64,000 bases of DNA, taken from positions 28,206 through 92,205 of the IMG/VR virus record IMGVR_UViG_3300035698_014446; one strand, given 5' to 3'. Position numbers and translations under genes: made by a program. Shown in pieces: positions 1-64,000 of the stretch (position 1 is its first letter; each line of letters begins with the position of its first letter). The notes beneath the pieces are model-generated. The model ran no database searches, was not told the origin of the DNA, and saw nothing but the letters and a program-made list of their open reading frames with translations. This stretch comes from a virus.

Positions 1-532
1 AATCATCATCATCCGTAATGAATTTGTTTACCTTAAGACCATCGAATACCGTCCTGTCTTGTTTTATTTTACCGTATAAACTCCTAAATAGATCATGTAT
101 TCCAACGACCTTTACGTTGTCATTCTTAAAGCATTTACCAGCTAACGATACTGCAGGAACTCCCTTAGGACCGTCAATCAGTACCGCTATTCGCTTATCG
201 GAAAATACATCTATTATCTGGGATAATAGTGTATGCGCATCACCATTTATTATGGTTATGTTATGAAAAATGGATGTTCTTACTATAGCTTCCATTTTCG
301 TTTTCAAATCCATACTTATTAACGGTATCTTAGTAAAGTACTTACCAAGTATGGTGGTGGAACCACCATTACATATACCGGATTCGACAATAAGTTCAAC
401 ATCATAATAGTCTGCCAATGCACAAAAGGCAAACCCCTCACTGTTAAGTATACCTTTCGATAACTTAACGTTAGGCATAACTCTCAAGTTAAACCTCTGT
501 ATTCTTTCGTTCATTATGTCCATTACATTCAT
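1..532 (-). CDS. Class I SAM methyltransferase-like protein, C-terminus cut by window edge
   Basis: I translated this open frame directly. It starts at ATG 532 and runs off base 1, about 177 residues. A glycine-rich stretch (ESGICNGGST) after a short beta strand resembles SAM-binding motif I, and IDGPKG resembles motif seen in methyltransferases of the Methyltransf_24 type. Its ATG overlaps the stop of the aldolase gene by four bases (ATGA), so the two are translationally coupled. It probably methylates a sugar or other small molecule made by this locus; the substrate is unknown. Confidence 0.55.
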   Translation of the reverse strand, partial: MNVMDIMNERIQRFNLRVMPNVKLSKGILNSEGFAFCALADYYDVELIVESGICNGGSTTILGKYFTKIPLISMDLKTKMEAIVRTSIFHNITIINGDAHTLLSQIIDVFSDKRIAVLIDGPKGVPAVSLAGKCFKNDNVKVVGIHDLFRSLYGKIKQDRTVFDGLKVNKFITDDDD

Positions 533-1257
533 AATACACTGTCCATTCCTAATCTTAATAATACTGCATCTGTCCCAACAGCTATCATTCTGTAACCTTC
601 GACTACAGCCGCTTGCAAAAGGATTTTGTTTGGTTCGACTATGTGTATTCCTGCGGGGCTACCGGCATCTTTACACATGTCTAAATACCTACGCATATAT
701 TTGTCAAACAACATATCATCCATATTTATGTCTATCGAACCTTTAAGATCAAGAGGTCCAATAAACGAGCCATCAACACCGTCTACCCTGAGTATCGAAT
801 AGAGATTATCCATAGCTATACTATGTTCTATCTGGACAACTAATGATATGTTGTTATTAGCATTTTTTATGTAGTCTTTAAATGTCCGCCCGTATCCATT
901 ACAGTGTGAGTAACCGAATCCTCGCATACCCTTAGGTGGGTATTTTGTGTATCTAACAGCGGATTCCGCTTGTTCCACATTATTAACCATCGGCACGATT
1001 ATACCTTGTGCGCCAGCATCTAATGATCTACCTATCCATTTGTAGTCATTTTCCGGCACTCTAACAATCGGGGCTACACAGTGTGATGATATAACAGTAA
1101 CCAAGTTTGCTACCGACTCTATACTTATAGGTCCGTGTTCCAAATCGATACATATCCAATCGAAACAGTTGGAACCGGCCATTATGTCGGCAATAATAAC
1201 TGAGCCTGTTTGAATCCAACCACCAACAGTCGTTTTGTCTGATTTAAGAATGTTCAC
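529..1257 (-). CDS. HpcH/HpaI-family aldolase
   Basis: A 242-residue class II (metal-dependent) pyruvate aldolase of the HpcH/HpaI or 2-keto-3-deoxyglucarate aldolase family, close to full family length. Visible landmarks are FDWICIDLEHGP (residues 32-43), the RVPEN segment with the catalytic-type Arg66, the YPPKGMRG loop, the metal-ligand Glu in VVQIEH (about 143) and FIGPLDL (about 165-171). Such enzymes cleave or form 2-keto-3-hydroxy acids with pyruvate as one partner. The start is GTG 1257 because a GAGGAG ribosome site sits just upstream. It lies beside a D-2-hydroxyacid dehydrogenase, so the two may act in sequence on a keto acid or deoxy sugar. Confidence 0.85.
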   Translation of the reverse strand: MNILKSDKTTVGGWIQTGSVIIADIMAGSNCFDWICIDLEHGPISIESVANLVTVISSHCVAPIVRVPENDYKWIGRSLDAGAQGIIVPMVNNVEQAESAVRYTKYPPKGMRGFGYSHCNGYGRTFKDYIKNANNNISLVVQIEHSIAMDNLYSILRVDGVDGSFIGPLDLKGSIDINMDDMLFDKYMRRYLDMCKDAGSPAGIHIVEPNKILLQAAVVEGYRMIAVGTDAVLLRLGMDSVL

Positions 1258-2215
1258 AGATGTCTCCTCTTTCGAAAGGAACTAAGTTGCCCGGCGCAGG
1301 TGGGTGACCATTTAATACACTCATACAATCCCTTGCCGCCTGTGTTTCCATATCAATTCTCGTACTAAGAGTCATGGACCCGACGTGTGAGGATAACAAT
1401 ACTTTGTCGTGAAGAATTAAATCACCTTCGTACGGTTCGTCACTGAACACGTCAATTGCTACACCGGCCAATTTCTCCGAATTGATTAACCAGTATAGTA
1501 ATGCTTCTTCATCGAGTATTTCACCACGCGATGTATTAATTAGATACGACCCTTGTTTCATCTTACCGATGAAACCGTGGTCTACCATGTTATGGTTATG
1601 TTTACTCATTGGTACACTAACTGATATTATATCACTTTCGGCCAACACCTTGTCCAGACTTATTGATGGTACAAAAGCATAGTTTGATTCGCCCCACCAC
1701 GAAGTAACCATGGCATCATTTGTATCGTATGCCAGTATGTCTTTTGGGCTGAATGGCTGTAATCTTTTAATTACCCTTTTACCAATTCTACCCACGCCTA
1801 CCACACCAATTACTAACTCAGATATTTTTCTACCAAGAGGTCTATCCCACCGTCTGTGATGGATGGAATTGTTCATTGTGTGTAGTTGTCTTGTCATATT
1901 AAATATTTGGGCAATAATCAATTCGGCTACGCTACCGGCTGGGGCATCCGGGGTGTAGGTTACAACTATTCTATGTTTCTCACAGTACTTTAGGTCCACA
2001 TTATCGAATCCCACACCCATTCGTGAAATTACTTTTAGTTTAGTTGCCGTAGATAATACTTCGGAATTATACGATTCTGTTCCAGCTATTACTCCTTCCG
2101 CGTCCTGTAAACAACTAACTTCTTCCATCCCCGCATCTGCAAGAAGATATCTCGCCGTAAGGTCGAAAGTACCAAACGTGTTGTCTCCCACAAATATTTT
2201 CATTTCATCAGTCAT
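1244..2215 (-). CDS. D-isomer-specific 2-hydroxyacid dehydrogenase (SerA-like)
   Basis: NAD(P)-dependent oxidoreductase of the D-3-phosphoglycerate dehydrogenase family, 323 residues from ATG 2215. The Rossmann motif GVVGVGRIGKRV, the substrate/carboxylate Arg in INTSRGEI, the Glu in DVFSDEPYEG and the catalytic His in SSHVGSMT are all in order. No C-terminal ACT domain follows, so it is the short form. ATG 2215 overlaps the upstream FkbM stop as ATGA, which favours it over an upstream GTG. It may interconvert a 2-keto and 2-hydroxy acid used by the neighbouring aldolase; the true substrate cannot be read from sequence. Confidence 0.82.
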   Translation of the reverse strand: MTDEMKIFVGDNTFGTFDLTARYLLADAGMEEVSCLQDAEGVIAGTESYNSEVLSTATKLKVISRMGVGFDNVDLKYCEKHRIVVTYTPDAPAGSVAELIIAQIFNMTRQLHTMNNSIHHRRWDRPLGRKISELVIGVVGVGRIGKRVIKRLQPFSPKDILAYDTNDAMVTSWWGESNYAFVPSISLDKVLAESDIISVSVPMSKHNHNMVDHGFIGKMKQGSYLINTSRGEILDEEALLYWLINSEKLAGVAIDVFSDEPYEGDLILHDKVLLSSHVGSMTLSTRIDMETQAARDCMSVLNGHPPAPGNLVPFERGDICEHS

Positions 2216-2862
2216 GCCAATAAGGCCTCGCACTTGTAAATCCTTCCAACAATGTCCATGAACTCTCTCGGAGCAAACTCATTTATAAACACAAAATCAC
2301 CAAAAGACGAGTTTGGCTTACGCGCATTTCCAAGAAATCGAAAAGTACCGTTTGTTACGATATATTTACACACTTCGTCAACCAGTGGTGCATCCTTATA
2401 AAAAGGAGCAAAGAATACTTCTACCTGAATACACCATATAGTATTCAAGTATTTACCCAAACTTTTGATAACTTTTAAATCATATCCTTGTGTATCCACT
2501 TTCAAAAAATTAAAATGTGGCTCCATCGAATCGAGTATCGTGTCCAACCTGATTCTGTTTACCTTAATAACCTGCTTTATATCAAGGTCCGTTGGGCTTT
2601 GTGGCCTCATAGACGCAGCCGTATCTTCTACCTCAAAAAAGGATGAGCAATCCTGTTTTTTTAACACGTTAAAATCGGTTATTCCTTCCTCGTCCGAGAT
2701 AGCAAGTCGTAAATGACAATGATTCGTAGTATTGAACGAATTGTACAACGGATTAAAGGATAATATATATCCCATTTTATCCAGTTCTTTTTTCCACTGG
2801 TTATTCATGTCACCAGTAAATCCAACATCGATCAAATTGAGCTTAATATTATTAGTGCCCAT
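2212..2862 (-). CDS. FkbM-family methyltransferase
   Basis: A 216-residue SAM-dependent O-methyltransferase-like protein. LNLIDVGFTGD near the N-terminus corresponds to motif I of FkbM proteins, LRLAISDEEG to the central strand, and LKVDTQGYDLKVI to the family-defining D-x-(Q/E)-G segment. FkbM proteins methylate hydroxyls on sugars or polyketides and are common in surface-glycan loci. It begins the run of overlapping genes down to base 1 and follows a free-standing HNH gene. Confidence 0.75.
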   Translation of the reverse strand: MGTNNIKLNLIDVGFTGDMNNQWKKELDKMGYILSFNPLYNSFNTTNHCHLRLAISDEEGITDFNVLKKQDCSSFFEVEDTAASMRPQSPTDLDIKQVIKVNRIRLDTILDSMEPHFNFLKVDTQGYDLKVIKSLGKYLNTIWCIQVEVFFAPFYKDAPLVDEVCKYIVTNGTFRFLGNARKPNSSFGDFVFINEFAPREFMDIVGRIYKCEALLA

Positions 2863-2908
2863 ATTATATAACTTTCTTTATTCTTTCACTAAATACTTTA
2901 GGTATTAA

Positions 2909-3571
2909 CTAATTAAGTTTATCACCTTTTTTACAATTACAACTAACACAGGTAGGTACTACATTTTCTGGGGAATGTTCACCATTTTTATTAAGCGGTA
3001 TTACGTGATCTTGGGTTAGATATCCCTGTTTTGTTTCTATATCACTAATACTACAATACGCACATCTGTAATTATATTTTATTAAAATTTCTTCCCATTG
3101 TTCCGCATCAACACCAGTTCCGTTAGTTCGTTTTAGTACTTTATGATTTTTAGCATATGCCTTACATTTATCTTTGTTATTTTTACGCCATAAACTATAT
3201 GTTATACTTAATCTATCCTTATTATTTTGATAATATTTTTTATGTTTAATACGTACTTTTTTCTTATTTTTATTATACCATTTCTTTTTTCTATCTGATT
3301 CTTTTTCAGGGTTAACTTCACGGCGTCTTTTAACTTTTACTGCTATTTCTTTTTTATTATCACTATAATATTTTTTCTTTCGTGTAAGCAATTCTTTATT
3401 GTTCCTACGGTATTTCTTTGTTCGTTTACTAACACATACTTTACATTCCGAATTAAGTCCCGAACATTTACTGCTTTTTACATGAAAATACTCGGTAGTC
3501 GCCGGTAACTCATCACCACAACCCGTGCATTCTACAGTTAAATTAATTACTTTATTTTCCTTGCTACACAT
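2909..3571 (-). CDS. HNH endonuclease (free-standing homing type) 1
   Basis: A 220-residue protein with an N-terminal two-CxxC zinc finger (CTGC...CKVC), a long Lys/Asn-rich middle built from repeats of a YxxNKxxxxxxKxxx type, and a C-terminal HNH nuclease: YRCAYC, then TQDHVIPLNKNGEH, then ENVVPTCVSCNCKKGDK. It overlaps the upstream methyltransferase by 25 bases. Two closely similar genes lie at 4724 and 6039, so it looks like a spreading homing endonuclease rather than part of the glycan pathway. It ends in TAG; reading on would add 16 codons before TAA. Confidence 0.85.
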   Translation of the reverse strand: MCSKENKVINLTVECTGCGDELPATTEYFHVKSSKCSGLNSECKVCVSKRTKKYRRNNKELLTRKKKYYSDNKKEIAVKVKRRREVNPEKESDRKKKWYNKNKKKVRIKHKKYYQNNKDRLSITYSLWRKNNKDKCKAYAKNHKVLKRTNGTGVDAEQWEEILIKYNYRCAYCSISDIETKQGYLTQDHVIPLNKNGEHSPENVVPTCVSCNCKKGDKLN

Positions 3572-4128
3572 AGTCCGGCCCTTGTTGCACTTTTATATAT
3601 TAGTTCCCATTCATGTCTACTGTCCAATATTTCCTCATACGCCCGGTGATTCTTTATGCTTTTCGGAAAGTGTATATCATGAAGGGCTATAAAACCACCA
3701 ACCGGTAACATATCCTTCATTATCAACCATTCCGAGTATCCACAATATTCACCAGTGTCACAGAAGAAGAATTGTGGAAGACCATACGTTTTTATAGTCT
3801 CTCTTATAAGATCGGTTCTACCTTCCATTTTACACTTACCAAGAGCCACATCTTCATCCGGTGTATTTTTGTATCTTGATTCCTCAAAATACTTGTGTTC
3901 AGGACCTATTACATCTCCCGGTGCTATAGACCAACCTGTTATGTATGTCTCAAGCCCCATTACTGGTTTATGATCGAGTTTTGGTTTAATTAAATCGATA
4001 GACATTACCCTGACAAGACTTCTGGCAAAACACCGCGTAGAATAACCACTACCTGTTTCCAATACATAATTACAGTTCTTAGCAAGACTTATCAATACTG
4101 TTAATTCACTATCAGTCGGACTACCCAT
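3547..4128 (-). CDS. Class I SAM methyltransferase (Methyltransf_24-like)
   Basis: About 193 residues. VLETGSGYSTRCFA is SAM motif I. FFFCDTGEYCGYSEWLIMKDML, followed by GGFIALHD, matches the D-x-x-H/Y and PGG-x-x-x-x-HD pattern of Methyltransf_24 proteins, often found in glycan and cephalosporin-hydroxylase-like families. ATG 4128 was chosen over GTG 4131 because of an AGGAG site upstream. Its end is overlapped by the HNH gene. Substrate unknown. Confidence 0.65.
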   Translation of the reverse strand: MGSPTDSELTVLISLAKNCNYVLETGSGYSTRCFARSLVRVMSIDLIKPKLDHKPVMGLETYITGWSIAPGDVIGPEHKYFEESRYKNTPDEDVALGKCKMEGRTDLIRETIKTYGLPQFFFCDTGEYCGYSEWLIMKDMLPVGGFIALHDIHFPKSIKNHRAYEEILDSRHEWELIYKSATRAGLCVARKIK

Positions 4129-4711
4129 CACTTCTCCTCTTACTCGTAACTATCCAATGTTTATTGTTAAGAAAACGAATATCTGATATATCTAACAGAC
4201 CATCGTATCTGTCATGAATTTCATCTTTATTCCCAAAATGTCTAACATGACATTTCGCTGGTTTATTTGGCACTGAAAAGAATACCCAAGTCCCTGCTTC
4301 TATTTCCTTAACAAATTCCAAATCCCATATTATATGTTCAAATATTTCTTGTGCAATCACACAATCATACTTGTTGAGATCAGCTGAATACCTAAATGTA
4401 TAATTGATTAGATCAATTGTACAATCTTCGTTATTAACACCCTGTAGCATAACCTCAGCGTAATCAAAAGAATCAGAAAATTCGTAACCAGTATACGTCT
4501 TTGGTCTAATCTCGTCCACAACCATAGCAATCATGTGCCCAAAACCAAATCCTACTTCCAGTACATGTTTCGGTTCGCAAGTAGCCTTTATTATTTCAAG
4601 CATTGGCCTCATGTACGGAAGTATTTCTCCGTATTTTGGATTTCTCGACCAAAATTCACTGTAGTAAACATGGTCTTTTTCGTTTTTGTCTATGTCAGGT
4701 CTACGTATCAT
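4121..4711 (-). CDS. Class I SAM methyltransferase
   Basis: 196 residues. HVLEVGFGFGHMIAMV is a clear motif I, YTGYEFSD the acidic loop after strand 2, and YDCVIAQEIFEHI the motif seen before the central helix of Methyltransf_11/23 enzymes, followed by VFFSVPNKP. It overlaps the next methyltransferase by a few bases. It probably acts on a small molecule or sugar of the locus. Confidence 0.7.
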   Translation of the reverse strand: MIRRPDIDKNEKDHVYYSEFWSRNPKYGEILPYMRPMLEIIKATCEPKHVLEVGFGFGHMIAMVVDEIRPKTYTGYEFSDSFDYAEVMLQGVNNEDCTIDLINYTFRYSADLNKYDCVIAQEIFEHIIWDLEFVKEIEAGTWVFFSVPNKPAKCHVRHFGNKDEIHDRYDGLLDISDIRFLNNKHWIVTSKRRSDG

Positions 4712-4723
4712 ATTTTGTCCCTG

Positions 4724-5353
4724 TCAAGCAATTACCCAGTTTACTTTATTACCTTTTTTAGTGTTACATAGTATACAACACAGTACAATGTTATTTATTT
4801 CGTGCCTACCATCTCTGTCCAATGAAATAACGTGATCTTTACTTATACCATTCGGATTATATTTAAATTGTACATTTTCCTCAAGCACCACATTACAATA
4901 CACACAACGACCATTATACTCAGTTATTTTATCAGCCCATTCTTGTGCAGTTATACCTTCATCGCCTACTAATTTTAGTAATCTACGATTGTCGTTATGA
5001 ATTTTTAATGACTCTTTATTGTTCTTACGCCATTTCTTTTGTTGTAATTTTATTTTCCTACAATTCACCTCTCTGTATTCTTTTTGTTGTATGGCTATTT
5101 TATTTTTATTATTATCGTACCACACTTTTTTCCGTTTTACTTCTTTTTCTTTATTTTTATTACGCCACTTTTTACCATAAATTTTCATTTTATTTTTATT
5201 TTTACTACGCCACTCTTTACTATGGACAGCAGCACATTTTTTACATCGTTGTTGAAAACCAAATTTTCCCTTTTTATTTTTATAAAAATGTTCAGAAATA
5301 GCTAAAAACTTTATATTACAATCAGAACATATTATAAAATTATATGTAGTCAC
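4724..5353 (-). CDS. HNH endonuclease (free-standing homing type) 2
   Basis: 209 residues with the same plan as the gene at 2909: N-terminal CSDC/CKKC finger, Lys/Asn repeat tract (WRNKNKEK-type units), then GRCVYCNVVL, SKDHVISLDRDGRHEINN and CCILCNTKKGNK at the C-terminus. It sits exactly between two methyltransferase genes with almost no spacer. This HNH carries longer loop text (NPNGISKDH) shared with the copy at 6039, so those two are the closest pair. Confidence 0.85.
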   Translation of the reverse strand: MTTYNFIICSDCNIKFLAISEHFYKNKKGKFGFQQRCKKCAAVHSKEWRSKNKNKMKIYGKKWRNKNKEKEVKRKKVWYDNNKNKIAIQQKEYREVNCRKIKLQQKKWRKNNKESLKIHNDNRRLLKLVGDEGITAQEWADKITEYNGRCVYCNVVLEENVQFKYNPNGISKDHVISLDRDGRHEINNIVLCCILCNTKKGNKVNWVIA

Positions 5354-6031
5354 TTATAACCGTACTCCTGTAATAATAAGTCTGTGTCCACGTATTGAGT
5401 TTTGGAGAGGATTATTATTAGTGTAATATTTTACCCAATAATCATTGAATTCCATTACCTCACTAGTTTCCTTTATTAATACATGCGCTGAATCAATGAT
5501 AGCATGTCTCTTTATCTCGTTAATCAGTTTTATTATGTCAAAATTAGACGAAAAATACCTAATACCTTGTCTATCCTGACGAATAATAGAACGTAAGCTA
5601 CCACCTACACTCCACTTAAACAAAGTAATATGAAATCGTCTAGCGCAAGTTGTTATGTTCTTTATCGCCGTTACTACAGGATACGTGTGTTCAACCACAT
5701 CACACACTCTCACCAGATCATACAAAATAACTGGTTCATTGACAAATCTCTCTATAACGCCTTTGATAATGTTAACGTCCGGATACATCTTAGCTATGTA
5801 ATCAATAAACGATTTTGACGTTTCCAACACGTTATACTTTATAGTTCTTATCTTTCTTATCTCCGGGTATTCTATTAATTGTCCGGGTCCTATTTCCAGA
5901 ATTGATTTTATATTTTCATGTTTTCTAATATACTCTATATACATTTTATGATATAAATCTTTTCTGTTATGTTCGATAAACCCTACATCACCGGGCTTAT
6001 ATTGATCCCACTTTTTAAGTAATTCCGTCAT
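5354..6031 (-). CDS. Class I SAM methyltransferase-like protein
   Basis: 225 residues. SILEIGPGQLIEYPEIRKI fits motif I, YNVLETSKSFIDYI the acidic strand-2 region, and YDLVRVCDVVEHTYP the motif before the active-site loop. The C-terminal half is less typical. It lies between two HNH genes and abuts the downstream one by a single base. Likely another methyltransferase of the glycan or metabolite locus; the substrate is not inferable. Confidence 0.6.
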   Translation of the reverse strand: MTELLKKWDQYKPGDVGFIEHNRKDLYHKMYIEYIRKHENIKSILEIGPGQLIEYPEIRKIRTIKYNVLETSKSFIDYIAKMYPDVNIIKGVIERFVNEPVILYDLVRVCDVVEHTYPVVTAIKNITTCARRFHITLFKWSVGGSLRSIIRQDRQGIRYFSSNFDIIKLINEIKRHAIIDSAHVLIKETSEVMEFNDYWVKYYTNNNPLQNSIRGHRLIITGVRL

Positions 6032-6038
6032 TTGGTTC

Positions 6039-6602
6039 CTATGCCAATTTTAATTCTTTACCAAATATTTTTAGTTTTTTCCAATCTAATTTATTTTTCT
6101 TTTTTGTATTATAATCTCTACAACATGGAACAACATTATCTATTTCATGTTTACCACCCTTATCTAAAGGAATAACGTGATCTTGACTAATACCATTTGG
6201 GTTATAAATATTAGGTAAATTTTCTTCCAACCTAATACCACAATAAGCACACCTACCATTATACTCAAGTATTTTGTGTGCCCATTCCTTAACAGTTGTC
6301 CCTTTGCCAGATAATTTTTTAAGAATTTTACGATTTCTTGTTTTTATTCTTATTGTGTCTTTGTTAATTTTATAGTATTTTTTATAGCGTTTTCTATTAC
6401 GTTTATTCGCCACTTCTTTGTTTTCCTCATACCATTTTTTATTACGTTTGTTTATTGATTTTTTATTTTTCTTGTATTGTATTCTATAGCGTTTTCTCGT
6501 GCATACCTTACAGTCTAATCTTAATTCGTTACCTCTTCTGTGAAAATATTCCGGCGTATCCGGAAATTCATCACCACATTTTATGCACTCTTTCATTATC
6601 AC
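6039..6602 (-). CDS. HNH endonuclease (free-standing homing type) 3
   Basis: 187 residues. It has the N-terminal CIKCGDEFP...CKVC finger, a Lys/Asn/Arg tract and C-terminal HNH: GRCAYCGIRL, SQDHVIPLDKGGKH, NVVPCCRDYNTKKKNK. The second Cys pair is broken: CCRDYN replaces the usual CxxCN, so zinc binding at that knuckle may be impaired. It overlaps the next upstream gene by four bases. Confidence 0.82.
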   Translation of the reverse strand: MIMKECIKCGDEFPDTPEYFHRRGNELRLDCKVCTRKRYRIQYKKNKKSINKRNKKWYEENKEVANKRNRKRYKKYYKINKDTIRIKTRNRKILKKLSGKGTTVKEWAHKILEYNGRCAYCGIRLEENLPNIYNPNGISQDHVIPLDKGGKHEIDNVVPCCRDYNTKKKNKLDWKKLKIFGKELKLA

Positions 6603-7288
6603 TCAAGTATTCCCATCACATCTTTAAAGAACTTACTATGCACAGTCGGGGTTATAATATTAAAGTTTACACCAGCTACCCTTAGTAATTGCATCCCTTC
6701 ACGAGTTAATTTATCTTTAACAATACACTGTTCATAAGTAGCATCATCTGTAAAGCCATTACCATAGCAATGTTGATTTCCTTCACCATTAATTAAATCT
6801 TTTCGTGTATGAAGACAAAAACCGTCAAACCCTACTGCGTAAATCCTTTTTGCACCAAGTACTTTAGCAATGGCTATCGCGAGAACCCCGGCTATCCTGA
6901 AATGTCCATACAGAATACCACCTATATACCTGTATGGTACACCCGGTTCACTTTTGTAATTCACCTGAATATAATCACCACCTACCGCTGCTCTCAAACT
7001 TTCAACGATTCCTATACCAAGCATCAGTTTGGATTGAGAACGTATGCAGTTTCTTTGATCATGTAATCTCTGATTATTAGTCCATAAATGATAATCAGGG
7101 ATGAAAAAATCAGTCATTTTATTTATACCAATGGTTACCAATCTTTCATCCTTTATAAAGTGACGAATTTTTTGATAATACTTCCTTGTACCATCACCAG
7201 CACCAACAATCACAAAATCTCTGTCTTGTTCCGTGTTTTCATACCAACTTAGGCGGTTCACGAAGCATCCTTTCAAATCCCCACTCAC
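6599..7288 (-). CDS. Unknown protein of the glycan locus (DUF115-like fold possible)
   Basis: 229 residues that I do not recognise firmly. RDFVIVGAGDGTRKYYQKI near the N-terminus looks like a nucleotide-binding loop; later GINKMTDFFIPDYHLWTNNQR and AKRIYAVGFDGF recall DUF115-type proteins of flagellin and surface-sugar modification, where a GINxx-x-D-Y segment precedes a ligand site. It overlaps the upstream radical SAM gene by 50 bases, an unusually long overlap; no better internal start was seen. A sugar-related role is suggested mainly by its neighbours. Confidence 0.4.
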   Translation of the reverse strand: MSGDLKGCFVNRLSWYENTEQDRDFVIVGAGDGTRKYYQKIRHFIKDERLVTIGINKMTDFFIPDYHLWTNNQRLHDQRNCIRSQSKLMLGIGIVESLRAAVGGDYIQVNYKSEPGVPYRYIGGILYGHFRIAGVLAIAIAKVLGAKRIYAVGFDGFCLHTRKDLINGEGNQHCYGNGFTDDATYEQCIVKDKLTREGMQLLRVAGVNFNIITPTVHSKFFKDVMGILE

Positions 7289-8189
7289 GAGTTAATTTGC
7301 GATAATTAATAGAAGATAATCCAAGTCTCGGACATCTTTGGCACTCTACTGGTAATTCTGATACTTTGGTTGAATTGTAAAATTTATTCTTAAATTCAGA
7401 CATAATGGGATTTTGATTATTATAAGTCCCATATTTTTTGTTGGAATGAATGTGACAACACGGAGTAACATATCCGTTTAAACCAATAGTAATTCTATGG
7501 TTTATTATTTGAACACATAAACATCTTTCATGGTACTGACCCGGTAAATTCAACTTTATGTTAATGTTAAAATCGTTTCGAGCAGTTAATTCGCTAATAA
7601 AGTTTAAAAAATTAGAGTCTGGTTTTATTGTTTTGTACTTATCTACTACAGGATTATACTGGTGAAATCTGATTGTGTTGACACCCAATTCTTCACAAAA
7701 TTTAATCACATCAATTACATCCTCGTGATCGCCTGACATGAGTATGTAATTAATGGTTATCTTCTTTCTGTCAGGAGTAGACACAGCCAGTTTTATATTC
7801 TTAATTACTCTGTCAAATTGTTTTTGTGTTCCACCACGACGTACGGCATACTTGTATGCTGTGTACCCGTCAAGACTAATTACCATGTGCATATACTTAA
7901 TCATATCAACAAATTTATCGAGCAATTGACCATTAGTTATTACTTTGTTAACAATTACTCCGTTTTCGTTGGCATAACTAACCATTTCCCTGTACCGGGA
8001 ATGCATCAGTACTTCACCCTCGCTTTGTAGTAACAATTTATTGTAACCACAACCCTTCAAATAATCAATTATTCTCTGATATTCAGACATCGGCATTTCG
8101 GAATCAGTCTTCTCGTTATGTACCCATAAACAATGAGGACATTTGAGATTACATTTATCCGTAATATGTATGACCGCTACTTTATTCAT
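7239..8189 (-). CDS. Radical SAM protein with SPASM-like C-terminus
   Basis: 316 residues. CNLKCPHC near residue 13 is the CxxxCxxC cluster that binds the SAM-cleaving 4Fe-4S centre; SEGEVLMH is the GGE-like SAM contact and ITNGQLL the following strand. The C-terminal part has further Cys residues (CLC, CCHIH, CQRCPR), as in SPASM/twitch proteins that hold auxiliary clusters. Family members do peptide, sugar or cofactor chemistry. Its ATG is next to the stop of the APS-kinase-like gene. Confidence 0.82.
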   Translation of the reverse strand: MNKVAVIHITDKCNLKCPHCLWVHNEKTDSEMPMSEYQRIIDYLKGCGYNKLLLQSEGEVLMHSRYREMVSYANENGVIVNKVITNGQLLDKFVDMIKYMHMVISLDGYTAYKYAVRRGGTQKQFDRVIKNIKLAVSTPDRKKITINYILMSGDHEDVIDVIKFCEELGVNTIRFHQYNPVVDKYKTIKPDSNFLNFISELTARNDFNINIKLNLPGQYHERCLCVQIINHRITIGLNGYVTPCCHIHSNKKYGTYNNQNPIMSEFKNKFYNSTKVSELPVECQRCPRLGLSSINYRKLTREWGFERMLREPPKLV

Positions 8190-8614
8190 TATATTACGTA
8201 ATCGCCCTCTGGTACTTTGGTTTTGTTATTCACGGAGTCAATTATCTCCCTAAGTCTGTCAACACTTTTTTCTATTGATAATGTATCAGTATCAATAGTT
8301 AGATAATCATATAATTCCTCATAAAAGTGACCTTCTCTGTACGGCATCATTTTTCTGATATAAACAAAACTTATCATCGGGTAATTGGCACTTATCGTTC
8401 TTCTCGTGTATATCACCGGAGCAATTACTGATACAATTACATTAATTTGTTTAACGAGTTCCCTCACCAACCGAGCTACTCTATAGTTATGTTCTGATCT
8501 TTCATCAAGGGAGAATCCAGCGCCCAATAATATACTGTCCCTCATTTCGTCCCCATCAACTATAACAGTAATTGATGTCCCACAAGTTTTAAGTATGTGC
8601 GTGTAAAGTAGCAT
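8189..8614 (-). CDS. APS-kinase-like protein without a P-loop
   Basis: 141 residues. IVDGDEMRDSILLGAGFS, DERSEHNYRVARLVREL and VIVSVIAP align by eye with the substrate-binding half of adenylylsulfate kinase (CysC: DGDN-x-R, GFS-x-x-DR-x-x-NIRR, ISP). The N-terminal GLSGSGKS P-loop of the family is missing: the protein starts only about 18 residues before IVDGDEMR, and a TGA lies a few codons upstream in the same frame. It may be a degenerate or regulatory protein, or use a different phosphoryl donor. It overlaps the ParB-like gene by 26 bases. Confidence 0.62.
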   Translation of the reverse strand: MLLYTHILKTCGTSITVIVDGDEMRDSILLGAGFSLDERSEHNYRVARLVRELVKQINVIVSVIAPVIYTRRTISANYPMISFVYIRKMMPYREGHFYEELYDYLTIDTDTLSIEKSVDRLREIIDSVNNKTKVPEGDYVI

Positions 8615-9071
8615 TATTATTCCTCATAACTTGACATACTACCTGTTTATTTCCTAAAATAGCCCAGCATACTATTCTGTGGTGTCCATCTTTAATACTA
8701 AATGATCTTCCCTCTTGAGCAATAACTACTGGTGGTTTAGTAATTCCCTTAATTCTTATGTTATTGAATAACTTCATAAAATTTGCAGCTTTAAATACGG
8801 CCACAGGATGCGATTTACCATACAATCTTTGCATCCTATAATAATCAGTATCCACGTAATCAAACTTAGTACCTGTAGTAGCACACTTTACGTACTCAAG
8901 GATGAATCGGTACATAGGTGATATTTTTAAACCGAGTACGTCGTCACATTTTGCCGGGAACAATGATTTATACAACTCATACCTTTTGGGGTTATACTCA
9001 ACAGTAAGACTATCGATATCTACCATGTTAAGTGATGACATTTTTCCGTTTGGTATTACAAATTCAACCAT
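8589..9071 (-). CDS. ParB/sulfiredoxin-like domain protein
   Basis: 160 residues. The C-terminal part reads KPPVVIAQEGRSFSIKDGHHRIVCWAILG, the ParB/Srx-type strand followed by DGHHR and a helix; this fold binds nucleotides and can act as a nuclease or kinase. The N-terminal 90 residues are unassigned. In phage metabolic loci such proteins are sometimes small kinases or sensors; here the role is unknown. It overlaps both neighbours by a few bases. Confidence 0.6.
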   Translation of the reverse strand: MVEFVIPNGKMSSLNMVDIDSLTVEYNPKRYELYKSLFPAKCDDVLGLKISPMYRFILEYVKCATTGTKFDYVDTDYYRMQRLYGKSHPVAVFKAANFMKLFNNIRIKGITKPPVVIAQEGRSFSIKDGHHRIVCWAILGNKQVVCQVMRNNNATLHAHT

Positions 9072-11673
9072 CAGTGTCCGATAATTTAGATATTAAGTTA
9101 GCTACGTTGCTCGGTACTCTCTTTTTCGGGTCGTTCTTACCAAAGATAACACACATTTCTTTGTGTTTACTCGGTACGTTTTTCATGATATTTTCTATCA
9201 CTTTTTTCTCAACGACAAATAAACCTTTACTCACAAACAATTCAATTATCTCCTCTTCTGTTTTGATAACTGTATGTCCGTTCTTTGGTTTATCATTAAG
9301 CGGATGATTAAAAAATAGTAATCCACCCGGTGTCATTATTCTGCAGATTTCGTTAACACCCGCCTCAAAATGATTGTGTGTTAACGCGTGATCAAGGACT
9401 TCCCAAGCAAAAACAATGTTTGTGGAACTGGTATTAATTGGTATATTGGAAAAATCACCCTTTAAACAATTGATTTTATATGGTAACTTATCCATTTCCA
9501 AGAATTTGTCCATCAGTATATCAATTGAGTATTTTTCCGCCTTAAACGGGAAAAATCTTAGCGCACCACCATACGCTCCCCCACCTATCTCAACTACTGT
9601 TTCTATAATTTCGAGGTCCATATTATCAGTAATCACCTGATCAACATTAAACTGGTTATATACTCTCTTGATGTCCTCTATATAATACTCATCCTTATTG
9701 CCCTCCCAATACTTCATTTCGAAGTCTGGCGACCATTTACCTAATATTTTGTGTCTTCTCTCCCGCCACATTTCAAGCACTTTGTTGTTTAACTTGTACA
9801 AAACTCCGCAAAGAGCCTTTGGTCTTCTTTTGGAATAGACACCCAATCTTAATAAACTTTGCCAAGACTCGCCCTTATAATGAATTATGTGAGTTTTAGT
9901 TGTTGGAACAATTCCCCTTGATTCATTAAAAAACTTCATCGGGAAACCTTGAAATTTTAAACCACTCACAACCATACCTTTTGTGAACTGATTCGGGTCG
10001 CGCGTATTAAGTATGAATCCAAATGATACCTGATCACCACCACCCCACAAAATATAACCATTCTTTTTTGCTGATTTATCAGCTTTCTGTGTTTTTATGG
10101 TTAATCTTGACCATTCCTTAAGAAAACTCCTAACTAACTCGGAATTTTTGGCCAACACTATGCCACAATTTATCGGCCAACTTATATTTTCATCATCACG
10201 TTCCTTATAACAAAAACCGACGTCAAAATCAGTAGTAAAGAACTTACCCATTTTCCTGACAACCATCATGTCTGCGTCCATTAATACTACATTCTGTAAA
10301 TCTTTGTTATCCTCAAGTATTTCATGCCATATTAATGATTTCTGCGCCGTTTTGTATTCTTTGTCACCAGCCTCACACCCTCCGTGTTTCGATTCCTTTA
10401 GTACCACGTATGGTAATATCTTTTTTATTTCATCAATGTACTCCGGGTCGATGTTATGGTAATAAAATATAACATTTGCCTTACCATCATACACCTTATC
10501 AATGCTCTGTAACAGAACGAACACGTTATCGATAAACTTATCGCCATAAGCGGAAAAGGCAAAAGTTATTTTGTTATCTTCTACATTCGCCAATTCTTCT
10601 TTCGCTACTGCCGTATCAATAATCTTATGAAAAACGTTGACCATGGAAGTACCAGCATCCTCCATACCAAAACATTCTTCGGCCTTAGACCTACAATCAG
10701 CGGATATCTTCTCCCTGTTCTTTTTGATTTCTTCCCACGCTATGTGTATCGTATCAGCAAACATTTCCGTATTACGTGGGTTACTACTGAATAGTGCATA
10801 TGGATTACCACTACCACCTATAATAGGTAACCCACAAGCCAATGCTTCCCTGATTATTCGCGTAGCTATTATATGCGGAGTAACTAATAAATCAGCCGCT
10901 CTATACTGTTCCCCCATATTAGGCATTAAAGTACACACATCGCCTAATAATCCCCTTTTACTCAACTGATTAATTATTATGTATATTGGGTCTTTTTTGT
11001 TGGAAGGAACACCATACATATGTATTCTTCCAGTTTGGCAATACTTTTCAATAAATCGTACAGCCGCAAATAAAATATTAAACGGTGTTGTATCTTCCCT
11101 CCACATATCGGCAATCATTATGTTGGGATTACCCCTACGTGTATCATAGTTACGTTTTTTCCCAACCGGTTTGTACTCATTCATATCAACCATTGATGGA
11201 ACAAATGCCATCGGTTTTTCTGGTATTAAATGTTGAAAATAGAATATATGTTCTTTCCAGAACGTAACCACGGCCTTGTATAGATCGTTATTAGCCACTT
11301 CTCTTATGAACGAATACACAGGTATTTGCCCATATTTTTCCAACAGGAATGAGTTTTCCGGTCTACCGTGGAGACACAGAATTATCGGTTTCCCCATACC
11401 TTCTAATTCTATTGGTATAACCGAATGTCGTACGAATATGTCAGCATTTGCAGCCCAATCCATGGACTGTGTGACTATATCGTTGTCCTCTTTGTCCTCA
11501 CACCCCTCGTTTTTCAAACACTTGGGACATACTGCACAATCAATGAACTGAGCATCTACCCCAAACATCCGTTCTGCGCGAATCAAGTCCCTTACTGTGG
11601 CATACTGTCCCGATCTTCCGGGTCCGAATGCCGCAAAATGTGCTACTTTTAGTCCATTTAGATCAGTCGCCAT
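9064..11673 (-). CDS. Three-domain glycosyltransferase-glycosyltransferase-methyltransferase
   Basis: 869 residues with three recognisable parts. Residues 1-350 look like a GT-B (GT4) glycosyltransferase: KVAHFAAFGPGRSGQYATVRDL at the start and IIREALACGLPIIGG near the donor site. The middle (about 365-640) looks GT-A/GT8-like, with VVLMDADMMVVRKM as the D-x-D metal motif and THIIHYKGESW as the late His motif. The end (about 670-869) is a class I methyltransferase: VVEIGGGAYGGA, IVFAWEVLDH and GGLLFFNHP. It probably builds and caps a glycan on the phage particle or host envelope. It is the first gene of the leftward locus, just after the capsid terminator. Confidence 0.8.
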   Translation of the reverse strand: MATDLNGLKVAHFAAFGPGRSGQYATVRDLIRAERMFGVDAQFIDCAVCPKCLKNEGCEDKEDNDIVTQSMDWAANADIFVRHSVIPIELEGMGKPIILCLHGRPENSFLLEKYGQIPVYSFIREVANNDLYKAVVTFWKEHIFYFQHLIPEKPMAFVPSMVDMNEYKPVGKKRNYDTRRGNPNIMIADMWREDTTPFNILFAAVRFIEKYCQTGRIHMYGVPSNKKDPIYIIINQLSKRGLLGDVCTLMPNMGEQYRAADLLVTPHIIATRIIREALACGLPIIGGSGNPYALFSSNPRNTEMFADTIHIAWEEIKKNREKISADCRSKAEECFGMEDAGTSMVNVFHKIIDTAVAKEELANVEDNKITFAFSAYGDKFIDNVFVLLQSIDKVYDGKANVIFYYHNIDPEYIDEIKKILPYVVLKESKHGGCEAGDKEYKTAQKSLIWHEILEDNKDLQNVVLMDADMMVVRKMGKFFTTDFDVGFCYKERDDENISWPINCGIVLAKNSELVRSFLKEWSRLTIKTQKADKSAKKNGYILWGGGDQVSFGFILNTRDPNQFTKGMVVSGLKFQGFPMKFFNESRGIVPTTKTHIIHYKGESWQSLLRLGVYSKRRPKALCGVLYKLNNKVLEMWRERRHKILGKWSPDFEMKYWEGNKDEYYIEDIKRVYNQFNVDQVITDNMDLEIIETVVEIGGGAYGGALRFFPFKAEKYSIDILMDKFLEMDKLPYKINCLKGDFSNIPINTSSTNIVFAWEVLDHALTHNHFEAGVNEICRIMTPGGLLFFNHPLNDKPKNGHTVIKTEEEIIELFVSKGLFVVEKKVIENIMKNVPSKHKEMCVIFGKNDPKKRVPSNVANLISKLSDTDG

Positions 11674-11704
11674 GTTTCTTGTCCCTTAATTTTGTCTCGT
11701 TCTT

Positions 11705-11734
11705 AAAAAAGCGGACCCCCCACGGGGGGTCCGC
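11705..11734 (-). terminator. Rho-independent terminator after the capsid gene
   Basis: Eleven-base perfect stem GCGGACCCCCC/GGGGGGTCCGC (11711-11734) with a two-base loop, followed on the minus strand by six T residues. It lies between the capsid stop and the glycosyltransferase start and separates the virion module from the glycan locus. Confidence 0.92.
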
Positions 11735-11768
11735 TCGCACTCATACTAATCGCAGTTGTCGAAGCAAT

Positions 11769-12800
11769 TTACGCAATGGCTGAAACCCTCTGCCACTGGG
11801 TTTCATTCAGGTACGCACCGTAACGACCCCACCCGGCAACAGTCTCGGCAAAGGCCAGAATGTCTGTCTCTGCGAGCAGAGTCAGGTCCATTCTGTTACC
11901 GATCTTGTTTTTGCGACCCGGAATCGTCAGATAGCCAAGAGGCTTGGACGAACCAGCATCACCGGTCCACTTCGTTGCTCCATCGTCATTGACGGTGGTC
12001 CAATCGAGGTAGGAGGTGTAAATCGGCGTGATGTTGTAGCTAAGCCCAACACCAGAAACGGTAAGAGTCCTTGCGGGATTCAATGCCATTTCGACACGAT
12101 GCTTCATCGACAGGTCAGTGTACAGAATCAGCGGCGTACCAGCGGTAACGCCAAGGCCTGTATCCCGGTGACGATTGATCAGCGTGTACGCTGCGTCATT
12201 AATGGTGTACCGGTCTTTGTCAGTGGTCGTAGTGGCCAGCGACGTATACACGGTATTGTACGTTTGGGATAAGGACTGAATCATATCATAGAACAACACG
12301 GCCTTTTCCTCAAACCATTTGCGTCTGAACTCAAGGGCGTTGTCCTCGATGGTCCACCATTCGCCATCGTCAAACCACGTTTTGAGCCATTGCAAGGCAC
12401 CACCGTAAAGATTCAACGAAACGGTAACCTCTCCACCAGAAACGCTGTAAATCCGGGCTTTGTCGCCATCGCGGACCTTTTTGAAGGTCAGGCCGGACTG
12501 AGAACTTCTGACGGTGAAACTTCCCGTCTTAACGTTGGTCAGATCGATCGAGTCGAAAGCTGCTTCGTACCCGGTATCCAACTCAGCGATATCGATGTGA
12601 AACTTGTCAACGATTTCAAGGACGGAATCAGGGAAATTCTGAGAACTTGTGAACTCCGTGATACCAGCCTTCCGAAGTAGCTGTCCAGCCCGCATAGCCT
12701 GCGAGAAATTATGCTGGATAGCACCAATAAAGGCATTACGGCCTTTCTTGGTTCCGACATTGATCATGTCGTAATTGTGAAAAATCTTACCAGTCTTCAT
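11769..12800 (-). CDS. Major capsid protein
   Basis: 343 residues. The position (after decoration, scaffold and protease candidates, in the order portal to capsid), the markedly higher GC and regular codon use than neighbours, and the dedicated strong terminator all fit the most abundant virion protein. The C-terminal segment FAETVAGWGRYGAYLNETQWQRV resembles the end of HK97-fold capsid proteins. No other gene in the module suits this job better. No signal peptide or enzyme motif is present. Confidence 0.8.
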   Translation of the reverse strand: MKTGKIFHNYDMINVGTKKGRNAFIGAIQHNFSQAMRAGQLLRKAGITEFTSSQNFPDSVLEIVDKFHIDIAELDTGYEAAFDSIDLTNVKTGSFTVRSSQSGLTFKKVRDGDKARIYSVSGGEVTVSLNLYGGALQWLKTWFDDGEWWTIEDNALEFRRKWFEEKAVLFYDMIQSLSQTYNTVYTSLATTTTDKDRYTINDAAYTLINRHRDTGLGVTAGTPLILYTDLSMKHRVEMALNPARTLTVSGVGLSYNITPIYTSYLDWTTVNDDGATKWTGDAGSSKPLGYLTIPGRKNKIGNRMDLTLLAETDILAFAETVAGWGRYGAYLNETQWQRVSAIA

Positions 12801-12865
12801 TGCTAAATCTCCATAACAGAAAATTGTGAACTCACTTCAACACGAATATTGCTTGTTAGGCAATA

Positions 12866-13288
12866 TTAAGTAATAGTCAAGGCATCACTCGGAGACTTAT
12901 CATCTTCGAAGCCGTAACCATTGAAGTGAACCATCAGTTCCGAAACACCAACGGCTTTTGCCTCAAGAGCAATAGCCGTGGCCTTAACCTCGGAACCCTG
13001 AGTCTCGAATTTCCCAGTACTCATTCGGAGACAAAGCTTCTCCCCTGCGTAAATCGCAGAAGCGGGGAATGCAGTAACCTGCAGCTTTGGAACCTCGTAA
13101 GCAGCGACGATAACACCGCTCGTTACAGTCTGCAACGGGAGGATGATCGCATCACTCCGTACTGCAAACGTACCGGCGGTAAAACCTTGTACATCCGAAA
13201 CCTCATAAACCTTAGCCTCGCCCACCGGGCATCGGAATCCGAGGACATCCGAACCAGTGGTCGTACTAACATCACCAATACTTCCCAT
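12866..13288 (-). CDS. Probable capsid decoration or stabilisation protein
   Basis: 140 residues, rich in Gly, Ala, Thr and Val, with a beta-rich pattern (VYEVSDVQGFTAGTFAVRSD, VIVAAYEVPKLQVTAFPASAIYAGEKLCL) similar to DUF2190-type head decoration proteins that precede the capsid gene in many phages. Codon use is as GC-rich as the capsid gene, which suggests high expression. Function is inferred from place and composition. Confidence 0.55.
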   Translation of the reverse strand: MGSIGDVSTTTGSDVLGFRCPVGEAKVYEVSDVQGFTAGTFAVRSDAIILPLQTVTSGVIVAAYEVPKLQVTAFPASAIYAGEKLCLRMSTGKFETQGSEVKATAIALEAKAVGVSELMVHFNGYGFEDDKSPSDALTIT

Positions 13289-13397
13289 GATGTTATCCTT
13301 CCGTATTTAAACACTTATCAACATTATTGACTGTCGTCAAACGAAAACATCAACTGCCGTTGACAAATATCCTATGCCGCTGACGCGACGTTACTAA

Positions 13398-14009
13398 TTA
13401 ATCATCCTTCTTACTATCACCACCCCCGATTAAGGGGTTGTTCTTCGGGTCCGTCATGTCCACGTCTTCATCACCCACTTTATCCTTGAACAAGTCCGGG
13501 TTATCCTCTGGTTTCTTGTCGTCTTCCTTTACTTTTAGTTCGATACCGTGTTTTTCGATCAGTTCAAGTTCTTCCTTGACGGCATCGTTAACTTTTTCCT
13601 GACGCTGATCATTTGTGAGATCGCCTGACAAATCAACACCACGACCGGTAGATAGTCTGTCCTTGATATAATTGACTACCTGTGAAGACTTGTCAGCCAA
13701 TTCCTTCGAACCGTCAACGAGAGAAGTTGTCTCCGCCTTGTCGCGAAACTTTTGGAGTTCCACACACCGTTGTTTGAGGACGACAATTTCCTTCTCAAGT
13801 TTTGTTTTGATCTTTGTCTCGGCGTCATGAGCAAGTTCAATGACGGTTCTATTCGTCGATATATCCTGCTTGTTGTACAACTCACTCATAGGAATGTCCT
13901 GCTTAGCGATAGCTGCCTTGATATCTAGTAAAGACAACTCATCCTCTTCACCCTCTTCGCTAATGAATGCTCTTCTCAATTCTAACTCTTTTCTGTCCTT
14001 CATGTCCAT
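13398..14009 (-). CDS. Putative scaffolding protein
   Basis: 203 residues, strongly charged and largely helical, with a likely coiled coil in the middle (IKTKLEKEIVVLKQRCVELQKFRDKAE) and an acidic, Lys/Asp-rich disordered tail. This size and make-up, and the position between the protease candidate and the decoration gene, fit a capsid scaffold. Its ATG lies at the stop of the upstream gene. Confidence 0.5.
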   Translation of the reverse strand: MDMKDRKELELRRAFISEEGEEDELSLLDIKAAIAKQDIPMSELYNKQDISTNRTVIELAHDAETKIKTKLEKEIVVLKQRCVELQKFRDKAETTSLVDGSKELADKSSQVVNYIKDRLSTGRGVDLSGDLTNDQRQEKVNDAVKEELELIEKHGIELKVKEDDKKPEDNPDLFKDKVGDEDVDMTDPKNNPLIGGGDSKKDD

Positions 14010-14797
14010 TACTCCTTATTCATTTCTTGAATTGTTGCTAACACACCAGCCCCGGAGAATCCCGGATTATTAACAGAAGAACTGCCAATGGCCAGATTAG
14101 TAATTTTGTCTACATCCTTCACAAACCAAGTACTAAACTTATCTTCTCTCGCCAGTAATACATTCCCTTCAATAGAACATATGTTAAGTTTACCACTCTT
14201 AATATCATCAATTATGTCCGAATCGGTGATATGTGCTACAGCAAGAGCGTGTAAACTGTCTTTTATAGTTTTGGTGAAAGAATGAATTACTCTTCCCACC
14301 TTACGTTTTATATCTTCGCCCGGAGCATTATGTCCGTGTATAATCCCTACTGCTCCTTCTTTGATTCTTCTTGACAATTCTTTTATAGCACGAAAAGACC
14401 ATATTTTTCTTTCCTTCTTATGGTCAATCTTTCCACTGGAAACACCTTCACCACCGACATCGTATACAACTAAAAATGGATGTGGGTCTGTTCTTTTTAT
14501 CTGTTGAAGGAGTTCTGAGGATATACAGTCAGATGCACTCATTTCTGAAATATGCGCAAATATTCTTACATCCATAGACTTGTTAACAAGTGCATTACCG
14601 CGCCTTTTAGATACAGCCACTTTTTTCCTATTTACATACTGTATTCTTAGTAATAGCTTATCGGCAGCGTTTTTCGCACACAGCACATCACCAGTTAGGT
14701 CCTCAACCCTTTCAAACTCACGTACATAAGCTTTTTGAACATGAGCAGGTTCGTGCCTAACCGCTTTCGGAGGTACTGTAGAGTATACTATAGCCAT
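14009..14797 (-). CDS. Putative prohead maturation protease
   Basis: 262 residues. A His-containing segment GIIHGHNAPGED is followed by GRVIHSFTKTIKDSLHALAVAHITD and IKSGKLNICSIEGNVLLA. This His...(hydrophobic strand)...Ser-Ile-Glu order is like prohead serine proteases, where a final C/S-S-I-E strand is common. The place directly before the scaffold and capsid genes supports it. Catalytic residues cannot be assigned with certainty. Confidence 0.45.
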   Translation of the reverse strand: MAIVYSTVPPKAVRHEPAHVQKAYVREFERVEDLTGDVLCAKNAADKLLLRIQYVNRKKVAVSKRRGNALVNKSMDVRIFAHISEMSASDCISSELLQQIKRTDPHPFLVVYDVGGEGVSSGKIDHKKERKIWSFRAIKELSRRIKEGAVGIIHGHNAPGEDIKRKVGRVIHSFTKTIKDSLHALAVAHITDSDIIDDIKSGKLNICSIEGNVLLAREDKFSTWFVKDVDKITNLAIGSSSVNNPGFSGAGVLATIQEMNKE

Positions 14798-14810
14798 AAT
14801 ATTCCAGTCT

Positions 14811-15401
14811 TTATATTGCAGTAATTATCATTCCAACGCCGGGGCACTCACCACCCACACCCCCATCAGCTTCCCATACGTAAGGATAAAGGTATCTAAT
14901 ACCGTTTGCGTCGAACCGCATCCACAGCATCTTGTTGTCACCATCAGCAAACACATTTACACCGCCAGGCCATTCATCATTAGTTAAGGTAAGTGTATCC
15001 AACCATCTACCTGTTTCCGTAGCCCCACCATCGCCAGACGCTCGTGCCGTACCTACTTGAGCAGCCTTAGTGGCGGCACTACATATTCGCATAGGCGGAT
15101 TAAACCCGTTTGCAGACCCGGCCCAACCGCCTCTATTGGGTGATCTGTACCCAATCAAATCAAAAGCAAACGTATCATCGTCAGCACATACTTGACCACC
15201 AAAACTCTGACCGAACATGGCAATAATCAGGTTTGAAAACTTGAACTCAAATAATGAAAACAAATCGATACAGTTTGCCTTTTGCTGGTGAAACGTAAAG
15301 CCAGTCAATACATTAGCTGCAGCCGCATCGTTTTCTGCCGCAACCGCCCTCAGGATTTCCTAAGGATGCATCGGCGTCATTAAAATATTTTCATCCGACA
15401 T
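14811..15401 (-). CDS. Virion-associated protein with in-frame TAG at codon 14
   Basis: The natural start is ATG 15401, with an AGGAG site 8 bases upstream (minus strand). It reads MSDENILMTPMHP, then TAG (15360-15362), then continues in the same frame with EILRAVAAENDAAAANVLTG into a 165-residue Gly/Ala/Asp-rich protein ending at TAA. Without readthrough, translation would need a TTG at 15308, which has no ribosome site. No family is recognised; the place and composition suggest a minor virion or tail-tip protein. See the amber findings. Confidence 0.6.
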
Positions 15402-15441
15402 GTTAATAACTCCTACTAAAAATAGAATTTATTACCGATTA

Positions 15442-16230
15442 TTACGGAGCAGCCCAAGTATAAGCTGCACCAAGATCAAGATACGTGATTATTATTGCAT
15501 ACCGACCAGCGGTAAGAGTAGTCCAATTGTCTTCGGGCTGCATATTAATCCAGATCGCTTTCGGGGATTGGGTTGAAGCAATAATAGGGGACCCAGCAGC
15601 AGCAGTTGTTATAAAATTATCCAAATCGTCAATAGTGTCCGTTGCGAGAACATCACCTGCACCACTTGATATACCTATATCAAGTGATATAATATCATCG
15701 GGGTCAGCCTCGGAAGATACTACAGCCTCTATACATCGTACTTGCGCACTTATAAGTTCACCCCAACCCGGTACTAGTTGACCGAGATTGATAAATTGTT
15801 CATTATTATTGGCTTGAGTATCATCAAACTGAAAATCATCCGCTGATGCGGCAACCACTATTGATATCGTTTTTACAACAGTTTTCAGACCCCATATTTG
15901 ATCGACGGCTACTATTTCCCCAGATGAAATGACTACGTTACCAGAAGAAGCAACGATATCGCCTAATACTGCTTGAACATCACCCGCACTCGCAACTATA
16001 TTCCCGGTAGTGGCGGTTATGTCACCGGATGAAACCGTATGGCCGCCAGAAGCAGTAAAAGTACCATTTGTTACTTCTACATTTCCGCGCGAATACCGAA
16101 GAAGGCCGCCGCCTCTTACCACCCACGGTCCGCTTCTTCTGCCTCTCTGACCAGCGGCGAATAAATACACTATCGACATAAAGCACAGTACGAACAACAG
16201 ACTTATTTGTTTTTTCCTTCTTTTCGACAT
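15442..16230 (-). CDS. Fibre-like repeat protein with N-terminal signal anchor
   Basis: 262 residues. After a basic start (SKRRKKQ) comes a hydrophobic helix (ISLLFVLCFMSIVYLFAAG), then short beta repeats of the type SGDITATTGNIVASAGDV, typical of phage fibre shafts, and a C-terminal beta-rich head. A membrane anchor on a fibre is odd; it may be a host-surface protein or a lysis-linked fibre. It lies among virion genes. Confidence 0.5.
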   Translation of the reverse strand: MSKRRKKQISLLFVLCFMSIVYLFAAGQRGRRSGPWVVRGGGLLRYSRGNVEVTNGTFTASGGHTVSSGDITATTGNIVASAGDVQAVLGDIVASSGNVVISSGEIVAVDQIWGLKTVVKTISIVVAASADDFQFDDTQANNNEQFINLGQLVPGWGELISAQVRCIEAVVSSEADPDDIISLDIGISSGAGDVLATDTIDDLDNFITTAAAGSPIIASTQSPKAIWINMQPEDNWTTLTAGRYAIIITYLDLGAAYTWAAP

Positions 16231-16268
16231 CGTTAATTCCTTTTTTTTTTTTAGTTACGGACCGATTC

Positions 16269-16472
16269 TTAACTCTGTGGACCGACATCAACAGAGTTAG
16301 GTGATACTGCGCCACCCGGACCCAATATAACTGCCACTTGCTTTGGGCTGGTTCCACCTGCTGCTTCTGGGTTTATTAAAGGTTTTGATTCCGGTGTTAC
16401 ATGACCTATTGTATCAGCCGTTCTTGCACCTTCACCAGCACCTAAGTTCCTACTTCTCTGTCTGTTAGCCAT
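16269..16472 (-). CDS. Small virion-module protein, unknown
   Basis: 67 residues, Gly/Pro/Ala-rich and probably disordered (GAGEGARTADTIG, GGAVSPNSVDVG). No family recognised. It overlaps the upstream gene by eight bases and follows an ordinary start, so it is probably translated as part of the virion operon. Confidence 0.5.
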   Translation of the reverse strand: MANRQRSRNLGAGEGARTADTIGHVTPESKPLINPEAAGGTSPKQVAVILGPGGAVSPNSVDVGPQS

Positions 16473-16785
16473 TACTATCTCCCTTATCTAAATTATCAAG
16501 AATATCCCAAACTACTCCAACTATTGTGGCTCCGTGTACTTCACCCACATAATCACGTAGTTTTTTAAGATCGTTTATAGATATATCCGGTTCATCAGAG
16601 CAATTAACAAGTGTTGCTAACTCGTACCTCTTGTATTTTAATTCGCCGGTTTCTCTCTGTGACTGAGGAGTATTCGCTAATATAGCATTGGTAAGTACGG
16701 TCCTAAGAATTATATTCTTTTTCTTATTGTCCTTTAGTGTGTCGTTGTTAAAATTTTTTAACTCTTGGGTTACGTCCAATTTCAT
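16465..16785 (-). CDS. Unknown virion-module protein
   Basis: 106 residues, soluble and mainly helical, with charged runs (LKDNKKKNIILRTVLTNAI). No motif recognised. It lies in the minus-strand virion operon between the Gly/Pro-rich protein and another small protein, both close-packed. Confidence 0.55.
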   Translation of the reverse strand: MKLDVTQELKNFNNDTLKDNKKKNIILRTVLTNAILANTPQSQRETGELKYKRYELATLVNCSDEPDISINDLKKLRDYVGEVHGATIVGVVWDILDNLDKGDSNG

Positions 16786-16802
16786 ATCATCACCTTTTTT
16801 AC

Positions 16803-17135
16803 TTAGTCCGGGGTCGGTGCATCTGTTCCAGTTATAATATTATCAGGAATACTATGTTTAGGGGGATTAATAATACTTATTTCATCATTAAACCTAACCT
16901 TATCCTCGTGCAGTTTAGAAAGACGAACTAAAGCACGTATTGTTTTAGAGAATACTCTTTTAACAAATTCAGGATTTGTTTCTAACGCCGATTTATTTGC
17001 AAAAGAAAATTTTTGTGATGTCCTGTACACATCACCTTTTATTCTAATATCAAGTTGATTATTAACAAGTAACTTTATAGCCTGTAATACTACAATATCA
17101 TATTGATCTGGAATTTCTATACTTATTACAGACAC
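16803..17135 (-). CDS. Unknown virion-module protein
   Basis: 110 residues beginning MSVISIEIPDQYDIVVLQAIKLL, with a mixed alpha/beta pattern. No family recognised. It is separated by only 17 bases from the next gene and shares its strand, so it is part of the same operon. Confidence 0.5.
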   Translation of the reverse strand: MSVISIEIPDQYDIVVLQAIKLLVNNQLDIRIKGDVYRTSQKFSFANKSALETNPEFVKRVFSKTIRALVRLSKLHEDKVRFNDEISIINPPKHSIPDNIITGTDAPTPD

Positions 17136-17148
17136 GTTATTCTCCTAT

Positions 17149-17259
17149 TTATCTTTTACCTTTACCTTTTGATCTTGTTTTTTTACATCCACCTCGACCA
17201 CGATTAGCCCTTACACCCTTACCACTACCATTTCTTTTTGGTGTCCCTTTTTTATTCAT
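17149..17259 (-). CDS. Very small basic Gly/Lys/Arg-rich protein
   Basis: A 36-residue open frame (MNKKGTPKRNGSGKGVR..., ending KGKGKR) that fills the gap between two virion genes. About half the residues are Lys, Arg or Gly. It may bind nucleic acid or be a structural peptide. A GGTGA-like site precedes ATG 17259. Support is its fit to the gap and coherent composition. Confidence 0.5.
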   Translation of the reverse strand: MNKKGTPKRNGSGKGVRANRGRGGCKKTRSKGKGKR

Positions 17260-17276
17260 AATCACCTTTTTAATTC

Positions 17277-20036
17277 TTATGGTGCATTAAGTTGTACTAT
17301 CCAATCTACATCATCACTATCAGTATACATAAATATTGTTGGATCATCATCCTTAACCCACAATTGACCGTATCCCGCAACTACGGCAGGAGAAGCAGCC
17401 ATTTTTGGCATATAATATGAGTACGCGTACATCGCAGTAAATGATGTACCAGCTAAACCCACGCTACCTTCATCATCATTATACGGAATAATTTGATCAA
17501 CATTAATTAAATTGTTTTCATTCATGTCAATATTACCACTACCCATAGTTATAGTATCACATATAACTAAAGTATCAATAGTAGCGGTATCCAGAACATG
17601 TAAATTACCCGCGAACACTGATCTACTGGCTATAGATGTTTCGTAATAACCAACATCAAGAGATGTCATTGCATTAAGGCAACCAAGCTCATGAATTTGT
17701 AGTATTTGACTTATAGATAATACAACATCATAAATTCTTACCTCATCAAGCCAGCCATCAAAATCGTTTCCATCAGGAGTATCGACATCTTCACCCAAAC
17801 TTATGTCTGTATCTGTAGTATTTATTGTTATACCTGCTGCTGACGGGCCCCCATCAACAACACCATCTATATAAAATATTATTCCATCAGAACCAGCACC
17901 ACTGGAAGTCACAGCTATAGAATGCCATTTACCATCCCTTAAATCTACTGCCCCAGCCCTACCTCCTCCAGCAAGCTCTACTGTTTGTACACCGGCTGCA
18001 CTTATAACCCAAGAGAATCGTTTTCCTGCACCAGTAGCAAATACTCCGTATTCGATAATATATTGATAACCAGAACCTATTGGAACTTTGATTCTCGCAA
18101 CATAAGTTCTGGCATCAGCACCATTAGGTATATTTGATGGTCCACCTATTGTGTGACTATGAACACCCCCGCCATAATAGAAACATTGACCAATTATACC
18201 AGTCGCTTTTGTTGGTGGCCCGGTAACAACAGTACAATGATTACCATTACCAGATAAATCTTGAATAAATGAAGCTCCGTCAGTAGTATCCATATCCCAC
18301 CACGCAACGAGTCCTGCGTCAAGTGCGAAGCCATGGTCTATGTGTTCGGTAGTTATAAAATCAGTAAATGCATCGTGACCTGTGCCAGGATTAACTATAT
18401 TATTACTACCCATGTCAAGAGCGCCAGTCATTGCCCTTATACCATCTACTAAAACGTATTGTGCATGATCATCATCAGATAAACCCGATAATGCTCCATG
18501 ATTATTAGCTATAGCCGTAACTCCAGTAATTGATGAACCACGAAAATCAGTAACATCTACTATCTTTGCATTATAAGTACCACCATAACTATCTTTAGTC
18601 TGCATTACAAAACGATATAAAAAGATAATTTCAGCAGCAGGCAATGAACCGAAACTTAGTATTTCGTTTTGTGCATCCTCGATAGCTGTAGCTTTAGTAG
18701 TATATTCTGACTGACCAACTATCATTTTAATAGGATACTGCCAATCATTAGTAGCCATTAATGTGTATCCAACCCACTGACCATCAGTAACTTCCGTTAA
18801 TGTTCCAGCATTATCATATGCTAATCTATCCTCACCACCCGCACCTGTTTTAACCCACGGTAACACAGATGCAGCTTGTTCTACCCAATTTAATGAACCG
18901 TCACGGTATAGCACAGGTATTTCAGCAATACCCGTTGCTCCACCACTTGATAATATTTGCTCATATTGTCCAGCAGCAGTTACTGCATCAGATATTTTTA
19001 TATTTATATCTTCATCAAAAAACTCACCATCTTCAATATCCATTTGTAATGCAGCATCTGTTTCCGTATTTTTAATATATTTACTTGCTGCAAAACCAGA
19101 TTTATAACTTGCACCTAAATTAAAATGTATCCAAGAATGAGTTTCACCAGACATTTGTAAATCATGAATTTCGTTTGCAAGTAAAAGAGCAGCATTAATT
19201 AAAGTGTTCCAATATACAATAATTACTAATGCTTTAGATATAAAAATCTCACTAAGTAATTCATCCGAAGGATTAATTATTTCAGAAATTACTGCCCCAT
19301 CATAATATATATAGTGTAGTCCAGTAGTATCAGCTATAGTAATTGTTTCCGTTCCACTGTCTGTATACCGAATTCCATCAGACCACCACGCAACAGTACC
19401 AGTAAATGTAAGAGTAATAGTTGGAGGATTACCACTATCAGTAGATAGTGCTATAGAACTGGCATCTTCAAATCCATTTAAATTATGTACTCTACGTTCT
19501 AATCCTGCTTCCTGTAATGATGCTTCTACAGTAGTACTAACATAATAATTACCTACGTCTTCCACACCTACTAATGAAGCACCAGAAGGGGCTACTATAG
19601 CACCAGTTTCTATTTCAGTATAATATCTTCCATCATGATCAGCAACGACTGCAGATGGCATATCAACTAAATCTACATGATTAATCGAACCAATACCACC
19701 ATAAGGACCGGGGTCACCCTTCGGACCACGACGACCTTTAGTATGTGATTCTTTAAGATAATCTTCTATTTTTTCCTTCATCCCCAAATCTAAATGAATT
19801 GATTCATCAAGAACATGTGCAGTACCTAACTTAATTTGGGTAAGTATGTCCTCATTTATATGTATTATTGTACTGAAAGTGTGTTCACGTAAATCTTTCA
19901 GTTCAAACTCGTGCTTAATCAATTCTTGTTTTTCTTCGACACTTAAATATAGTTTACCTCCACCTTCCGGAATATCGGAAGTAATAAGATTCACAAAACC
20001 TTGCTTACCTTGTACTGCATCAACTGACAATTGCAT
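17277..20036 (-). CDS. Large tail fibre or adhesin with collagen-like and LamG-type segments
   Basis: 919 residues. After an N-terminal helical region comes a short collagen-like stretch (GRRGPKGDPGPYGG, about 102-115), then fibre-like beta segments with ADHDGRYYTE and GLSDDDHAQY, both common in tail fibres. From about residue 580 a concanavalin-like LamG domain begins (GLVAWWDMD, DLSGNGNH) and ends with GWLDEVRIYD. The C-terminal segment (YSYYMPKMAASP, IFMYTDSDDVDW) probably trimerises. The role is most likely host-surface binding at the tail tip. It overlaps the YkgJ-like gene by 17 bases. Confidence 0.82.
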   Translation of the reverse strand: MQLSVDAVQGKQGFVNLITSDIPEGGGKLYLSVEEKQELIKHEFELKDLREHTFSTIIHINEDILTQIKLGTAHVLDESIHLDLGMKEKIEDYLKESHTKGRRGPKGDPGPYGGIGSINHVDLVDMPSAVVADHDGRYYTEIETGAIVAPSGASLVGVEDVGNYYVSTTVEASLQEAGLERRVHNLNGFEDASSIALSTDSGNPPTITLTFTGTVAWWSDGIRYTDSGTETITIADTTGLHYIYYDGAVISEIINPSDELLSEIFISKALVIIVYWNTLINAALLLANEIHDLQMSGETHSWIHFNLGASYKSGFAASKYIKNTETDAALQMDIEDGEFFDEDINIKISDAVTAAGQYEQILSSGGATGIAEIPVLYRDGSLNWVEQAASVLPWVKTGAGGEDRLAYDNAGTLTEVTDGQWVGYTLMATNDWQYPIKMIVGQSEYTTKATAIEDAQNEILSFGSLPAAEIIFLYRFVMQTKDSYGGTYNAKIVDVTDFRGSSITGVTAIANNHGALSGLSDDDHAQYVLVDGIRAMTGALDMGSNNIVNPGTGHDAFTDFITTEHIDHGFALDAGLVAWWDMDTTDGASFIQDLSGNGNHCTVVTGPPTKATGIIGQCFYYGGGVHSHTIGGPSNIPNGADARTYVARIKVPIGSGYQYIIEYGVFATGAGKRFSWVISAAGVQTVELAGGGRAGAVDLRDGKWHSIAVTSSGAGSDGIIFYIDGVVDGGPSAAGITINTTDTDISLGEDVDTPDGNDFDGWLDEVRIYDVVLSISQILQIHELGCLNAMTSLDVGYYETSIASRSVFAGNLHVLDTATIDTLVICDTITMGSGNIDMNENNLINVDQIIPYNDDEGSVGLAGTSFTAMYAYSYYMPKMAASPAVVAGYGQLWVKDDDPTIFMYTDSDDVDWIVQLNAP

Positions 20037-20565
20037 CCTCCGGTTCTTCTTCCAATTTTTCTTTTAATGTCCTATTTTTTACTAAATTCAGTAAAAAATC
20101 AGCTTCCAAATCATCCTTTACTGTCCTACTACCGATGATACGTTTCTTCATACCCAACATTTTAGTAAGTATTTTTATGTACATTGTGTAGATGTTGGAT
20201 ACTATAACTATTTCCTCAACTTCATCCTTTTTCCATTTCTCTACAGACGCACCTACGTCAAGACCAGTAGTAGCAAGCTTCGCAGCCATGCACTTCGTAG
20301 GTGATGTAATAAAATCTCTGCAAGCCTGAGGCCGTGTCTCGTAGATTCCACAGCCATCCATAACATGATAAAAAGGACACGCTGAAATAACATTCCCAAC
20401 CATCTTATTAATAAACCCGTCTTTTTCCACCTCAGTAAGTCGTGGTTCATTAATTAAGTCCTCATCAGTAACTGGTATTTTCCACGCTATACAACATGTG
20501 CCACATTTACGACAATCATACTCGTCATTCATTGCGGCTATAAATTTGTCCGGGTCCATGTTCAT
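20020..20565 (-). CDS. YkgJ-family cysteine-cluster protein
   Basis: 181 residues. The signature CRKCGTCC (about 19-26), CPFYH, CGIYETRPQACRDF and a further Cys form the CxxCxxCC...C...Cx-IYxxRPxxCR pattern of the YkgJ/Fli-like family, thought to bind zinc or an Fe-S cluster. Function in phage is unknown. It lies between the fibre and portal genes, which is unusual for a metal-binding enzyme. Confidence 0.75.
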   Translation of the reverse strand: MNMDPDKFIAAMNDEYDCRKCGTCCIAWKIPVTDEDLINEPRLTEVEKDGFINKMVGNVISACPFYHVMDGCGIYETRPQACRDFITSPTKCMAAKLATTGLDVGASVEKWKKDEVEEIVIVSNIYTMYIKILTKMLGMKKRIIGSRTVKDDLEADFLLNLVKNRTLKEKLEEEPEDAIVS

Positions 20566-20840
20566 TTTTTCTCAATAGTCTCCAATCTTTTGTCAATTCT
20601 GTCAAAACCTTCTTTTACCGTTTCAACAAAAGTATCTGTTTGCTGTTTTTGAGCCTCAAGATGCATTTCAAACACCTCTTTATCAACTTTATTGATCTTA
20701 ACTTCATCTATTTGCTTACACTGGTTTACTTGTTCGTTCCTCATTACCCCCCACGCGACACCAACTAATAAGGTAGCCACCATTATCGTCCATAACAAAT
20801 GGATTAGTTTCAAATCCCTTGATTTTTCTTCCTTAGCCAT
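20562..20840 (-). CDS. Small membrane protein with coiled coil (holin-like possible)
   Basis: 92 residues: charged N-terminus, one membrane helix (LIHLLWTIMVATLLVGVAWGV) and a long C-terminal coiled coil (KEVFEMHLEAQKQQTDTFVETVKEGFDRIDKRLETIEKK). The plan resembles XhlA/hemolysin-type lysis accessory proteins, but no lysin is next to it, so the role is open. Confidence 0.5.
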   Translation of the reverse strand: MAKEEKSRDLKLIHLLWTIMVATLLVGVAWGVMRNEQVNQCKQIDEVKINKVDKEVFEMHLEAQKQQTDTFVETVKEGFDRIDKRLETIEKK

Positions 20841-20861
20841 CGGTCTACCTTTCGTAGTTGT

Positions 20862-22325
20862 TTATCCTTGAGTTTCATTAAATCTTGTACTACCCGTGTT
20901 TGGCTGGTCAATATCATCACGTGCGTTAGGACTTATGTTAGTTTGTTTCGTTTTTTCTACGGCTACATTCCTTGCATCGTCCTCTTTTTGTTGCGCTGCT
21001 AATCTTTCCCTTTCCTCGGCAGGATTAAATCCTGGTATCTTATCCCAGAAACCTTCTCTGGAAATTATCTTGTTTTCAGCGGCTACCATCCAGAATCTCG
21101 TTAACTGTTGCCAGATTCTGTCACTCATAGGTTTAAGTCGAGGCTTAATAATACCTGTTTTTAATTGAGTACCGTTAGGGCCTATGTTGAAATTTCTTAT
21201 GGTAATTACATTATCAAACATCTGCTCATAAAACGACTTCCACGAAGCAATATCGTTCGCGGCCACTATCTCTAATGGTTCCCCAAGACTATCGGCTACA
21301 GCCCTGTTACTCATCAAATCCGGAAATCCCAGCCAACTCACGGCTAACCCGGTAGCCCCAGAGACAAGCTGTAAGTTAAGTAATATTGCTTCCTTAATTG
21401 TTTCATAAAAATTGTCCGGAACAACCATTTTTAATTCACCCGATGAAACCATCATCTGCCCTAAAGTCCATCCCGAAGCAGTAATTTTATTAGTAAGTGA
21501 CTCAGCTTCATCGGCGTCAGCTATTTGTACAGCCGGTGTCGGGTGTGCATACAGTTTGTTCGATTTTCGCCAATAGATAAGATCATTACCTATATCGTCA
21601 AGACGAGACAAAACATTAGCAAGTGATGGACTACCTTCTATAGTATCATCATCGTTTAATATTTTATTAAAGGCCACAAATGCTATATTTTCATTAACTA
21701 AAGCACCAGCCGGGATTGTGTAACCTGTTTTCTCACCAGTTTCATCAGCAACTTCTACTTCTTCCCAGCTAACAGCGTACGGCGAAGTCATGTTGTTAAG
21801 ACCCACTGGATAAACAAAATACTTGTATTTATTCCATGACATATATTTAACTTTAACCATATTATCAGTGGAGTCCCAAGGAAGATTAACAAGACACTGA
21901 CCTTGTTTTTCCGCCTCTTTACTCAACTCAGTACACATTCCCTCGTTAAGTTGGTTTTTGTCTATAAAGCTTTGTATGTACTCCCTCTCTGGGGAATTTT
22001 TATTACCACCTTCGATTTCTAAACCATTCGGTATTTTCAAAGCAGCAGATACATTAATTATTCTCTTGACAAGATCACCTCCTATACCAGTGTTAGCGCG
22101 ATACATACTCATTATTTCTTGTATCTGCAACCCACGAGTCTGGTATTCATTACTACCAAGATTACCGCTGCTATCGTCTTGAAGCCGAAGCATAAGGTTT
22201 GCATTGGTTATCTGAATCGCTTCGATAATTATAGCATACTTAAGTTCCATCGCAGCAACTTCCTCAGTATGCATTTTCTTAAGCGTCCTTTTGCTAACCC
22301 TCTTGGTTCTTTTTATACCAAACAT
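20862..22325 (-). CDS. Portal protein
   Basis: 487 residues, the normal portal size, in the normal place just downstream of terminase. Features typical of portals include the long helical N-terminus, the polar loop KIPNGLEIEGGNKNSPEREY, the helix-rich core (LSRLDDIGNDLIYWRKSNKL) and a disordered C-terminal tail rich in Lys, Glu and Asn. The portal forms the dodecameric DNA channel at one capsid vertex. Confidence 0.8.
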   Translation of the reverse strand: MFGIKRTKRVSKRTLKKMHTEEVAAMELKYAIIIEAIQITNANLMLRLQDDSSGNLGSNEYQTRGLQIQEIMSMYRANTGIGGDLVKRIINVSAALKIPNGLEIEGGNKNSPEREYIQSFIDKNQLNEGMCTELSKEAEKQGQCLVNLPWDSTDNMVKVKYMSWNKYKYFVYPVGLNNMTSPYAVSWEEVEVADETGEKTGYTIPAGALVNENIAFVAFNKILNDDDTIEGSPSLANVLSRLDDIGNDLIYWRKSNKLYAHPTPAVQIADADEAESLTNKITASGWTLGQMMVSSGELKMVVPDNFYETIKEAILLNLQLVSGATGLAVSWLGFPDLMSNRAVADSLGEPLEIVAANDIASWKSFYEQMFDNVITIRNFNIGPNGTQLKTGIIKPRLKPMSDRIWQQLTRFWMVAAENKIISREGFWDKIPGFNPAEERERLAAQQKEDDARNVAVEKTKQTNISPNARDDIDQPNTGSTRFNETQG

Positions 22326-22337
22326 CTTTGCTCCGAT

Positions 22338-22727
22338 TTAGGATTTCGTACTATCGGTTTTAACTTCGCCGTCCTCATTGGCTTTGCGATTTATAGGGTC
22401 ACCCAACGCAAGTCCGCCTTTACAAGGTCGATGCATTCTTATATCACCTTCCTCATTCTTCATTTCGACGGGATAATCTACCTTCTCGTCGTTTTTTGCC
22501 TCCTGTTTCTCAGCTACCCTGTCAGCGTTCTTCTGTCTTTGCTTAGTCTCGGCAGCTTTCGATTCCTCTTGTGATTTCATGTCAGCAATGTGGTCCTTTT
22601 CTGCCTTTTTAAACTTTTTGACCACCTGCGGTCTACTATTCTTTCGGTTGATGGTTACTCCGAAATTGGCAAGAGCATAATCAGCCAGTCCCGCTTTTGT
22701 GTAATCTTCTACATTAATCTTAGTCAT
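22338..22727 (-). CDS. Unknown charged protein between terminase and portal
   Basis: 129 residues. The N-terminus (VEDYTKAGLADYALANFGVTINRKNSRPQVVKKF) may be a small helical DNA- or protein-binding domain; the rest is a highly charged Lys/Glu coiled segment. No family recognised. The position between terminase and portal suggests a packaging or head role. Confidence 0.45.
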   Translation of the reverse strand: MTKINVEDYTKAGLADYALANFGVTINRKNSRPQVVKKFKKAEKDHIADMKSQEESKAAETKQRQKNADRVAEKQEAKNDEKVDYPVEMKNEEGDIRMHRPCKGGLALGDPINRKANEDGEVKTDSTKS

Positions 22728-22742
22728 GTCCTTGTCCTTTCA

Positions 22743-24098
22743 CTATGCAGGGTATCGGTTACCCATATTATAAGCAAAATTTGCCACTTTATGTGACAAC
22801 CAATTATCAACTACGTATCTCTCTCCGTCAAGTAAATGGTTCCACGTATCAACTGGTTCATTCATGTACTCACCGTCTTTGTCTTCCATCCATTTGTAAT
22901 TACGCTTCTCTTTGATCAAGTTATCAGAATCACCATAAACGTGAACGTGATAGTCTTTCACCAACGATATTCCGTTCCGAATGGAATCCGGGCCTTTTCT
23001 ACACTCGATAATTTTAAACCCAGCCCGTCGTATTTCTTCAATGGACTTAGGCTCAGCACAGTCGGCGATTATTTTATTTTTCTTAGTAATTCCAAGTTTT
23101 ACAAGTTCTCTCGCTATGTCCTGATTGGTTAATTTTAGTTCAAATAACCGCTCTCTCTCCCATATTTCATCCCCTATCATACCCATTTCAATAACGCCGG
23201 TCGGGGCATTACTATAACCAAAGTCAAGACCAAAAGCATGTTTCTCAAACGATTGTCTGGCTGGCCATTCGTTACACACGCTCCAATTAAGGTCTTCCTG
23301 ATAAACCAATCCCTTAGGAGAACCCCATTGACCAAGTGCATAAATCCGATAAGCAGTTATATCCTTTCGCTTTAAATCCTCAAGAATTACCTTATATAAA
23401 TCATCAAGGAACCGGTTATCTTCGTAAGTAGTCAATAAAGAAGTACCGTAAACTTCACGTAGTTCCCCTTTAACAAGAGAAACTTTTTTGAATCTACGAT
23501 ATCTGTCGGTCGCTTTACTCGTTACATCGATTAACCCGGTCCCGTTTTCTTCCGTTTTAAACTCAAAAAATTCTTCCCGTAACCACTTTACCTCAATTGG
23601 GTTAAAGGTAATAACTATTTGTAAAAAAGTACTGGATAAACCCCTAATACGTCTGTCAAGTTCTCTGAAATCTGCCTCAGTAAACTCGGTTGCTTCCTCC
23701 ATCCACGCCCCGGTAAGACCTTCGATCGATTTGATTTTTTCCGGGTCGTCCAGTCCACAACATAAAATCATTGACCCGTCAGTAAAAGTAAAAGTCATGT
23801 CCTTTCTATTAATATGAACTATATTTTTGAGATTCCACAAATCGACGTATTTGTTAAATAACGAAAAAACAGATCGTCTTACCGCCGGTTGAGTCTTTCG
23901 AAGGGCTAATAGTTTATGGCGTATTCCTCTTTTCATTCCAACAAGGATGCGAAGAAGCCACCGTCTGGCGACTTCTTCGCTCTTCCCAGAACCCGCACCA
24001 CCGAACATAACCAAATACCGATCTCTAATACTCAACGCCGGTATATAAACTTCGTTGGAAGTTTCACAATACTGAGATAAGTTACAATTTATAGGCAT
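22743..24098 (-). CDS. terL: Terminase large subunit
   Basis: 451 residues. Walker A FGGAGSGKS (about 32-40), Walker B-like GAWMEEATEF (about 130), and the C-terminal RNase H-like nuclease with GLDFGYSNAPTGVIEM and IIADCAEPKSIEEIR are in the expected order. It powers DNA packaging and cuts the concatemer. It ends in tandem TAG-TGA stops and follows the small subunit directly. Confidence 0.92.
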   Translation of the reverse strand: MPINCNLSQYCETSNEVYIPALSIRDRYLVMFGGAGSGKSEEVARRWLLRILVGMKRGIRHKLLALRKTQPAVRRSVFSLFNKYVDLWNLKNIVHINRKDMTFTFTDGSMILCCGLDDPEKIKSIEGLTGAWMEEATEFTEADFRELDRRIRGLSSTFLQIVITFNPIEVKWLREEFFEFKTEENGTGLIDVTSKATDRYRRFKKVSLVKGELREVYGTSLLTTYEDNRFLDDLYKVILEDLKRKDITAYRIYALGQWGSPKGLVYQEDLNWSVCNEWPARQSFEKHAFGLDFGYSNAPTGVIEMGMIGDEIWERERLFELKLTNQDIARELVKLGITKKNKIIADCAEPKSIEEIRRAGFKIIECRKGPDSIRNGISLVKDYHVHVYGDSDNLIKEKRNYKWMEDKDGEYMNEPVDTWNHLLDGERYVVDNWLSHKVANFAYNMGNRYPA

Positions 24099-24655
24099 TA
24101 GTTGATTATAGCCTCCGTTAATTCCGCCGGTAATTGCACTTTTACCTCAACCTTGCCCACATTAATCAAATTCTCGCTCAAAAGACCAAGATGTCGCATC
24201 GTCAACTCGATACCCTTTAATTTATCATGAAGCTTAAACTCAAAGCTTTCGGTTATTGAGTCTTCATCAGTGCTGACGATGCGACGTTTGATAGACTTAA
24301 TTCCTCTGGTGTCTATATCTTTGCTCGGTAGTAATACTACATTGCCATCTTTGTCATATTTCGCAAAGTCACTGAACTTCATCATTGCGATTGACTTAAG
24401 TTCGGCTAATACAGCGTCAGCAGTAAGGTCCAATCTTTCAGCCCGTAAATCCATTAATCTTTTAACTTCAATACGGATTAGCTTTTGTTTCATCAATTCA
24501 ACGGAACGTTTTCGAGCTGTCTCCCTCTTCATACCCGGAGTAGCCATCGTGTCGAGATAAGTTTGAGTTTGATTCATCTTAATATCGGCTATAAGAGTTC
24601 TACAGAACATCCGATGCATATGATTCAATTTTCTCAACTCAGTTTTTCTTGGCAT
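24098..24655 (-). CDS. terS: Terminase small subunit
   Basis: 185 residues, mainly helical. ETARKRSVELMKQKLIRIEVKRLMDLRAERLDLTADAVLAELKSIAMMKFSDF is like Terminase_2/XtmA-type small subunits, which bind the packaging site. It is the first gene of the virion operon and its stop abuts the large subunit start. The N-terminal HTH is not fully typical. Confidence 0.7.
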   Translation of the reverse strand: MPRKTELRKLNHMHRMFCRTLIADIKMNQTQTYLDTMATPGMKRETARKRSVELMKQKLIRIEVKRLMDLRAERLDLTADAVLAELKSIAMMKFSDFAKYDKDGNVVLLPSKDIDTRGIKSIKRRIVSTDEDSITESFEFKLHDKLKGIELTMRHLGLLSENLINVGKVEVKVQLPAELTEAIIN

Positions 24656-24979
24656 ATCTTCAACTCAACTTCTCGCGTACGCGCGCGCCCGCGCGATGCG
24701 CTGCGCTTTCCCGTGCTCCCTAAGACCTCGTTTCGGTCCCACTCTTCCCCGGTCTTTTCCATCGGATATATCCAGTGGGTTTCGACACGGTATCGAGTAT
24801 GGCTGCGGGATAACCCGCTACCATATCCCCTTAACAGCGCAAGTATATTATATATATTATAAATACCCCGAAGGGGGTAGTCCGGAAACCCCCCGAAAAC
24901 CCCATAGAAAATTTTTCCTGAAAGGGAAGGTATACAGACGTACCCGGATGGTGTACGGACACCACATGAAACCGAATCA
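24656..24979. promoter_or_regulatory. Divergent control region between virion and accessory genes
   Basis: No gene is seen here. It holds a very GC-rich run (about 24671-24715, repeated CGCG), the palindromic hairpin GCGGGATAACCCGC near 24806, an AT-only stretch near 24847-24865, and a hairpin ATACCCC-GAA-GGGGGTA at about 24865-24882. Genes diverge on both sides, so promoters for both must lie here. No clear -35/-10 pair was assigned. Confidence 0.6.
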
Positions 24980-25012
24980 ATGCGCCGGTCGTTATATTTT
25001 ATGAAAGGATTC
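24966..25012 (+). repeat. Conserved leader element, copy A
   Basis: Starts TGAAACCGAATCAATGCGCC, then CGTTATAT and an ATGAAAGGAT-type ribosome site. A near copy lies on the minus strand at 61839-61882. Both copies lie just upstream of a gene start, so this is probably a shared promoter or leader. It also encodes a short frame (MKPNQCAGRYIL). Confidence 0.6.
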
Positions 25013-25015
25013 TAT

Positions 25016-25459
25016 ATGAATGAGAAAAAGTTTCGCGAGACGCGGAAGAAAATTACGTATCGATATCGAAAAAATAATGCTGAAAAAATTAGAAAACAAG
25101 ACCGGGAACGGAAGCGAAAAGCCCGGTTAAAAAGGCAATTGATTGCCTCCTGTGAAAAAAGTATGGACGAAACATTCCAGACTATGAGGCCCGCATTATT
25201 TAAGTGGGCACAATTTTTTGCGCATTGGGATAAAAATTTTGAAATAAATGAGTTGGTAAATGTTGCTTTCGCTAATGGTAGTCTTCGGAGGATAAAAAAT
25301 CCCAAACTCTTATCTAAAAAAGTAAAATGGACAATGCAAAATTATATGTGTAAAATTAGACGAGAACACGACCCTGATAAACTTGTACAAATGTATGTTG
25401 ATATGTACGGGAGATTACCTGCTAACGTTGAGGAAAAATCAGATAATGATAATGATTGA
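25016..25459 (+). CDS. First rightward gene; basic helical protein, sigma-region-2-like
   Basis: 147 residues from ATG 25016, chosen for the AAAGGA site six bases upstream. The N-terminus is very basic (RETRKKITYRYRKNN), then comes a helical part with INELVNVAFANG and LSKKVKWTMQNYMCKIRREH. The last piece recalls region 2 of sigma-70-like factors, with aromatic residues before a basic stretch; this is a weak likeness. It is the first gene after the shared leader, which would suit an early regulator. Confidence 0.45.
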   Translation: MNEKKFRETRKKITYRYRKNNAEKIRKQDRERKRKARLKRQLIASCEKSMDETFQTMRPALFKWAQFFAHWDKNFEINELVNVAFANGSLRRIKNPKLLSKKVKWTMQNYMCKIRREHDPDKLVQMYVDMYGRLPANVEEKSDNDND

Positions 25460-25913
25460 TGAACTCACTAAACAAGTACAAATAAACGAGACAGAGTATA
25501 TTTATTATATAGGTGGTTCTGATATATATGGGGAAATGATTGTAGCATTAAAGGAATGTGATATTTCTAACGAAGCAATGCTTGATCTTGAACGTAAAAT
25601 TAGACAAGCGGAAGCAGGACCACGTATTAAAAAGTGGAGACAAAGAAATCCTGATAAATGTCGTAACTACACAAGAAATTATAATATATTAAAACGAGCA
25701 AATGGTATTGGCCTTAATACTGAACAATGGAAGAATATTCTCGAAAAGTACAATTTCAGATGTGCTTATTGTGGTGTTAAAAATAACCTTACCAGAGATC
25801 ATGTGATACCTATTAACAAAGGTGGTGAACATTCTCTAGTGGATGGGTTCCTCATATTTATGGAAAAATATAGATGGCAAGATGTGATCAAATGTCAATA
25901 TTCGACGCGTTGA
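25446..25913 (+). CDS. Chimeric frame carrying a truncated HNH endonuclease
   Basis: 155 residues from ATG 25446. Residues 1-55 (MIMIDELTKQVQINETEYIY...) belong to an unknown small protein. From KKWRQRNPDKCRNY onward it closely resembles the HNH gene at 2909, including LKRANGIGLNTEQWKNILEKYNFRCAYC and TRDHVIPINKGGEHS. The frame then leaves the HNH sequence before the last N..C..C knuckle and ends LVDGFLIFMEKYRWQDV. The nuclease is thus truncated and probably inactive, an insertion remnant inside another gene. Confidence 0.65.
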   Translation: MIMIDELTKQVQINETEYIYYIGGSDIYGEMIVALKECDISNEAMLDLERKIRQAEAGPRIKKWRQRNPDKCRNYTRNYNILKRANGIGLNTEQWKNILEKYNFRCAYCGVKNNLTRDHVIPINKGGEHSLVDGFLIFMEKYRWQDVIKCQYSTR

Positions 25914-26224
25914 ATGTTCTGGAAATGCCAGTTGGTTCAACGATGGAGAATATAAAGAAGAAATATTACGAGTTAGCGATGGTATTTCACCCGGATAAAA
26001 ATCCTGATAATAAGGAAGCAGAAAAAAGGATGAAATTAATTAATGTTGCTTATGAAGTGTGTTGTAAATATGTAGCGTCTAAATTAAAACCAAAACCAAA
26101 ACCAAAACCAAGGCCACAACCGACAAGAAGATCGGGAATACATCCCATTAGATACGTAACATTTACAGTAATGGGTTGTAATGTTAGAAGTAACATCAGT
26201 GGAGTAACGATTACTTTCGTATAA
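25892..26224 (+). CDS. J-domain (DnaJ-like) protein
   Basis: 110 residues. The J-domain runs from FDALNVLEMPVGSTMENIKKKYYELAMVFHPDKNPDNKEAEKRMKLINVAYEV, with the HPD motif intact. A KPKPKPRPQP linker and a short beta-rich tail follow. J proteins stimulate Hsp70 ATPases; a phage copy may recruit host DnaK for assembly or replication. Its start lies inside the end of the chimeric HNH frame. Confidence 0.85.
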   Translation: MSIFDALNVLEMPVGSTMENIKKKYYELAMVFHPDKNPDNKEAEKRMKLINVAYEVCCKYVASKLKPKPKPKPRPQPTRRSGIHPIRYVTFTVMGCNVRSNISGVTITFV

Positions 26225-26246
26225 TGGACAAGTTAGAAAGTAGTAA

Positions 26247-26585
26247 ATGGATTACGATTTTCCGGACGATATTGTTAAGACCCGTACAGGGAGAAGGGCG
26301 TTTTTAGAATTGGGTGTAATAGGACTAAGAGTTAGGGCTCCTGACAGATTAACTATCGAACAACATCAGGAAAGGATAAGTGACGAAATGGGTGGAATGA
26401 CAGATAAGGAAAGGGCAGCAACATTCGACCCACAAGTGCTTGTTGAACATATAGACGCATTTGGCAAAGGGCTATCCCCTTGGGAAATAAAGTTTATTAA
26501 TGGAAATATTGATTATCCCCCGGTAAGGTATACTAAACTACAAGTAGACGTAATTCATCGTATATACTTGGAGAAGTGCGGTTAA
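26247..26585 (+). CDS. Unknown acidic protein
   Basis: 112 residues, soluble, acidic, with several short helices (RLTIEQHQERISDEMGGMTDKER). No motif recognised. Its stop overlaps the next ATG as TAATG, so it is in an operon with the Cys-rich protein that follows. Confidence 0.5.
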   Translation: MDYDFPDDIVKTRTGRRAFLELGVIGLRVRAPDRLTIEQHQERISDEMGGMTDKERAATFDPQVLVEHIDAFGKGLSPWEIKFINGNIDYPPVRYTKLQVDVIHRIYLEKCG

Positions 26586-26950
26586 TGAAAACGAATCTTA
26601 TCATAGTTTGTGAGACATGCGGTGAGGAATTAAATGTTACGGACACAGTATGTGATATAACTAATCGGATAAAGTTTACTGTTCAACCATGTGCTAACAA
26701 AAAGTGTAATAAGGATTTTTGTGCGAATTGTGAGGATGTACAGAATCTTAGTGATAAATTAAGCATACTGGAACAGAGGATAAGAGACGCAAATTTAATT
26801 ATGATACCCATTAAAAGGAAGTTGAAGTTAGTGGAACTCCCTGATTGCTTCGGCGAGCGGGATGCTGAAAAGGCGAAAAAAGAAGATTGTCAATGTAAAG
26901 ATGAATGTGGATATGTTGAGGAATGTATCGAAAAAACGGCTGTTAGTTGA
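26585..26950 (+). CDS. Cys-rich zinc-finger-like protein with coiled coil
   Basis: 121 residues. CETCGEEL and CANKKCNKDFCANCE are likely zinc knuckles; a coiled coil follows (LSDKLSILEQRIRDANLIMI), and the C-terminus adds CQCKDECGYVEEC. ATG 26585 overlaps the upstream stop. It probably binds zinc; the partner is unknown. Confidence 0.55.
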   Translation: MKTNLIIVCETCGEELNVTDTVCDITNRIKFTVQPCANKKCNKDFCANCEDVQNLSDKLSILEQRIRDANLIMIPIKRKLKLVELPDCFGERDAEKAKKEDCQCKDECGYVEECIEKTAVS

Positions 26951-27261
26951 GAATATGTTATGAAACTTACAACATTACAACATTACAAGATTTTCAGGAC
27001 GCATTGTTAGCCTCAGAACTGGAATTAGCTAATCTTAAAGATGCTAATCGAGAACACCAGTATGGGGGAGCTATTTTTCACGCGAATTGTCCGTATTGTA
27101 ATTCTAAATTAAGTATGCCTCAAAAAATGAGTGTTAATAATTTTATGGATGATATAATGCGTATAGTTCCATCAATAATGGCTACCTGTAAAAAATGTGG
27201 TCCTGTAAAAATAGGGCTTAAAAGAATGGAGATACTCAGTGAGGAAAAAAGCACCAGTTAA
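26947..27261 (+). CDS. Zinc-ribbon-like small protein
   Basis: 104 residues, read from TTG 26947, which overlaps the previous stop. An N-terminal helix is followed by HANCPYCNSKL and, later, CKKCGPVKIG, a likely four-Cys zinc ribbon. No strong ribosome site is visible, so the start is uncertain. It overlaps the metalloprotease-like gene by 23 bases. Confidence 0.5.
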   Translation: MRICYETYNITTLQDFQDALLASELELANLKDANREHQYGGAIFHANCPYCNSKLSMPQKMSVNNFMDDIMRIVPSIMATCKKCGPVKIGLKRMEILSEEKSTS

Positions 27262-27643
27262 GAAGAAAAAAGTGAAAAAGCGACCTAATTTCGGTCAAAT
27301 ATACATAAAACTGTTCAAGACTAATATATACTATGTATGTTGTAGTAGAAGAGACTACGATATTTTAATAAATCATGTCTTCAACGCTGTAATACCGGAG
27401 GATAAAGAGGGATTTGGTGGTACTACCGAAGGGTATGAGAAAGACAATCAAATAATTGATGTAATATGGATTAACAAAAAATGTGGCAAAGATTCCACAG
27501 TTATAGCACATGAGTCATTTCATGTGGTATTCAATATATTACAACGTAAGGGAATATGGCTTACCCAATCGTCGGAAGAATTGTATGCTTATCTTATGCA
27601 ATCAATAATGATAGATATACTGAATGATTGGAAAAAGAAGTAG
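27239..27643 (+). CDS. HExxH zinc-metalloprotease-like protein
   Basis: 134 residues from GTG 27239 (GGAG site six bases upstream). After a Lys-rich start comes a compact domain with DSTVIAHESFHVVFNIL, an HExxH metal site, and then LTQSSEELYAYLMQSIM, where a Glu could be the third ligand. Small phage proteins of this kind resemble SprT- or IrrE-type peptidases. Substrate unknown. Confidence 0.6.
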   Translation: MRKKAPVKKKKVKKRPNFGQIYIKLFKTNIYYVCCSRRDYDILINHVFNAVIPEDKEGFGGTTEGYEKDNQIIDVIWINKKCGKDSTVIAHESFHVVFNILQRKGIWLTQSSEELYAYLMQSIMIDILNDWKKK

Positions 27644-27879
27644 TGGAAGACGCTAAGGAAATATTCTACAAATTTATTGACAAAACTGGTTTTTGTTTTG
27701 ACGCATTTGCCGAGGTTAAAGACGATACTGATTATCACAGAATGGTAGCAGCAATGCTTAAGGCAAGTGAAGGTGGAGATCATAAATTTAGTGTAGGCGA
27801 CATGCTTGCCTTTCGTGATGAACTGTTTGAAGCAGGATTTAAGTGGAATATTGATTTTTATATGAGGAAGATTGAATAA
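27643..27879 (+). CDS. Unknown small protein
   Basis: 78 residues from GTG 27643, which overlaps the upstream TAG by one base (TTG 27628 is the alternative). Helical, with aromatic-rich end (FKWNIDFYMRK). No family recognised. Its TAA overlaps the next ATG. Confidence 0.5.
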   Translation: MEDAKEIFYKFIDKTGFCFDAFAEVKDDTDYHRMVAAMLKASEGGDHKFSVGDMLAFRDELFEAGFKWNIDFYMRKIE

Positions 27880-28079
27880 TGGGACATAAACTTATAATTA
27901 CTGCTCGCGTAACAGTCGACGAAGAAGAATACAAAGAAGCAATAGTCAAAGGTTGGGCGGATAAATTCCACGGAGAGGTATTGGACCCAGACACAATTCA
28001 GTCGTTAGATAACGCAGAGGATTTCATATGGGCCGTACCTTATTTAGATAAGGATGATTTTGACATAGGAGTTGTATGA
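27879..28079 (+). CDS. Unknown small acidic protein
   Basis: 66 residues, acidic, alpha/beta (HKLIITARVTVDEEEYKEAIVKGW). No motif known to me. It is coupled to both neighbours through TAATG and ATGA junctions. Confidence 0.5.
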   Translation: MGHKLIITARVTVDEEEYKEAIVKGWADKFHGEVLDPDTIQSLDNAEDFIWAVPYLDKDDFDIGVV

Positions 28080-28267
28080 TGACTGAATTAAAAATGATGA
28101 TTGTTATATGGTTGGTGTGTGGTTTGATTCAATGTATAATTACCACAAAACATATCAGCAAATACGACGGTGATTATCTTGGTTGGGATGGAGTATTTGT
28201 GAATTTTGTGTGTGGTCCAATAAAATTATGTTGTTGTATAATTGCACAATTGTTAAGGAATATATAA
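28076..28267 (+). CDS. Small membrane protein
   Basis: 63 residues with two hydrophobic segments (MMIVIWLVCGLIQCIIT and FVNFVCGPIKLCCCIIAQLL) and five Cys. Probably spans the inner membrane twice. Function unknown. Confidence 0.5.
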   Translation: MMTELKMMIVIWLVCGLIQCIITTKHISKYDGDYLGWDGVFVNFVCGPIKLCCCIIAQLLRNI

Positions 28268-28470
28268 TGACTGGATTAAACATGAGAGTTGGCGACGAAG
28301 GTCAAAAATACGAGGTAAGATGTACTGACAGTGATGGGAAACCAATGGTTATGGGGTGGGCAGGAACTATGAAAGGTACAGGTGGTTTTGTTGATTCGGT
28401 AAAGCTACACCCGGTATTACATAGTCCGAAAATAACAGATAGAGAAACTGGAGAAGTAACAGATGGGTGA
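28267..28470 (+). CDS. Unknown small protein
   Basis: 67 residues from ATG 28267, beta-rich, with a Gly-rich middle (MVMGWAGTMKGTGGFVDSV). It overlaps the previous TAA start-stop fashion and the following pseudogene. No family recognised. Confidence 0.5.
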   Translation: MTGLNMRVGDEGQKYEVRCTDSDGKPMVMGWAGTMKGTGGFVDSVKLHPVLHSPKITDRETGEVTDG

Positions 28471-28665
28471 GAAAAAATTTGAGTATGTATGTATCAACAC
28501 TTGGAAGTTGATCAGGCATTATTCGTTGATTGTAGAACCATAGTAATATGGCTTAATGAGTTGGGTGAACAGGGTTGGCAAGCAGTTGGTAATATGAGAT
28601 AAAGTGACACTGACCACGGAAAGATAAAATATACTATGCTACTAATGAGAGAAATAAATGGATAA
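28463..28665 (+). pseudogene. Broken DUF4177-like gene
   Basis: ATG 28463 starts GEKKFEYVCIN, then the frame hits TAG-TAA. One frame over, the text continues HLEVDQALFVDCRTIVIWLNELGEQGWQAVGNMR, then TAA, then SDTDHGKIKYTMLLMREING. The three pieces together fit DUF4177 proteins (FEY..., LN-x-LG-x-x-GW-x-x-V, final KRE-like strand). So one frameshift and one in-frame TAA break the gene, or the contig has errors here. Confidence 0.5.
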
Positions 28666-29149
28666 ACTAATTCCTCCCGATCTTGAGTTTATATTATATC
28701 TACGATTTAAACGTGGGCTTTTGGCATGTACCCAAGTAAGTGTAGGTGGTGGTATAGCTGATGTAATTGCTATCGACAAAAATAAGAAAATGGTGCTTGA
28801 GTTCGAATTTAAGAAAACCAGCCATGATCTAAAAGTACTTGAGAAAAAGAAAAGGAAACACGATTCTCCGTACAGAAAACCGCATAAATTTTACTATGTA
28901 GTACCCACTAAACTTTGGAAAAGAGAAGAAGCATATCTCCGAGAACAGAAATGTGGGGTAGTAGTGTATAACATTCCGCATAACAGTCTTCATGGTAAGC
29001 GGGAATTTATTACTGAAATCAATTGTCGACCAAATAAAAATATACCTATTGATTATGATTATGTATATCGTCAATTAATGATCAGGTGTACAAGCGCGTA
29101 CGCAAACATGATTATGGATTGTTATGGCCGTAAAAGGAGTTGGTATTGA
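28658..29149 (+). CDS. PD-(D/E)XK nuclease-like protein
   Basis: 163 residues. GGGIADVIAIDKNKKMVLEFEFKKTSHDLKVLEKKKRKH has the order G-x-x-D-x8-12-E-x-E-x-K of restriction-endonuclease-fold enzymes such as MmcB-type nucleases, with likely catalytic Asp, Glu and Lys. The rest is basic and helical. It may act in host DNA degradation, recombination or repair. Confidence 0.6.
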   Translation: MDKLIPPDLEFILYLRFKRGLLACTQVSVGGGIADVIAIDKNKKMVLEFEFKKTSHDLKVLEKKKRKHDSPYRKPHKFYYVVPTKLWKREEAYLREQKCGVVVYNIPHNSLHGKREFITEINCRPNKNIPIDYDYVYRQLMIRCTSAYANMIMDCYGRKRSWY

Positions 29150-29262
29150 AAAAGAAACAAAGTAATAAAGAAAAGAAAAAGGTTAAAAAGAGAAAACAAA
29201 AAAGTGCTAAAAGAATAAAAGAAGAATATTTAGCTGCACGTGATGCTCTAATTAATTATTAG
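29146..29262 (+). CDS. Very small Lys-rich protein
   Basis: 38 residues from TTG 29146 with an AGGAG site seven bases upstream, overlapping the stop of the nuclease. The first 25 residues are nearly all Lys, Gln, Asn or Arg; a short amphipathic helix (EEYLAARDALINY) ends it. Possibly nucleic-acid binding. It ends in TAG. Confidence 0.5.
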   Translation: MKKKQSNKEKKKVKKRKQKSAKRIKEEYLAARDALINY

Positions 29263-29272
29263 AACAATTTTT

Positions 29273-29518
29273 GTGGAAAAAATCATGGTATTAAAAGAAA
29301 TATGGAAATTTCTTGATCTCTGGAATTATTTTAAGTATTTAGTTACTCTTAATGAAAAATATACATTTGATGATTTACCTGACGAAGGACACAAATGCCG
29401 GTTCTTAATTCCTTATGGTGAAACAGGTTATGTGGATAAAAAAAAAAAAAGAAAATCACATGAATTGTCGGTAGTATACCAATGTAAATGTGGTGAGTTA
29501 GCGGAGATTAATAAATAA
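29273..29518 (+). CDS. Unknown small protein with CxC
   Basis: 81 residues from GTG 29273 (ATG 29285 is the alternative; neither has a clear ribosome site). Aromatic N-terminal helix (EIWKFLDLWNYFKYLV), then a Lys run and a C-terminal YQCKCGE. No family recognised. A tract of ten A's inside it could be a slippage site. Confidence 0.45.
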   Translation: MEKIMVLKEIWKFLDLWNYFKYLVTLNEKYTFDDLPDEGHKCRFLIPYGETGYVDKKKKRKSHELSVVYQCKCGELAEINK

Positions 29519-29778
29519 TGACTGTGGATGATGTAAAAACAGAACTGTCGAGGTTGTTTCCCAACCGGGCTAAATATTTTGATGTGAGAGAACACAGGTT
29601 TGAAGTTGGGCAAAAACCAAAAATTAAAATAACACTGAGAATCGCTGGTGATCTTATTATTGGAGATCACGATGATTGTGGAATACTTTTTAGGCACGAA
29701 CTGAAAGGTTTGATGGTATCGGCGCAAGCTGCTATTATTAACGAACTCGGTTCAATGATAAGGGATATTGATGCATAA
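29518..29778 (+). CDS. Small protein, paralogue 1 of a tandem pair
   Basis: 86 residues. MTVDDVKTELSRLFPNRAKYFDVREH closely matches the start of the protein at 30050 (MTVDEVKGELVKLLPNHHKLFEVDEH), and both end in a long helix. The pair flanks a Cys-rich gene, so it arose by local duplication. Function unknown. Confidence 0.55.
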   Translation: MTVDDVKTELSRLFPNRAKYFDVREHRFEVGQKPKIKITLRIAGDLIIGDHDDCGILFRHELKGLMVSAQAAIINELGSMIRDIDA

Positions 29779-30037
29779 TCTACCACAGTGTAAAACGTGT
29801 ATTTTTTATGAAACGAATACCGGTGATCTGGAAGAATACGAGGCTCACTGTTGTCGTTCGCCAAAACATGAGTGGACCGAATTGGACCTTAGGGAATGGA
29901 GAGATAAAAATCCTGACAGAAATGAGTTTACATTAAGGAATACGATACCTCCATTTAGAGTAGAGAGACATTGCGATTATATAGAGGGTGCAGGTATAGG
30001 TATGGGAACCGACCCAAGAATTAATCAGTATTGTTGA
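29771..30037 (+). CDS. Cys-rich small protein
   Basis: 88 residues from ATG 29771. CKTCIFYETNTGDLEEYEAHCCRSPKHEW and ERHCDYIEG carry four or five Cys and suit a zinc-binding module of a kind common in phage small proteins. It overlaps the end of the first paralogue. Confidence 0.55.
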   Translation: MHNLPQCKTCIFYETNTGDLEEYEAHCCRSPKHEWTELDLREWRDKNPDRNEFTLRNTIPPFRVERHCDYIEGAGIGMGTDPRINQYC

Positions 30038-30049
30038 AAGAAATATATT

Positions 30050-30340
30050 ATGACTGTAGATGAAGTGAAAGGTGAATTAGTAAAATTGTTACCTAACCAT
30101 CATAAATTATTTGAAGTGGATGAACATGAAACTATGGCTGGTAATGGTACTATGGAGATAACAGTACGTATGCGGTTTGGTAGCGGATTTGTCAAGAGAG
30201 AAGATATACATCTTGATGTAGAACTATCAATGTTGATTGCAGAATTTCAGGGTTTTGTATATCTTAAGTTACGGGAAATGATTGATAAACTTAATTTGGA
30301 AAGGGAAAGTAATGGCCAAGAAGAAAAAGACAACAAATAA
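30050..30340 (+). CDS. Small protein, paralogue 2 of a tandem pair
   Basis: 96 residues, homologous to the protein at 29518 across its length (shared MTVD-x-VK-x-EL-x-x-L-x-PN start and a middle EITVRMRFG/KITLRIAGD strand). Its tail is longer and acidic, and it overlaps the KTSC gene start by 29 bases. Confidence 0.55.
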   Translation: MTVDEVKGELVKLLPNHHKLFEVDEHETMAGNGTMEITVRMRFGSGFVKREDIHLDVELSMLIAEFQGFVYLKLREMIDKLNLERESNGQEEKDNK

Positions 30341-30650
30341 AAAAGCAACAAAGAAAGCGACGAAGAAAGCAACGTCTGAGAAGATAGCGCCGAAGGAAAA
30401 AGTAACGCCGAAAAAGACGGGGCCGTTGAGAAATGTAACCATGCGGGGTGTTGGTTCAAGCAATGCTCAGGCGGCAGGTTATGACGCATTAAGAAAGGAA
30501 CTGTTCGTCACTTTCAGAGGCGGAGCCACGTATAAATACAGCAACATTCCGGACTCCATCTATAAAGGGTTGTTGCAGGCCGAATCCTTCGGGAAATACC
30601 TTAATGATAAGATCAAAGGGGTGTATTCCTTCGAAAAAGTCATAAGTTAG
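30312..30650 (+). CDS. KTSC-domain protein with Lys-rich tail
   Basis: 112 residues from ATG 30312. The first 40 residues are a Lys/Thr/Ala tract; the rest is a KTSC domain: GVGSSNAQAAGYDALRKELFVTFRGGATYKYSNIPDSIYKGLLQAESFGKYLNDKIKGVY. The domain occurs in phage and bacterial proteins, sometimes fused to a lysyl-tRNA synthetase; its activity is unknown. GC is higher than in neighbours. Confidence 0.8.
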   Translation: MAKKKKTTNKKATKKATKKATSEKIAPKEKVTPKKTGPLRNVTMRGVGSSNAQAAGYDALRKELFVTFRGGATYKYSNIPDSIYKGLLQAESFGKYLNDKIKGVYSFEKVIS

Positions 30651-30752
30651 GTGAAACGCAAAATAGATTAGTCGTGTGTAGTAGACACAATAATTACCTA
30701 TATGGCGGCGGCTATTATTGTAATTATTGTGTGGTTGTGGGTTTTGTTATAG
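30651..30752 (+). CDS. Possible tiny membrane protein with in-frame TAG
   Basis: Directly after the KTSC stop a frame reads VKRKID, TAG (30669-30671), SCVVDTIITYMAAAIIVIIVWLWVLL, then TAG. The membrane helix is clear, the start is not. Alternatively only the part from the ATG before AAAIIVIIV (16 residues) is made. Weak call. Confidence 0.25.
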
Positions 30753-30761
30753 GAGAGAGAT

Positions 30762-30920
30762 ATGGCGAGGGCGACTAACTGTGATAGAACGTGTACAGCT
30801 TACGATGTATGTGATGAAGAAGGATGCTTGGATATGTTCATCCCTAATATTACGTGTACTGACAAAAACGTGGAAGAAGACGATGAGGAGGACGAAGAAG
30901 AACTTGCCCGTGTACGTTGA
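30762..30920 (+). CDS. Small Cys-rich, acidic-tailed protein
   Basis: 52 residues after a GGAGAGAG site. NCDRTCTAYDVCDEEGC resembles the start of the 29-residue protein at 31818 (MARVTNCSTKC), so the two are probably paralogues. The tail is nearly all Asp and Glu. Confidence 0.55.
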   Translation: MARATNCDRTCTAYDVCDEEGCLDMFIPNITCTDKNVEEDDEEDEEELARVR

Positions 30921-30924
30921 TAAA

Positions 30925-31065
30925 ATGAGGAAATGTGTACCGAATAGTAAATGGAGATATACACAGTGTTGTCATTTAATAGCTGACACTGTTGACGAAC
31001 TCCATCGTATGGATATTGGTACAGGAACAGTTATTTGGAGTATTGGTGAGCAAACTCGACCCTAA
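30925..31065 (+). CDS. Unknown 46-residue protein
   Basis: ATG 30925 follows the previous stop by four bases (KCVPNSKWRYTQCCHLIADTVDELHRM). Three Cys and a helix; no family recognised. Kept because it fills the gap and links to the next overlapping frame. Confidence 0.4.
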   Translation: MRKCVPNSKWRYTQCCHLIADTVDELHRMDIGTGTVIWSIGEQTRP

Positions 31066-31198
31066 AAAGAGAGCAATATGTATTTGTTGTAGTCACGATA
31101 GAGATATACCTATGTGTGTACACACAGATTGTCCACATTTTAAAGGCGGACAGAGTTGGAAACACGATAATGATGGAAAGAATAAGAAAGATAAATAA
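31046..31198 (+). CDS. Small Cys/His-rich protein
   Basis: 50 residues from GTG 31046 (GGAG six bases upstream). CICCSHDRDIPMCVHTDCPHFKGG holds five Cys and three His, a likely zinc-binding module. The tail is Lys/Asp/Asn-rich. Overlaps the previous frame by 20 bases. Confidence 0.45.
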   Translation: MSKLDPKKRAICICCSHDRDIPMCVHTDCPHFKGGQSWKHDNDGKNKKDK

Positions 31199-31211
31199 AA
31201 CATAAATTAAA

Positions 31212-31403
31212 ATGTTTTGGAGAATACGTGATTTAATGGCTTTACTGTTTGCTGTATGGTTGGTATTTGTATCTATAGTTGTAATTATATCCGTAATTGA
31301 CTGGTTATTATCACTTTCATTGTGGTTGATGGTTGTTATTATATCGGGACTGGTTATACCAATGATGTTACTTTGTTATTATAGAGATGAAATTGATGGA
31401 TAA
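31212..31403 (+). CDS. Small double-spanning membrane protein
   Basis: 63 residues, almost entirely two hydrophobic helices (LMALLFAVWLVFVSIVVIIS and LWLMVVIISGLVIPMMLL). Could be a holin or an inner-membrane effector; nothing nearby decides. Its end overlaps the next ATG by eight bases. Confidence 0.55.
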   Translation: MFWRIRDLMALLFAVWLVFVSIVVIISVIDWLLSLSLWLMVVIISGLVIPMMLLCYYRDEIDG

Positions 31404-31626
31404 TAATACATTTGTTAAGCAGTTAGCTGATGAAGCTGAGAAGGAATATTATGATATTCAGAATGTTATATATAAACTCGCCCAAGAGACAGAAAAATAC
31501 AAACATTAGGCTTTCAATTATGTATTGAAATCACTACATGAGAGAATGAATGTTCTTGGTAGGGATATAGGACATATAGTACATATTATTAAGAAACAAG
31601 ACAAAAATGGAGATAGTGATGATTGA
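31396..31626 (+). CDS. Helical protein with in-frame TAG at codon 38
   Basis: ATG 31396 reads DNNTFVKQLADEAEKEYY, continues as an amphipathic helix to KYKH, then TAG (31507-31509), then AFNYVLKSLHERMNVLGRDIGHIVHIIKKQ and finally TGA. Both halves are helical in the same frame, so this looks like one 76-codon gene with amber readthrough. Otherwise a 37-residue product is made. Confidence 0.5.
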
Positions 31627-31807
31627 TAATTTTGACAGACTCAAAAAATTAGCTGGTGGTGGTTATACATGTAATTGTGACAGCGTTACACATATGGTAT
31701 GTGTTGGGTGTATGGCTAATAATGCTTTACGTGATTTGTCCATTAAGGCTTCTGAAAAGTTGGCTGAGATTAAAGAATGTCATCCGGATGTAATTATACC
31801 CATGTAA
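31619..31807 (+). CDS. Small Cys-rich protein
   Basis: 62 residues from ATG 31619. YTCNCDSVTHMVCVGCMANNALRDLSIKASEKL has a CxC...CxxC set and then a helix. It overlaps the end of the previous frame. Probably zinc binding; function unknown. Confidence 0.5.
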   Translation: MIDNFDRLKKLAGGGYTCNCDSVTHMVCVGCMANNALRDLSIKASEKLAEIKECHPDVIIPM

Positions 31808-31817
31808 CGGAGAAAAA

Positions 31818-31907
31818 ATGGCAAGGGTAACTAACTGTTCCACAAAATGTATATATCGTTTAGTTTGTGAGGTGGACGGGTATATAGATAAATTGGTTAC
31901 TGGTTAA
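31818..31907 (+). CDS. Very small Cys-containing protein
   Basis: 29 residues after a CGGAG site. MARVTNCSTKCIYRLVCEVDG is similar to the start of the protein at 30762. It is the last rightward gene before the long non-coding region. Confidence 0.45.
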   Translation: MARVTNCSTKCIYRLVCEVDGYIDKLVTG

Positions 31908-33412
31908 GATGGAAGTAATCAATGGTTAGTACATATAGTATTTCGGAATAATTGTGTAGCAATTCGAGAATCTGCTTTGTTTCGTTAGAAAATAAAGTAT
32001 GATTCGAGAATATTTTCAACCTTAAAAGGTGTATTTTACGTTCTATAAGGTATATTTTTATATCTCATATACGTTCTAATATATCTTTATACCCATTTAT
32101 GTTGAAAATATTTGTACTCCAGTTATAGTTTTATTATTGCCTACATATATATATACTCAATGTTGACCCGGTATTTGTCAATATTCAGCACCGTCCGTTC
32201 TCTTACCCCGGTCCCGGCATCTGCGCGGCTGAGTCTGCGCCGCCGCCCGGCTTCCCGCCCGCGCGCTCCCCGTCCGGCGCGCGCCCGCGCTGCTCTGTGC
32301 GCATACGTCTAGCGCGCCTCGGTGCGATGCACGACTCGGCGCGCTGGTCTTCCCCCGCACCTGTCCGGCGCGCCTCGGTGTGGGGTCTGGCTGGGCGCGC
32401 CGGTCCGCCGTCGCCGCCCGTCCGGCGCGCCCGCCTTCCGTGCGCGCTTGGGCGCGCCGGTCACTTGTTCAAGGTGTCTCCTCGCGCGCTCCGGGTTGGC
32501 GCTCCAATCCGTGTCTCGCGCGCCGCCCTGCCAATGCCGCCTGCGCCAGCCGGGTAGCCCTGCCGTCCCCACCAGCTGAGCACCGCTAACCTGAACGCAC
32601 CAACCGGACCCCCGCCAATCGGGCGCGCTCTGTTGGGAAAAACCAGCCAAGCCGAAAAAAGGCGGGTTGGCAAAACAAAAAGCCAAGCCAAGCCAAACCA
32701 TACCCCCGCTCTCCACCAACCACGCACCCCCCGCCAGCGCAAGCGGGCACGAGGAAATGCTACACGCCAAGGCGAAAAACCAGCCCCCACCGGGAAAAGC
32801 TAGCCGGGAAAAGCCACACCCGGTTACGCAAAGCCAGCCGTTGGGACGAAAAGCCAGCCTTTGCCAGCAAAGCCCCCGCTGAGGAAACGCGCCAACCGAG
32901 GCAGAGAGCCACTAAACCGGGTGAAGCCCCACGGAAAAGGGGCCGCCGCACCCACACCCATAGGGCCGCCGCACCGACGCAAACACCCCCGCCGCACCAA
33001 CACCATCGCCCCCCGCCGCAACCCCGCCCAACAGACCGAGAAGCACCCACCCGCGCCAACAACGCCCGGCAAAGCGAAACGGAAACACAAAACCCGAGAG
33101 CCGAGGCCGAGCGATAAGGCCGAGCAACAAGGCTGAACCGCCAAAGCGGGTTAAGTTGTGTGGCGTCCGCACCACGCCGCTCCACCGCACGGGAAGCCGC
33201 GCCCGGGGCCAAGAATCACCGGGGCGTCGCCCCCACCTCGACCGCGCCAACGTAGACGGGAAGCCAAAGGAAGGGCCACGCCGAGGTCGAGGACAGGGCA
33301 ACACACCAAGACGGGCGCAGAAATGTGGTCCGCTCGACACATCGCGTAGTCCCGACACTACGCCACCGGACCGCGCACCCCCTCTCCTGGCCTCCCGTGA
33401 AGGGTACGCGCT
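31908..33412. other. Long region without convincing genes: AT-rich repeats, then GC-rich T-poor tract
   Basis: 31960-32135 is AT-rich with short direct repeats (ATTCGAGAAT twice, ACGTTCTA twice, TATATTTTTATAT). From about 32180 composition jumps to very GC-rich, with repeated CCGGCGCGCC-type words (32270-32460). At 32640-33140 the plus strand is almost free of T and repeats an AAAAGCCAGCC-like unit every 20-30 bases. Long open frames exist on both strands but overlap one another, lack ribosome sites and have low-complexity Pro/Arg/Ala text, so I do not call them. An origin, packaging or regulatory region is possible. Confidence 0.5.
33344..33363. promoter_or_regulatory. Inverted repeat upstream of first sigma-54 promoter
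   Basis: GCGTAGT-CCCGAC-ACTACGC, perfect seven-base arms with a six-base spacer, about 50 bases upstream of the -24 element. Wider arms GGTCCG/CGGACC surround it. The six-base spacer recalls the TGTTG-N6-CAACA sites near the other two promoters, though the sequence differs. Confidence 0.45.
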
Positions 33413-33413
33413 C

Positions 33414-33429
33414 TGGCACGCGGGTTGCT
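33414..33429 (+). promoter_or_regulatory. Sigma-54 promoter 1
   Basis: TGGCACGCGGGTTGCT: perfect -24 (TGGCACG) and -12 (TTGC) elements with GG-N10-GC spacing. It is followed by CTTTTTTAGG, which is nearly identical downstream of the two other copies at 36203 and 39149. It lies about 110 bases before ATG 33543. Confidence 0.8.
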
Positions 33430-33542
33430 CTTTTTTAGGTGGGGGCCGCCCACCGGGCGGCTCCCGCCGCCCCCCTGTCGGGGGCGGACCACGAATCGGG
33501 GCCACCCGTCCCCACGAGTCGGGCAGAATAGGAGCACCAACC

Positions 33543-34016
33543 ATGACCACAAAACAAACGAACGAAGAAAGGGCCGCCGCACACCGTGCCGCCGCCACCG
33601 AACACGAAGCCCGTGCTGCCGGACCCGCCACAGGAGGCCGGACCGACAACCACGAAGCCCGCGCCGCCGAACACCGGGCCGCCGCCCAAACACACACAGC
33701 AGCCGCCGCCGCACAACGAACAGCAGCCGCACCGGCAACCAGCACCGAGAAAAAGTGCACCGACGCCAACGCCGCCGACGTCACAACGACACACGCCACC
33801 GACGCCACGCTCGCCGCCGCCGACGCCCGCAACGGCGTACCGGCAACCAGCACCGAACAAGCCGCCGCCGGAGCCGCCGCCGAAGCCGCAGCGGCGCAGA
33901 ACGAAGCCGAGCGCCAGACGGACCGGGGTCGCCCCGACCATGCCGCTCGCGCCCGGACCGAAGCCGCCGAAGCGCACGATGCAGCAGCAGCACATCACCG
34001 CACCGCCGCCGAGTAG
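33543..34016 (+). CDS. Ala/His-rich low-complexity helical protein
   Basis: 157 residues, over a third Ala, with spaced Arg, Glu and His (ERAAAHRAAATEHEARAAG, AAEHRAAAQTH). The pattern predicts one long polar helix or coiled protein. The preceding AGGAGCA site fixes ATG 33543. The coding strand is very poor in T. It shares AAEHR-x-AA and ATEH motifs with the AT-rich gene at 35445. It is the first gene after sigma-54 promoter 1. Function unknown. Confidence 0.6.
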   Translation: MTTKQTNEERAAAHRAAATEHEARAAGPATGGRTDNHEARAAEHRAAAQTHTAAAAAQRTAAAPATSTEKKCTDANAADVTTTHATDATLAAADARNGVPATSTEQAAAGAAAEAAAAQNEAERQTDRGRPDHAARARTEAAEAHDAAAAHHRTAAE

Positions 34017-34185
34017 CACAACAGCCCCGCCCCTCGGCCAGCGAGCCGGGGGGCCGTCGGGCCAGCCCCCGCAACAGCGGGGGCGAGCCCGGCGCGACCG
34101 AGCGACCCGCACAAGCGGGAAGCCGACGACGCCAAACGGGACCAGTCCGGACCCGACCAAACCGGGCAGAACAGGAGCAACGATC

Positions 34186-34755
34186 ATGGGAACCAGACAA
34201 AGCAAGAACAGCACAGGCCGCAAGGCCACAGAGGCCAAAACAGGAACCGCAACCCCCAACACGATCAGCAAGGCCACGCCGCCGAGCGCACCCGCGCCGA
34301 CCCCCGCCGAAACCACCGTGCCCACCTCATCGGTCGTCGATGTCCGCGACCTCTCAGTTGCCGAGCTTCGACTACTGCTGACAGAGGCCAAAACACGCGA
34401 AGCTCCCGCCAAGGCCGCAGCCAAAGGACAGGCTAAGCTCGCCAAACTCCGGACCTATGCGGTCCGGCAGCGGGCGTGGGCCGAGTCGCAGACTGCCAAA
34501 GCTAGCACGGCGTGCGACCGGGCCGACAAGGCCGAGGCCGCACTGGCGACCTACGAGGCCAAGTTGGGCATCGACCCCGCGACGGAGGCCGAAATCGCCG
34601 CGACTCTCGCCGCGCTGATCGCCTCCGGGCGAGTCGTACAAGTCGATTCGTCCTCTCTCGTCGGGCCAGAGCCGGAGGGGACCGAGGCTGAGACCGCAGT
34701 CGCCGACGTCGAAACCGCCAAGACCGACGACAAGGCCGACTCCGCCGCCGCGTAG
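34186..34755 (+). CDS. Coiled-coil protein, GC-rich paralogue
   Basis: 189 residues from ATG 34186 (AGGAGCA upstream). An Ala/Thr/Pro-rich start is followed by LSVAELRLLLTEAKTREAPAK, KLAKLRTYAVRQRAWAESQTAKAS and EAALATYEAKLGIDPATEAEIAATLAALIASGRVVQV. These match the protein at 37239 segment by segment (KLAK-x-RTYA-x-RQRAWA-x-x-QT-x-KA, (A/T)-x-YE-x-K-x-G, SQGRV/ASGRV). Predicted helical coiled coil. The two paralogues differ greatly in GC content. Function unknown. Confidence 0.7.
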   Translation: MGTRQSKNSTGRKATEAKTGTATPNTISKATPPSAPAPTPAETTVPTSSVVDVRDLSVAELRLLLTEAKTREAPAKAAAKGQAKLAKLRTYAVRQRAWAESQTAKASTACDRADKAEAALATYEAKLGIDPATEAEIAATLAALIASGRVVQVDSSSLVGPEPEGTEAETAVADVETAKTDDKADSAAA

Positions 34756-35027
34756 TGCGGAACCAGCTCCACCGACGCCCCCGCCTCGTGCGGGGGCCAT
34801 CGGGCCGACGCCCCGACCAACCGGGGGCGTCCGCCCGGTGACGGACCGCCAACGGGGACGGTGCACGTCCGCTGCGAGCGGACGCCGCCTCCGGGGGCCG
34901 ACTGCGCCTCCGCTACGAGCGGGGAGCGTCGGGGGCCAGCGCGCGAGCGCGGGCCGCCCCGCCAAGGCGGGCGAACAGACACGGGCACGGGTCCGCCCAC
35001 GAACGGCCCAGAACAGGAGCAAGAACA
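34756..35027 (+). other. Hairpin-rich GC intergenic leader
   Basis: No gene. It holds many strong inverted repeats (for example GCCCCCGCCTCGTGCGGGGGC near 34786 and GTCCGCTGCGAGCGGAC near 34867). It ends with the shared leader (CCCACGAACGGCCCAGAACAGGAGC) before ATG 35028. No T-tract follows the stems, so they are more likely RNA-stabilising or processing structures than terminators. Confidence 0.5.
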
Positions 35028-35288
35028 ATGGAACACGAACAAGAACAGAAAAGAGCAATCGTTATCAGCTATCGCGAGCTGTACAAGCTTGGTATGCCCA
35101 ACGACGAGATACACGGTATTCTCGTTGTGGGACACGACAAGTGGGCAGCTATCGGGGCTACGGTTGACCTCTACATGGATCCCAACGAAAACACAGCGTA
35201 TCTCGTCGTCCGGGGTGTTAGCGAAGCAATCATAGCGCTAGTACACGAAATGACTGACCAAATGATAGACATCAGCTACACTGACTAA
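35028..35288 (+). CDS. Unknown small alpha/beta protein
   Basis: 86 residues after CAGGAGCAAGAACA. AIVISYRELYKLGMPNDEIHGILVVGHDKWAAIGATVDLYMDPNENTAYLVVRG suggests a small alpha/beta fold. No family recognised. GC falls from this gene onward toward the genome average. Confidence 0.5.
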   Translation: MEHEQEQKRAIVISYRELYKLGMPNDEIHGILVVGHDKWAAIGATVDLYMDPNENTAYLVVRGVSEAIIALVHEMTDQMIDISYTD

Positions 35289-35444
35289 GCAACAACCGAA
35301 TAATCAACAACTAACGTTTCCCCGGCTTGCCGGGGCCACCGGGTCATCATCCGCGTATGCGGGCATCCGCTCGGTGTGTAGGTGTACACCAAACCAAACG
35401 GGTATGGACCGGCCCACGAATGGTCCAGAACAGGAACAGGAACC

Positions 35445-35939
35445 ATGAGACACAAACAGAAACAGGCGCAAACAACCACCTCAATGCACATTGATGCAGC
35501 ACAGGCACTTGACGCGTTGGCTACTGCTACTGATGATGCAGAACAGACCGCATCATACGTCGCTGATGCCGCTGAACACCGCCGCGCTGCCAGTGTAGCT
35601 AATCAAGCCACAGTTGTTAACAACTTGGTTAAACAAGCACAAAAGCAAGATAACGCAACAAAGGCTGCAGGTGGTATCGGGCATATTGCAGTAGCAACCG
35701 AACATCGTGTCGCTGCTGCCGCACATGATCAGGCAATGAAAAATGAGTTGGTGGAGCACATTAACGGACCAGATATAACCATCGAAGAAGTAATTGCCCT
35801 GTACAACGTGTTAGCACAGAACGAAATCCTTGAAAAAAGAGCATTGGATGACATGGTGGAAGAGATAGTGGAACATCTTTCCGGCGGTGACGTTACTAAG
35901 GAAGAAGTAATACGAATGTATTGCACATTAACGGAATAA
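35445..35939 (+). CDS. Ala-rich helical protein
   Basis: 164 residues from ATG 35445 (earlier ATG in the leader lacks a ribosome site). Long amphipathic helices with AAEHRRAASVANQATVV and ATEHRVAAAAHDQAMKNEL, then two related acidic ends (HINGPDITIEEVIALYNVL and HLSGGDVTKEEVIRMYCTL), an internal duplication of about 25 residues. Probably a paralogue of the GC-rich gene at 33543. Function unknown. Confidence 0.6.
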   Translation: MRHKQKQAQTTTSMHIDAAQALDALATATDDAEQTASYVADAAEHRRAASVANQATVVNNLVKQAQKQDNATKAAGGIGHIAVATEHRVAAAAHDQAMKNELVEHINGPDITIEEVIALYNVLAQNEILEKRALDDMVEEIVEHLSGGDVTKEEVIRMYCTLTE

Positions 35940-35981
35940 AAACCACGTTAGCGGTAAATAGCGTTAACGTGCTGTGTGTAC

Positions 35982-36193
35982 GTTGTGTTAAAACAACATG
36001 TATCAATGACTGTTGATGTACATATACCACCGGTTGTATATGAGACATCATGAGAAGCATTGACATACAACCGATGGTATATGATGAGCATGTTACGTAC
36101 AAACAACATAATGTTGTGTTGAAACAACATGCCCAATGTACCAACCACAACCGGTGGTATACCGAACAGTACAATATACAACCGGTGGTATAT
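35982..36193. promoter_or_regulatory. Operator/enhancer cluster upstream of sigma-54 promoter 2
   Basis: Type A repeats, GTTGT-N6-ACAAC: 35982-35997 and 36111-36130 (ATGTTGTGTTGAAACAACAT). Type B repeats, consensus ATATACAACCGGTGGTATAT: 36021-36042, 36064-36083, 36144-36163 and 36174-36193. Both are imperfect-to-perfect dyads of 16-22 bases. The array ends ten bases before the -24 box, and reaches back over 200 bases, like activator sites of sigma-54 systems. No gene is seen between 35940 and 36294. Confidence 0.75.
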
Positions 36194-36202
36194 GTGGCTT
36201 TC

Positions 36203-36218
36203 TGGCACGCGGATTGCT
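36203..36218 (+). promoter_or_regulatory. Sigma-54 promoter 2
   Basis: TGGCACGCGGATTGCT, GG-N10-GC spacing, followed by CTTCTTTAGGGTGGAG. It differs from copy 1 by one base within the core. Start would fall near TTTAGGG, leaving an untranslated leader of about 65 bases. Confidence 0.82.
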
Positions 36219-36294
36219 CTTCTTTAGGGTGGAGGCACAATCTCCAAGGGCAGGTCGCCAGTCTCGACGAATCTGGCAGATAGGAGCACGAACC

Positions 36295-36606
36295 ATGTGT
36301 GAGGAACGAACAGGGACTCCGGCTGAGGAACACGCCCGCGATCATGCGGACTTCGTGGCTGGACAGGAGGCCGTTACTGTTCTTGCCGGACAGGTCAGGA
36401 TGGGTCCGGTCGAGCAAGCCGCTGCGTGCGGCTACGCGGTTGATTGCAACGACTGTCAGCAGAGGCACAAATGCGCAAGGCACTCCATCAACGAACTGTG
36501 GCTTGTGGTTCACGCTAATCGCGACCACGACGCTATTCTTGAGGCGGCTGAAAGTAGGGCCATGACCGCAGAGAACCTGATCGGGGTCATCAAGCGGCTG
36601 CTGTAG
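36295..36606 (+). CDS. Small Cys-containing helical protein
   Basis: 103 residues. ATG 36295 has AGGAGCA upstream and lies downstream of the sigma-54 start site, so the longer open frame that begins upstream is not used. AACGYAVDCNDCQQRHKC may bind a metal; the rest is helical. No family recognised. It is the direct target of promoter 2. Confidence 0.6.
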   Translation: MCEERTGTPAEEHARDHADFVAGQEAVTVLAGQVRMGPVEQAAACGYAVDCNDCQQRHKCARHSINELWLVVHANRDHDAILEAAESRAMTAENLIGVIKRLL

Positions 36607-36727
36607 CACTGATATCGTCCCTTGCTGATTGCAGGGGGCGTCAGGCCTACGTCCGCGATGGCGGACGTTAACCTAACGCAAATGAGGGTATGGGTTGACC
36701 CACGACAGACCCAGAACAGGAGTAGTC

Positions 36728-36925
36728 ATGAATGACAATATAACAGCAAAAGACATGGAAAACATCCAAATCGTCGACAAACACACCTATTATATTGTAA
36801 TTGTTGGCCAGGTGTACTTGTCGGCTAACAACAGCCTTACGCCAATATTGTCCGCAGCAAAACAATACCCCAATTATAACGCCGCAAGTTATGCTGCAGA
36901 TTTATGGCTCGAGAGTACGTATTAA
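36728..36925 (+). CDS. Unknown small protein
   Basis: 65 residues after CAGAACAGGAGTAGTC, the last clear copy of the shared leader. NIQIVDKHTYYIVIVGQVYLS forms beta strands, followed by a helix. A strong hairpin (ACGTCCGCGATGGCGGACGT) stands at 36649-36668. No family recognised. Confidence 0.5.
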   Translation: MNDNITAKDMENIQIVDKHTYYIVIVGQVYLSANNSLTPILSAAKQYPNYNAASYAADLWLESTY

Positions 36926-36955
36926 CCACTATAACCTTTTTATGGGAATAGAATT

Positions 36956-37141
36956 ATGATACTTGATTTAGACTCACGCAAACACGAAATAACTAACGAA
37001 AAGGAACAGATTGTCCATGTTGACAATGCAAAAGTATTTTGGATTAACGGCGAAGTCGAAGATTGCTCATTATCGTTTCAACGACTGGCAAACTTCAACT
37101 TTGATTTTGATAAACTCGACGACTTCTATAATAATAACTAA
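36956..37141 (+). CDS. Unknown small acidic protein
   Basis: 61 residues, beta then helix (MILDLDSRKHEITNEKEQIVHV, ending DFDKLDDFYNNN). No motif seen. It is AT-rich and probably co-transcribed from promoter 2. Confidence 0.5.
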   Translation: MILDLDSRKHEITNEKEQIVHVDNAKVFWINGEVEDCSLSFQRLANFNFDFDKLDDFYNNN

Positions 37142-37238
37142 CTTTCGCCGCTCCTAGCCCCAGCCGGTTCAATTCCGACAAGCGGTTTAATGAGTAAGAA
37201 ATTGAAAACTTAATAATACTTTTGAAAGGAAAAGAAAC

Positions 37239-37847
37239 ATGAGTAAAAGTAGAAAAAACAAAAGCAGTCAGAGTCCGAAACAGGTCCCAAAACGTGCTAG
37301 CGAAAAGGCAATGCGTGAAAGCACATCCAAGAAAGGGCCAAAACTATCGCCAAACACCCACGGAACTGAGAATAACCCAAAACAGGTTGACGAAAGTAAA
37401 ATTGCCGCCATCGACGCTGCTGCAGCCGATAAGCCTGAGAAAATAATCGACCCAAAGATTGCGGTAATACTGGCTAAGCCGCCAACTGAATTAACCGTCA
37501 AAGAGTTACGAATCCTGATCAAGTACAAGGAAGGCGACAAAATTGCAGCCAATGCTGCAGAGCGAGGCAAAAACAAGCTTGCCAAAATGCGAACGTATGC
37601 TATCCGTCAACGAGCGTGGGCAGACAGACAGACGGAAAAAGCCGAGGCATCCGAGAAGAAAGCCACAACCGCGGAGGCCAAACTGACTGAGTACGAGGTA
37701 AAGATTGGGGTTGAAGAATTGACTGACGAGGAGATTGACAAGGTACTAAAAGAATTGATGAGTCAAGGTCGTGTGGCTCAGATATCAATTAAGAAAATTT
37801 TGGAACCACACGAGGATGATCAAGCAGCAACAACGGTAATCAGTTAA
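37239..37847 (+). CDS. Coiled-coil protein, AT-rich paralogue
   Basis: 202 residues. A basic, disordered N-terminus precedes LTVKELRILIKYKEGDKIAANAAERG, KNKLAKMRTYAIRQRAWADRQTEKAE and EAKLTEYEVKIGVEELTDEEI, then LMSQGRVAQI. It is clearly homologous to the GC-rich gene at 34186, with Lys/Glu/Ile where that one has Ala/Arg. GAAAGGAAAAG precedes the ATG. Function unknown. Confidence 0.7.
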   Translation: MSKSRKNKSSQSPKQVPKRASEKAMRESTSKKGPKLSPNTHGTENNPKQVDESKIAAIDAAAADKPEKIIDPKIAVILAKPPTELTVKELRILIKYKEGDKIAANAAERGKNKLAKMRTYAIRQRAWADRQTEKAEASEKKATTAEAKLTEYEVKIGVEELTDEEIDKVLKELMSQGRVAQISIKKILEPHEDDQAATTVIS

Positions 37848-37924
37848 TGAATAGCTACGGTACGGCAGAGTTATAAGCTCTGTCGGTCCGTAACTGTTTT
37901 TTAATTTTTAAAAGGAGCAGAAAC

Positions 37925-38086
37925 ATGAGTGCAAAATACGTAATATACCATAAAGGTGGTGGGTACTTACAGGAAGACGGTAACTACACTAATGATATTA
38001 AAAAAGCATGGATTTTCAACACCAAAGAAGATGCCGAAATTGAAATTGCTGGGTGTAGTGAAAAAGTGGAAACTGTAACTATATAA
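37925..38086 (+). CDS. Unknown 53-residue protein
   Basis: ATG 37925 after AAAGGAGC. SAKYVIYHKGGGYLQEDGNYTNDIKKAWIFNTKEDAEIE is a compact beta/alpha text like small phage proteins that modulate host enzymes, but no family is recognised. Confidence 0.5.
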   Translation: MSAKYVIYHKGGGYLQEDGNYTNDIKKAWIFNTKEDAEIEIAGCSEKVETVTI

Positions 38087-38163
38087 TAATATTGTTTTAA
38101 TCAACACGATTAAAACATAAAAATAAAATTAGAGAGTTTAGACTAAAATGAAAGGAAATAAAG

Positions 38164-38283
38164 ATGGAAGCTTATTTTTGTAAAAATTGTAAAGTAGTTA
38201 TTCTTGAAGATGAATTAGAGAATGACTGTTGTCCTCATTGTGGTAATGGGGAGCTAGAAATAGTTCCTAAAGAAACTCAATAA
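38164..38283 (+). CDS. Tiny zinc-ribbon protein
   Basis: 39 residues: YFCKNCKVVI and CCPHCGNGELE give a CxxC-x17-CxxC zinc ribbon (rubredoxin-like knuckles). AAAGGAAATAAAG precedes the ATG. Probably binds one zinc. Confidence 0.6.
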   Translation: MEAYFCKNCKVVILEDELENDCCPHCGNGELEIVPKETQ

Positions 38284-38452
38284 CTTTTACCGGAAATACT
38301 GTAGTGATAACGCGTTAAATTGCGGAATCATCAGCTTAAAATCGAAGGGGTGGACTCTTGACAAAAGATCACCCACCCACGATCGCTTCATTGTGGCTTA
38401 CAAACCGGTTTTAACGATTCACAAGTGCTAATTAACAGAAGGACAAAATAAC

Positions 38453-38629
38453 ATGGCAACTATGGACCCAATACTGAAAAAAGAGATAAAAAGCGTTATA
38501 GAATCGTTTGAATTGTTTGCTGAGGAAGTACTACCTCAGTCCGGTTCAATAGTCTTTGATATCGGCAATCTGAACGATGGTCTATTATTGGCTAAAAAAG
38601 TGAAACACTACTTAGATGGTTTGGACTAA
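38453..38629 (+). CDS. Unknown 58-residue helical protein
   Basis: ATG 38453 with AGAAGGA upstream. Two amphipathic helices (ILKKEIKSVIESFELFAEEVL and DGLLLAKKVKHYLDGL). No family recognised. The preceding 169 bases (38284-38452) show no gene. Confidence 0.45.
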   Translation: MATMDPILKKEIKSVIESFELFAEEVLPQSGSIVFDIGNLNDGLLLAKKVKHYLDGLD

Positions 38630-38646
38630 ACAAAAGGAAGGACAGA

Positions 38647-39024
38647 ATGATGCAGATAGGTAATATTGAAAAACATTTAGAAGACAACTGTAGTCTTGAG
38701 GACATACAGGAGTTGAGCAAGGCTTTGGGTATAGCAATAAAGCACCTACCGAATATACTGGTGTCGGAATTGTACCTCAGGGCATTAACCGCCAGCGTTA
38801 ACATGATCGGACACAAGAAAGGCGATGAACCAGCAGCGGACCTGATCAAGCGGTTGTGCAAAGAGCATAATGAAACAGAAGAATACATCCGCGGGACAGC
38901 TATTGACGCAGCCATGCAGACGATATCAAGCTTAAAACATGGCGATATTTTTGACATGCTGGGTCTTGAGGATGATGATGAGTTATTCAAGTTTATTGAT
39001 ATTGCGATAATACTAAACCTGTGA
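38647..39024 (+). CDS. Unknown helical protein
   Basis: 125 residues, all-alpha (LEDIQELSKALGIAIKHLPNILVSELYLRALTASVNMIG). No motif recognised. It lies after a GGAAGGA site and before the third operator array. Confidence 0.55.
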   Translation: MMQIGNIEKHLEDNCSLEDIQELSKALGIAIKHLPNILVSELYLRALTASVNMIGHKKGDEPAADLIKRLCKEHNETEEYIRGTAIDAAMQTISSLKHGDIFDMLGLEDDDELFKFIDIAIILNL

Positions 39025-39037
39025 ACAGTAGTGGGCG

Positions 39038-39142
39038 TGTTGCGTCGGTGCAACATGTGTTTATTCGGCGCAACATGGCCTACCGGGATATATACAACGG
39101 GTTGTATATTGGGTATCACTAACATACTACCCGTAGTATATG
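39038..39142. promoter_or_regulatory. Operator/enhancer cluster upstream of sigma-54 promoter 3
   Basis: Type A: TGTTGC-GTCGGT-GCAACA (39038-39055) and a half-site CGGCGCAACATG near 39066. Type B: ATATACAACGGGTTGTATAT (39090-39109) and ATACTACCCGTAGTAT (39124-39139), a perfect dyad. The order (A then B then -24) is the same as at 36 kb, but the sequences have drifted together within each dyad, which points to selection on symmetry. Confidence 0.72.
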
Positions 39143-39148
39143 CCATCT

Positions 39149-39164
39149 TGGCACGAAGTTTGCT
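39149..39164 (+). promoter_or_regulatory. Sigma-54 promoter 3
   Basis: TGGCACGAAGTTTGCT, GG-N10-GC spacing, followed by CTTTTTAGGGTAGAG as in the other two copies. The variable spacer AAG-T shows that the fixed bases are those sigma-54 recognises. Confidence 0.82.
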
Positions 39165-39225
39165 CTTTTTAGGGTAGAGATTGGCGGCGGACCGGCCAGT
39201 GACAGGTTCGAGATTTGGAGCAGTC

Positions 39226-39654
39226 ATGAGTGAGTATTTTAAAGTAGTTGAGTTTAAGCATGGTGGGAACAATGAACACGTAGAAACAGTACAGCGTGTG
39301 TCAGGACTTCCTATAGAACAGATCAAGGGTGAACGGTTTAAAGGACAGGTATGGTTCACAACTCTTGGCATCATCGTCTCAACCTACGATGGTGAAAATC
39401 AACGACAGCTAATTGTAAACGCTGATCAGAGTGGGAGAACAGAAGTATTGATGATCTACTCACCAGTTGACAGTCCGATGATCATCGAACACACGGTGTG
39501 TGAAGGGCAAACCTATCAACAGAGGCAGGAAGGGATTATGGTCGACAGGGCGGGCATCATCAACCCAAAGATTGAGGAGTTTATGACTTCTATCCCAGAT
39601 GAAGCGGCCAAGATCATAATGGACTCCGAACTATGGCAGTATATGACATACTGA
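39226..39654 (+). CDS. Unknown beta-rich protein
   Basis: 142 residues from ATG 39226 (TTTGGAGCAGTC upstream). YFKVVEFKHGGNNEHVETVQRVSGLPIEQIKGERFKGQVWFTTLGIIVSTYDG suggests a mixed beta fold; the second half is helical. It is the first gene after promoter 3. No family recognised. Confidence 0.55.
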   Translation: MSEYFKVVEFKHGGNNEHVETVQRVSGLPIEQIKGERFKGQVWFTTLGIIVSTYDGENQRQLIVNADQSGRTEVLMIYSPVDSPMIIEHTVCEGQTYQQRQEGIMVDRAGIINPKIEEFMTSIPDEAAKIIMDSELWQYMTY

Positions 39655-39665
39655 AAGGAGCAGTC

Positions 39666-39950
39666 ATGAGTACTTATCGAACAATAGGTGGTAAGAAGGT
39701 TGATATAATGATGGAAGCGGACATCATAACCCGTATTGAGGTGGATTTCCGCGATCAACAAGACAGAATGAGAGACGCGACGTGTAAAGAAATATATGGA
39801 CCAATAGGAGAAATGGAACATATGTTGCAAATTTTAGGATTTACTATTGTACAAACATCTGATAGTAAATTACTAGTAATCGGTGATGCCGGTCTGTTGC
39901 GAGTAATGGAGATATTGGCTAACCAAGCACCAGATGTAAGGTGGGTGTGA
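39666..39950 (+). CDS. Unknown small protein
   Basis: 94 residues from ATG 39666 (AAAGGAGCAGTC, the same ribosome site as the previous gene). Helical middle (RDATCKEIYGPIGEMEHMLQIL) and a strand-rich end. Probably co-transcribed from promoter 3. Confidence 0.5.
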   Translation: MSTYRTIGGKKVDIMMEADIITRIEVDFRDQQDRMRDATCKEIYGPIGEMEHMLQILGFTIVQTSDSKLLVIGDAGLLRVMEILANQAPDVRWV

Positions 39951-39951
39951 T

Positions 39952-40221
39952 ATGAATACTCGCAGACGAGTAAGAGAACACGGTACTATGGAAACAGTAG
40001 CCGGTAATGGCAAAGACAGAATGAACGCAATCCGCACAGTGGTCCACGAAAGTCAGTTTGCAAAGATCGACGGAGTGATGATGGATCTATTCACCGCAAG
40101 TATCATTTGTCAGGTGTACGATGCGTTAAGTGATGCAAACAAAGAGAAGTTCGCCAACCACCCGGCCCCAGCCATGGCCAACATCGCGTACAAACTGGTC
40201 GGGAAACGGGGTGGAAAATGA
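39952..40221 (+). CDS. Unknown helical protein
   Basis: 89 residues. IDGVMMDLFTASIICQVYDALSDANKEKFANHPAPAMANIAYKLVGKRG is a helical segment of a type often seen in phage early proteins. The N-terminus is basic (NTRRRVREHG). Its stop overlaps the next ATG. Confidence 0.55.
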   Translation: MNTRRRVREHGTMETVAGNGKDRMNAIRTVVHESQFAKIDGVMMDLFTASIICQVYDALSDANKEKFANHPAPAMANIAYKLVGKRGGK

Positions 40222-40514
40222 CATTAGCGCAATTGTACAATAGATGGGTTAATGCACTGGTCAAACAGTTAAAAGACCGTAAAGCGTACGAGGTAATCCT
40301 CAACAAAAGGGATAGTACAAGATACAACATCATGTTTAGTAGCTGTAATAAGTCAGATTTTGAATCTGTGTGCAGCATAACCATGTTCTTCAAAGAACCG
40401 AAGAGATTACATCTTACAGCTTTAACCGTGTATGGAAAACGGGGGATAGAAATGGCCATCGACGACACTGATAGTGTGATCGCATGGTTTGACAAACAAG
40501 ACGTACTTAAATGA
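40218..40514 (+). CDS. Unknown alpha/beta protein
   Basis: 98 residues, coupled by ATGA to the previous gene. Basic N-terminal helix then alternating strands (SDFESVCSITMFFKEPKRLHLTALTVYG). No motif recognised. Confidence 0.5.
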   Translation: MTLAQLYNRWVNALVKQLKDRKAYEVILNKRDSTRYNIMFSSCNKSDFESVCSITMFFKEPKRLHLTALTVYGKRGIEMAIDDTDSVIAWFDKQDVLK

Positions 40515-40526
40515 AAGGAGCAAGAA

Positions 40527-40739
40527 GTGGGTTATTACGGCTACAACAGAGGAGTCAAGTTACTAAAGAAGGATGAATTAGGTAACAGTTGGGGACATGA
40601 TAGACTGATTACCCACCGTGAGTACGTCAGTGCGTACTCCGCTAAACACGCGGTCTTTGCACTGAAATTACACGGGTGGGACGTTAGCAACGCCTATCCG
40701 ACGAAAGATTATAAAGTGGTAGCGTCCAAACGAGTGTAA
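40527..40739 (+). CDS. Unknown small protein
   Basis: 70 residues from GTG 40527, with AAAGGAGCAAGAA upstream. GYYGYNRGVKLLKKDELGNSW then HREYVSAYSAKHAVFALKLHGWDV. No family recognised. Confidence 0.5.
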   Translation: MGYYGYNRGVKLLKKDELGNSWGHDRLITHREYVSAYSAKHAVFALKLHGWDVSNAYPTKDYKVVASKRV

Positions 40740-40776
40740 GTCCAAATGTTAATACTAATTCTAAAGGAGAGCAAAA

Positions 40777-41619
40777 ATGGTAGCACCGGGAACCGAACAG
40801 ATGTTCAAACAGGGAATGGTGTGGGAAGTTAACGACCGATTTGGTCACGCCCGCGCAATCAGGATTAAGACACCGGATGGGAAAGATACGAGTTTTTCGA
40901 TGGTATACGGCAAGGACGAGAAAAGGAACTGGATTCCCGTCCGCCCGGTGTCTGACCGGTTCACACCAATCGGAACAGAGAAGATCATCGACAAGGTGAT
41001 CGAGAGACTCGGCGGTAGAAAAGAGATTTTCAGCGAAAGGCTGAGACTCGAACGTGGCGGGGTTTCTCAACAAGTAGAACTGGTTCTCAAAAGCCATGAA
41101 ATCAAGATTGGTAATGTCGTCGAGCCCGAAGATTCGGACCTGATATCCGAAGGCCTCATCAAAAGGAACGGCGATATTTGGCGTCCGACAGTGAGAGTGA
41201 ATAATGCTCTCGACGGAACCAAATCTATCTCTGTGATAGCCGGATGGTTTCGGCTGGTCTGCTCCAACGGTATGATTGCTGAGGCGTGGGAAGGGTCGTC
41301 GTCTAAGACGATCAAGATTCATACAGTACATCAGGTCGAGAATGCGTTGGATGAGATCAAGAATTTCGATTTCAACGTGAAGGAATTTGCCAAGATGTTC
41401 AAAAAGTTGCGGGGCGTGGTGATTGATAAGCCCGAACTCAAACGAATACAGAAGGCCTTACCTAAAAATTATATGAAAGGTCTGGAAGATATCCCGGAAA
41501 AGACGGCGTATGGCGTGATCAATTACATCACGTACATACAGTCTCATCAAATGTCACTGACTCGTGGTAGCATTGTTCAGCCGATAATCAACAGCATGTT
41601 GAAGAAAGCGGCTGCATAG
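40777..41619 (+). CDS. DUF932-family phage/plasmid protein
   Basis: 280 residues, GC-rich for this phage. SVIAGWFRLVCSNGMIAEAW matches the RxxCxNG/T core of DUF932 (LGT_TIGR03299-type phage/plasmid proteins), and the C-terminal helices (VKEFAKMFKKLRGVVIDKPELKRIQKALP) fit. The role is unknown, possibly in replication or host takeover. The strong terminator after it and GC-rich codons suggest high expression. Confidence 0.75.
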   Translation: MVAPGTEQMFKQGMVWEVNDRFGHARAIRIKTPDGKDTSFSMVYGKDEKRNWIPVRPVSDRFTPIGTEKIIDKVIERLGGRKEIFSERLRLERGGVSQQVELVLKSHEIKIGNVVEPEDSDLISEGLIKRNGDIWRPTVRVNNALDGTKSISVIAGWFRLVCSNGMIAEAWEGSSSKTIKIHTVHQVENALDEIKNFDFNVKEFAKMFKKLRGVVIDKPELKRIQKALPKNYMKGLEDIPEKTAYGVINYITYIQSHQMSLTRGSIVQPIINSMLKKAAA

Positions 41620-41635
41620 TGTGACTGCTCCTTTA

Positions 41636-41670
41636 GCCTTGGCGGTGCGTAGCCGCCAAGGCGTCTTTTT
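41636..41670 (+). terminator. Rho-independent terminator after DUF932 gene
   Basis: GCCTTGGCGG-TGCGTAG-CCGCCAAGGC: ten-base stem, seven-base loop, then GTCTTTTT. It closes the unit driven from promoter 3. Confidence 0.92.
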
Positions 41671-41735
41671 GAAAGGGAATATGAAGTCTAAACAAGCAAT
41701 CATAGCTATAAGCGCAATCAGATGGAGTTGACTTA

Positions 41736-42047
41736 ATGGTTAAAGTAAATATAGAAACTAAGTACTTTTCTGGTGAAGTAAAACTGACATTCGTTAGATA
41801 TCCCCACGATAATAGTATGTGTATTGTCATGACCGACAAAGAAGGACCGGTGGGTAAAGCCACGGTATATATCGATGGTCACCCCCCGCCGTACAATTAC
41901 GTACTCCTCAAAGGTTGGTCTGAAAATGAAGGAATACCAGAGGCTCTTGAGAAAGCTGGAATCGTTAAGCTGACTGGACATACTGTATCGACTGGCTTTT
42001 GTGAAGCACAAGTAGGAAAACTACTTATTGATTATAAGGATATGTGA
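41736..42047 (+). CDS. DUF4313-like small protein
   Basis: 103 residues. VLLKGWSENEGIPEALEKAGIV and the preceding beta strands (EVKLTFVRYPHDNSMCIVMTDKEG) resemble DUF4313 proteins of phages, marked by the K-x-(W/Y)-SENEG-x-x-x-x-L segment. Function unknown. ATG 41736 follows the terminator by about 65 bases; TGATG couples it to the next gene. Confidence 0.6.
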   Translation: MVKVNIETKYFSGEVKLTFVRYPHDNSMCIVMTDKEGPVGKATVYIDGHPPPYNYVLLKGWSENEGIPEALEKAGIVKLTGHTVSTGFCEAQVGKLLIDYKDM

Positions 42048-42304
42048 TGGATAAAATACCACCAGATATTTTCAAAGTTGACTACAAAAAACTTAAGTTG
42101 ACAGTATTGTTTCAAACAACCGAGTTTGATGAGCAAATAGTTGGAAAAAACAAAAATATGATAAAACACATACTGAAAAGTATACATACTAAATTTGTTG
42201 ATGATAAGGAAACAGCGGGTGTTCTGCAGGTTTATGAATGTGCTGCTCTTAAAGCTGGATTGACTGTTACTGAAATAAAGGAATGCTATGTCCAAGATAC
42301 GTAA
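42047..42304 (+). CDS. Unknown small protein
   Basis: 85 residues. MDKIPPDIFKVDYKKLKLTVLFQTTEFDEQIVGKNKNMIKHIL; the middle is basic, the end Cys-containing. No motif recognised. Overlaps the next gene by 17 bases. Confidence 0.5.
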   Translation: MDKIPPDIFKVDYKKLKLTVLFQTTEFDEQIVGKNKNMIKHILKSIHTKFVDDKETAGVLQVYECAALKAGLTVTEIKECYVQDT

Positions 42305-42692
42305 ACAGACAAGGTTGTGGAAGACACGTGATAGAGGTAAAGTCCGGATATGTGATATGTCCGACCGCCACCTTGATAACACTGTCAAAATGTTCCTCAG
42401 GAGTTATAGAATTTTGCTGTACAGGAGTTGGTGCGATATAATGGTATACCTATCTAACGACCCACCAGACGGGGCTTATTTCGCCGCCAGTGGGGAAGAA
42501 GCCCAACTGGCGGCGCTAATCTGGGGTACTGAGGAAGATTATGGTTTAAGCCTTGAAGAACAGGCAGAACGGGAGATATCCGAATTACGGAGTATGCTGC
42601 TTGAGAAATTACGTAGAGTAAACGCTAACAAACAAACATGGGATAATCTTACTACCAAATTAGGGAGCAGGAAATGCAAGAAGCGGAAGTAA
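42288..42692 (+). CDS. Unknown helical protein
   Basis: 134 residues. Basic N-terminus, then acidic helix (LSLEEQAEREISELRSMLLEKLRRVNANKQ). No family recognised. It overlaps the TAG-containing gene by 19 bases. Confidence 0.5.
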   Translation: MSKIRKQTRLWKTRDRGKVRICDMSDRHLDNTVKMFLRSYRILLYRSWCDIMVYLSNDPPDGAYFAASGEEAQLAALIWGTEEDYGLSLEEQAEREISELRSMLLEKLRRVNANKQTWDNLTTKLGSRKCKKRK

Positions 42693-42898
42693 CTTATTAT
42701 GGTGTATTTGATATGTAGGTATGCGTACCTCGACACTGGACTGACAAACAAGTGTTAGAGTTCGCCGAGAGAGCGTACCCGTCCGCAACAAGTGGGTGGT
42801 GTGTCAGGAAAGAAGGCGACGAGGCGTTGGACGGTAGTCACGAACGAGTACCGTGTAAACGGGATAAAAGCAAAATTCACATAATGTTGGATGCATAA
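42674..42898 (+). CDS. Conserved small phage protein with in-frame TAG at codon 15
   Basis: ATG 42674 (GGGAGCAGG upstream) reads QEAEVTYYGVFDM, then TAG (42716-42718), then VCVPRHWTDKQVLEFAERAYPSATSGWCVRKEGDEALDGSHERVPC and ends IHIMLDA-TAA. The part after TAG matches a small phage family I recall (VCVP-x-x-WTD-x-QV...FAE...GW-x-x-RKEGD...ERVPC...HIMLDA). In that family the VCVP strand is preceded by ordinary residues, so the TAG sits inside a conserved domain. See amber findings. Confidence 0.6.
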
Positions 42899-42900
42899 CT

Positions 42901-43146
42901 ATGGCTGTAAACATGCAGGAATTGCAAAAGAAGTGCGACGAACGCGGCATAAGGATACTTAAGCTGCAGGAAATGTTATTTTGTATCAGAGAAGTGGCTG
43001 TCGTGGATTTTAACGACATAATGGTATGGTTGGCTGATAAAGAATTGGACAAGGATTTCCATATAACCAAAACAAGGTTCCGGAGTATATTAGGAGAATA
43101 CCCGAAATCCAAAGGAACAGCCCCGGGAGGTGTGCCGGATATATAG
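42901..43146 (+). CDS. Unknown helical protein
   Basis: 81 residues. VNMQELQKKCDERGIRILKLQEMLFCIREVAVVDFNDIMVWLADKELDKDF; helical and acidic. It ends in TAG, after which the same frame stays open for 71 codons, but that part has poor coding character. Confidence 0.5.
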   Translation: MAVNMQELQKKCDERGIRILKLQEMLFCIREVAVVDFNDIMVWLADKELDKDFHITKTRFRSILGEYPKSKGTAPGGVPDI

Positions 43147-43234
43147 ATGAAACTGAGTTCATATTTCAGACGTTATAACTATAGAGGGATTGTTCTCTGG
43201 GTTAGAGGAATTGTTCCTTTAGTTTTGGTAAGAC

Positions 43235-43272
43235 GGGATTTCTTGTGGGGGGTGACTCCCACAGGAATTTCC
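43235..43272 (+). promoter_or_regulatory. Long hairpin before the 43289 gene
   Basis: GGGATTTCTTGTGGG pairs with CCCACAGGAATTTCC across an eight-base loop (one mismatch, two G-T pairs). It ends about nine bases before the AAGGA ribosome site. Two near-direct repeats (GAGGGATTGTTC, GAGGAATTGTTCC) precede it. No T-tract, so it is more likely translational control than termination. Confidence 0.45.
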
Positions 43273-43288
43273 TGTCGAAAGGAAACCT

Positions 43289-43576
43289 TTGGACGGACAA
43301 CCAAACGACGTTTATTTGTGGGTGTTGCTCACCTTTTGGATAATAGTTCCATTCGCCGTTAACTTAGTATGGTTTATATTTTTTGTCAAACAAACCAGAA
43401 AGTACAAATATTTCGATGAGATGTCAGAAAACATAAATTACAACGTTAAATGGGGTTACAAATGGTATGGAAAACCATACATCAAAAAACAAGGGTACGG
43501 AATAAATTATTCCCAACTATCCAAAGAGGAATATTTTAACGAATTAGTGGCCAAGAGAGAAAATGAACAAAGATAA
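43289..43576 (+). CDS. Small membrane protein
   Basis: 95 residues from TTG 43289 (AAGGA six bases upstream). One or two membrane helices (DVYLWVLLTFWIIVPFAVNLVWFIFFV), then a basic and aromatic cytoplasmic tail (YNVKWGYKWYGKPYIKKQGYG). Overlaps the HNH gene start. Confidence 0.55.
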   Translation: MDGQPNDVYLWVLLTFWIIVPFAVNLVWFIFFVKQTRKYKYFDEMSENINYNVKWGYKWYGKPYIKKQGYGINYSQLSKEEYFNELVAKRENEQR

Positions 43577-44177
43577 ACAAAGAAAATACTTTAAAGAATG
43601 GTATACAAAAAATGTTACACAAGTAGCCGTTAGAATGAAAAAGCACAATACCAAAAACAAAATAACGGTTATTAGTCATTACACTGACGACAATTGTTGT
43701 GTTTTATGTGGTGAATCAAATATTAATGTATTAACAGTTGATCATGTAGGTGGTGGTGGAAGAAAACAACAAAAAGATATAAACTGTGGTACTGGTTACA
43801 AATTGTATAGATGGTTGATTAAAAAGAATTTTCCATCAGGGTATAGAATTTTATGTGCAAATTGTAATCATAAAGATGAAATAGTAAGATTAAAAAGAAA
43901 TAGAAACATACCTTGGAGTAGACAAGTAGTTCTTAATGATAAACGTAAAATATTAGTTTTTAACCAGTATGGTGGTAAATGTGTCAAATGTCACATAAGC
44001 GATTATGATATGTTACAAATGGACCATGTAAACAACGATGGTGCAACCCATCGTCGTGAAAGAGGAAATAAAAGTGGTATAAAATATAGTTGGATTATCA
44101 AAAATATGTTTCCTAAAAATTTACAACCACTATGTGCTAATTGTAATTTAATCAAACAATTAAAAACATACAAATAA
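43563..44177 (+). CDS. Endonuclease with two tandem HNH-type domains
   Basis: 204 residues. Domain 1: CVLCGESN, LTVDHVGGGGRKQQK, YRILCANCNHKDE. Domain 2: CVKCHISD, LQMDHVNNDGATHRRERGNKSG, LQPLCANCNLIKQ. Each has the CxxC...DHV...CANCN zinc and metal-binding frame. This is a different type from the three HNH genes near 2.9-6.6 kb. Probably a homing endonuclease of the intein/intron-free type formed by internal duplication. Confidence 0.75.
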   Translation: MNKDKQRKYFKEWYTKNVTQVAVRMKKHNTKNKITVISHYTDDNCCVLCGESNINVLTVDHVGGGGRKQQKDINCGTGYKLYRWLIKKNFPSGYRILCANCNHKDEIVRLKRNRNIPWSRQVVLNDKRKILVFNQYGGKCVKCHISDYDMLQMDHVNNDGATHRRERGNKSGIKYSWIIKNMFPKNLQPLCANCNLIKQLKTYK

Positions 44178-44180
44178 CTT

Positions 44181-44222
44181 AAGTATTTTGATTACTCTAT
44201 GTTGAGTAATTACACAATACTT
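44181..44222. other. Nested AT-rich hairpin
   Basis: Outer arms AAGTATT/AATACTT and inner arms ATTACTC/GAGTAAT, separated by short bulges. It sits directly after the HNH stop and before the next gene. Might be a processing or insertion-site structure. Confidence 0.4.
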
Positions 44223-44254
44223 CAATAATTTAGCTGAGGAAAGGAAGGACTAAT

Positions 44255-44710
44255 ATGGCAAGAACGAACAGGTTTTCAAAGATTGACAAGATTCTCCCTG
44301 TTACATTGAAGGGCAAGGGTAACAAGAAGACCCGGAGAATCGCAACGGACCGGACAATTTCCGACAAGTTGGCCGATGAAATGGCAGCATGCGCAACGCC
44401 GTCGGCGCTAGCTATGCTGGCATCAAAATTTGGCTTCACGGATGAGGACATCAACAAGTGGGCCAAGGATGCCCCGAATTTCGGCATGTTCCGGATGCGG
44501 GTTGGCAACAGGCTCCGTGGCGTCATGGCGAGAATCGCCAGAGCCAAGAAAAGCAACATCACGCTGAGCGTGAAAGACGCAGCGTACGCCAAACAGTCGA
44601 GGTCGAAGGTCAAGAAGTCGGCCAAAAAAGCAACCAAGAAGGTCGCCAAGAAAAAGGTGGCCAAGAAGTCGAAGAAGAAAAAGAAAAAACGCGCCAACCG
44701 CGTCACCTGA
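44255..44710 (+). CDS. Protein with histone-H1-like Lys/Ala tail
   Basis: 151 residues, GC-rich codons. The N-terminal ~100 residues are a compact helical domain (LADEMAACATPSALAMLASKFGFTDEDINKWAKDAPNF); the last 40 are KKSAKKATKKVAKKKVAKKSKKKKKK-type. Such tails bind DNA or RNA. The high GC suggests strong expression. GGAAAGGAAGGA precedes ATG 44255. It may be a nucleoid or virion DNA-binding protein. Confidence 0.65.
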   Translation: MARTNRFSKIDKILPVTLKGKGNKKTRRIATDRTISDKLADEMAACATPSALAMLASKFGFTDEDINKWAKDAPNFGMFRMRVGNRLRGVMARIARAKKSNITLSVKDAAYAKQSRSKVKKSAKKATKKVAKKKVAKKSKKKKKKRANRVT

Positions 44711-44820
44711 GAGTAAGCAAGATGATCACCTCGACTCCGGGCTCCTTTTGTTGCTATTCTGTGACCCAGTGAAACAGATATAACCGGGAGTCCGGAGTAT
44801 ACCAAAACTAAGGGAGTGAT

Positions 44821-45471
44821 ATGGACTTAGAACGGATAAATAATACGTATGGTAAAATGATTTGGTCTATTGCCGGTAGATACAGTACAGGGGTATGGGA
44901 CCAGATGGACGTGTACAATGAGTTATTGTTACAAGTACTCATTGGTATGGAGAGAGGACAGATTCCGCCAGACGGTTCTGAGGAATCCAAATCCAAGGTT
45001 GCTCAATTTGTAATTTGCAGATCAATAGATATTGTCAGAAATGAATATCGACGAAAAGGAATGTGGAGTCTGTATACCAGTAGAAAACTAATAGAAGAAT
45101 TTGACGAAAATTCCGTCGAGGCAAGATCGTCAGAGTACGATTACGAAATGGAAAAGCGATTTATATGGGAAATGTTGCAAACGTTATTACCTATTAAATC
45201 AGCCATATTTGTATACGAATTAACCTTTCCCCGACAAAAAACAATAGAAATAGCTATGCGAGATAAAATCAACGCTGAAAACGACCCAAAGTTGAGGATG
45301 AACAGTGCCAATCTTAAAATTCTCCCCCGACACGTGGCCGAGGCTTTGGGTCCTGATTTTAAGCTGTCCAAAGCCACAATGAGCAGAATCAAACAACAAG
45401 CCAGAACAGTAATTGAAAAAGCTCTAGATTTGGAAATGGAAATCAAAAAATGTTATGTAAGTGGTGAATAA
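44821..45471 (+). CDS. RNA polymerase sigma-70-family-like factor
   Basis: 216 residues. The N-terminus has region-2-like text (GVWDQMDVYNELLLQVLIG, then VAQFVICRSIDIVRNEYRRKGM), and the C-terminus region-4-like HTH (LSKATMSRIKQQARTVIEKAL). The middle carries EFDENSVEARSSEYDYEMEK. It resembles small phage sigma factors of the ECF type, which redirect host polymerase to later phage genes. The intergenic region before it has an ACTCCGG/CCGGAGT inverted repeat. Confidence 0.6.
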   Translation: MDLERINNTYGKMIWSIAGRYSTGVWDQMDVYNELLLQVLIGMERGQIPPDGSEESKSKVAQFVICRSIDIVRNEYRRKGMWSLYTSRKLIEEFDENSVEARSSEYDYEMEKRFIWEMLQTLLPIKSAIFVYELTFPRQKTIEIAMRDKINAENDPKLRMNSANLKILPRHVAEALGPDFKLSKATMSRIKQQARTVIEKALDLEMEIKKCYVSGE

Positions 45472-45475
45472 TATA

Positions 45476-45907
45476 ATGGATAGACAAGACTTAATAAGTG
45501 CTGCAAGAGACTTGTTAATCGTGGTTGATAACCCGAAGTCTCTTTGTCCTCAGGAAATAGAGAAGATAAGAATAAGATTTATTAAGGAGTTGGAGGCAGA
45601 GAAAGAGAGACAATTATCACGGGCAAGTAAAGTCTGTGTCAATTGCGGATTCTATATGTTGTCTGCAAATGGATGTGATACTAAGTATATAGCAATGGAC
45701 GGCAGTTACTATCTGCGAATATTGGTTGAAGAAAAAGGCCTTACCAAGGAAGGTAGATGCCATGATTGCGGTGCTTTTCTGGGTAAAATTCACCACATGG
45801 GTTGTGATATGGAGAGATGTCCTATATGTAAAAAAGGTCAATTTATAACCTGTGATTGTATAATTGGTAAAGAAGTATCAACGGTGAACGTAAACGAGGA
45901 AAGGTAA
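45476..45907 (+). CDS. Zinc-ribbon protein
   Basis: 143 residues from ATG 45476. N-terminal coiled helix, then VCVNCGFYML, RCHDCGAFLGKIHHMGCDMERCPICKKGQFITCDC: several CxxC pairs and a CxC. Probably binds two zinc ions. Function unknown. TAATG links it to the next gene. Confidence 0.6.
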   Translation: MDRQDLISAARDLLIVVDNPKSLCPQEIEKIRIRFIKELEAEKERQLSRASKVCVNCGFYMLSANGCDTKYIAMDGSYYLRILVEEKGLTKEGRCHDCGAFLGKIHHMGCDMERCPICKKGQFITCDCIIGKEVSTVNVNEER

Positions 45908-46404
45908 TGCCACCAAAAAAGAGGAAAAAGGAAGCACCATACGTTAGTAAGAAGACGTGCGATGTAAAAAAGTGTAAAAATAAAATTATTTGTATGTGGG
46001 GTGATTTTCCTGATATAGATAAGGGTAATCATTTTGGAATATGTAGTAAACATTCTACTAAACATCGAGACGAAAAAGATAAATTCTCCTTGTACGAGGA
46101 ATTTAGTGTTAATAGGCAAGGGATGGTTGGTAGTGTTGATCGATTTGGATTTCCTATGGCAAGAGATCATAACGAAATGATTAAAATGTTGAGTGTAAGG
46201 GAAAAGAAGGACAATTCTGAAAGTATCCAAAGACTCAAAGATTGGAAAGAAAGAAATAAAGATAAAGATAAAGAAAAGAAAAAGAAATTCAAGCCTAAAC
46301 AAATAAAAACCAGAAGAAGTCGAGAAACATTAGCTAACATGAAAACCAAAAAAGTGTCTAATGATGATATGGATGATGTATTGGCGGGTATATTAGATGG
46401 ATGA
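45907..46404 (+). CDS. Unknown basic protein
   Basis: 165 residues with Cys/His in the first third (CDVKKCKNKIICMWGDFPDIDKGNHFGICSKHSTKH), then charged linkers (KDKDKEKKKKFKPKQIKTRRSRE). The first part may hold a metal. No family recognised. Overlaps the PolA-fragment gene by eight bases. Confidence 0.55.
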   Translation: MPPKKRKKEAPYVSKKTCDVKKCKNKIICMWGDFPDIDKGNHFGICSKHSTKHRDEKDKFSLYEEFSVNRQGMVGSVDRFGFPMARDHNEMIKMLSVREKKDNSESIQRLKDWKERNKDKDKEKKKKFKPKQIKTRRSRETLANMKTKKVSNDDMDDVLAGILDG

Positions 46405-46615
46405 CACAAAAAGAATAGTTTTTGGTTATCATAACCTTACTGCAGCGGCTATGGAGAACGTTAAAAAGAGAATAGCCGATGAGAAATTACCTATTAAGGT
46501 GCGCATGCAAATACACGACGAGGTAGTTTTTGAAGTACCGAAGGATAAACTTGCGGAGTACACCAAACTGGTATCCGAAATGATGAAAGTGGAAATTTTT
46601 AGATTACAATGGTAA
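46397..46615 (+). CDS. Orphan fragment of a family A DNA polymerase (motif C)
   Basis: 72 residues. LTAAAMENVKKRIADEKLPIKVRMQIHDEVVFEVPKDKLAEYTKLVSEMMK reproduces the end of PolA palm domain, with the catalytic HDE of motif C. The usual final DV-x-x-G-x-x-W segment is missing (the frame ends MKVEIFRLQW). It is a different PolA from the gene at 62982, whose motif C is VHDSI. It may be a remnant of a lost polymerase. Confidence 0.7.
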   Translation: MDDTKRIVFGYHNLTAAAMENVKKRIADEKLPIKVRMQIHDEVVFEVPKDKLAEYTKLVSEMMKVEIFRLQW

Positions 46616-46627
46616 TGGGAGATAGTT

Positions 46628-46834
46628 ATGTTTGTGGTATGTAAAAATGATTATCCGTGGTTTGTTTGCCCGGAAGACACAACAGAAGTACAGGCACAAT
46701 ACGTAAGGAAAATAAAACAGATAGAAGTTGATAAAGACTGTACCCAAAACCATACAAAAGTTTACGTACATGTTCAAGTCGTGGACATGTTATCCGACAC
46801 ACAAATGAATGCTCTTCTAAGTAGAACTGAATAA
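46628..46834 (+). CDS. Unknown 68-residue protein
   Basis: MFVVCKNDYPWFVCPEDTTEVQAQYVRKIKQIEV, alpha/beta, two Cys. GGGAGAT precedes the ATG. No family recognised. Confidence 0.5.
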   Translation: MFVVCKNDYPWFVCPEDTTEVQAQYVRKIKQIEVDKDCTQNHTKVYVHVQVVDMLSDTQMNALLSRTE

Positions 46835-46835
46835 A

Positions 46836-47321
46836 ATGAGTGATATGTGCGATTGGAGTGAGCAAGCGGATGATTGCGTAGTCGATCGTGATGATTGTGA
46901 AGATGGTATCGACATAGGCAATGCGTTTGAAGTCGAACGTAGAAATATTCCGTTTAAGATAGACAGGAGAGCCAGCATATACCGAAGCCTTACACCATTC
47001 GAACGAGACATAATGGGAGCCTTTGAGCGGGCGGGTCTTGGACCCCGTATTTGGTGTTTAGCTGCAGGTGGGTCTTGTTATATAAAATTTGGGGAATCGC
47101 GGTTACGCAGCCTCAGGATAGGTGATCACAGAGGACGAAAGAAGTACAGATACAAGTGGAATCTAAGGGTTAATTACAAAATGTTCAAACGTGAACAGGA
47201 TGGGAAAGTGGTGAGGTTTTACTACCCCATATTGGAATACAACGATATGGTTAGGCATATGGTTATGTACCGAAATAAAATACTCAGGGATGATGATAAC
47301 AAGAAAAATTTGCCATATTAG
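46836..47321 (+). CDS. Unknown conserved-looking protein
   Basis: 161 residues. Acidic start (DDCVVDRDDCEDG), then GSCYIKFGESRLRSLRIGDHRGRKKYRYKWNLRV, a compact strand pattern seen in small phage proteins, and a basic end. No family name recognised. It ends in TAG 12 bases before the next ATG. Confidence 0.5.
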   Translation: MSDMCDWSEQADDCVVDRDDCEDGIDIGNAFEVERRNIPFKIDRRASIYRSLTPFERDIMGAFERAGLGPRIWCLAAGGSCYIKFGESRLRSLRIGDHRGRKKYRYKWNLRVNYKMFKREQDGKVVRFYYPILEYNDMVRHMVMYRNKILRDDDNKKNLPY

Positions 47322-47333
47322 AAGGAAAATACT

Positions 47334-48071
47334 ATGGCTAAGTTACACCCCACAGATGGTGGTTGTTGGTTCTGTCACAAAGACGATGAAGACAAACCTC
47401 TTGTTTTAGACACAGAGTTTGATACATTTGTTCATATAGAATATGTTAAGCACAACCTAAAGAACGCCCCTGATTTTGATACGTTTCGTGAAGCAGAAAT
47501 AATGTCTTATTTACTTGAATCAGATAAACCTAAATGGAAGGAGCAGCAAATGGAATATCTACCTCTCGAAATCAAATTTTATATTGGGGATGGACCGTGG
47601 GCAACAACTGTAGACAAAGTAATACGTCTCCGGTCCGACAAGACCCACGTTGAAGCCAAATTTCCTGATAGAATTTATGAATTGGTGGGGCGTAGTTTCT
47701 CATCGTCCATCCGGAAAGATATATCCTCCGGCAAAAGCGAAGGCGTGAGACTCAAAAACATCATGTACTCACACCCGGAACGGTGGGTAACTTATATTCT
47801 GTGGGTCACCAGAGAAGAATTGGATGTGATGTACAGAGTAGCAATGGTTATGAATAGACTGGATATCAAGTATGACAAACGGGCTATACTTGGATTCCTT
47901 ATCACTGGTAGACATAACCCAAGAGCTTACTTTTGTTCCGAAGTTGTGTACGCATTGCTGGCTACGTGTTTCTTGTTCCCCGGAATGAACCACAAGATGC
48001 ACCCGGATGCGCTGGAAAAAGTAGTGAAGAAATTAGCAGACGTGCTGCTTGATAGAAAAATGGCGGCATAA
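47334..48071 (+). CDS. Fusion of a Cys-rich domain with a permuted papain-like domain
   Basis: 245 residues. Residues 1-75 (GGCWFCHKDDEDKPLVLDTEFDTFVHIEYVK) are a small domain common on its own. From MEYLPLEIKFYIGDGP onward the text matches YiiX/NlpC-P60-like permuted proteins: KTHVEAKF (His, Glu), later KYDKRAILGFL, and RAYFCSEVVYALL with the Cys-Ser-Glu motif. These are cysteine hydrolases of peptides, amides or lipids. It could be a lysis or host-modifying enzyme. Confidence 0.65.
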   Translation: MAKLHPTDGGCWFCHKDDEDKPLVLDTEFDTFVHIEYVKHNLKNAPDFDTFREAEIMSYLLESDKPKWKEQQMEYLPLEIKFYIGDGPWATTVDKVIRLRSDKTHVEAKFPDRIYELVGRSFSSSIRKDISSGKSEGVRLKNIMYSHPERWVTYILWVTREELDVMYRVAMVMNRLDIKYDKRAILGFLITGRHNPRAYFCSEVVYALLATCFLFPGMNHKMHPDALEKVVKKLADVLLDRKMAA

Positions 48072-48144
48072 ACGAGTAGCAATCGTTTTCGTTTCGGTTG
48101 GCCCGCTCGGTGCGAGTCAGCCACTATTTTAAAAGGGAGAAAAA

Positions 48145-48246
48145 ATGAATAAAGATACCGTACGGATGTTAATTACCGTGTTAATCGGTGTTGCGGTGAT
48201 GGCTGCCTCAATCATGTGGCTTCGCAGCATAGCACACCGTTATTGA
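48145..48246 (+). CDS. Tiny membrane protein
   Basis: 33 residues: MNKDTVRMLITVLIGVAVMAASIMWLRSIAHRY, one membrane helix with charged ends. AAAAGGGAG precedes ATG 48145. Could affect membrane or lysis. Confidence 0.55.
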   Translation: MNKDTVRMLITVLIGVAVMAASIMWLRSIAHRY

Positions 48247-48255
48247 GGAGAAATT

Positions 48256-48410
48256 ATGGATGAATTAGAGGGAATAACACCCGGACCAACATCAGAAGAT
48301 ATACGAGAAGATGATGATGACGAGTATTGCCTCCGTTGTGGGGAAATTTGGGTGTATTGTTCCTGTTACGATTATAACCATTATTATAGTGTCGCAAATT
48401 GGAGTCAATA
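48256..48410 (+). CDS. Small acidic Cys-containing protein
   Basis: 51 residues after GAGGAG. DDDDEYCLRCGEIWVYCSCYDYNHYY: a CxxC and CxC set. Probably a zinc knuckle. TAATATG couples it to the NrdR-like gene. Confidence 0.55.
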
Positions 48411-48411
48411 A

Positions 48412-48658
48412 TATGAATTGTCCATTATGTGGATGTAGCACAACAGTTATTGACTCAAGGAATAGTCAAAGTGTAAAAAATGCAAGAAATCGCAGAAGAA
48501 AATGCGTTAATTGTGGACACAGATTCTCCACTATAGAAATAGATAGGGACGTGTATCACAAACGTAAGATGTTCAACAATAGATACGCGAGCTTGAAGAA
48601 AAAGATTATGGGAATTATTGATGCTGACATCAAAAAATATAACGAAAATCCAAGTTAA
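48412..48658 (+). CDS. NrdR-like zinc-ribbon protein lacking the ATP-cone
   Basis: 82 codons from ATG 48412. MNCPLCGCSTTVIDSRNSQ, then RNRRRKCVNCGHRFSTIEID, exactly the N-terminal zinc ribbon of the ribonucleotide reductase repressor NrdR (CPxC...D-S-R...RRR-x-C-x-x-C-x-x-RF-x-T-x-E). The ATP-cone that senses dATP is absent; a basic helical end replaces it. It may bind NrdR boxes without nucleotide control. Confidence 0.75.
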
Positions 48659-48896
48659 GAAATTACTTGATCTCCTTGAAGAATACACAAGGTCTGATAT
48701 AGCCGCCCGGCTGGGCGCTGTTCCCGGTGATGTGTTTGTCAATCTCACTCAGATGACCGTTGACAAAATGGACGAGTTACGTACACTTTTGTACGGTACA
48801 GATGATATGGTAAAATTAGGATTAAATTTTGGTATAATCAAACCACGGACTAAGAAGAAAAAGAAAAAGAAGAAAAAGAGGATAGACAGAGTATGA
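48621..48896 (+). CDS. Small helical protein with Lys tail
   Basis: 91 residues from ATG 48621. IQVKKLLDLLEEYTRSDIAARLGAVPGDVFVNLTQM looks like a small HTH-like or helical domain, followed by a run of nine Lys. Overlaps the NrdR-like end by 38 bases. Confidence 0.5.
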   Translation: MLTSKNITKIQVKKLLDLLEEYTRSDIAARLGAVPGDVFVNLTQMTVDKMDELRTLLYGTDDMVKLGLNFGIIKPRTKKKKKKKKKRIDRV

Positions 48897-49015
48897 ATAA
48901 AAAGAAACAAAAGAAAACAAAGAAAAAAGGTAACTGTAATGCCTTATTTAATCTATGTCATCCACACGATGTGGTAAACAGAAAACAATATTACGGCAAA
49001 AAATCCGAAAAATAA
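48893..49015 (+). CDS. Tiny Lys-rich protein
   Basis: 40 residues coupled by ATGA: MNKKKQKKTKKKGNCNALFNLCHPHDVVNRKQYYG. Basic with CxxxxxxC-like spacing. Function unknown. Confidence 0.45.
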   Translation: MNKKKQKKTKKKGNCNALFNLCHPHDVVNRKQYYGKKSEK

Positions 49016-49031
49016 AGAGGACAAACAAGAT

Positions 49032-49244
49032 ATGATTGTGTATATGATACTTTGGGCCATCTTCATGATCTTTATAGGATGGTTTACTATTGGTTGTATT
49101 GTATCAGTTTTGTTCGGACACATGGTTACTAAAATAAACCCCCCAAAACGCAATTATACTACTGGCCCAGAAGACTTAAGAGAAATAATGACATGGCCTT
49201 ACATATTTTATAATATTTGTAAATATCGGAGAAAACATGATTAG
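49032..49244 (+). CDS. Small membrane protein
   Basis: 70 residues: two-thirds hydrophobic (MILWAIFMIFIGWFTIGCIVSVLFGHMV), then a basic tail. Two TAG stops in a row end it, overlapping the next ATG. Confidence 0.5.
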   Translation: MIVYMILWAIFMIFIGWFTIGCIVSVLFGHMVTKINPPKRNYTTGPEDLREIMTWPYIFYNICKYRRKHD

Positions 49245-49518
49245 TAGCGTACAACCAAACATACCAACAGACATACCAACAGACATACCATTAAGCTGGG
49301 TGATAGTTTCTGGAGTGATTTGTGCATTATTTCTGTTGTGGGTTGCCTATCAGTTCTATGAAGGTTGGGTAGGTGAGAAATGCAAACACTGTAAGTGTAG
49401 ATCGGAAAAATGGTTACAGTGGCATCAAATGGATAAAGATGATTATCGGGGTTATATCTGGTGTCCTGTTTGTTTTCACGAGTGTTGGCAGGGATTTCAA
49501 GATAGAGTATTTGGTTAA
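49237..49518 (+). CDS. Membrane-anchored zinc-ribbon-like protein
   Basis: 93 residues. A short repeat (PTDIPTDIP, encoded by tandem ACAGACATACCA units), a membrane helix (SWVIVSGVICALFLLWVAYQF), then CKHCKCRSEKWLQWHQ and IWCPVCFHECW. Four or more Cys suggest a metal site outside the membrane. Confidence 0.55.
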   Translation: MISSVQPNIPTDIPTDIPLSWVIVSGVICALFLLWVAYQFYEGWVGEKCKHCKCRSEKWLQWHQMDKDDYRGYIWCPVCFHECWQGFQDRVFG

Positions 49519-49547
49519 TAAAATCTAAAGAAAAGGACAAACAGAAT

Positions 49548-49937
49548 ATGAACAAGGCACAATTCGACCAAATAAGGGAACATATAGAAATACGACACCA
49601 AAAACGAATAGCAGAGATAACCGCAATACGGGACAAAGAATTAGCGGTTATCGAATTAGTACGTAGATTGTCCGGTCCAGTATCCCGCACAAGAGTGCCT
49701 ACTCCTTTAAGGAATGTAGTTGATAAAATGACCGGAATGTTTACAAAGCACGATTTACGAGATTATATAATGGAGAATTGTCCACAAATATTGAATGGTC
49801 ACCCCAGCGATTGTTATTTGGCCGATGCGTTGGCTCGATATGCAAAACAAGGTTTTATACAGGTAGTATTAAGTGGTGCTGGTAGACGGGTTACCAGGTA
49901 CGCAAAGATAGAAGAAGAGGAAGTAACACATGACTGA
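49548..49937 (+). CDS. Winged-helix-like protein with coiled coil
   Basis: 129 residues. N-terminal coiled coil (IREHIEIRHQKRIAEITAIRDKELAVIELV), then MFTKHDLRDYIMENCPQILNGHPSDCYLADALARYAKQGFIQVVLSGAGRRVTRYAKI, which fits a winged helix with a final basic wing. Possibly a DNA-binding regulator. Confidence 0.55.
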   Translation: MNKAQFDQIREHIEIRHQKRIAEITAIRDKELAVIELVRRLSGPVSRTRVPTPLRNVVDKMTGMFTKHDLRDYIMENCPQILNGHPSDCYLADALARYAKQGFIQVVLSGAGRRVTRYAKIEEEEVTHD

Positions 49938-50100
49938 GAAAATTAAGGAACTCATTAGAAACATCGATAAACGGATTGAAAAGACTTATAACAAAAAGAT
50001 GGGATAGTTAAAAATGAAGTTGAAGGAATTAACCTCTTATTAGGGAGGCGTAGTAGACGCACTTATTGATTTCAAAGAACATTTTTTCGGGAGAGAATAA
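49930..50100 (+). CDS. Helical protein with two in-frame TAG codons
   Basis: ATG 49930 overlaps the previous TGA. TEKIKELIRNIDKRIEKTYNKKMG, TAG (50005-50007), LKMKLKELTSY, TAG (50041-50043), GGVVDALIDFKEHFFGRE, then TAA. The three pieces make one continuous charged helical protein of 56 codons. This is the strongest single hint that TAG can be read as sense here. Confidence 0.5.
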
Positions 50101-50279
50101 TCAAAAAACTATTATTATTACTACCACTTACACTGTTTGTTTCCGGGTGTTTACCGACATTAGTGCTTTTCTTTTTTGCTACTAGAGAACCAGCTTGGGC
50201 GCGTGAGCAAAGGTTGGAAAAAGAGGCAAGAGAAACAAGAGAAACTGTTGTCGCACCAGAAGATCATACTAAAAAGTAA
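50100..50279 (+). CDS. Small lipoprotein with non-ATG start
   Basis: About 59 residues: KKLLLLLPLTLFVSGCLPTLVLFFFATREP, then a charged helix to TKK-TAA. VSGC is a lipobox. No ATG, GTG or TTG fits; reading must begin at ATC (50100) or ATA (50097) after GGGAGAG, or the start was mutated. Candidate outer-membrane spanin-like or exclusion lipoprotein. Confidence 0.45.
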   Translation: MKKLLLLLPLTLFVSGCLPTLVLFFFATREPAWAREQRLEKEARETRETVVAPEDHTKK

Positions 50280-50448
50280 ACACTACCGCCGGTCGTTCGC
50301 CATTCGTGTCTTCCAACCGCTGAATCTCTGCATCGCTATACGGTGGGGCTATAATATTGGAACACCCGGTTATGTACATCAAAACATACCCCACTAATAA
50401 TCCCAATAAAATCCCAACAAATACTCTCATTATAGTCTTGATCATCAT
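50269..50448 (-). CDS. Small lipoprotein, convergent with the previous gene
   Basis: 59 residues: MMIKTIMRVFVGILLGLLVGYVLMYITGCSN, a signal helix with lipobox YITGC, then a short polar tail. GGAG precedes ATG 50448. Its stop overlaps the end of the plus-strand lipoprotein. It marks the 3' end of the leftward replication operon. Confidence 0.5.
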   Translation of the reverse strand: MMIKTIMRVFVGILLGLLVGYVLMYITGCSNIIAPPYSDAEIQRLEDTNGERPAVVFTF

Positions 50449-50454
50449 TTCTCC

Positions 50455-51387
50455 TCATACACAGGTCACATGGATTGGTTGAAATATAGTCCTCTTTTTC
50501 GACAGTAATTCCTCAGTTATCAATTCCATCTTTTCCCGCCCCAAATCACCGGGGTCCCCTTCCATGTGTACAAACACAGGAAATGCGTTCAATCTAAAGT
50601 TTCTTAATTTTTGTGCAACCATCATAATAGTTATGGCTGCGTCAGGGTCCCCTATAACAAAAACTGTTTTTACTTCATCGTCTCTTAGTTGGAGAATTTG
50701 TGTAGAGTTGATGCTTGAACCCATTATCGCATATGAAAACGGAGTCACAAAATGATCGAATACCCCTTCCACCAGTGATACCACGTCCCGGTGAACTTTT
50801 ACGTGTCTACCAAACAGAGGCTTTTCTGTGTTCTCCGCATCTTTCGTCCTTATGTCTTGGTTCCCCATCATCTTCCGACCCATATAGTAGACTATCTCTC
50901 CTGTCCCATCCCAGTACGGGAAGTACACACGGGGGTCCATAGGACACACGTATACCCTGTAGTCCCGTATCTGTTCCTTCGTGAGTCCCCTTTTGAGGCA
51001 ATACTTGAAAGCTCTCTCGCACAGAGACAAACTGTTCTGTATGTGTCTGGCCGTCGCTGGTTCTGATGGGTACAAAACACTGTATATAACAAATGCGTTC
51101 TTCGGTAGAACAATTTTTCCGGTAGACTTACTACCGAGTAAGTCTTTCGATAGCAAATTTTGAGTTAATTTCTTCCATTGTACCCTATTACTAAGTATTA
51201 CACTGGATAACCGTCCACCACAAGGGCACTTAAAACAGTTATATCTACCATTTGATATGTTAACGCTGAAATGAGATTCATCACCGCATTCTGGACAGGC
51301 TATGAATAACTCTCTACCTGCAATATGGTACGCTCCGTCATGTATGTGTGCCACTACGTACTGATATACTTGCTTGAGATTATTCAT
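50455..51387 (-). CDS. DNA primase (zinc-finger and TOPRIM)
   Basis: 310 residues from ATG 51387. FIACPECGDESHFSVNISNGRYNCFKCPCGGRLSSVI is the zinc-binding domain. VSLVEGVFDHFVTPF holds the TOPRIM Glu, and VFVIGDPDAAITIM plus EGDPGDLG hold the Asp pair. It is shorter than DnaG and lacks a clear helicase-binding domain, like many phage primases. It makes RNA primers for the fork driven by the helicase at 54846. Confidence 0.85.
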   Translation of the reverse strand: MNNLKQVYQYVVAHIHDGAYHIAGRELFIACPECGDESHFSVNISNGRYNCFKCPCGGRLSSVILSNRVQWKKLTQNLLSKDLLGSKSTGKIVLPKNAFVIYSVLYPSEPATARHIQNSLSLCERAFKYCLKRGLTKEQIRDYRVYVCPMDPRVYFPYWDGTGEIVYYMGRKMMGNQDIRTKDAENTEKPLFGRHVKVHRDVVSLVEGVFDHFVTPFSYAIMGSSINSTQILQLRDDEVKTVFVIGDPDAAITIMMVAQKLRNFRLNAFPVFVHMEGDPGDLGREKMELITEELLSKKRTIFQPIHVTCV

Positions 51388-51566
51388 CAATCATGAACCT
51401 TCATCAGTCTATACATATGAAAATTGATCATTAAAGACATGGCTTCGTCGTGGGTAAATCCGGCTTTTATCAAAGCAACAAAATAATTCCTGAGATATGT
51501 AGGCCACACCTCACAAACCATGGCCATTTCCTGATCAATGTGCGATCTGACTTCATCGTTTATCAT
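51387..51566 (-). CDS. Unknown 59-residue helical protein
   Basis: MINDEVRSHIDQEMAMVCEVWPTYLRNYFVALIKAGFTHDEAMSLMINFHMYRLMKVHD, all-alpha. It overlaps both neighbours and is in the replication operon. Similar small helical proteins occur beside primases; function unknown. Confidence 0.55.
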   Translation of the reverse strand: MINDEVRSHIDQEMAMVCEVWPTYLRNYFVALIKAGFTHDEAMSLMINFHMYRLMKVHD

Positions 51567-51933
51567 GTGCTAAAACCCATAAATCAATCATTTTGTTCAT
51601 TTCTACACCTATAGAATGTATCAACGACGAATTAACATCGTCTCTTGGCTCAAATATCTGATGTAGATATTTATCATATAATACTTCCCAAGGTACACCA
51701 TACTGTAATGCTATACTTATGGTTATGGCAAAAGCTTCGACAAATCCAGATATGGCACTACCTTCTTTAGCCACAGTAACAAACAATTCCATCGGTTGTA
51801 CGTCTACGAAATTAACCGTCAGATAATACGTAAGGCCACACGCATCTACCCGTTTGGTTAGCCCAAATCTCACCTCTGGTAATTTGGTCCTATTACTTCC
51901 GTGTTTCATATTGTCTATTTCCTTTTTCACCAT
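51553..51933 (-). CDS. Stand-alone TSCPD-domain protein
   Basis: 126 residues from ATG 51933 (overlaps the upstream stop as TAATG). ACGLTYYLTVNFVDVQPMELFVTVAKEGSAISGFVEAFAITISIALQYGVPWEVLYDKYLHQIFEP matches the TSCPD domain at the end of class II (B12-dependent) ribonucleotide reductases. Here it stands alone. It may bind a reductase or act in nucleotide regulation, in keeping with the dUTPase, PurZ and NrdR-like genes. Confidence 0.7.
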   Translation of the reverse strand: MVKKEIDNMKHGSNRTKLPEVRFGLTKRVDACGLTYYLTVNFVDVQPMELFVTVAKEGSAISGFVEAFAITISIALQYGVPWEVLYDKYLHQIFEPRDDVNSSLIHSIGVEMNKMIDLWVLAHDKR

Positions 51934-52223
51934 TACATCTTTATCAAATCCCACATTGGCGTCCCATAACAAGTCTCATGCCAGTCCGGAACACCAAATC
52001 TGTCATTATGATCTAATTCTCTTTTACCGCACCTCTTACATTTTCTCCAGTGTGGTGGAAATCCCGATAAACCGTACTCTTTCCACAGATGATCTCTTTT
52101 TAGCTTACACCATATCGGAGCAAGATAGATGCGCTCAATTATATCCACACATTTGTAGTACTGATCTTTTATCCACAGAAATTCAGGGACATAAAACGAA
52201 ATATGTATTGTTTTCTTTTTCAT
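51933..52223 (-). CDS. Unknown protein with Cys/His cluster
   Basis: 96 residues from ATG 52223 (ATGA overlap with the upstream stop). FYVPEFLWIKDQYYKCVDIIERIYLAP, then WRKCKRCGKRELDHNDRFGVPDWHETCYG, a likely zinc-binding knuckle. No family recognised. Confidence 0.55.
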   Translation of the reverse strand: MKKKTIHISFYVPEFLWIKDQYYKCVDIIERIYLAPIWCKLKRDHLWKEYGLSGFPPHWRKCKRCGKRELDHNDRFGVPDWHETCYGTPMWDLIKM

Positions 52224-52588
52224 TTCCTTTTCCAATGTACCCTTCTGTTAAAATGTCTCCCCCGATTCATTGGCGGCGCACCAGCACGAAACTGATTTGT
52301 ACGCAGACTACGATTTATTCTTACTTTGTTTCTTTTGACAAATACTGGAGTCCAGTATATAATAGATAATATGTACTCGTCCCAACACTTGCAATATATA
52401 GTTCTTACTACAGCACCGAACGCTTCCAGAGCAAGCATCGCTTCCTCTATACTGGCAATAAGCTTTGCAAGGTCAGATTCAAATTCCCTAACTACCTCTA
52501 CAACAATAGTTCCATCAGCTATTCCATTGGCTATTTCACTGTCTGTATTTGCAGTACCATCATCACTTAGAGGATTCATAGCAATCAT
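52220..52588 (-). CDS. Unknown protein with acidic N- and basic C-terminus
   Basis: 122 residues from ATG 52588 (AGGAG upstream). Acidic helix (VREFESDLAKLIASIEEAMLALEAFGAVVR), Cys-containing middle (YCKCWDEY), basic end (RFGAGAPP... then RGRHFNRRVHWKRK). Function unknown. Confidence 0.45.
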   Translation of the reverse strand: MIAMNPLSDDGTANTDSEIANGIADGTIVVEVVREFESDLAKLIASIEEAMLALEAFGAVVRTIYCKCWDEYILSIIYWTPVFVKRNKVRINRSLRTNQFRAGAPPMNRGRHFNRRVHWKRK

Positions 52589-52599
52589 TACCAACTCCT

Positions 52600-52803
52600 T
52601 TAGCGAGATTCATATATTATTTCGGCAAAGCAATCATCGCACTGATCATCACCACATGATAACCCGTTATTAAAATGCTCAGTTGCCAATTTACCGCATT
52701 TACATTGCTTAAGGGAGCCTTGAACCATACCACCTAACACACCCGAATCACAGGTACACTATGCGTATCCGTTAGTCGGACATGGCGGCTGGTGTTTTAC
52801 CAT
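52600..52803 (-). CDS. Zinc-finger protein with in-frame TAG at codon 15
   Basis: ATG 52803 reads VKHQPPCPTNGYA, TAG (52759-52761), CTCDSGVLGGMVQGSLKQCKCGKLATEHFNNGLSCGDDQCDDCFAEIIYESR, then TAA. Cys residues on both sides of the TAG would form zinc sites. A shorter product could start at ATG 52728 but would lose the first Cys pair. See amber findings. Confidence 0.55.
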
Positions 52804-52811
52804 TTCGAAGT

Positions 52812-53093
52812 CTATCCGTTTTCGTCCTTGTCCTGATGCCCCTGCGGTAAAGGGTGTTCACCCAACATCGTTTCGGTAACCGTCGGTTCGATACTGGATT
52901 GTGCCTGCATTTCCGCAATTACACCCTTTTCGATAGCGGTGTTCTTGTTAGCGGTGGACAATACCCGTTTCGCATAAAGAACACGTGTTTTGAACTCCAA
53001 CGTATTCGTCCCTTTGTCGCTACCCTTAAGCATAGGCTCATCACTTGCTAGCCTTTTTAATGCCTCTTGAAGTCGCGCTTGTATGTTCATCAT
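52812..53093 (-). CDS. Unknown helical protein
   Basis: 93 residues (ATG 53093 or 53090). IQARLQEALKRLASDEPMLKGSDKGTNTLEFKTRVLYAKRVLSTANKNTAIEKGV, helical, ending EHPLPQGHQDKDENG. It ends in TAG; reading on would add TSKW and stop at TAA overlapping the next ATG. Confidence 0.5.
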   Translation of the reverse strand: MMNIQARLQEALKRLASDEPMLKGSDKGTNTLEFKTRVLYAKRVLSTANKNTAIEKGVIAEMQAQSSIEPTVTETMLGEHPLPQGHQDKDENG

Positions 53094-53228
53094 TTAACCT
53101 TTCAAAACTGGAAAGTGGACAACCGTTAGATAAATCCACCTTCCATGATCACATTCATTTAATCATTCGTCGAAACAACAACAAATAATGGTCGCTAATA
53201 ATGCATAATACACCTCTCTTTCTGCATT
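53094..53228 (-). other. Short gap with a possible tiny TAG-containing frame
   Basis: A frame MQKERCIMHY, TAG, RPLFVVVSTND, TAA lies on the minus strand; too short to call. Otherwise no gene is seen. Confidence 0.25.
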
Positions 53229-53441
53229 TTAGAATCTCCATTTCCATTTCCACTTACCGCCACCAGCATACAGCAGTAGCTGGACGTAAAATCTAAAAGC
53301 CCACAATATCAAGAATATGATGATCAGTAATGGTCCGGATAGCAACGCAGCAATTAATCTTTTAAATTTCGTCCATGTACTACATTCGTGCCACATTCTC
53401 CTATCACTACGCATTCTTATCCCATCGTCCGGCCTAACCAT
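53229..53441 (-). CDS. Small membrane protein with Trp/Lys tail
   Basis: 70 residues from ATG 53441. Polar N-terminus, a membrane helix (LLSGPLLIIIFLILWAFRFYVQLLLYA) and GGGKWKWKWRF at the end, an amphipathic basic-aromatic tail. Could perturb membranes; function unknown. Confidence 0.5.
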   Translation of the reverse strand: MVRPDDGIRMRSDRRMWHECSTWTKFKRLIAALLSGPLLIIIFLILWAFRFYVQLLLYAGGGKWKWKWRF

Positions 53442-53622
53442 CTTCTTTTCTCCTAAAATAGATACATTCTTCACTGATAATCCTATACATTTTATCAGTA
53501 GGTCCCGTCCGTGACGTAGGCTTAAATATCTTTATGTGTCTTTTTAACGACTTAATCAGTTTATCAATAATCTTACATATACAAAAATGTATGCAATCTT
53601 TGCATGTCTTATTTTTTCCCAC
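53434..53622 (-). CDS. Small Cys-containing basic protein
   Basis: 62 residues from GTG 53622. KTCKDCIHFCICKIIDKLIKSLKRHIKIF; four Cys then a basic helix, then EECIYFRRKEDG. Likely metal binding. It is in frame with the preceding gene across a single TAG. Confidence 0.5.
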   Translation of the reverse strand: MGKNKTCKDCIHFCICKIIDKLIKSLKRHIKIFKPTSRTGPTDKMYRIISEECIYFRRKEDG

Positions 53623-53631
53623 TTTTTCTCT

Positions 53632-53952
53632 CTAAAAATTATATACAATATAACATTGTATTATATGCCACAACTGATCAAGATAAAAGTACCATGTTGG
53701 AAAACTTTTATCTTTAGGTAACCGTTTTCTGGAATTAAAGACCCACTGATCACAAATAACATGACCTAAAAATAGAAAGTAAAATTTCCAATCAGCCATT
53801 CGATCTTGGTATTGTAGTGCGGTACAGATGCAAAATGTCCATATCATACCATGACATAACATAGTATACCGGTACTTACCTTTGTTAAGGGCAATCCATT
53901 CTTTTTGTAGGGCAAAATCACCTATATAGTGTGCAAAAATTAACCAAATCAT
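53632..53952 (-). CDS. DUF3307-like membrane protein
   Basis: 106 residues. LIFAHYIGDFALQKEWIALNKGKYRYTMLCHGMIWT matches DUF3307 (AH-x-x-GDF-x-LQ-x-x-W...K...H). Several membrane segments. It ends in TAG, after which the frame runs straight into the next gene (REKVGKNKTCKDC), so a readthrough fusion is possible. Confidence 0.65.
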   Translation of the reverse strand: MIWLIFAHYIGDFALQKEWIALNKGKYRYTMLCHGMIWTFCICTALQYQDRMADWKFYFLFLGHVICDQWVFNSRKRLPKDKSFPTWYFYLDQLWHIIQCYIVYNF

Positions 53953-53955
53953 ATT

Positions 53956-54252
53956 TTACCAATCTAATGCGTTTGAATCAATACAAGCTATAGCAAAAGT
54001 ACAAGATACGCCTAAATCTTCTAATTCCTTTTTTACTTCTATTAACGATTTTCCGTGAACTGCATCAATCAGTTCATCATACTCTTCAACGATTATTCCC
54101 AACAATTCGTGTCTTGACAACCACGCACCCGCTCCCTTTTCTTGAAGTCTCATGCGTAATTTAGTAAGTACTTTTGAATGCGCCACACGAATAGTTTCAT
54201 CTTTTATTTGTGACCGGTGATCTTTGTCGCTCCTTTTTTGAGTCTTACTCAT
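53956..54252 (-). CDS. MazG-like nucleotide pyrophosphohydrolase, candidate MazZ
   Basis: 98 residues, a single all-alpha NTP-PPase domain. EEYDE (56-60) and ELED (76-79) give the EExxE-x15-ExxD metal motif of MazG/dUTPase-like enzymes. It shares the start MSKTQK with the next upstream gene. In phages with PurZ, MazZ turns dGTP into dGMP, the PurZ substrate, and so this gene 4 kb from PurZ is a good candidate. The motif alone does not fix the substrate. Confidence 0.65.
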   Translation of the reverse strand: MSKTQKRSDKDHRSQIKDETIRVAHSKVLTKLRMRLQEKGAGAWLSRHELLGIIVEEYDELIDAVHGKSLIEVKKELEDLGVSCTFAIACIDSNALDW

Positions 54253-54605
54253 GTTTTTCTACCTATCACATTAACAGAAAATCTAACTCGTTTCCTTTCC
54301 CCCGGCTTTATTTCAAAACCGAACAACCGTTTAAAAGCAGAAGAACAGAGGCGGAAATATTTAGGTAAATTAAACACTTCATCTTTTCCTATAACCACAT
54401 CACCCACCCCACCAATTACAACATATCTCATTACCTCTTTACCATACGATATTGTACTACCTATTCCCTTATACCGAACTTTTACATCCGTATATTCAAT
54501 CGGTTGTGGAAATTGATTATAGTCCCACACATCATAACAAGTATCCCCGCCACTGTCCCTCGTTATCCAAAAAGTTTTAGTTTTTGCTTTTTGTGTCTTA
54601 CTCAT
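54249..54605 (-). CDS. Unknown beta-rich protein
   Basis: 118 residues from ATG 54605. WITRDSGGDTCYDVWDYNQFPQP, then strands (VKVRYKGIGSTISYG, VVIGGVGDVVIGKDEVFNL) and a basic end. Overlaps the MazG-like gene as ATGA; the two share their first six residues. No family recognised. Confidence 0.5.
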   Translation of the reverse strand: MSKTQKAKTKTFWITRDSGGDTCYDVWDYNQFPQPIEYTDVKVRYKGIGSTISYGKEVMRYVVIGGVGDVVIGKDEVFNLPKYFRLCSSAFKRLFGFEIKPGERKRVRFSVNVIGRKT

Positions 54606-54853
54606 TTTGGTTCCACCACCCAACTAACATCAATCTAGTACAATTTTCCCGTTTTAAAATTAGCTATATACAATCTTCTTTGGTAGCCTATACGATTAAG
54701 TATATCACCTGTCTGTACAACGCCGTCCGTTTTTCTTCGAAATTTTACCATATCCCCAACTTTGAATAATCTACAAAATTTAGCATTTGTAGTTGTTTTT
54801 GCTTCCTCTTCTCTTTCAAGAACTTTTTTGTATTCAATCCAATTTTTATTCAT
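54602..54853 (-). CDS. Small beta-barrel-like protein, possibly extended through TAG
   Basis: From ATG 54853: a helix (NKNWIEYKKVLEREEEAKTTT), then FKVGDMVKFRRKTDGVVQTGDILNRIGYQRRLYIANFKTGKLY, an SH3-like small barrel, then TAG (54635-54637). Reading on gives IDVSWVVEPK and TGA overlapping the next ATG as ATGA. The ten-residue extension completes a final strand and yields the normal junction of this operon, so readthrough may be real. Confidence 0.55.
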
Positions 54854-56105
54854 GTTTTTTCTCCAATGGGTCCCACACATGTTGTACGGCAAAATCAACC
54901 GCCAAATCTCTTTTCTTGTGAGCCTCACTGTCCCGCACCTTAGACGTAAACAATGATATACTTCCTCGTTGTTCGTCCTCAAGTGTACGACCAAATCCAA
55001 TAACTATATCCGGACTTTCCATAGAACCCCATGATTCACCAGCATGCTCATAACCAATTACATCTTTACCTACTTGTGTCTTATTTACCTGTCTCGCTGT
55101 CCAGTGTACTAATTTCATACTTTTAGCCATCTGTTTACAGTCTTCAAATATTTCCCGTAATGCGTGTCGTGGTTCGTTGTTTCTTGTCATAGCCTTGAAT
55201 CTGTCTGCGTAATCAGTAACAACCAAATCCACTTTTCTTTCCCTTACTTCCTCCACTGTCCTTATGAAGGCTGCTGCGTCACTAACGGTTGATATTCTGG
55301 TAGACAAATCTTTGATTTCACAAGAACCGCCGTATTTCACCAAAAATCTGGTTCTTTTACTAAGAGATTGCTTGTGTTTATTAGCCAAATCCTTCTTTGT
55401 CATTCGACAGATCGTTTGCATTATGCGTCGTTTGATCTTACGTTCTCCATCCTCAAACGTGAAATATACCACCGACTTACCTAACAGTAATGCGTGTCTA
55501 ATAATGTTACATAATACTGTAGTCTTACCTCCACCTATCACGGTGAGTACTACACACAAATCGCCTATTTCTGGTCCACCCTCCAGTTGGTCATTAAGCC
55601 ACCCCCAAGGTGTGGGTATAACTTCTTTTCTTTCATGCTCGGTGTCTTTGTCCAAAGAAGTATGAGAGAATAATAAGTCGTCCCCAACCTTGGAGGCTCG
55701 TTGGATACTATCGGCTAATTCACTTGGGTTTTTGATACCTAAATTCAGTATGTCTTCAATAGCTGTCCATTTTGCCCAATTGAGTATTCTGTCCTGTATA
55801 TACTCTATATTTTCACATGGTTCTGCACCCTCAATTATACCAATGGCGTCTGCTTTATTCCTGAACAAACTCCTCCTGATCATATCGGATAAAGTACCGT
55901 TTATGGGGTGTTCACCATACTGTTCATAATATTCGTGTACTGTACGAACTATGAATTTGTTTGTGTCGTCTATAAATGCATCCGAACTTATTACAGACTT
56001 GAACTTACCCATAAACTCTGGGTTTTTTAGCACAGCCTGAATTACAGTCTTCTCAAAATCAGGTCCTAATTCCTGATTGCCATACCCAACGATCTTGTCT
56101 TCCAT
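54846..56105 (-). CDS. DnaB-like replicative helicase
   Basis: 419 residues. N-terminal helical domain (FEKTVIQAVLKNPEFMGKF), then the RecA-type ATPase: GGPEIGDLCVVLTVIGGGKTTVLCNI (Walker A GGGKTT), VVYFTFEDGE (H1a-like Glu), DLVVTDYADRF (Walker B) and HWTARQVNK (H3). This is DnaB-type order. The Walker A is GGGKTT in place of GxxxxGKT/S with the usual Ser/Thr. It unwinds DNA at the phage fork. Confidence 0.88.
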   Translation of the reverse strand: MEDKIVGYGNQELGPDFEKTVIQAVLKNPEFMGKFKSVISSDAFIDDTNKFIVRTVHEYYEQYGEHPINGTLSDMIRRSLFRNKADAIGIIEGAEPCENIEYIQDRILNWAKWTAIEDILNLGIKNPSELADSIQRASKVGDDLLFSHTSLDKDTEHERKEVIPTPWGWLNDQLEGGPEIGDLCVVLTVIGGGKTTVLCNIIRHALLLGKSVVYFTFEDGERKIKRRIMQTICRMTKKDLANKHKQSLSKRTRFLVKYGGSCEIKDLSTRISTVSDAAAFIRTVEEVRERKVDLVVTDYADRFKAMTRNNEPRHALREIFEDCKQMAKSMKLVHWTARQVNKTQVGKDVIGYEHAGESWGSMESPDIVIGFGRTLEDEQRGSISLFTSKVRDSEAHKKRDLAVDFAVQHVWDPLEKKHE

Positions 56106-56117
56106 GGCTTCCTTAGA

Positions 56118-56573
56118 TTAGTTTTTTGTAGAACCGAATCCTTTCTCTCCACGAACAGTCTCCGGCATTTCCTCCTCAACTACTGTTAACACCGGAGTGG
56201 CAACAATTATTAGTTGCGACAGACTTTCCCACGGTTTAATCAATACCGGTCTGTCAATATGCATAAGATTTGGATGCCAAACAAATGAAAATATAGGTCC
56301 GGTGTACCCACTATCTATCAGGCCGCCTACCACGAACAGCTTTTTCTTAAAGAACGTGGATGATCTTGCCCGGACCAGTCCACAGAATCCGTCCGGGATT
56401 TTAACCCGTATTCCGGCATTAACCTGTATGCTCTGGTATGGTGCAAGGGTTAATGTTTCATCTGTAGCATTAAACAGATCAAACCCGGCATCACCTTTCA
56501 AAGCTTTACTAAATTCTGCTCTGTCACGTACTTCATCGTTATCGTATTGAACAATTATCTGCGGATTACTCAT
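56118..56573 (-). CDS. dut: dUTPase (trimeric dUTP diphosphatase)
   Basis: 151 residues with all five motifs: GDAGFDLFN (1), RARSS (2), GGLIDSGYTGPI (3, with Tyr over the uracil pocket), SLSQLIIV (4) and RGEKGFGST (5, Gly-rich). It hydrolyses dUTP to dUMP and lowers uracil in DNA. It belongs to the nucleotide part of the operon, next to the kinase and PurZ. Confidence 0.93.
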   Translation of the reverse strand: MSNPQIIVQYDNDEVRDRAEFSKALKGDAGFDLFNATDETLTLAPYQSIQVNAGIRVKIPDGFCGLVRARSSTFFKKKLFVVGGLIDSGYTGPIFSFVWHPNLMHIDRPVLIKPWESLSQLIIVATPVLTVVEEEMPETVRGEKGFGSTKN

Positions 56574-57214
56574 ATTTGCATTTCCTTTATTGACAAAGCT
56601 TTATAGTTCCCAGAAGCAATCATCTTCTTTGTTAATTGGTGTATTTCAATCATCGATGCTCGGTCTGTGTCGATTCTCTGTTGCAAGAACTCTTTTTCCT
56701 CACTACTACCACACAAGGCCATCCGCCCACTGATTCTGTCTTTGTGGTCGTTCTCGTCCACGTACAAAAATCGCATTTCAACATTTACGTTCCGCGTGGA
56801 CGCGAAAGAACTGTTCATCAACCACAATAACTGTTGTGGCTTTCTGGGGAATGAATCAGTTATTACATCCATGTCATTATAATACGCAAGATTCATAGCG
56901 TGGTGCATCATGCTATTTACCCAATGATCTGTCGCCTCCGGAGAACCCGGATTAGGCAAATCCTTGAAAAATTCAGCACCCACTGTCTCTCGGAAGAATC
57001 TACCTATACTTAAGGTAAGTGGTCTATTTTTCCCTTCGTACTCCGACGCATACCGACCATCCAGATCGGCGATAGCTCTCATATACGTTGTTTTTCCTGA
57101 ACACGCTACGGCATTCAGACAAATTAAATTTATACCCTTCATAACATCCTTTCCTGTACTAAGAGGCGCTGGAACATAGCCGCAACTTTTACAATCATCG
57201 CGTGAATCAACCAT
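56570..57214 (-). CDS. P-loop nucleoside/nucleotide kinase-like protein
   Basis: 214 residues. The N-terminal 25 residues carry CKSC; then LICLNAVACSGKTTYMRAI is the P-loop (A-x-x-x-SGKTT). DSFPRKPQQLLW and a later DRISGRMALC (lid-like Arg) fit a deoxynucleoside monophosphate kinase. Next to PurZ it might phosphorylate dZMP or dGMP, but no substrate residues prove this. ATG 57214 is used; an internal start before LICLNAV is possible. Confidence 0.65.
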   Translation of the reverse strand: MVDSRDDCKSCGYVPAPLSTGKDVMKGINLICLNAVACSGKTTYMRAIADLDGRYASEYEGKNRPLTLSIGRFFRETVGAEFFKDLPNPGSPEATDHWVNSMMHHAMNLAYYNDMDVITDSFPRKPQQLLWLMNSSFASTRNVNVEMRFLYVDENDHKDRISGRMALCGSSEEKEFLQQRIDTDRASMIEIHQLTKKMIASGNYKALSIKEMQI

Positions 57215-57220
57215 GGTGCA

Positions 57221-58375
57221 TCAATCCTCTATATATTGAAATTCTTCATTTTTCATAAATCGGTCATGTCCGCACTGTATACAACTGTCATGCTTATCGG
57301 AAATCGTACCACATTGACAACACTTCCAGTCCATCACTCGAAGTACTCTCATATCCTTGTTCATCGCCCCGGTCCCCAACAGCGTCAGCTTACATCCGTG
57401 GTCCGCCAGCAGTTTTCCCTTATCACTCAAAAACTCTTCCAATTCGTGCTGGTTGATGTAATTAACGAAATTCAGGAACGCGTAATCCGGTTTTACCGCA
57501 CACAAGAACCGTTCAACCTGCTTGTCCGACCATGTAAACAATCGGCGAATCCGTTTAGTTACCGTGGTCCTCTCTTCCACATTCATCCCAATCTTCGCAC
57601 TCAAATCAACCCACGTCATTTCGTGCTGATCATGGTAGAAAGGGCCGCTGGTCCCGCCGGGGGTATTACCTACTCGTATGGGGTAAGTCCTGAGGCTTGC
57701 GAAGATGGAACCGCAATCCTTCACGCTTACTCCGGCGTTATCCAGCACCCTTCCCACCATGCAATCTCTGCTCGTGCAATACGGCCACTCGAATCCGTTG
57801 TTTAGCCCAAGGTCAAAACCTTGTGCTGTCTCCAGTAACGCTGTCTTGCCGTGCTTGAGCAGTCTCTGCATCAACTTATGTGTATCGCATACAAACTCTC
57901 TCAGTTTGGGATTATCTTTAGCCAAATGCGCCTTTTCTGGACTTCTCCACATTTTCCTAATCACTGACGCACAGCTACCCTGCATAGTACTGGATATGCT
58001 GTTTAGTTCTTCTCGCTCCGTAGCTGCGTCTGCATCACACAAAACGGTTACTAACGGGTGTATATGTAGTGAAAATTTCCTCGTTGCAAACTGTTCACGC
58101 AACAATTCCTCAAAAACCCTTGCTTCCTGAATCACTGCGTGGGGACCGACGATCACATTTTCTATGTAATCAAAACTTATTGCCGATGGTAGGGCTTTGG
58201 TGATGTGTGATACCCCATCATCACTTACATATGTATGCCCGGCGTTCGGCATGAAATCACACACAGCGACGGTTATTTCTGGATACGTATTATACAAATA
58301 TGCAGCCAATTTTCCTTTTCCAGTTGACCCCCACTGTCCATCGATAATCACGTTGGCTTTTCCTGTTTGAATCAT
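57221..58375 (-). CDS. purZ: PurZ: 2-amino-dAMP-succinate synthetase homologue
   Basis: 384 residues. IIDGQWGSTGKGKLAAYL (10-27) is the PurA P-loop-like start, but the catalytic Asp of PurA (WGDEGKGK) is Ser17, a hallmark of phage PurZ. AQGFDLGLNNGFEWPY-CTSRD matches the IMP/dGMP-site region, again in PurZ form. The C-terminus adds a zinc ribbon (WKCCQCGTISDKHDSC, CGH). The enzyme joins aspartate to dGMP with ATP to make the precursor of 2-amino-dAMP. Start: ATG 58375 with AAAAAGGAAC upstream. Confidence 0.88.
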   Translation of the reverse strand: MIQTGKANVIIDGQWGSTGKGKLAAYLYNTYPEITVAVCDFMPNAGHTYVSDDGVSHITKALPSAISFDYIENVIVGPHAVIQEARVFEELLREQFATRKFSLHIHPLVTVLCDADAATEREELNSISSTMQGSCASVIRKMWRSPEKAHLAKDNPKLREFVCDTHKLMQRLLKHGKTALLETAQGFDLGLNNGFEWPYCTSRDCMVGRVLDNAGVSVKDCGSIFASLRTYPIRVGNTPGGTSGPFYHDQHEMTWVDLSAKIGMNVEERTTVTKRIRRLFTWSDKQVERFLCAVKPDYAFLNFVNYINQHELEEFLSDKGKLLADHGCKLTLLGTGAMNKDMRVLRVMDWKCCQCGTISDKHDSCIQCGHDRFMKNEEFQYIED

Positions 58376-58406
58376 TTCATCAGTTCCTTTTTACGAAAAA
58401 CTTATT

Positions 58407-59570
58407 TTATGCCTTAATCACGGCTAACGGTTTTAGTTCAACCACTATATCTACTAAATCTTTTTGATTTTCCATGACAACTGTTATATCTTTATACGCG
58501 CCGGATGCCTCATCCAAATCTGTTACTGATCGAATAGAATGGATAATGTTGGAATCATTGAGAAACTTAATTTCTTTCTCAAGATCAAGTTCACGCCTTG
58601 CTTGATTCCTGCCCATTTTTCTACCAGCACCGTGGGAACAAGACATAAAACTATCACGACAACCCTTACCCTTAACAATGTAACTTGATGTACCTTGTGA
58701 CCCAGGTATTATTCCAATTTCACCATCTTTGGCGGACGTTGCACCCTTACGATGAACTATAACATTTTTACCAAAATGATTTTCCCACCGAGCATAATTA
58801 TGGTGTACATCAATTGGGGAATCGTTAAAATTTTCTGATGTTGGTCCATCGAGGCAGTACTCTACTTTTTTCATCATTAATGCTCTACTATTTTTTGCAA
58901 ACATTAGTGCGTAATTCATAGCCTCTATGTATTCTTTAGCTTCGTTTGTTTCTATCGGTAGAAACGCAAGACCATCCTCACCTTTACAGACAGGAATGTT
59001 AGAATACCATCTTTCACAAAGTGATTGTGCGATTTTGTTGTACTCTTTAGCTATTTTAAGTCCGAAATTACGACTTCCGGAATGAAGCATTATCCATATA
59101 TAACCATCAGACCCCTGTTGTATTTCTATAAAATGGTTTCCACCACCAAGCGTCCCCATCTGCTTTCTCGCTGACGCAAGTTGTTTTTGTATTACTGGTA
59201 TATCTGGTGCGACAGCAAACCCCGACCAGTATTGGTTTTCTTTATGATGATTGAATCCTAACGGTATTACTTCTCTAATAGCAGACATAACCATCTTTAA
59301 TTCTGCAGTAGTAATAGATTTTCTGGCAGTTTTAACAGCACACATACCACAACCAATATCCACACCTACCGCGTTAGGAATTACTACGCCGTTTGTGGCT
59401 AAAACTCCTCCTATTGGCATGCCGTACCCTCTGTGAGCATCCGGCATTATAGCTACGTGTTTAAACGTAAATGGGAGATTTGCTAAATCTATAGCTTGTT
59501 TCACAGCCCCATCCTCAATGTCGTCTAACCACATTTTTATAGGTTTGCTCTCTGTTATTAATACTTTCAT
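58407..59570 (-). CDS. rtcB: RtcB-type RNA ligase
   Basis: 387 residues, near family length. Landmarks: GVDIGCGM (metal Asp/Cys, 69-76), LGGGNHFIEI, LHSGSRNFG, HHNYA (metal His), VIVHRKGATSA, IPGSQGTSSYIV and CSHGAGRKMGR (guanylate-accepting His). RtcB seals 2',3'-cyclic phosphate and 5'-OH RNA ends, and in phages repairs tRNAs cut by host defences. Its ATG overlaps the upstream stop. Confidence 0.93.
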   Translation of the reverse strand: MKVLITESKPIKMWLDDIEDGAVKQAIDLANLPFTFKHVAIMPDAHRGYGMPIGGVLATNGVVIPNAVGVDIGCGMCAVKTARKSITTAELKMVMSAIREVIPLGFNHHKENQYWSGFAVAPDIPVIQKQLASARKQMGTLGGGNHFIEIQQGSDGYIWIMLHSGSRNFGLKIAKEYNKIAQSLCERWYSNIPVCKGEDGLAFLPIETNEAKEYIEAMNYALMFAKNSRALMMKKVEYCLDGPTSENFNDSPIDVHHNYARWENHFGKNVIVHRKGATSAKDGEIGIIPGSQGTSSYIVKGKGCRDSFMSCSHGAGRKMGRNQARRELDLEKEIKFLNDSNIIHSIRSVTDLDEASGAYKDITVVMENQKDLVDIVVELKPLAVIKA

Positions 59571-59818
59571 TTTCCACTCTTTAGTCTTTCTACCATTTTA
59601 TTGAAACCACAAGTACATTTAAATGGCTTATTATCAAGTCTTGGCATACGATTTATATGACAATTTGTTTCGTGTCTCATATACCTTTTTACATCTTTTA
59701 ACTGTCTTCGCATTATTAACCACGATATACAGATAGAGTATCCTTCCTCGTCAAATGCTTGTCTACACCCACTCTTGTAGTATTTAACCATCGAAACTAA
59801 TACTTTAAGTACTTTCAC
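59567..59818 (-). CDS. Unknown small Cys-containing protein
   Basis: 83 residues (GTG 59818; ATG 59791 is the alternative). KYYKSGCRQAFDEEGYSICISW, later MRHETNCHINRM and FKCTCGFNKM. It overlaps RtcB as ATGA. Possibly a metal-binding partner; no family recognised. Confidence 0.5.
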   Translation of the reverse strand: MKVLKVLVSMVKYYKSGCRQAFDEEGYSICISWLIMRRQLKDVKRYMRHETNCHINRMPRLDNKPFKCTCGFNKMVERLKSGK

Positions 59819-59885
59819 TGGTATCCCTCATACAACACTGAACACATTCACCCATACCTATTATATGTATTTTACCAAAGGGCAT
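59805..59885 (-). CDS. Tiny Cys-containing protein
   Basis: 26 residues: MPFGKIHIIGMGECVQCCMRDTSEST. Fits between two small genes and overlaps the next by 14 bases. Weak call. Confidence 0.3.
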   Translation of the reverse strand: MPFGKIHIIGMGECVQCCMRDTSEST

Positions 59886-59900
59886 ATTTGATTCTTTCGG

Positions 59901-59996
59901 TCAACATGTTATCACCGATTTACGTTTACAGACATATTCATCCATCCCGTCTTCATTCACGTCCCCTACATTATGTGCATGTACACAATCAGCCAT
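59901..59996 (-). CDS. Tiny protein
   Basis: 31 residues: MADCVHAHNVGDVNEDGMDEYVCKRKSVITC. AGAAAG precedes ATG 59996. Overlaps the upstream gene by eight bases. Confidence 0.35.
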   Translation of the reverse strand: MADCVHAHNVGDVNEDGMDEYVCKRKSVITC

Positions 59997-60180
59997 TTTT
60001 CTTTCTCACTATGACAGGATAAGAACCATGTTCGTCTATCCTGATAATAGTCCATGTTTTACCATTACTCGGTAATACTACATCATCCCCCACTTTTGGC
60101 CACCCATCAAATAACACCGTTCCTTCCGGTTCTGGGGCGTCGTCCGGATACTCACACATTACGCCAAGACCAATTTTCAT
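59989..60180 (-). CDS. Small barrel-like protein
   Basis: 63 residues. VLFDGWPKVGDDVVLPSNGKTWTIIRIDEHGSYPVIVRKKNG resembles a small SH3-like barrel (VGD-x-V-x-L segment). Function unknown. Confidence 0.5.
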   Translation of the reverse strand: MKIGLGVMCEYPDDAPEPEGTVLFDGWPKVGDDVVLPSNGKTWTIIRIDEHGSYPVIVRKKNG

Positions 60181-60255
60181 ACTATTATCCTATAAAAAAT
60201 GGCAAGCGTGGGCAACTTCCGGTTAACCCACGCCGCCACCCGTACGAGGATACAT

Positions 60256-60393
60256 TTATCGCTCCGTCGCTATCTCGCATGCAGTAGCACATTTGCTACT
60301 GTACTCACACTTTGCACATTCCTTGTCTTTCAAATCGAAACATGCAGGGTTCCCCAAACACATCGGGGCCTGTTCGTCACCATCAAAAGTCAC
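60256..60393 (-). CDS. Small Cys-rich protein
   Basis: 45 residues from GTG 60393, or 35 from the internal ATG. MCLGNPACFDLKDKECAKCEYSSKCATACEIATER: six Cys in an iron-sulphur or zinc-like spacing. It overlaps the end of the ssDNA-binding gene by 11 bases. Confidence 0.55.
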   Translation of the reverse strand: MTFDGDEQAPMCLGNPACFDLKDKECAKCEYSSKCATACEIATER

Positions 60394-61492
60394 CCGCCGT
60401 TAAGGCAAGTTCCTCCAACTTGACATCGTACTGCTCACTGTTTCCATCTTCGATAACGACATCATTACCGTCAATACTCTTTACGGTGCTGATTTCCTTT
60501 TCGCCGTCGTAATGGACTTCGGAACCTACTTTAATTTTTGGCTTCGGTTCAGGCTCTTCTTTAACGTAGAGCTTCAACTGGTTCATCGTCGCGTCGTACT
60601 CATCACCCTTCTCGTCCTCAATAACTACGTAGTCGCCGTCTACCTTGTTGACATGGTAGACAACTTCTTCGTCTTCATAGAGAACAGCCACACCGACATC
60701 AATCACGTTCTCGTCGGCAGGATGGTCTGGCTCAGAAGTCTTGTTCTTCTTGGATTTGGTTTTGGCCTTTGTAGTCTTGGACTTTGCGGTCTTTGAAGTC
60801 TTAGCTTTGGCCTTACTACCGCCTTTAGCCTTGTCTTTCTTACCCGCCACCTCAAGTTCCGCGTCGTCGAATAATTCACCGACTTTGTAGCCCAATTCCT
60901 CACATTGTGACTTAAGGCCTACGTCACCGAAATCACCAAGTGGGTCCGATACCTGTTTCATCAATGCTGGACTTACCGGCCACGGTTGTCTCTGTGGCTT
61001 TGCGGTGTAGGTAGTATCGAGTCCCGAACCCTCACGCTTGCAATTCAAAGCTGTACCGGGTTTCGGTTCCAGAATATCCGCCCAATCCTCGTCCATAACG
61101 TACTCTGCTACTTGATCATATAAGGTAGTGGGTAGCATCCACTTTCTTACGGACGGTTGTTGATCGTTAATGTCAACGCCGTTCACCGTGTACCTTGTCC
61201 GTGTGTTGTACAACAGTTCATCACCGGCATCACGTCTTTTCTTGTTCACCTGACAGAAAGCACACGGTTCACCGAATGTTTGCTCCCTGCAGACACCAAG
61301 AGCTTTGCCACCCTGCGCATTGACCTCGCGGTGTTCAGAAAAAGGACGTGCGAAAATATTCTCGCCTTCCTCATCCTTAAATTCAAGGATTCTTAGGGTG
61401 GTAGTAGAATCCTTCTTAAGGTATCGAAACTTGCCCGATCGCTGTTTACTGTCGGCCATCTGTTTCTTAACCTTGTCCCTGTTAACAGCCAT
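60383..61492 (-). CDS. gp32-like single-stranded DNA-binding protein with added tail repeats
   Basis: 369 residues, GC-rich and probably abundant. GKFRYLKKDSTTTLRILEF, then VCREQTFGEPCAFCQVNKKRRDAG (zinc CxxC pair with the upstream Cys) and RTRYTVNGVDIND fit the core of T4 gp32-type proteins. A Lys/Ala/Thr linker (KAKGGSKAKAKTSKTAKSKTTKA) leads to two SH3/KOW-like repeats (VGVAVLYEDEEVVYHVNKV and VGSEVHYDGEKEISTVKSI). The tail may bind other replication proteins. Confidence 0.75.
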   Translation of the reverse strand: MAVNRDKVKKQMADSKQRSGKFRYLKKDSTTTLRILEFKDEEGENIFARPFSEHREVNAQGGKALGVCREQTFGEPCAFCQVNKKRRDAGDELLYNTRTRYTVNGVDINDQQPSVRKWMLPTTLYDQVAEYVMDEDWADILEPKPGTALNCKREGSGLDTTYTAKPQRQPWPVSPALMKQVSDPLGDFGDVGLKSQCEELGYKVGELFDDAELEVAGKKDKAKGGSKAKAKTSKTAKSKTTKAKTKSKKNKTSEPDHPADENVIDVGVAVLYEDEEVVYHVNKVDGDYVVIEDEKGDEYDATMNQLKLYVKEEPEPKPKIKVGSEVHYDGEKEISTVKSIDGNDVVIEDGNSEQYDVKLEELALTAGDF

Positions 61493-61527
61493 ACCCGTAC
61501 TCCTTCTTTAACATAAAATTTCATCTA

Positions 61528-61827
61528 TTAAATTGATTTGCCAGCATCAATCATCGCTACTATCTCTTTGATGGCCTCAGTGGCTTCCTCAACACATACG
61601 TTTCTTGCTCTGTTAAAATCACCCAAGCTGGCTCCTGCCTCCAGAGCCATACCCTGTCCCACTTCCACCCGTATAGACTCGAAATTACCTATATTACAAG
61701 TCTTCCCTATAGAGAAGTATACGCGGTTTCCGTTTTGTCCGTCCGAAGCCTGTGCGAAATCACCGGCCATTACATTAATTCCGCTGGAAGATTTCTTCTT
61801 TTTCTTACTTTTCTTACTTTTTGCCAT
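61528..61827 (-). CDS. Small conserved-looking phage protein
   Basis: 99 residues. Lys-rich start (KSKKSKKKKKSSS), then GNRVYFSIGKTCNIGNFESIRVEVGQG, a beta-rich motif I have seen in short phage proteins beside replication genes, and a helix (FNRARNVCVEEATEAIKEIVAMI). It lies downstream of leader element B. Role unknown. Confidence 0.55.
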   Translation of the reverse strand: MAKSKKSKKKKKSSSGINVMAGDFAQASDGQNGNRVYFSIGKTCNIGNFESIRVEVGQGMALEAGASLGDFNRARNVCVEEATEAIKEIVAMIDAGKSI

Positions 61828-61838
61828 AATACACCCTA

Positions 61839-61882
61839 TCCTTTCTCATACTATAACGTTCGGCGCATTGACTCGGTTTCAT
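61839..61882 (-). repeat. Conserved leader element, copy B
   Basis: Minus strand TGAAACCGAGTCAATGCGCC, then CGTTATAG and GAGAAAGGATAGG. It matches copy A at 24966 in nearly every base of the core. It lies between two genes, just upstream of ATG 61827. Encodes a short frame MKPSQCAERYSMRK. Confidence 0.6.
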
Positions 61883-61893
61883 ACCCCCTCTTT

Positions 61894-62187
61894 CTATATC
61901 ACGATAACATCCACGACCATATCGCCCGCATCGAGGTCCATGACTCGAACCCCCTGACTGTTCGCGGTAAGGACTCGCATCTCCTTGACCGGCCACACAG
62001 CCAATTGTCCGGACTTAGCGACAACGACGACCTTCTGCGACATTTTCTTCACTTCCCGCACAGCAATAACATCACCGTTACGCTCGTTAGTGATGATGCT
62101 TTTGTTGCCTTTTTTGCCGCGATGTCTGACAGTGTACTTGTTTTCCATCAGCAGCCCGTACCCACACTCGGTTACAACTAATAACAT
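61894..62187 (-). CDS. Stand-alone GyrA C-terminal-domain-like protein
   Basis: 97 residues. LLVVTECGYGLLMENKYTVRHRGKKGNKSI, then VVVVAKSGQLAVWPVKEMRVLTANSQGVRVMDLDAGDMVVDV are two blades of the DNA-gyrase GyrA beta-pinwheel; RHRGKKGN stands where the GyrA box (QRRGGKG) is. There is no breakage-reunion domain. It may wrap DNA or interfere with host gyrase. Confidence 0.72.
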   Translation of the reverse strand: MLLVVTECGYGLLMENKYTVRHRGKKGNKSIITNERNGDVIAVREVKKMSQKVVVVAKSGQLAVWPVKEMRVLTANSQGVRVMDLDAGDMVVDVIVI

Positions 62188-62190
62188 AGC

Positions 62191-62493
62191 CTACCCTTTC
62201 AACAGAAACTCTTTTATAGTTTCGGCGTGACACCTTTTCGGTACACACCAACAGAATAATCTCAACTTTCCAAATTTTTCGTATACCTGCTTCATATCAT
62301 CCAAATATTTCATACACCTTTTATCGTTTATTACTGTACTAACGAACCAATCCTCATATTGATCACACACTTTATTACGATTTTCCTCTCCAGCAAGTAC
62401 AAAAGGATTACCTATGGGCGATCTTCTATCAACAACTATATCCCACGGGTGAGTAGGGCTACTATTCCCCATATTTTTTATTTCTATATTCAT
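62191..62493 (-). CDS. DUF4326-like protein
   Basis: 100 residues. VVDRRSPIGNPFVLAGEENRNKVCDQYEDWF and LRLFCWCVPKRCHAETI match DUF4326 (VDR-x-SPLGNPF...L-x-CWC-x-P-x-x-CH-x-x). The Cys/His cluster probably binds metal. Function unknown, common in phages. Overlaps the upstream stop. Confidence 0.75.
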   Translation of the reverse strand: MNIEIKNMGNSSPTHPWDIVVDRRSPIGNPFVLAGEENRNKVCDQYEDWFVSTVINDKRCMKYLDDMKQVYEKFGKLRLFCWCVPKRCHAETIKEFLLKG

Positions 62494-62717
62494 TCTTTAA
62501 TTCTCCAATATTGACATTTTTTACCTATTTCTTCATTCATCCACACAAATTTAGCGTGTAATTCATCAAGATGTTTTTCCGACCACCCATCAACACGAGT
62601 ATTAAAAATAGACTTAATTATTACCCCTACGGCTTTAGCCATAACGGTGTACATATTACAGTTAGGTAAACATTCACAGTTACAACACGATCTAACTGGT
62701 TCTTTTTCAGTACTCAT
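62490..62717 (-). CDS. Small Cys-rich protein
   Basis: 75 residues from ATG 62717. STEKEPVRSCCNCECLPNCNMYTVMAKAVGVIIKSIFN, then VDGWSEKHLDELHAKFVWMNEEIGKKCQYW. Five Cys near the start suggest a zinc cluster. Overlaps DUF4326 as ATGA. Confidence 0.55.
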   Translation of the reverse strand: MSTEKEPVRSCCNCECLPNCNMYTVMAKAVGVIIKSIFNTRVDGWSEKHLDELHAKFVWMNEEIGKKCQYWRIKE

Positions 62718-62733
62718 ATATATATATAACCTT

Positions 62734-62982
62734 TTATTTACTAAAATTTTGATCAAGTGGACACAGTTTTTCACGATGTGGAATACTAATAGTACCATCA
62801 GGAATGGTAATTCTCATACTTAAAGGGCAATCATCACATTTTCTGTTTTTACCACCGGGCAGATGTATACATGTTTCTGGTTGACAAATTTTAAATAACG
62901 CTTCTCTTACTGTCTCAGAATGTACCAATGCACTACGTTTCACATAGCTTTCCATTTCCTTTGCTGTCAGTAAAAACTGCAT
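62734..62982 (-). CDS. Small Cys-rich protein
   Basis: 82 residues. Helical start, then CQPETCIHLPGGKNRKCDDCPLSMRI and EKLCPLD: a likely zinc or iron-sulphur binding module. It abuts the polymerase stop, so it is in the same operon. Confidence 0.55.
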   Translation of the reverse strand: MQFLLTAKEMESYVKRSALVHSETVREALFKICQPETCIHLPGGKNRKCDDCPLSMRITIPDGTISIPHREKLCPLDQNFSK

Positions 62983-64000
62983 TACGCTGCCTCCTTCAAT
63001 TCTTTATAGTTGGGACCAGTAGTTATGTCTATTTCCATAGGAACTGGTTTATCTCTCCAATAATCTTCTGTGTTATGAATTAACATTCCTTCATTTACCG
63101 CCTGCATTACTTGTCTCTGGTGCGACTTTTTAAAGTCAACTATTATACTATCATGAACTGTGCCAACCACTAATGCTGGTAGTTTTCTCTCTTTAAATAA
63201 ATCCATCACTCTACACATACCTATCAAACAAAAATGATTTCCAGTTGACTGAATTGGGTAATTGCTTGCTTGTCTCTCCGCTCTCTCTTTTAACATTCTA
63301 TTAGACAGCATCGCATTCGGAAGATGTCTTGTACCACTGAATAGATCGTGTGATTTCCCTGTTCTACGTGCTATCTTGTGAAATTTCACTCTGAAATCTT
63401 TTATACCACCAAATCTTTCAAAGTATACTTTTTGTAATTCTCTTGCATGTTCAAGGGAAATACCGGCTGCCAATGCTAACCCTTCTGGAGTTTGACCGTA
63501 CATCTGACCAAGATTCATCCTCTTACCTAATTGCCTTTGTGTGAAATTCACATCTTCATACAACACATTGTGTATCTTCGCGGCAACGAATTTATGTAAA
63601 TCAAATCCTCCATTCAGTGCCTCACACATAGCTGGGTCTTCCGACCATCCCGCGAGAATCCTCGGTTCAAGCTGTTTGTAATCTGCACTTAGTATTAACC
63701 CAAACTTACCAAATCTTGACGAGAAAACGATCTTTATTATAGATTCAGTCGGTATATTCTGCAGATTTGGTTCTGTAGAAGATAGTCGCCCGGTGAGAAC
63801 TACGTCCTGATTATAATTGGTATGTACACAACTATTCGGTCCTGTAAAAGTTTCCCATTTCTCAATAAAACCAGAGAACATTGCATTAATCGATCTAAGT
63901 GCGTTCAAATCCTTTACTATCGGGTGTGATTCCTCAAAGGGTTCTAACGCTCTTTTATCAAATGAAAAACTCTCTGATTTAACTCCATCTTTCCATTTGA
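62982..64000 (-). CDS. Family A DNA polymerase, N-terminal part beyond the window
   Basis: The frame stays open to base 64000 (the last codons read KWKDGVKSESFSFDKRALEPFEESHPIVKDL), so only about 340 C-terminal residues are seen. Motif A: LILSADYKQLEPRILA. Motif B: RQLGKRMNLGQMYGQTPEG, where the Phe/Tyr762 position of E. coli Pol I is Leu. Motif C: GTVHDSIIVDF. All catalytic Asp residues are present. In a PurZ phage it is a candidate DpoZ, which prefers 2-amino-dATP; whether a 3'-5' exonuclease is present cannot be seen. Confidence 0.9.
   Translation of the reverse strand, partial: KWKDGVKSESFSFDKRALEPFEESHPIVKDLNALRSINAMFSGFIEKWETFTGPNSCVHTNYNQDVVLTGRLSSTEPNLQNIPTESIIKIVFSSRFGKFGLILSADYKQLEPRILAGWSEDPAMCEALNGGFDLHKFVAAKIHNVLYEDVNFTQRQLGKRMNLGQMYGQTPEGLALAAGISLEHARELQKVYFERFGGIKDFRVKFHKIARRTGKSHDLFSGTRHLPNAMLSNRMLKERAERQASNYPIQSTGNHFCLIGMCRVMDLFKERKLPALVVGTVHDSIIVDFKKSHQRQVMQAVNEGMLIHNTEDYWRDKPVPMEIDITTGPNYKELKEAA

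What the first reader, a model, noticed from the sequence alone, without database searches (positions are those of the whole stretch)
57221..58375. PurZ signature predicts a 2-aminoadenine (Z) genome
The protein keeps the PurA fold text but has Ser in place of the catalytic Asp in WG(D)EGKGK and PurZ-type CTSRD. This substitution is a known mark of phage PurZ. With a MazG-like enzyme and a PolA in the same operon, adenine in this phage's DNA is probably replaced by 2-aminoadenine, which would block many restriction enzymes.
Basis: partly seen in the sequence, partly recalled or inferred. Interest (0 to 1): 0.85.

Follow-up and report, generated by a model that had tools for sequence, protein, structure and literature searches.

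The report
PurZ phage with a linked nucleotide kinase
This uncultured phage carries PurZ, the enzyme phages use to make DNA with 2-aminoadenine in place of adenine, and it belongs to an undescribed branch of such phages in which purZ is paired with a nucleotide kinase and the usual helpers (dATP hydrolase and Z-selecting polymerase) are missing.

Summary
The 384-aa protein at 57221-58375 (-) has Ser17 where PurA has its catalytic Asp (WGSTGKGK), plus CTSRD. All 90 PurZ-type rows separate from PurA (SH-aLRT 99), and the closest structures are phiVC8 and S-2L PurZ. So the phage very probably makes the dZTP precursor. The supporting arguments are weaker. The MazG-like gene is marginal and not conserved. 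The PolA is not a DpoZ: it keeps the helix-O Tyr and lies outside the DpoZ clades. DatZ, DUF550/DUF5664 and DmtZ are absent from the complete circular genome (about 92.1 kb). Full A-to-Z replacement therefore stays unproven. New here: in 34 of the 87 fetched purZ loci an adenylate-kinase-family gene directly follows purZ. A search seeded only with the kinase found 14 loci, and all 14 carry purZ. The kinase is sometimes fused to a dUTPase of either of two unrelated folds. Three members have a family B polymerase instead of PolA. I propose a third Z-DNA gene set: PurZ, an ADK-type dZMP kinase and a dUTPase-type (d)NTP hydrolase. The PurZ assignment is strong; the kinase substrate is inferred from linkage, fusions and a conserved adenine-type Gln.

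The parts
57221..58375 (-). purZ, 2-amino-N6-succinyl-dAMP (dSMP) synthetase; Ser17, CTSRD 200-204; unique C-terminal Cys-rich (zinc-ribbon-like) tail from about residue 350
   Evidence: tail absent in the 72% identical relative L018
56570..57214 (-). adenylate-kinase-family NMP kinase, 6 nt after purZ; proposed dZMP kinase
   Evidence: A3 profile vs PDB UMP-CMP/adenylate kinases 3.6e-9; model pLDDT 82.7, Foldseek prob 1.0 to ADK/UMP-CMP kinases; next to purZ in 34 of 87 fetched loci and in 14 of 14 kinase-seeded loci
56118..56573 (-). trimeric-type dUTPase, DutZ-like; overlaps kinase by 4 nt; proposed dNTP pyrophosphohydrolase feeding dGMP to PurZ and/or lowering dATP
   Evidence: Pfam dUTPase 1.1e-13; DutZ HMM 1.3e-25; fused to the kinase in L114/L115
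54846..56105 (-). DnaB-like replicative helicase, conserved in the same module
60383..61492 (-). gp32-like ssDNA-binding protein, conserved upstream of purZ in relatives
62982..64000 (-). C-terminal part of PolA (about 840 aa; the N-terminal part, with a family-4 UDG-like domain, is at record bases 1-1631, across the circle junction); Tyr kept in helix O, not DpoZ
53956..54252 (-). short MazG-like protein with EExxE and ExxD motifs; doubtful role, not conserved near purZ in relatives
   Evidence: Pfam MazG 18.9 bits, cut-off 22; MazZ HMM E 0.006; absent near purZ in relatives
50455..51390 (-). DnaG-type primase, conserved in the module

Best explanation
The phage makes dZTP and puts 2-aminoadenine (Z) into its DNA by a third gene set, distinct from the two described. 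Proposed steps: (1) the DutZ-like dUTPase hydrolyses dGTP/dATP, giving dGMP and lowering dATP; (2) PurZ joins dGMP and Asp using ATP to give dSMP; (3) host PurB cleaves dSMP to dZMP; (4) the ADK-family kinase encoded next to purZ phosphorylates dZMP to dZDP, the step that the literature leaves to host or uncharacterised enzymes; (5) host NDK gives dZTP; (6) a PolA outside the DpoZ clades (or, in some relatives, a family B polymerase) incorporates it. Shown here: PurZ identity, conserved pocket residues, kinase family, purZ-kinase linkage and fusions, absence of DatZ and of a DpoZ-clade polymerase. Inferred: the kinase and dUTPase substrates, incorporation into DNA, and how complete it is.
For: PurZ: tree; dGMP and ATP pocket residues Ser17, Asn44, Thr130, Gln185, Arg144, Arg234, Val235, Asn302-Phe303-x-Asn305 match phiVC8/S-2L (residue roles from PMC8342488); fold match to phiVC8 PurZ 2.5e-33, TM 0.88, against Pyrococcus PurA 9.6e-27. 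Kinase: follows purZ at touching or overlapping ends in nearly all of 34 loci; all 14 kinase-seeded hits have purZ; DGFPRxxxQ with Gln in 28 of 29, the Gln that contacts the adenine 6-amino edge in adenylate kinases and is Asn in UMP-CMP kinases (general knowledge; 7e9v shows DGFPRNQDN). Fusions: kinase with trimeric dUTPase (L114/L115) and with the unrelated dimeric dUTPase_2 (L042, L046, L048, L051); records carry one or the other, never both. The cultured Bacillus phage vB_BpsS-140 also has purZ with adk and dut. No DatZ in the window genome and 22 related records, with the phiVC8 control positive.
Against: No biochemistry. NCBIfam PurZ score 214.8 is below its cut-off of 300. PolA is not DpoZ-like and DatZ is absent, so Z-for-A selectivity is unexplained. 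A dUTPase may simply hydrolyse dUTP. GATC (observed/expected 0.63) and CTAG (0.15) are depleted, which does not suggest full protection of A-containing sites, though the test is weak without a host. Linkage within one clade is not many independent events.
Confidence: 0.6

Rival explanations
1. PurZ makes dZTP, but without DatZ and without a Z-selective polymerase the genome is a mixture of A and Z (partial substitution).
For: No DatZ; PolA keeps Tyr and sits outside DpoZ; GATC and CTAG avoided.
Against: S-2L reaches full replacement with an unselective PrimPol, helped by DatZ (PMC8342488; PMC8065100 abstract); a DutZ-like enzyme could play that part here; one PurZ0 phage (Hiyaa, L015) also has Tyr at this place.
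Confidence: 0.3
2. The linked kinase is a general (d)AMP or nucleotide-pool kinase (for example recycling AMP/ADP made by PurZ and host enzymes, or handling dAMP from dATP hydrolysis), not a dZMP kinase.
For: The ADK family normally acts on AMP; the motif fits any 6-amino purine; dUTPase fusions fit pool control in general.
Against: Linkage to purZ in all 14 kinase-seeded loci and only weak similarity to cellular ADK suggest a specialised substrate.
Confidence: 0.25
3. The protein is a PurA-type adenylosuccinate synthetase making AMP as an auxiliary metabolic gene.
For: PurA superfamily (Pfam PF00709); NCBIfam PurZ cut-off not reached.
Against: Ser replaces the catalytic Asp, ATP-type and not GTP-type residues, tree inside PurZ at 96-99 support, structure nearest to PurZ.
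Confidence: 0.03

Closest known systems
PurZ subgroup (phiVC8, S-2L, SH-Ab 15497) with DatZ and MazZ/DUF550 and DpoZ-2
   Same: Ser for Asp, STGKG loop, dGMP and ATP pocket residues, tree position within PurZ; purZ close to replication genes
   Different: no DatZ, no DUF550, no DpoZ; adds an ADK-family kinase and a dUTPase directly after purZ; PolA fused to a UDG-like domain; larger genome
PurZ0 set (Wayne, Ghobes, Hiyaa) with DutZ, DmtZ, DUF5664-1, DpoZ-1
   Same: dUTPase-family gene near purZ instead of DatZ
   Different: PurZ is not PurZ0 (support 96-99); no DmtZ or DUF5664 by HMM; kinase present; polymerase not DpoZ-1
Bacillus phage vB_BpsS-140 (MH884512, cultured)
   Same: purZ, an adenylate kinase gene and a dUTPase gene in one genome; no DatZ
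   Different: kinase only remotely alike (E about 1); DmtZ-like gene present; adk and dut lie about 9 kb from purZ; PurZ branches deeper
Adenylate / UMP-CMP kinases
   Same: P-loop, DGFPR-type motif, fold
   Different: sequence identity 13-20%; base-site loop follows the adenine type (Gln); phage-borne, linked to or fused with nucleotide hydrolases

Membership tests
PurZ (2-aminoadenylosuccinate synthetase) | Ser in place of PurA catalytic Asp | tested here: met
   Ser17; Ser in all 87 relatives, Asp in E. coli and Pyrococcus PurA
PurZ (2-aminoadenylosuccinate synthetase) | branches with PurZ, apart from PurA and PurZ0 | tested here: met
   SH-aLRT 99 from PurA, 96 from PurZ0
PurZ (2-aminoadenylosuccinate synthetase) | ATP-binding residues N-F-x-N/Q as in phiVC8/S-2L | tested here: met
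   Asn302, Phe303, Asn305
PurZ (2-aminoadenylosuccinate synthetase) | NCBIfam NF038379 curated score cut-off | tested here: inconclusive
   best family match but 214.8 bits against cut-off 300; cut-off probably set on the few cultured members
PurZ (2-aminoadenylosuccinate synthetase) | turns dGMP, not IMP, into the succino product | not testable with these tools
   needs an enzyme assay
DpoZ polymerase | Tyr to Phe in helix O (F459 of phiVC8), characteristic of both clades per PMC8599892 | tested here: not met
   window PolA has KRMNLGQMYGQ
DpoZ polymerase | membership of DpoZ-1 or DpoZ-2 clade | tested here: not met
   window lies with kinase-clade PolAs, apart from both
DatZ | HD-domain dATPase gene in the genome | tested here: not met
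   none by HMM in the whole record; phiVC8 control positive
MazZ / DUF550 / DUF5664 | homologue near purZ | tested here: inconclusive
   MazG-like gene scores E 0.006 with a MazZ HMM; DUF550/5664 absent
DmtZ | NDT-family protein matching DmtZ HMM | tested here: not met
   NDT-like gene at L002:1760-2143 is not hit by the DmtZ HMM; it resembles NDT-like genes of other phages
DutZ | trimeric dUTPase fold family near purZ | tested here: met
   Pfam 1.1e-13, DutZ HMM 1.3e-25
DutZ | hydrolyses dATP and dGTP | not testable with these tools
   needs an enzyme assay
Adenylate kinase family (NMP kinase) | P-loop, D-[GS]-F-P-R-x3-Q motif and fold | tested here: met
   window copy reads DSFPRKPQQ
Adenylate kinase family (NMP kinase) | Pfam ADK gathering score | tested here: inconclusive
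   window kinase alone has no Pfam match; relative L042 reaches 27.0 against cut-off 26.8

The most novel reading that the evidence does not exclude
A large uncultured lineage of tailed phages makes Z-DNA with a dedicated, purZ-linked dZMP kinase (free or fused to either of two unrelated dUTPase folds), without DatZ and without DpoZ, and with either a UDG-PolA or a family B polymerase copying Z-DNA.
Probability: 0.45. Interest if true: 0.75.

Novelty: new variant of a known kind. Interest (0 to 1): 0.6.

Why it matters
The conversion of dZMP to dZTP has been left to host or uncharacterised enzymes, and Z-DNA replication has been tied to DpoZ or to PrimPol plus DatZ. A conserved phage kinase beside PurZ would supply a missing dedicated step, and PolA or PolB enzymes outside DpoZ would show that Z selectivity can arise in other ways. 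Both are testable with single purified proteins, and useful for making Z-DNA in the laboratory.

Tried and rejected
A single-sequence scan of viral contigs found no relative; the 11-row alignment found 428. The NDT-like gene upstream of polA was considered as DmtZ and rejected: the DmtZ HMM does not hit it. The MazG-like gene as MazZ is not supported. PolA as DpoZ is rejected. A palindrome-avoidance test as evidence for or against Z protection is inconclusive without a host: GATC 0.63, CTAG 0.15. The Cys-rich PurZ tail as a conserved domain is rejected: it is absent from L018, has model confidence below 50, and has no clear relatives.

Full report
Setting. The window is bases 28206-92205 of a 92,205-base IMG/VR virus record. 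Its two ends share an exact 127-base direct repeat, so the genome closes to a circle of 92,078 bp. Terminase and tape-measure genes make it a tailed phage. The nearest terminase is 39% identical, so the host is unknown. PolA runs across the junction and is intact at about 840 aa: an N-terminal UDG-like domain, exonuclease and polymerase.

Observation. The protein at 57221-58375 (-) is PurZ. Ser17 replaces the PurA Asp, Thr18 replaces Glu, and CTSRD is at 200-204. The best structures by sequence are phiVC8 PurZ (1.2e-52) and S-2L PurZ (8e-39), with Pyrococcus PurA far behind. By predicted fold (pLDDT 85) the best match is again phiVC8 PurZ, TM 0.88. Residues that contact dGMP and ATP in S-2L PurZ (PMC8342488) are kept, among them Asn302-Phe303-x-Asn305 for ATP; E. 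coli PurA has Thr-Lys-x-Asp there. In the tree, 90 PurZ-type rows separate from PurA at 99 and the window's group from PurZ0 at 96. No cultured phage is closer than 43% identity.

A distinct branch. An alignment search found 428 relatives in viral contigs, of which 80 were fetched, plus 7 in genome contigs. The window's nearest relatives are L018 (72%) and L019-L040 (about 46-52%). They form a branch that does not contain the DatZ-bearing cultured phages. Across the fetched set, the DatZ label and the kinase label each need only two changes on the tree, and only L062 has both.

The linked kinase. The gene 6 nt after purZ (56570-57214) had no match in 50,697 cultured phage records and no Pfam match alone. 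A homologue follows purZ in 34 fetched loci, mostly with touching or overlapping ends; a few of these are near-duplicate contigs. A search seeded only with the kinase gave 14 loci, every one with purZ upstream. Its profile matches UMP-CMP and adenylate kinases (3.6e-9), and the predicted fold agrees. The base-site motif ends in Gln in 28 of 29 distinct copies, as in adenylate kinases. From general knowledge that Gln contacts the 6-amino purine edge, so dZMP fits and dGMP does not. No paper in the library holds PurZ, adenylate kinase and phage together. The NAR 2026 study leaves the step from dZMP to dZTP to host or uncharacterised enzymes (PMC12884076).

Fusions and hydrolases. L114/L115 encode kinase plus trimeric dUTPase in one protein; L042, L046, L048 and L051 encode kinase plus the unrelated dimeric dUTPase_2. 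L029/L030 have overlapping kinase and dUTPase frames. Whole-record searches show one hydrolase or the other, not both, in the kinase branch. DutZ of PurZ0 phages is a dUTPase-family enzyme that cleaves dATP and dGTP (PMC12884076). I infer, but have not shown, the same here. An ordinary dUTPase role is not excluded.

What is missing. HMMs for DatZ, DUF550/DUF5664, DmtZ and PurB find nothing in the window genome, with positive controls in known Z-phages. DatZ is also absent from 22 window-related records while phiVC8 rings. The PolA keeps helix-O Tyr; DpoZ enzymes of both clades carry Phe there (PMC8599892). Nearly all DatZ-branch PolAs here have Phe, while the kinase-branch PolAs that could be read have Tyr except L062 (Phe) and L078 (Thr); Hiyaa, a PurZ0 phage, has Tyr as well. 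On the PolA tree the window's group lies apart from both DpoZ clades. Three members with 126-136 kb records (L025, L035, L037) have a family B polymerase and no PolA.

Verdict. PurZ and dZTP-precursor synthesis: very likely (about 0.9). A dZMP kinase role: about even. Full replacement of adenine: open. The cultured vB_BpsS-140, with purZ, adk, dut and a DmtZ-like gene, offers the quickest chemical test of the general idea.

Noticed in passing
window 32165-35030, extending to about 36700: An island of 60-65% GC in a genome of 40% GC, with a repeated leader (GGGCAGAACAGGAGCAACCATG-like; copies at 33520, 34163, 35005, 35422) before successive small ORFs.
   Followed up: partly
window 2909-3571, 4724-5353, 6039-6602; L002:2618-3172: Several HNH endonuclease genes, most with a shared N-terminal Cys motif, scattered between other genes, probably homing endonucleases.
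   Followed up: partly
window 1244-2233 and 7239-8189: A D-2-hydroxyacid dehydrogenase and a radical SAM protein within a cluster of metabolic-looking genes.
   Followed up: no
window 62982-64000 joined to L002:1-1631: The PolA N-terminus is a family-4 UDG-like domain whose first motif reads GSAPS instead of GEAPG, so it may be inactive; relatives L051 and L114 keep GEAPG.
   Followed up: partly
L025, L035, L037 (records G011, G016, G017): PurZ-kinase phages with family B DNA polymerase and no PolA found in 126-136 kb records.
   Followed up: partly
window 58407-59570: An RtcB-like RNA ligase directly upstream of purZ, not found near purZ in the fetched relatives.
   Followed up: partly
window 57221-57330 and 57140-57214: About 0.2 kb of extra sequence between the purZ and kinase cores, encoding Cys-x-x-Cys motifs in both proteins; absent in L018.
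   Followed up: partly
L010:14611-15096: Cultured Bacillus phage vB_BpsS-140 carries a DmtZ-like gene annotated only as hypothetical (HMM 3e-9).
   Followed up: partly
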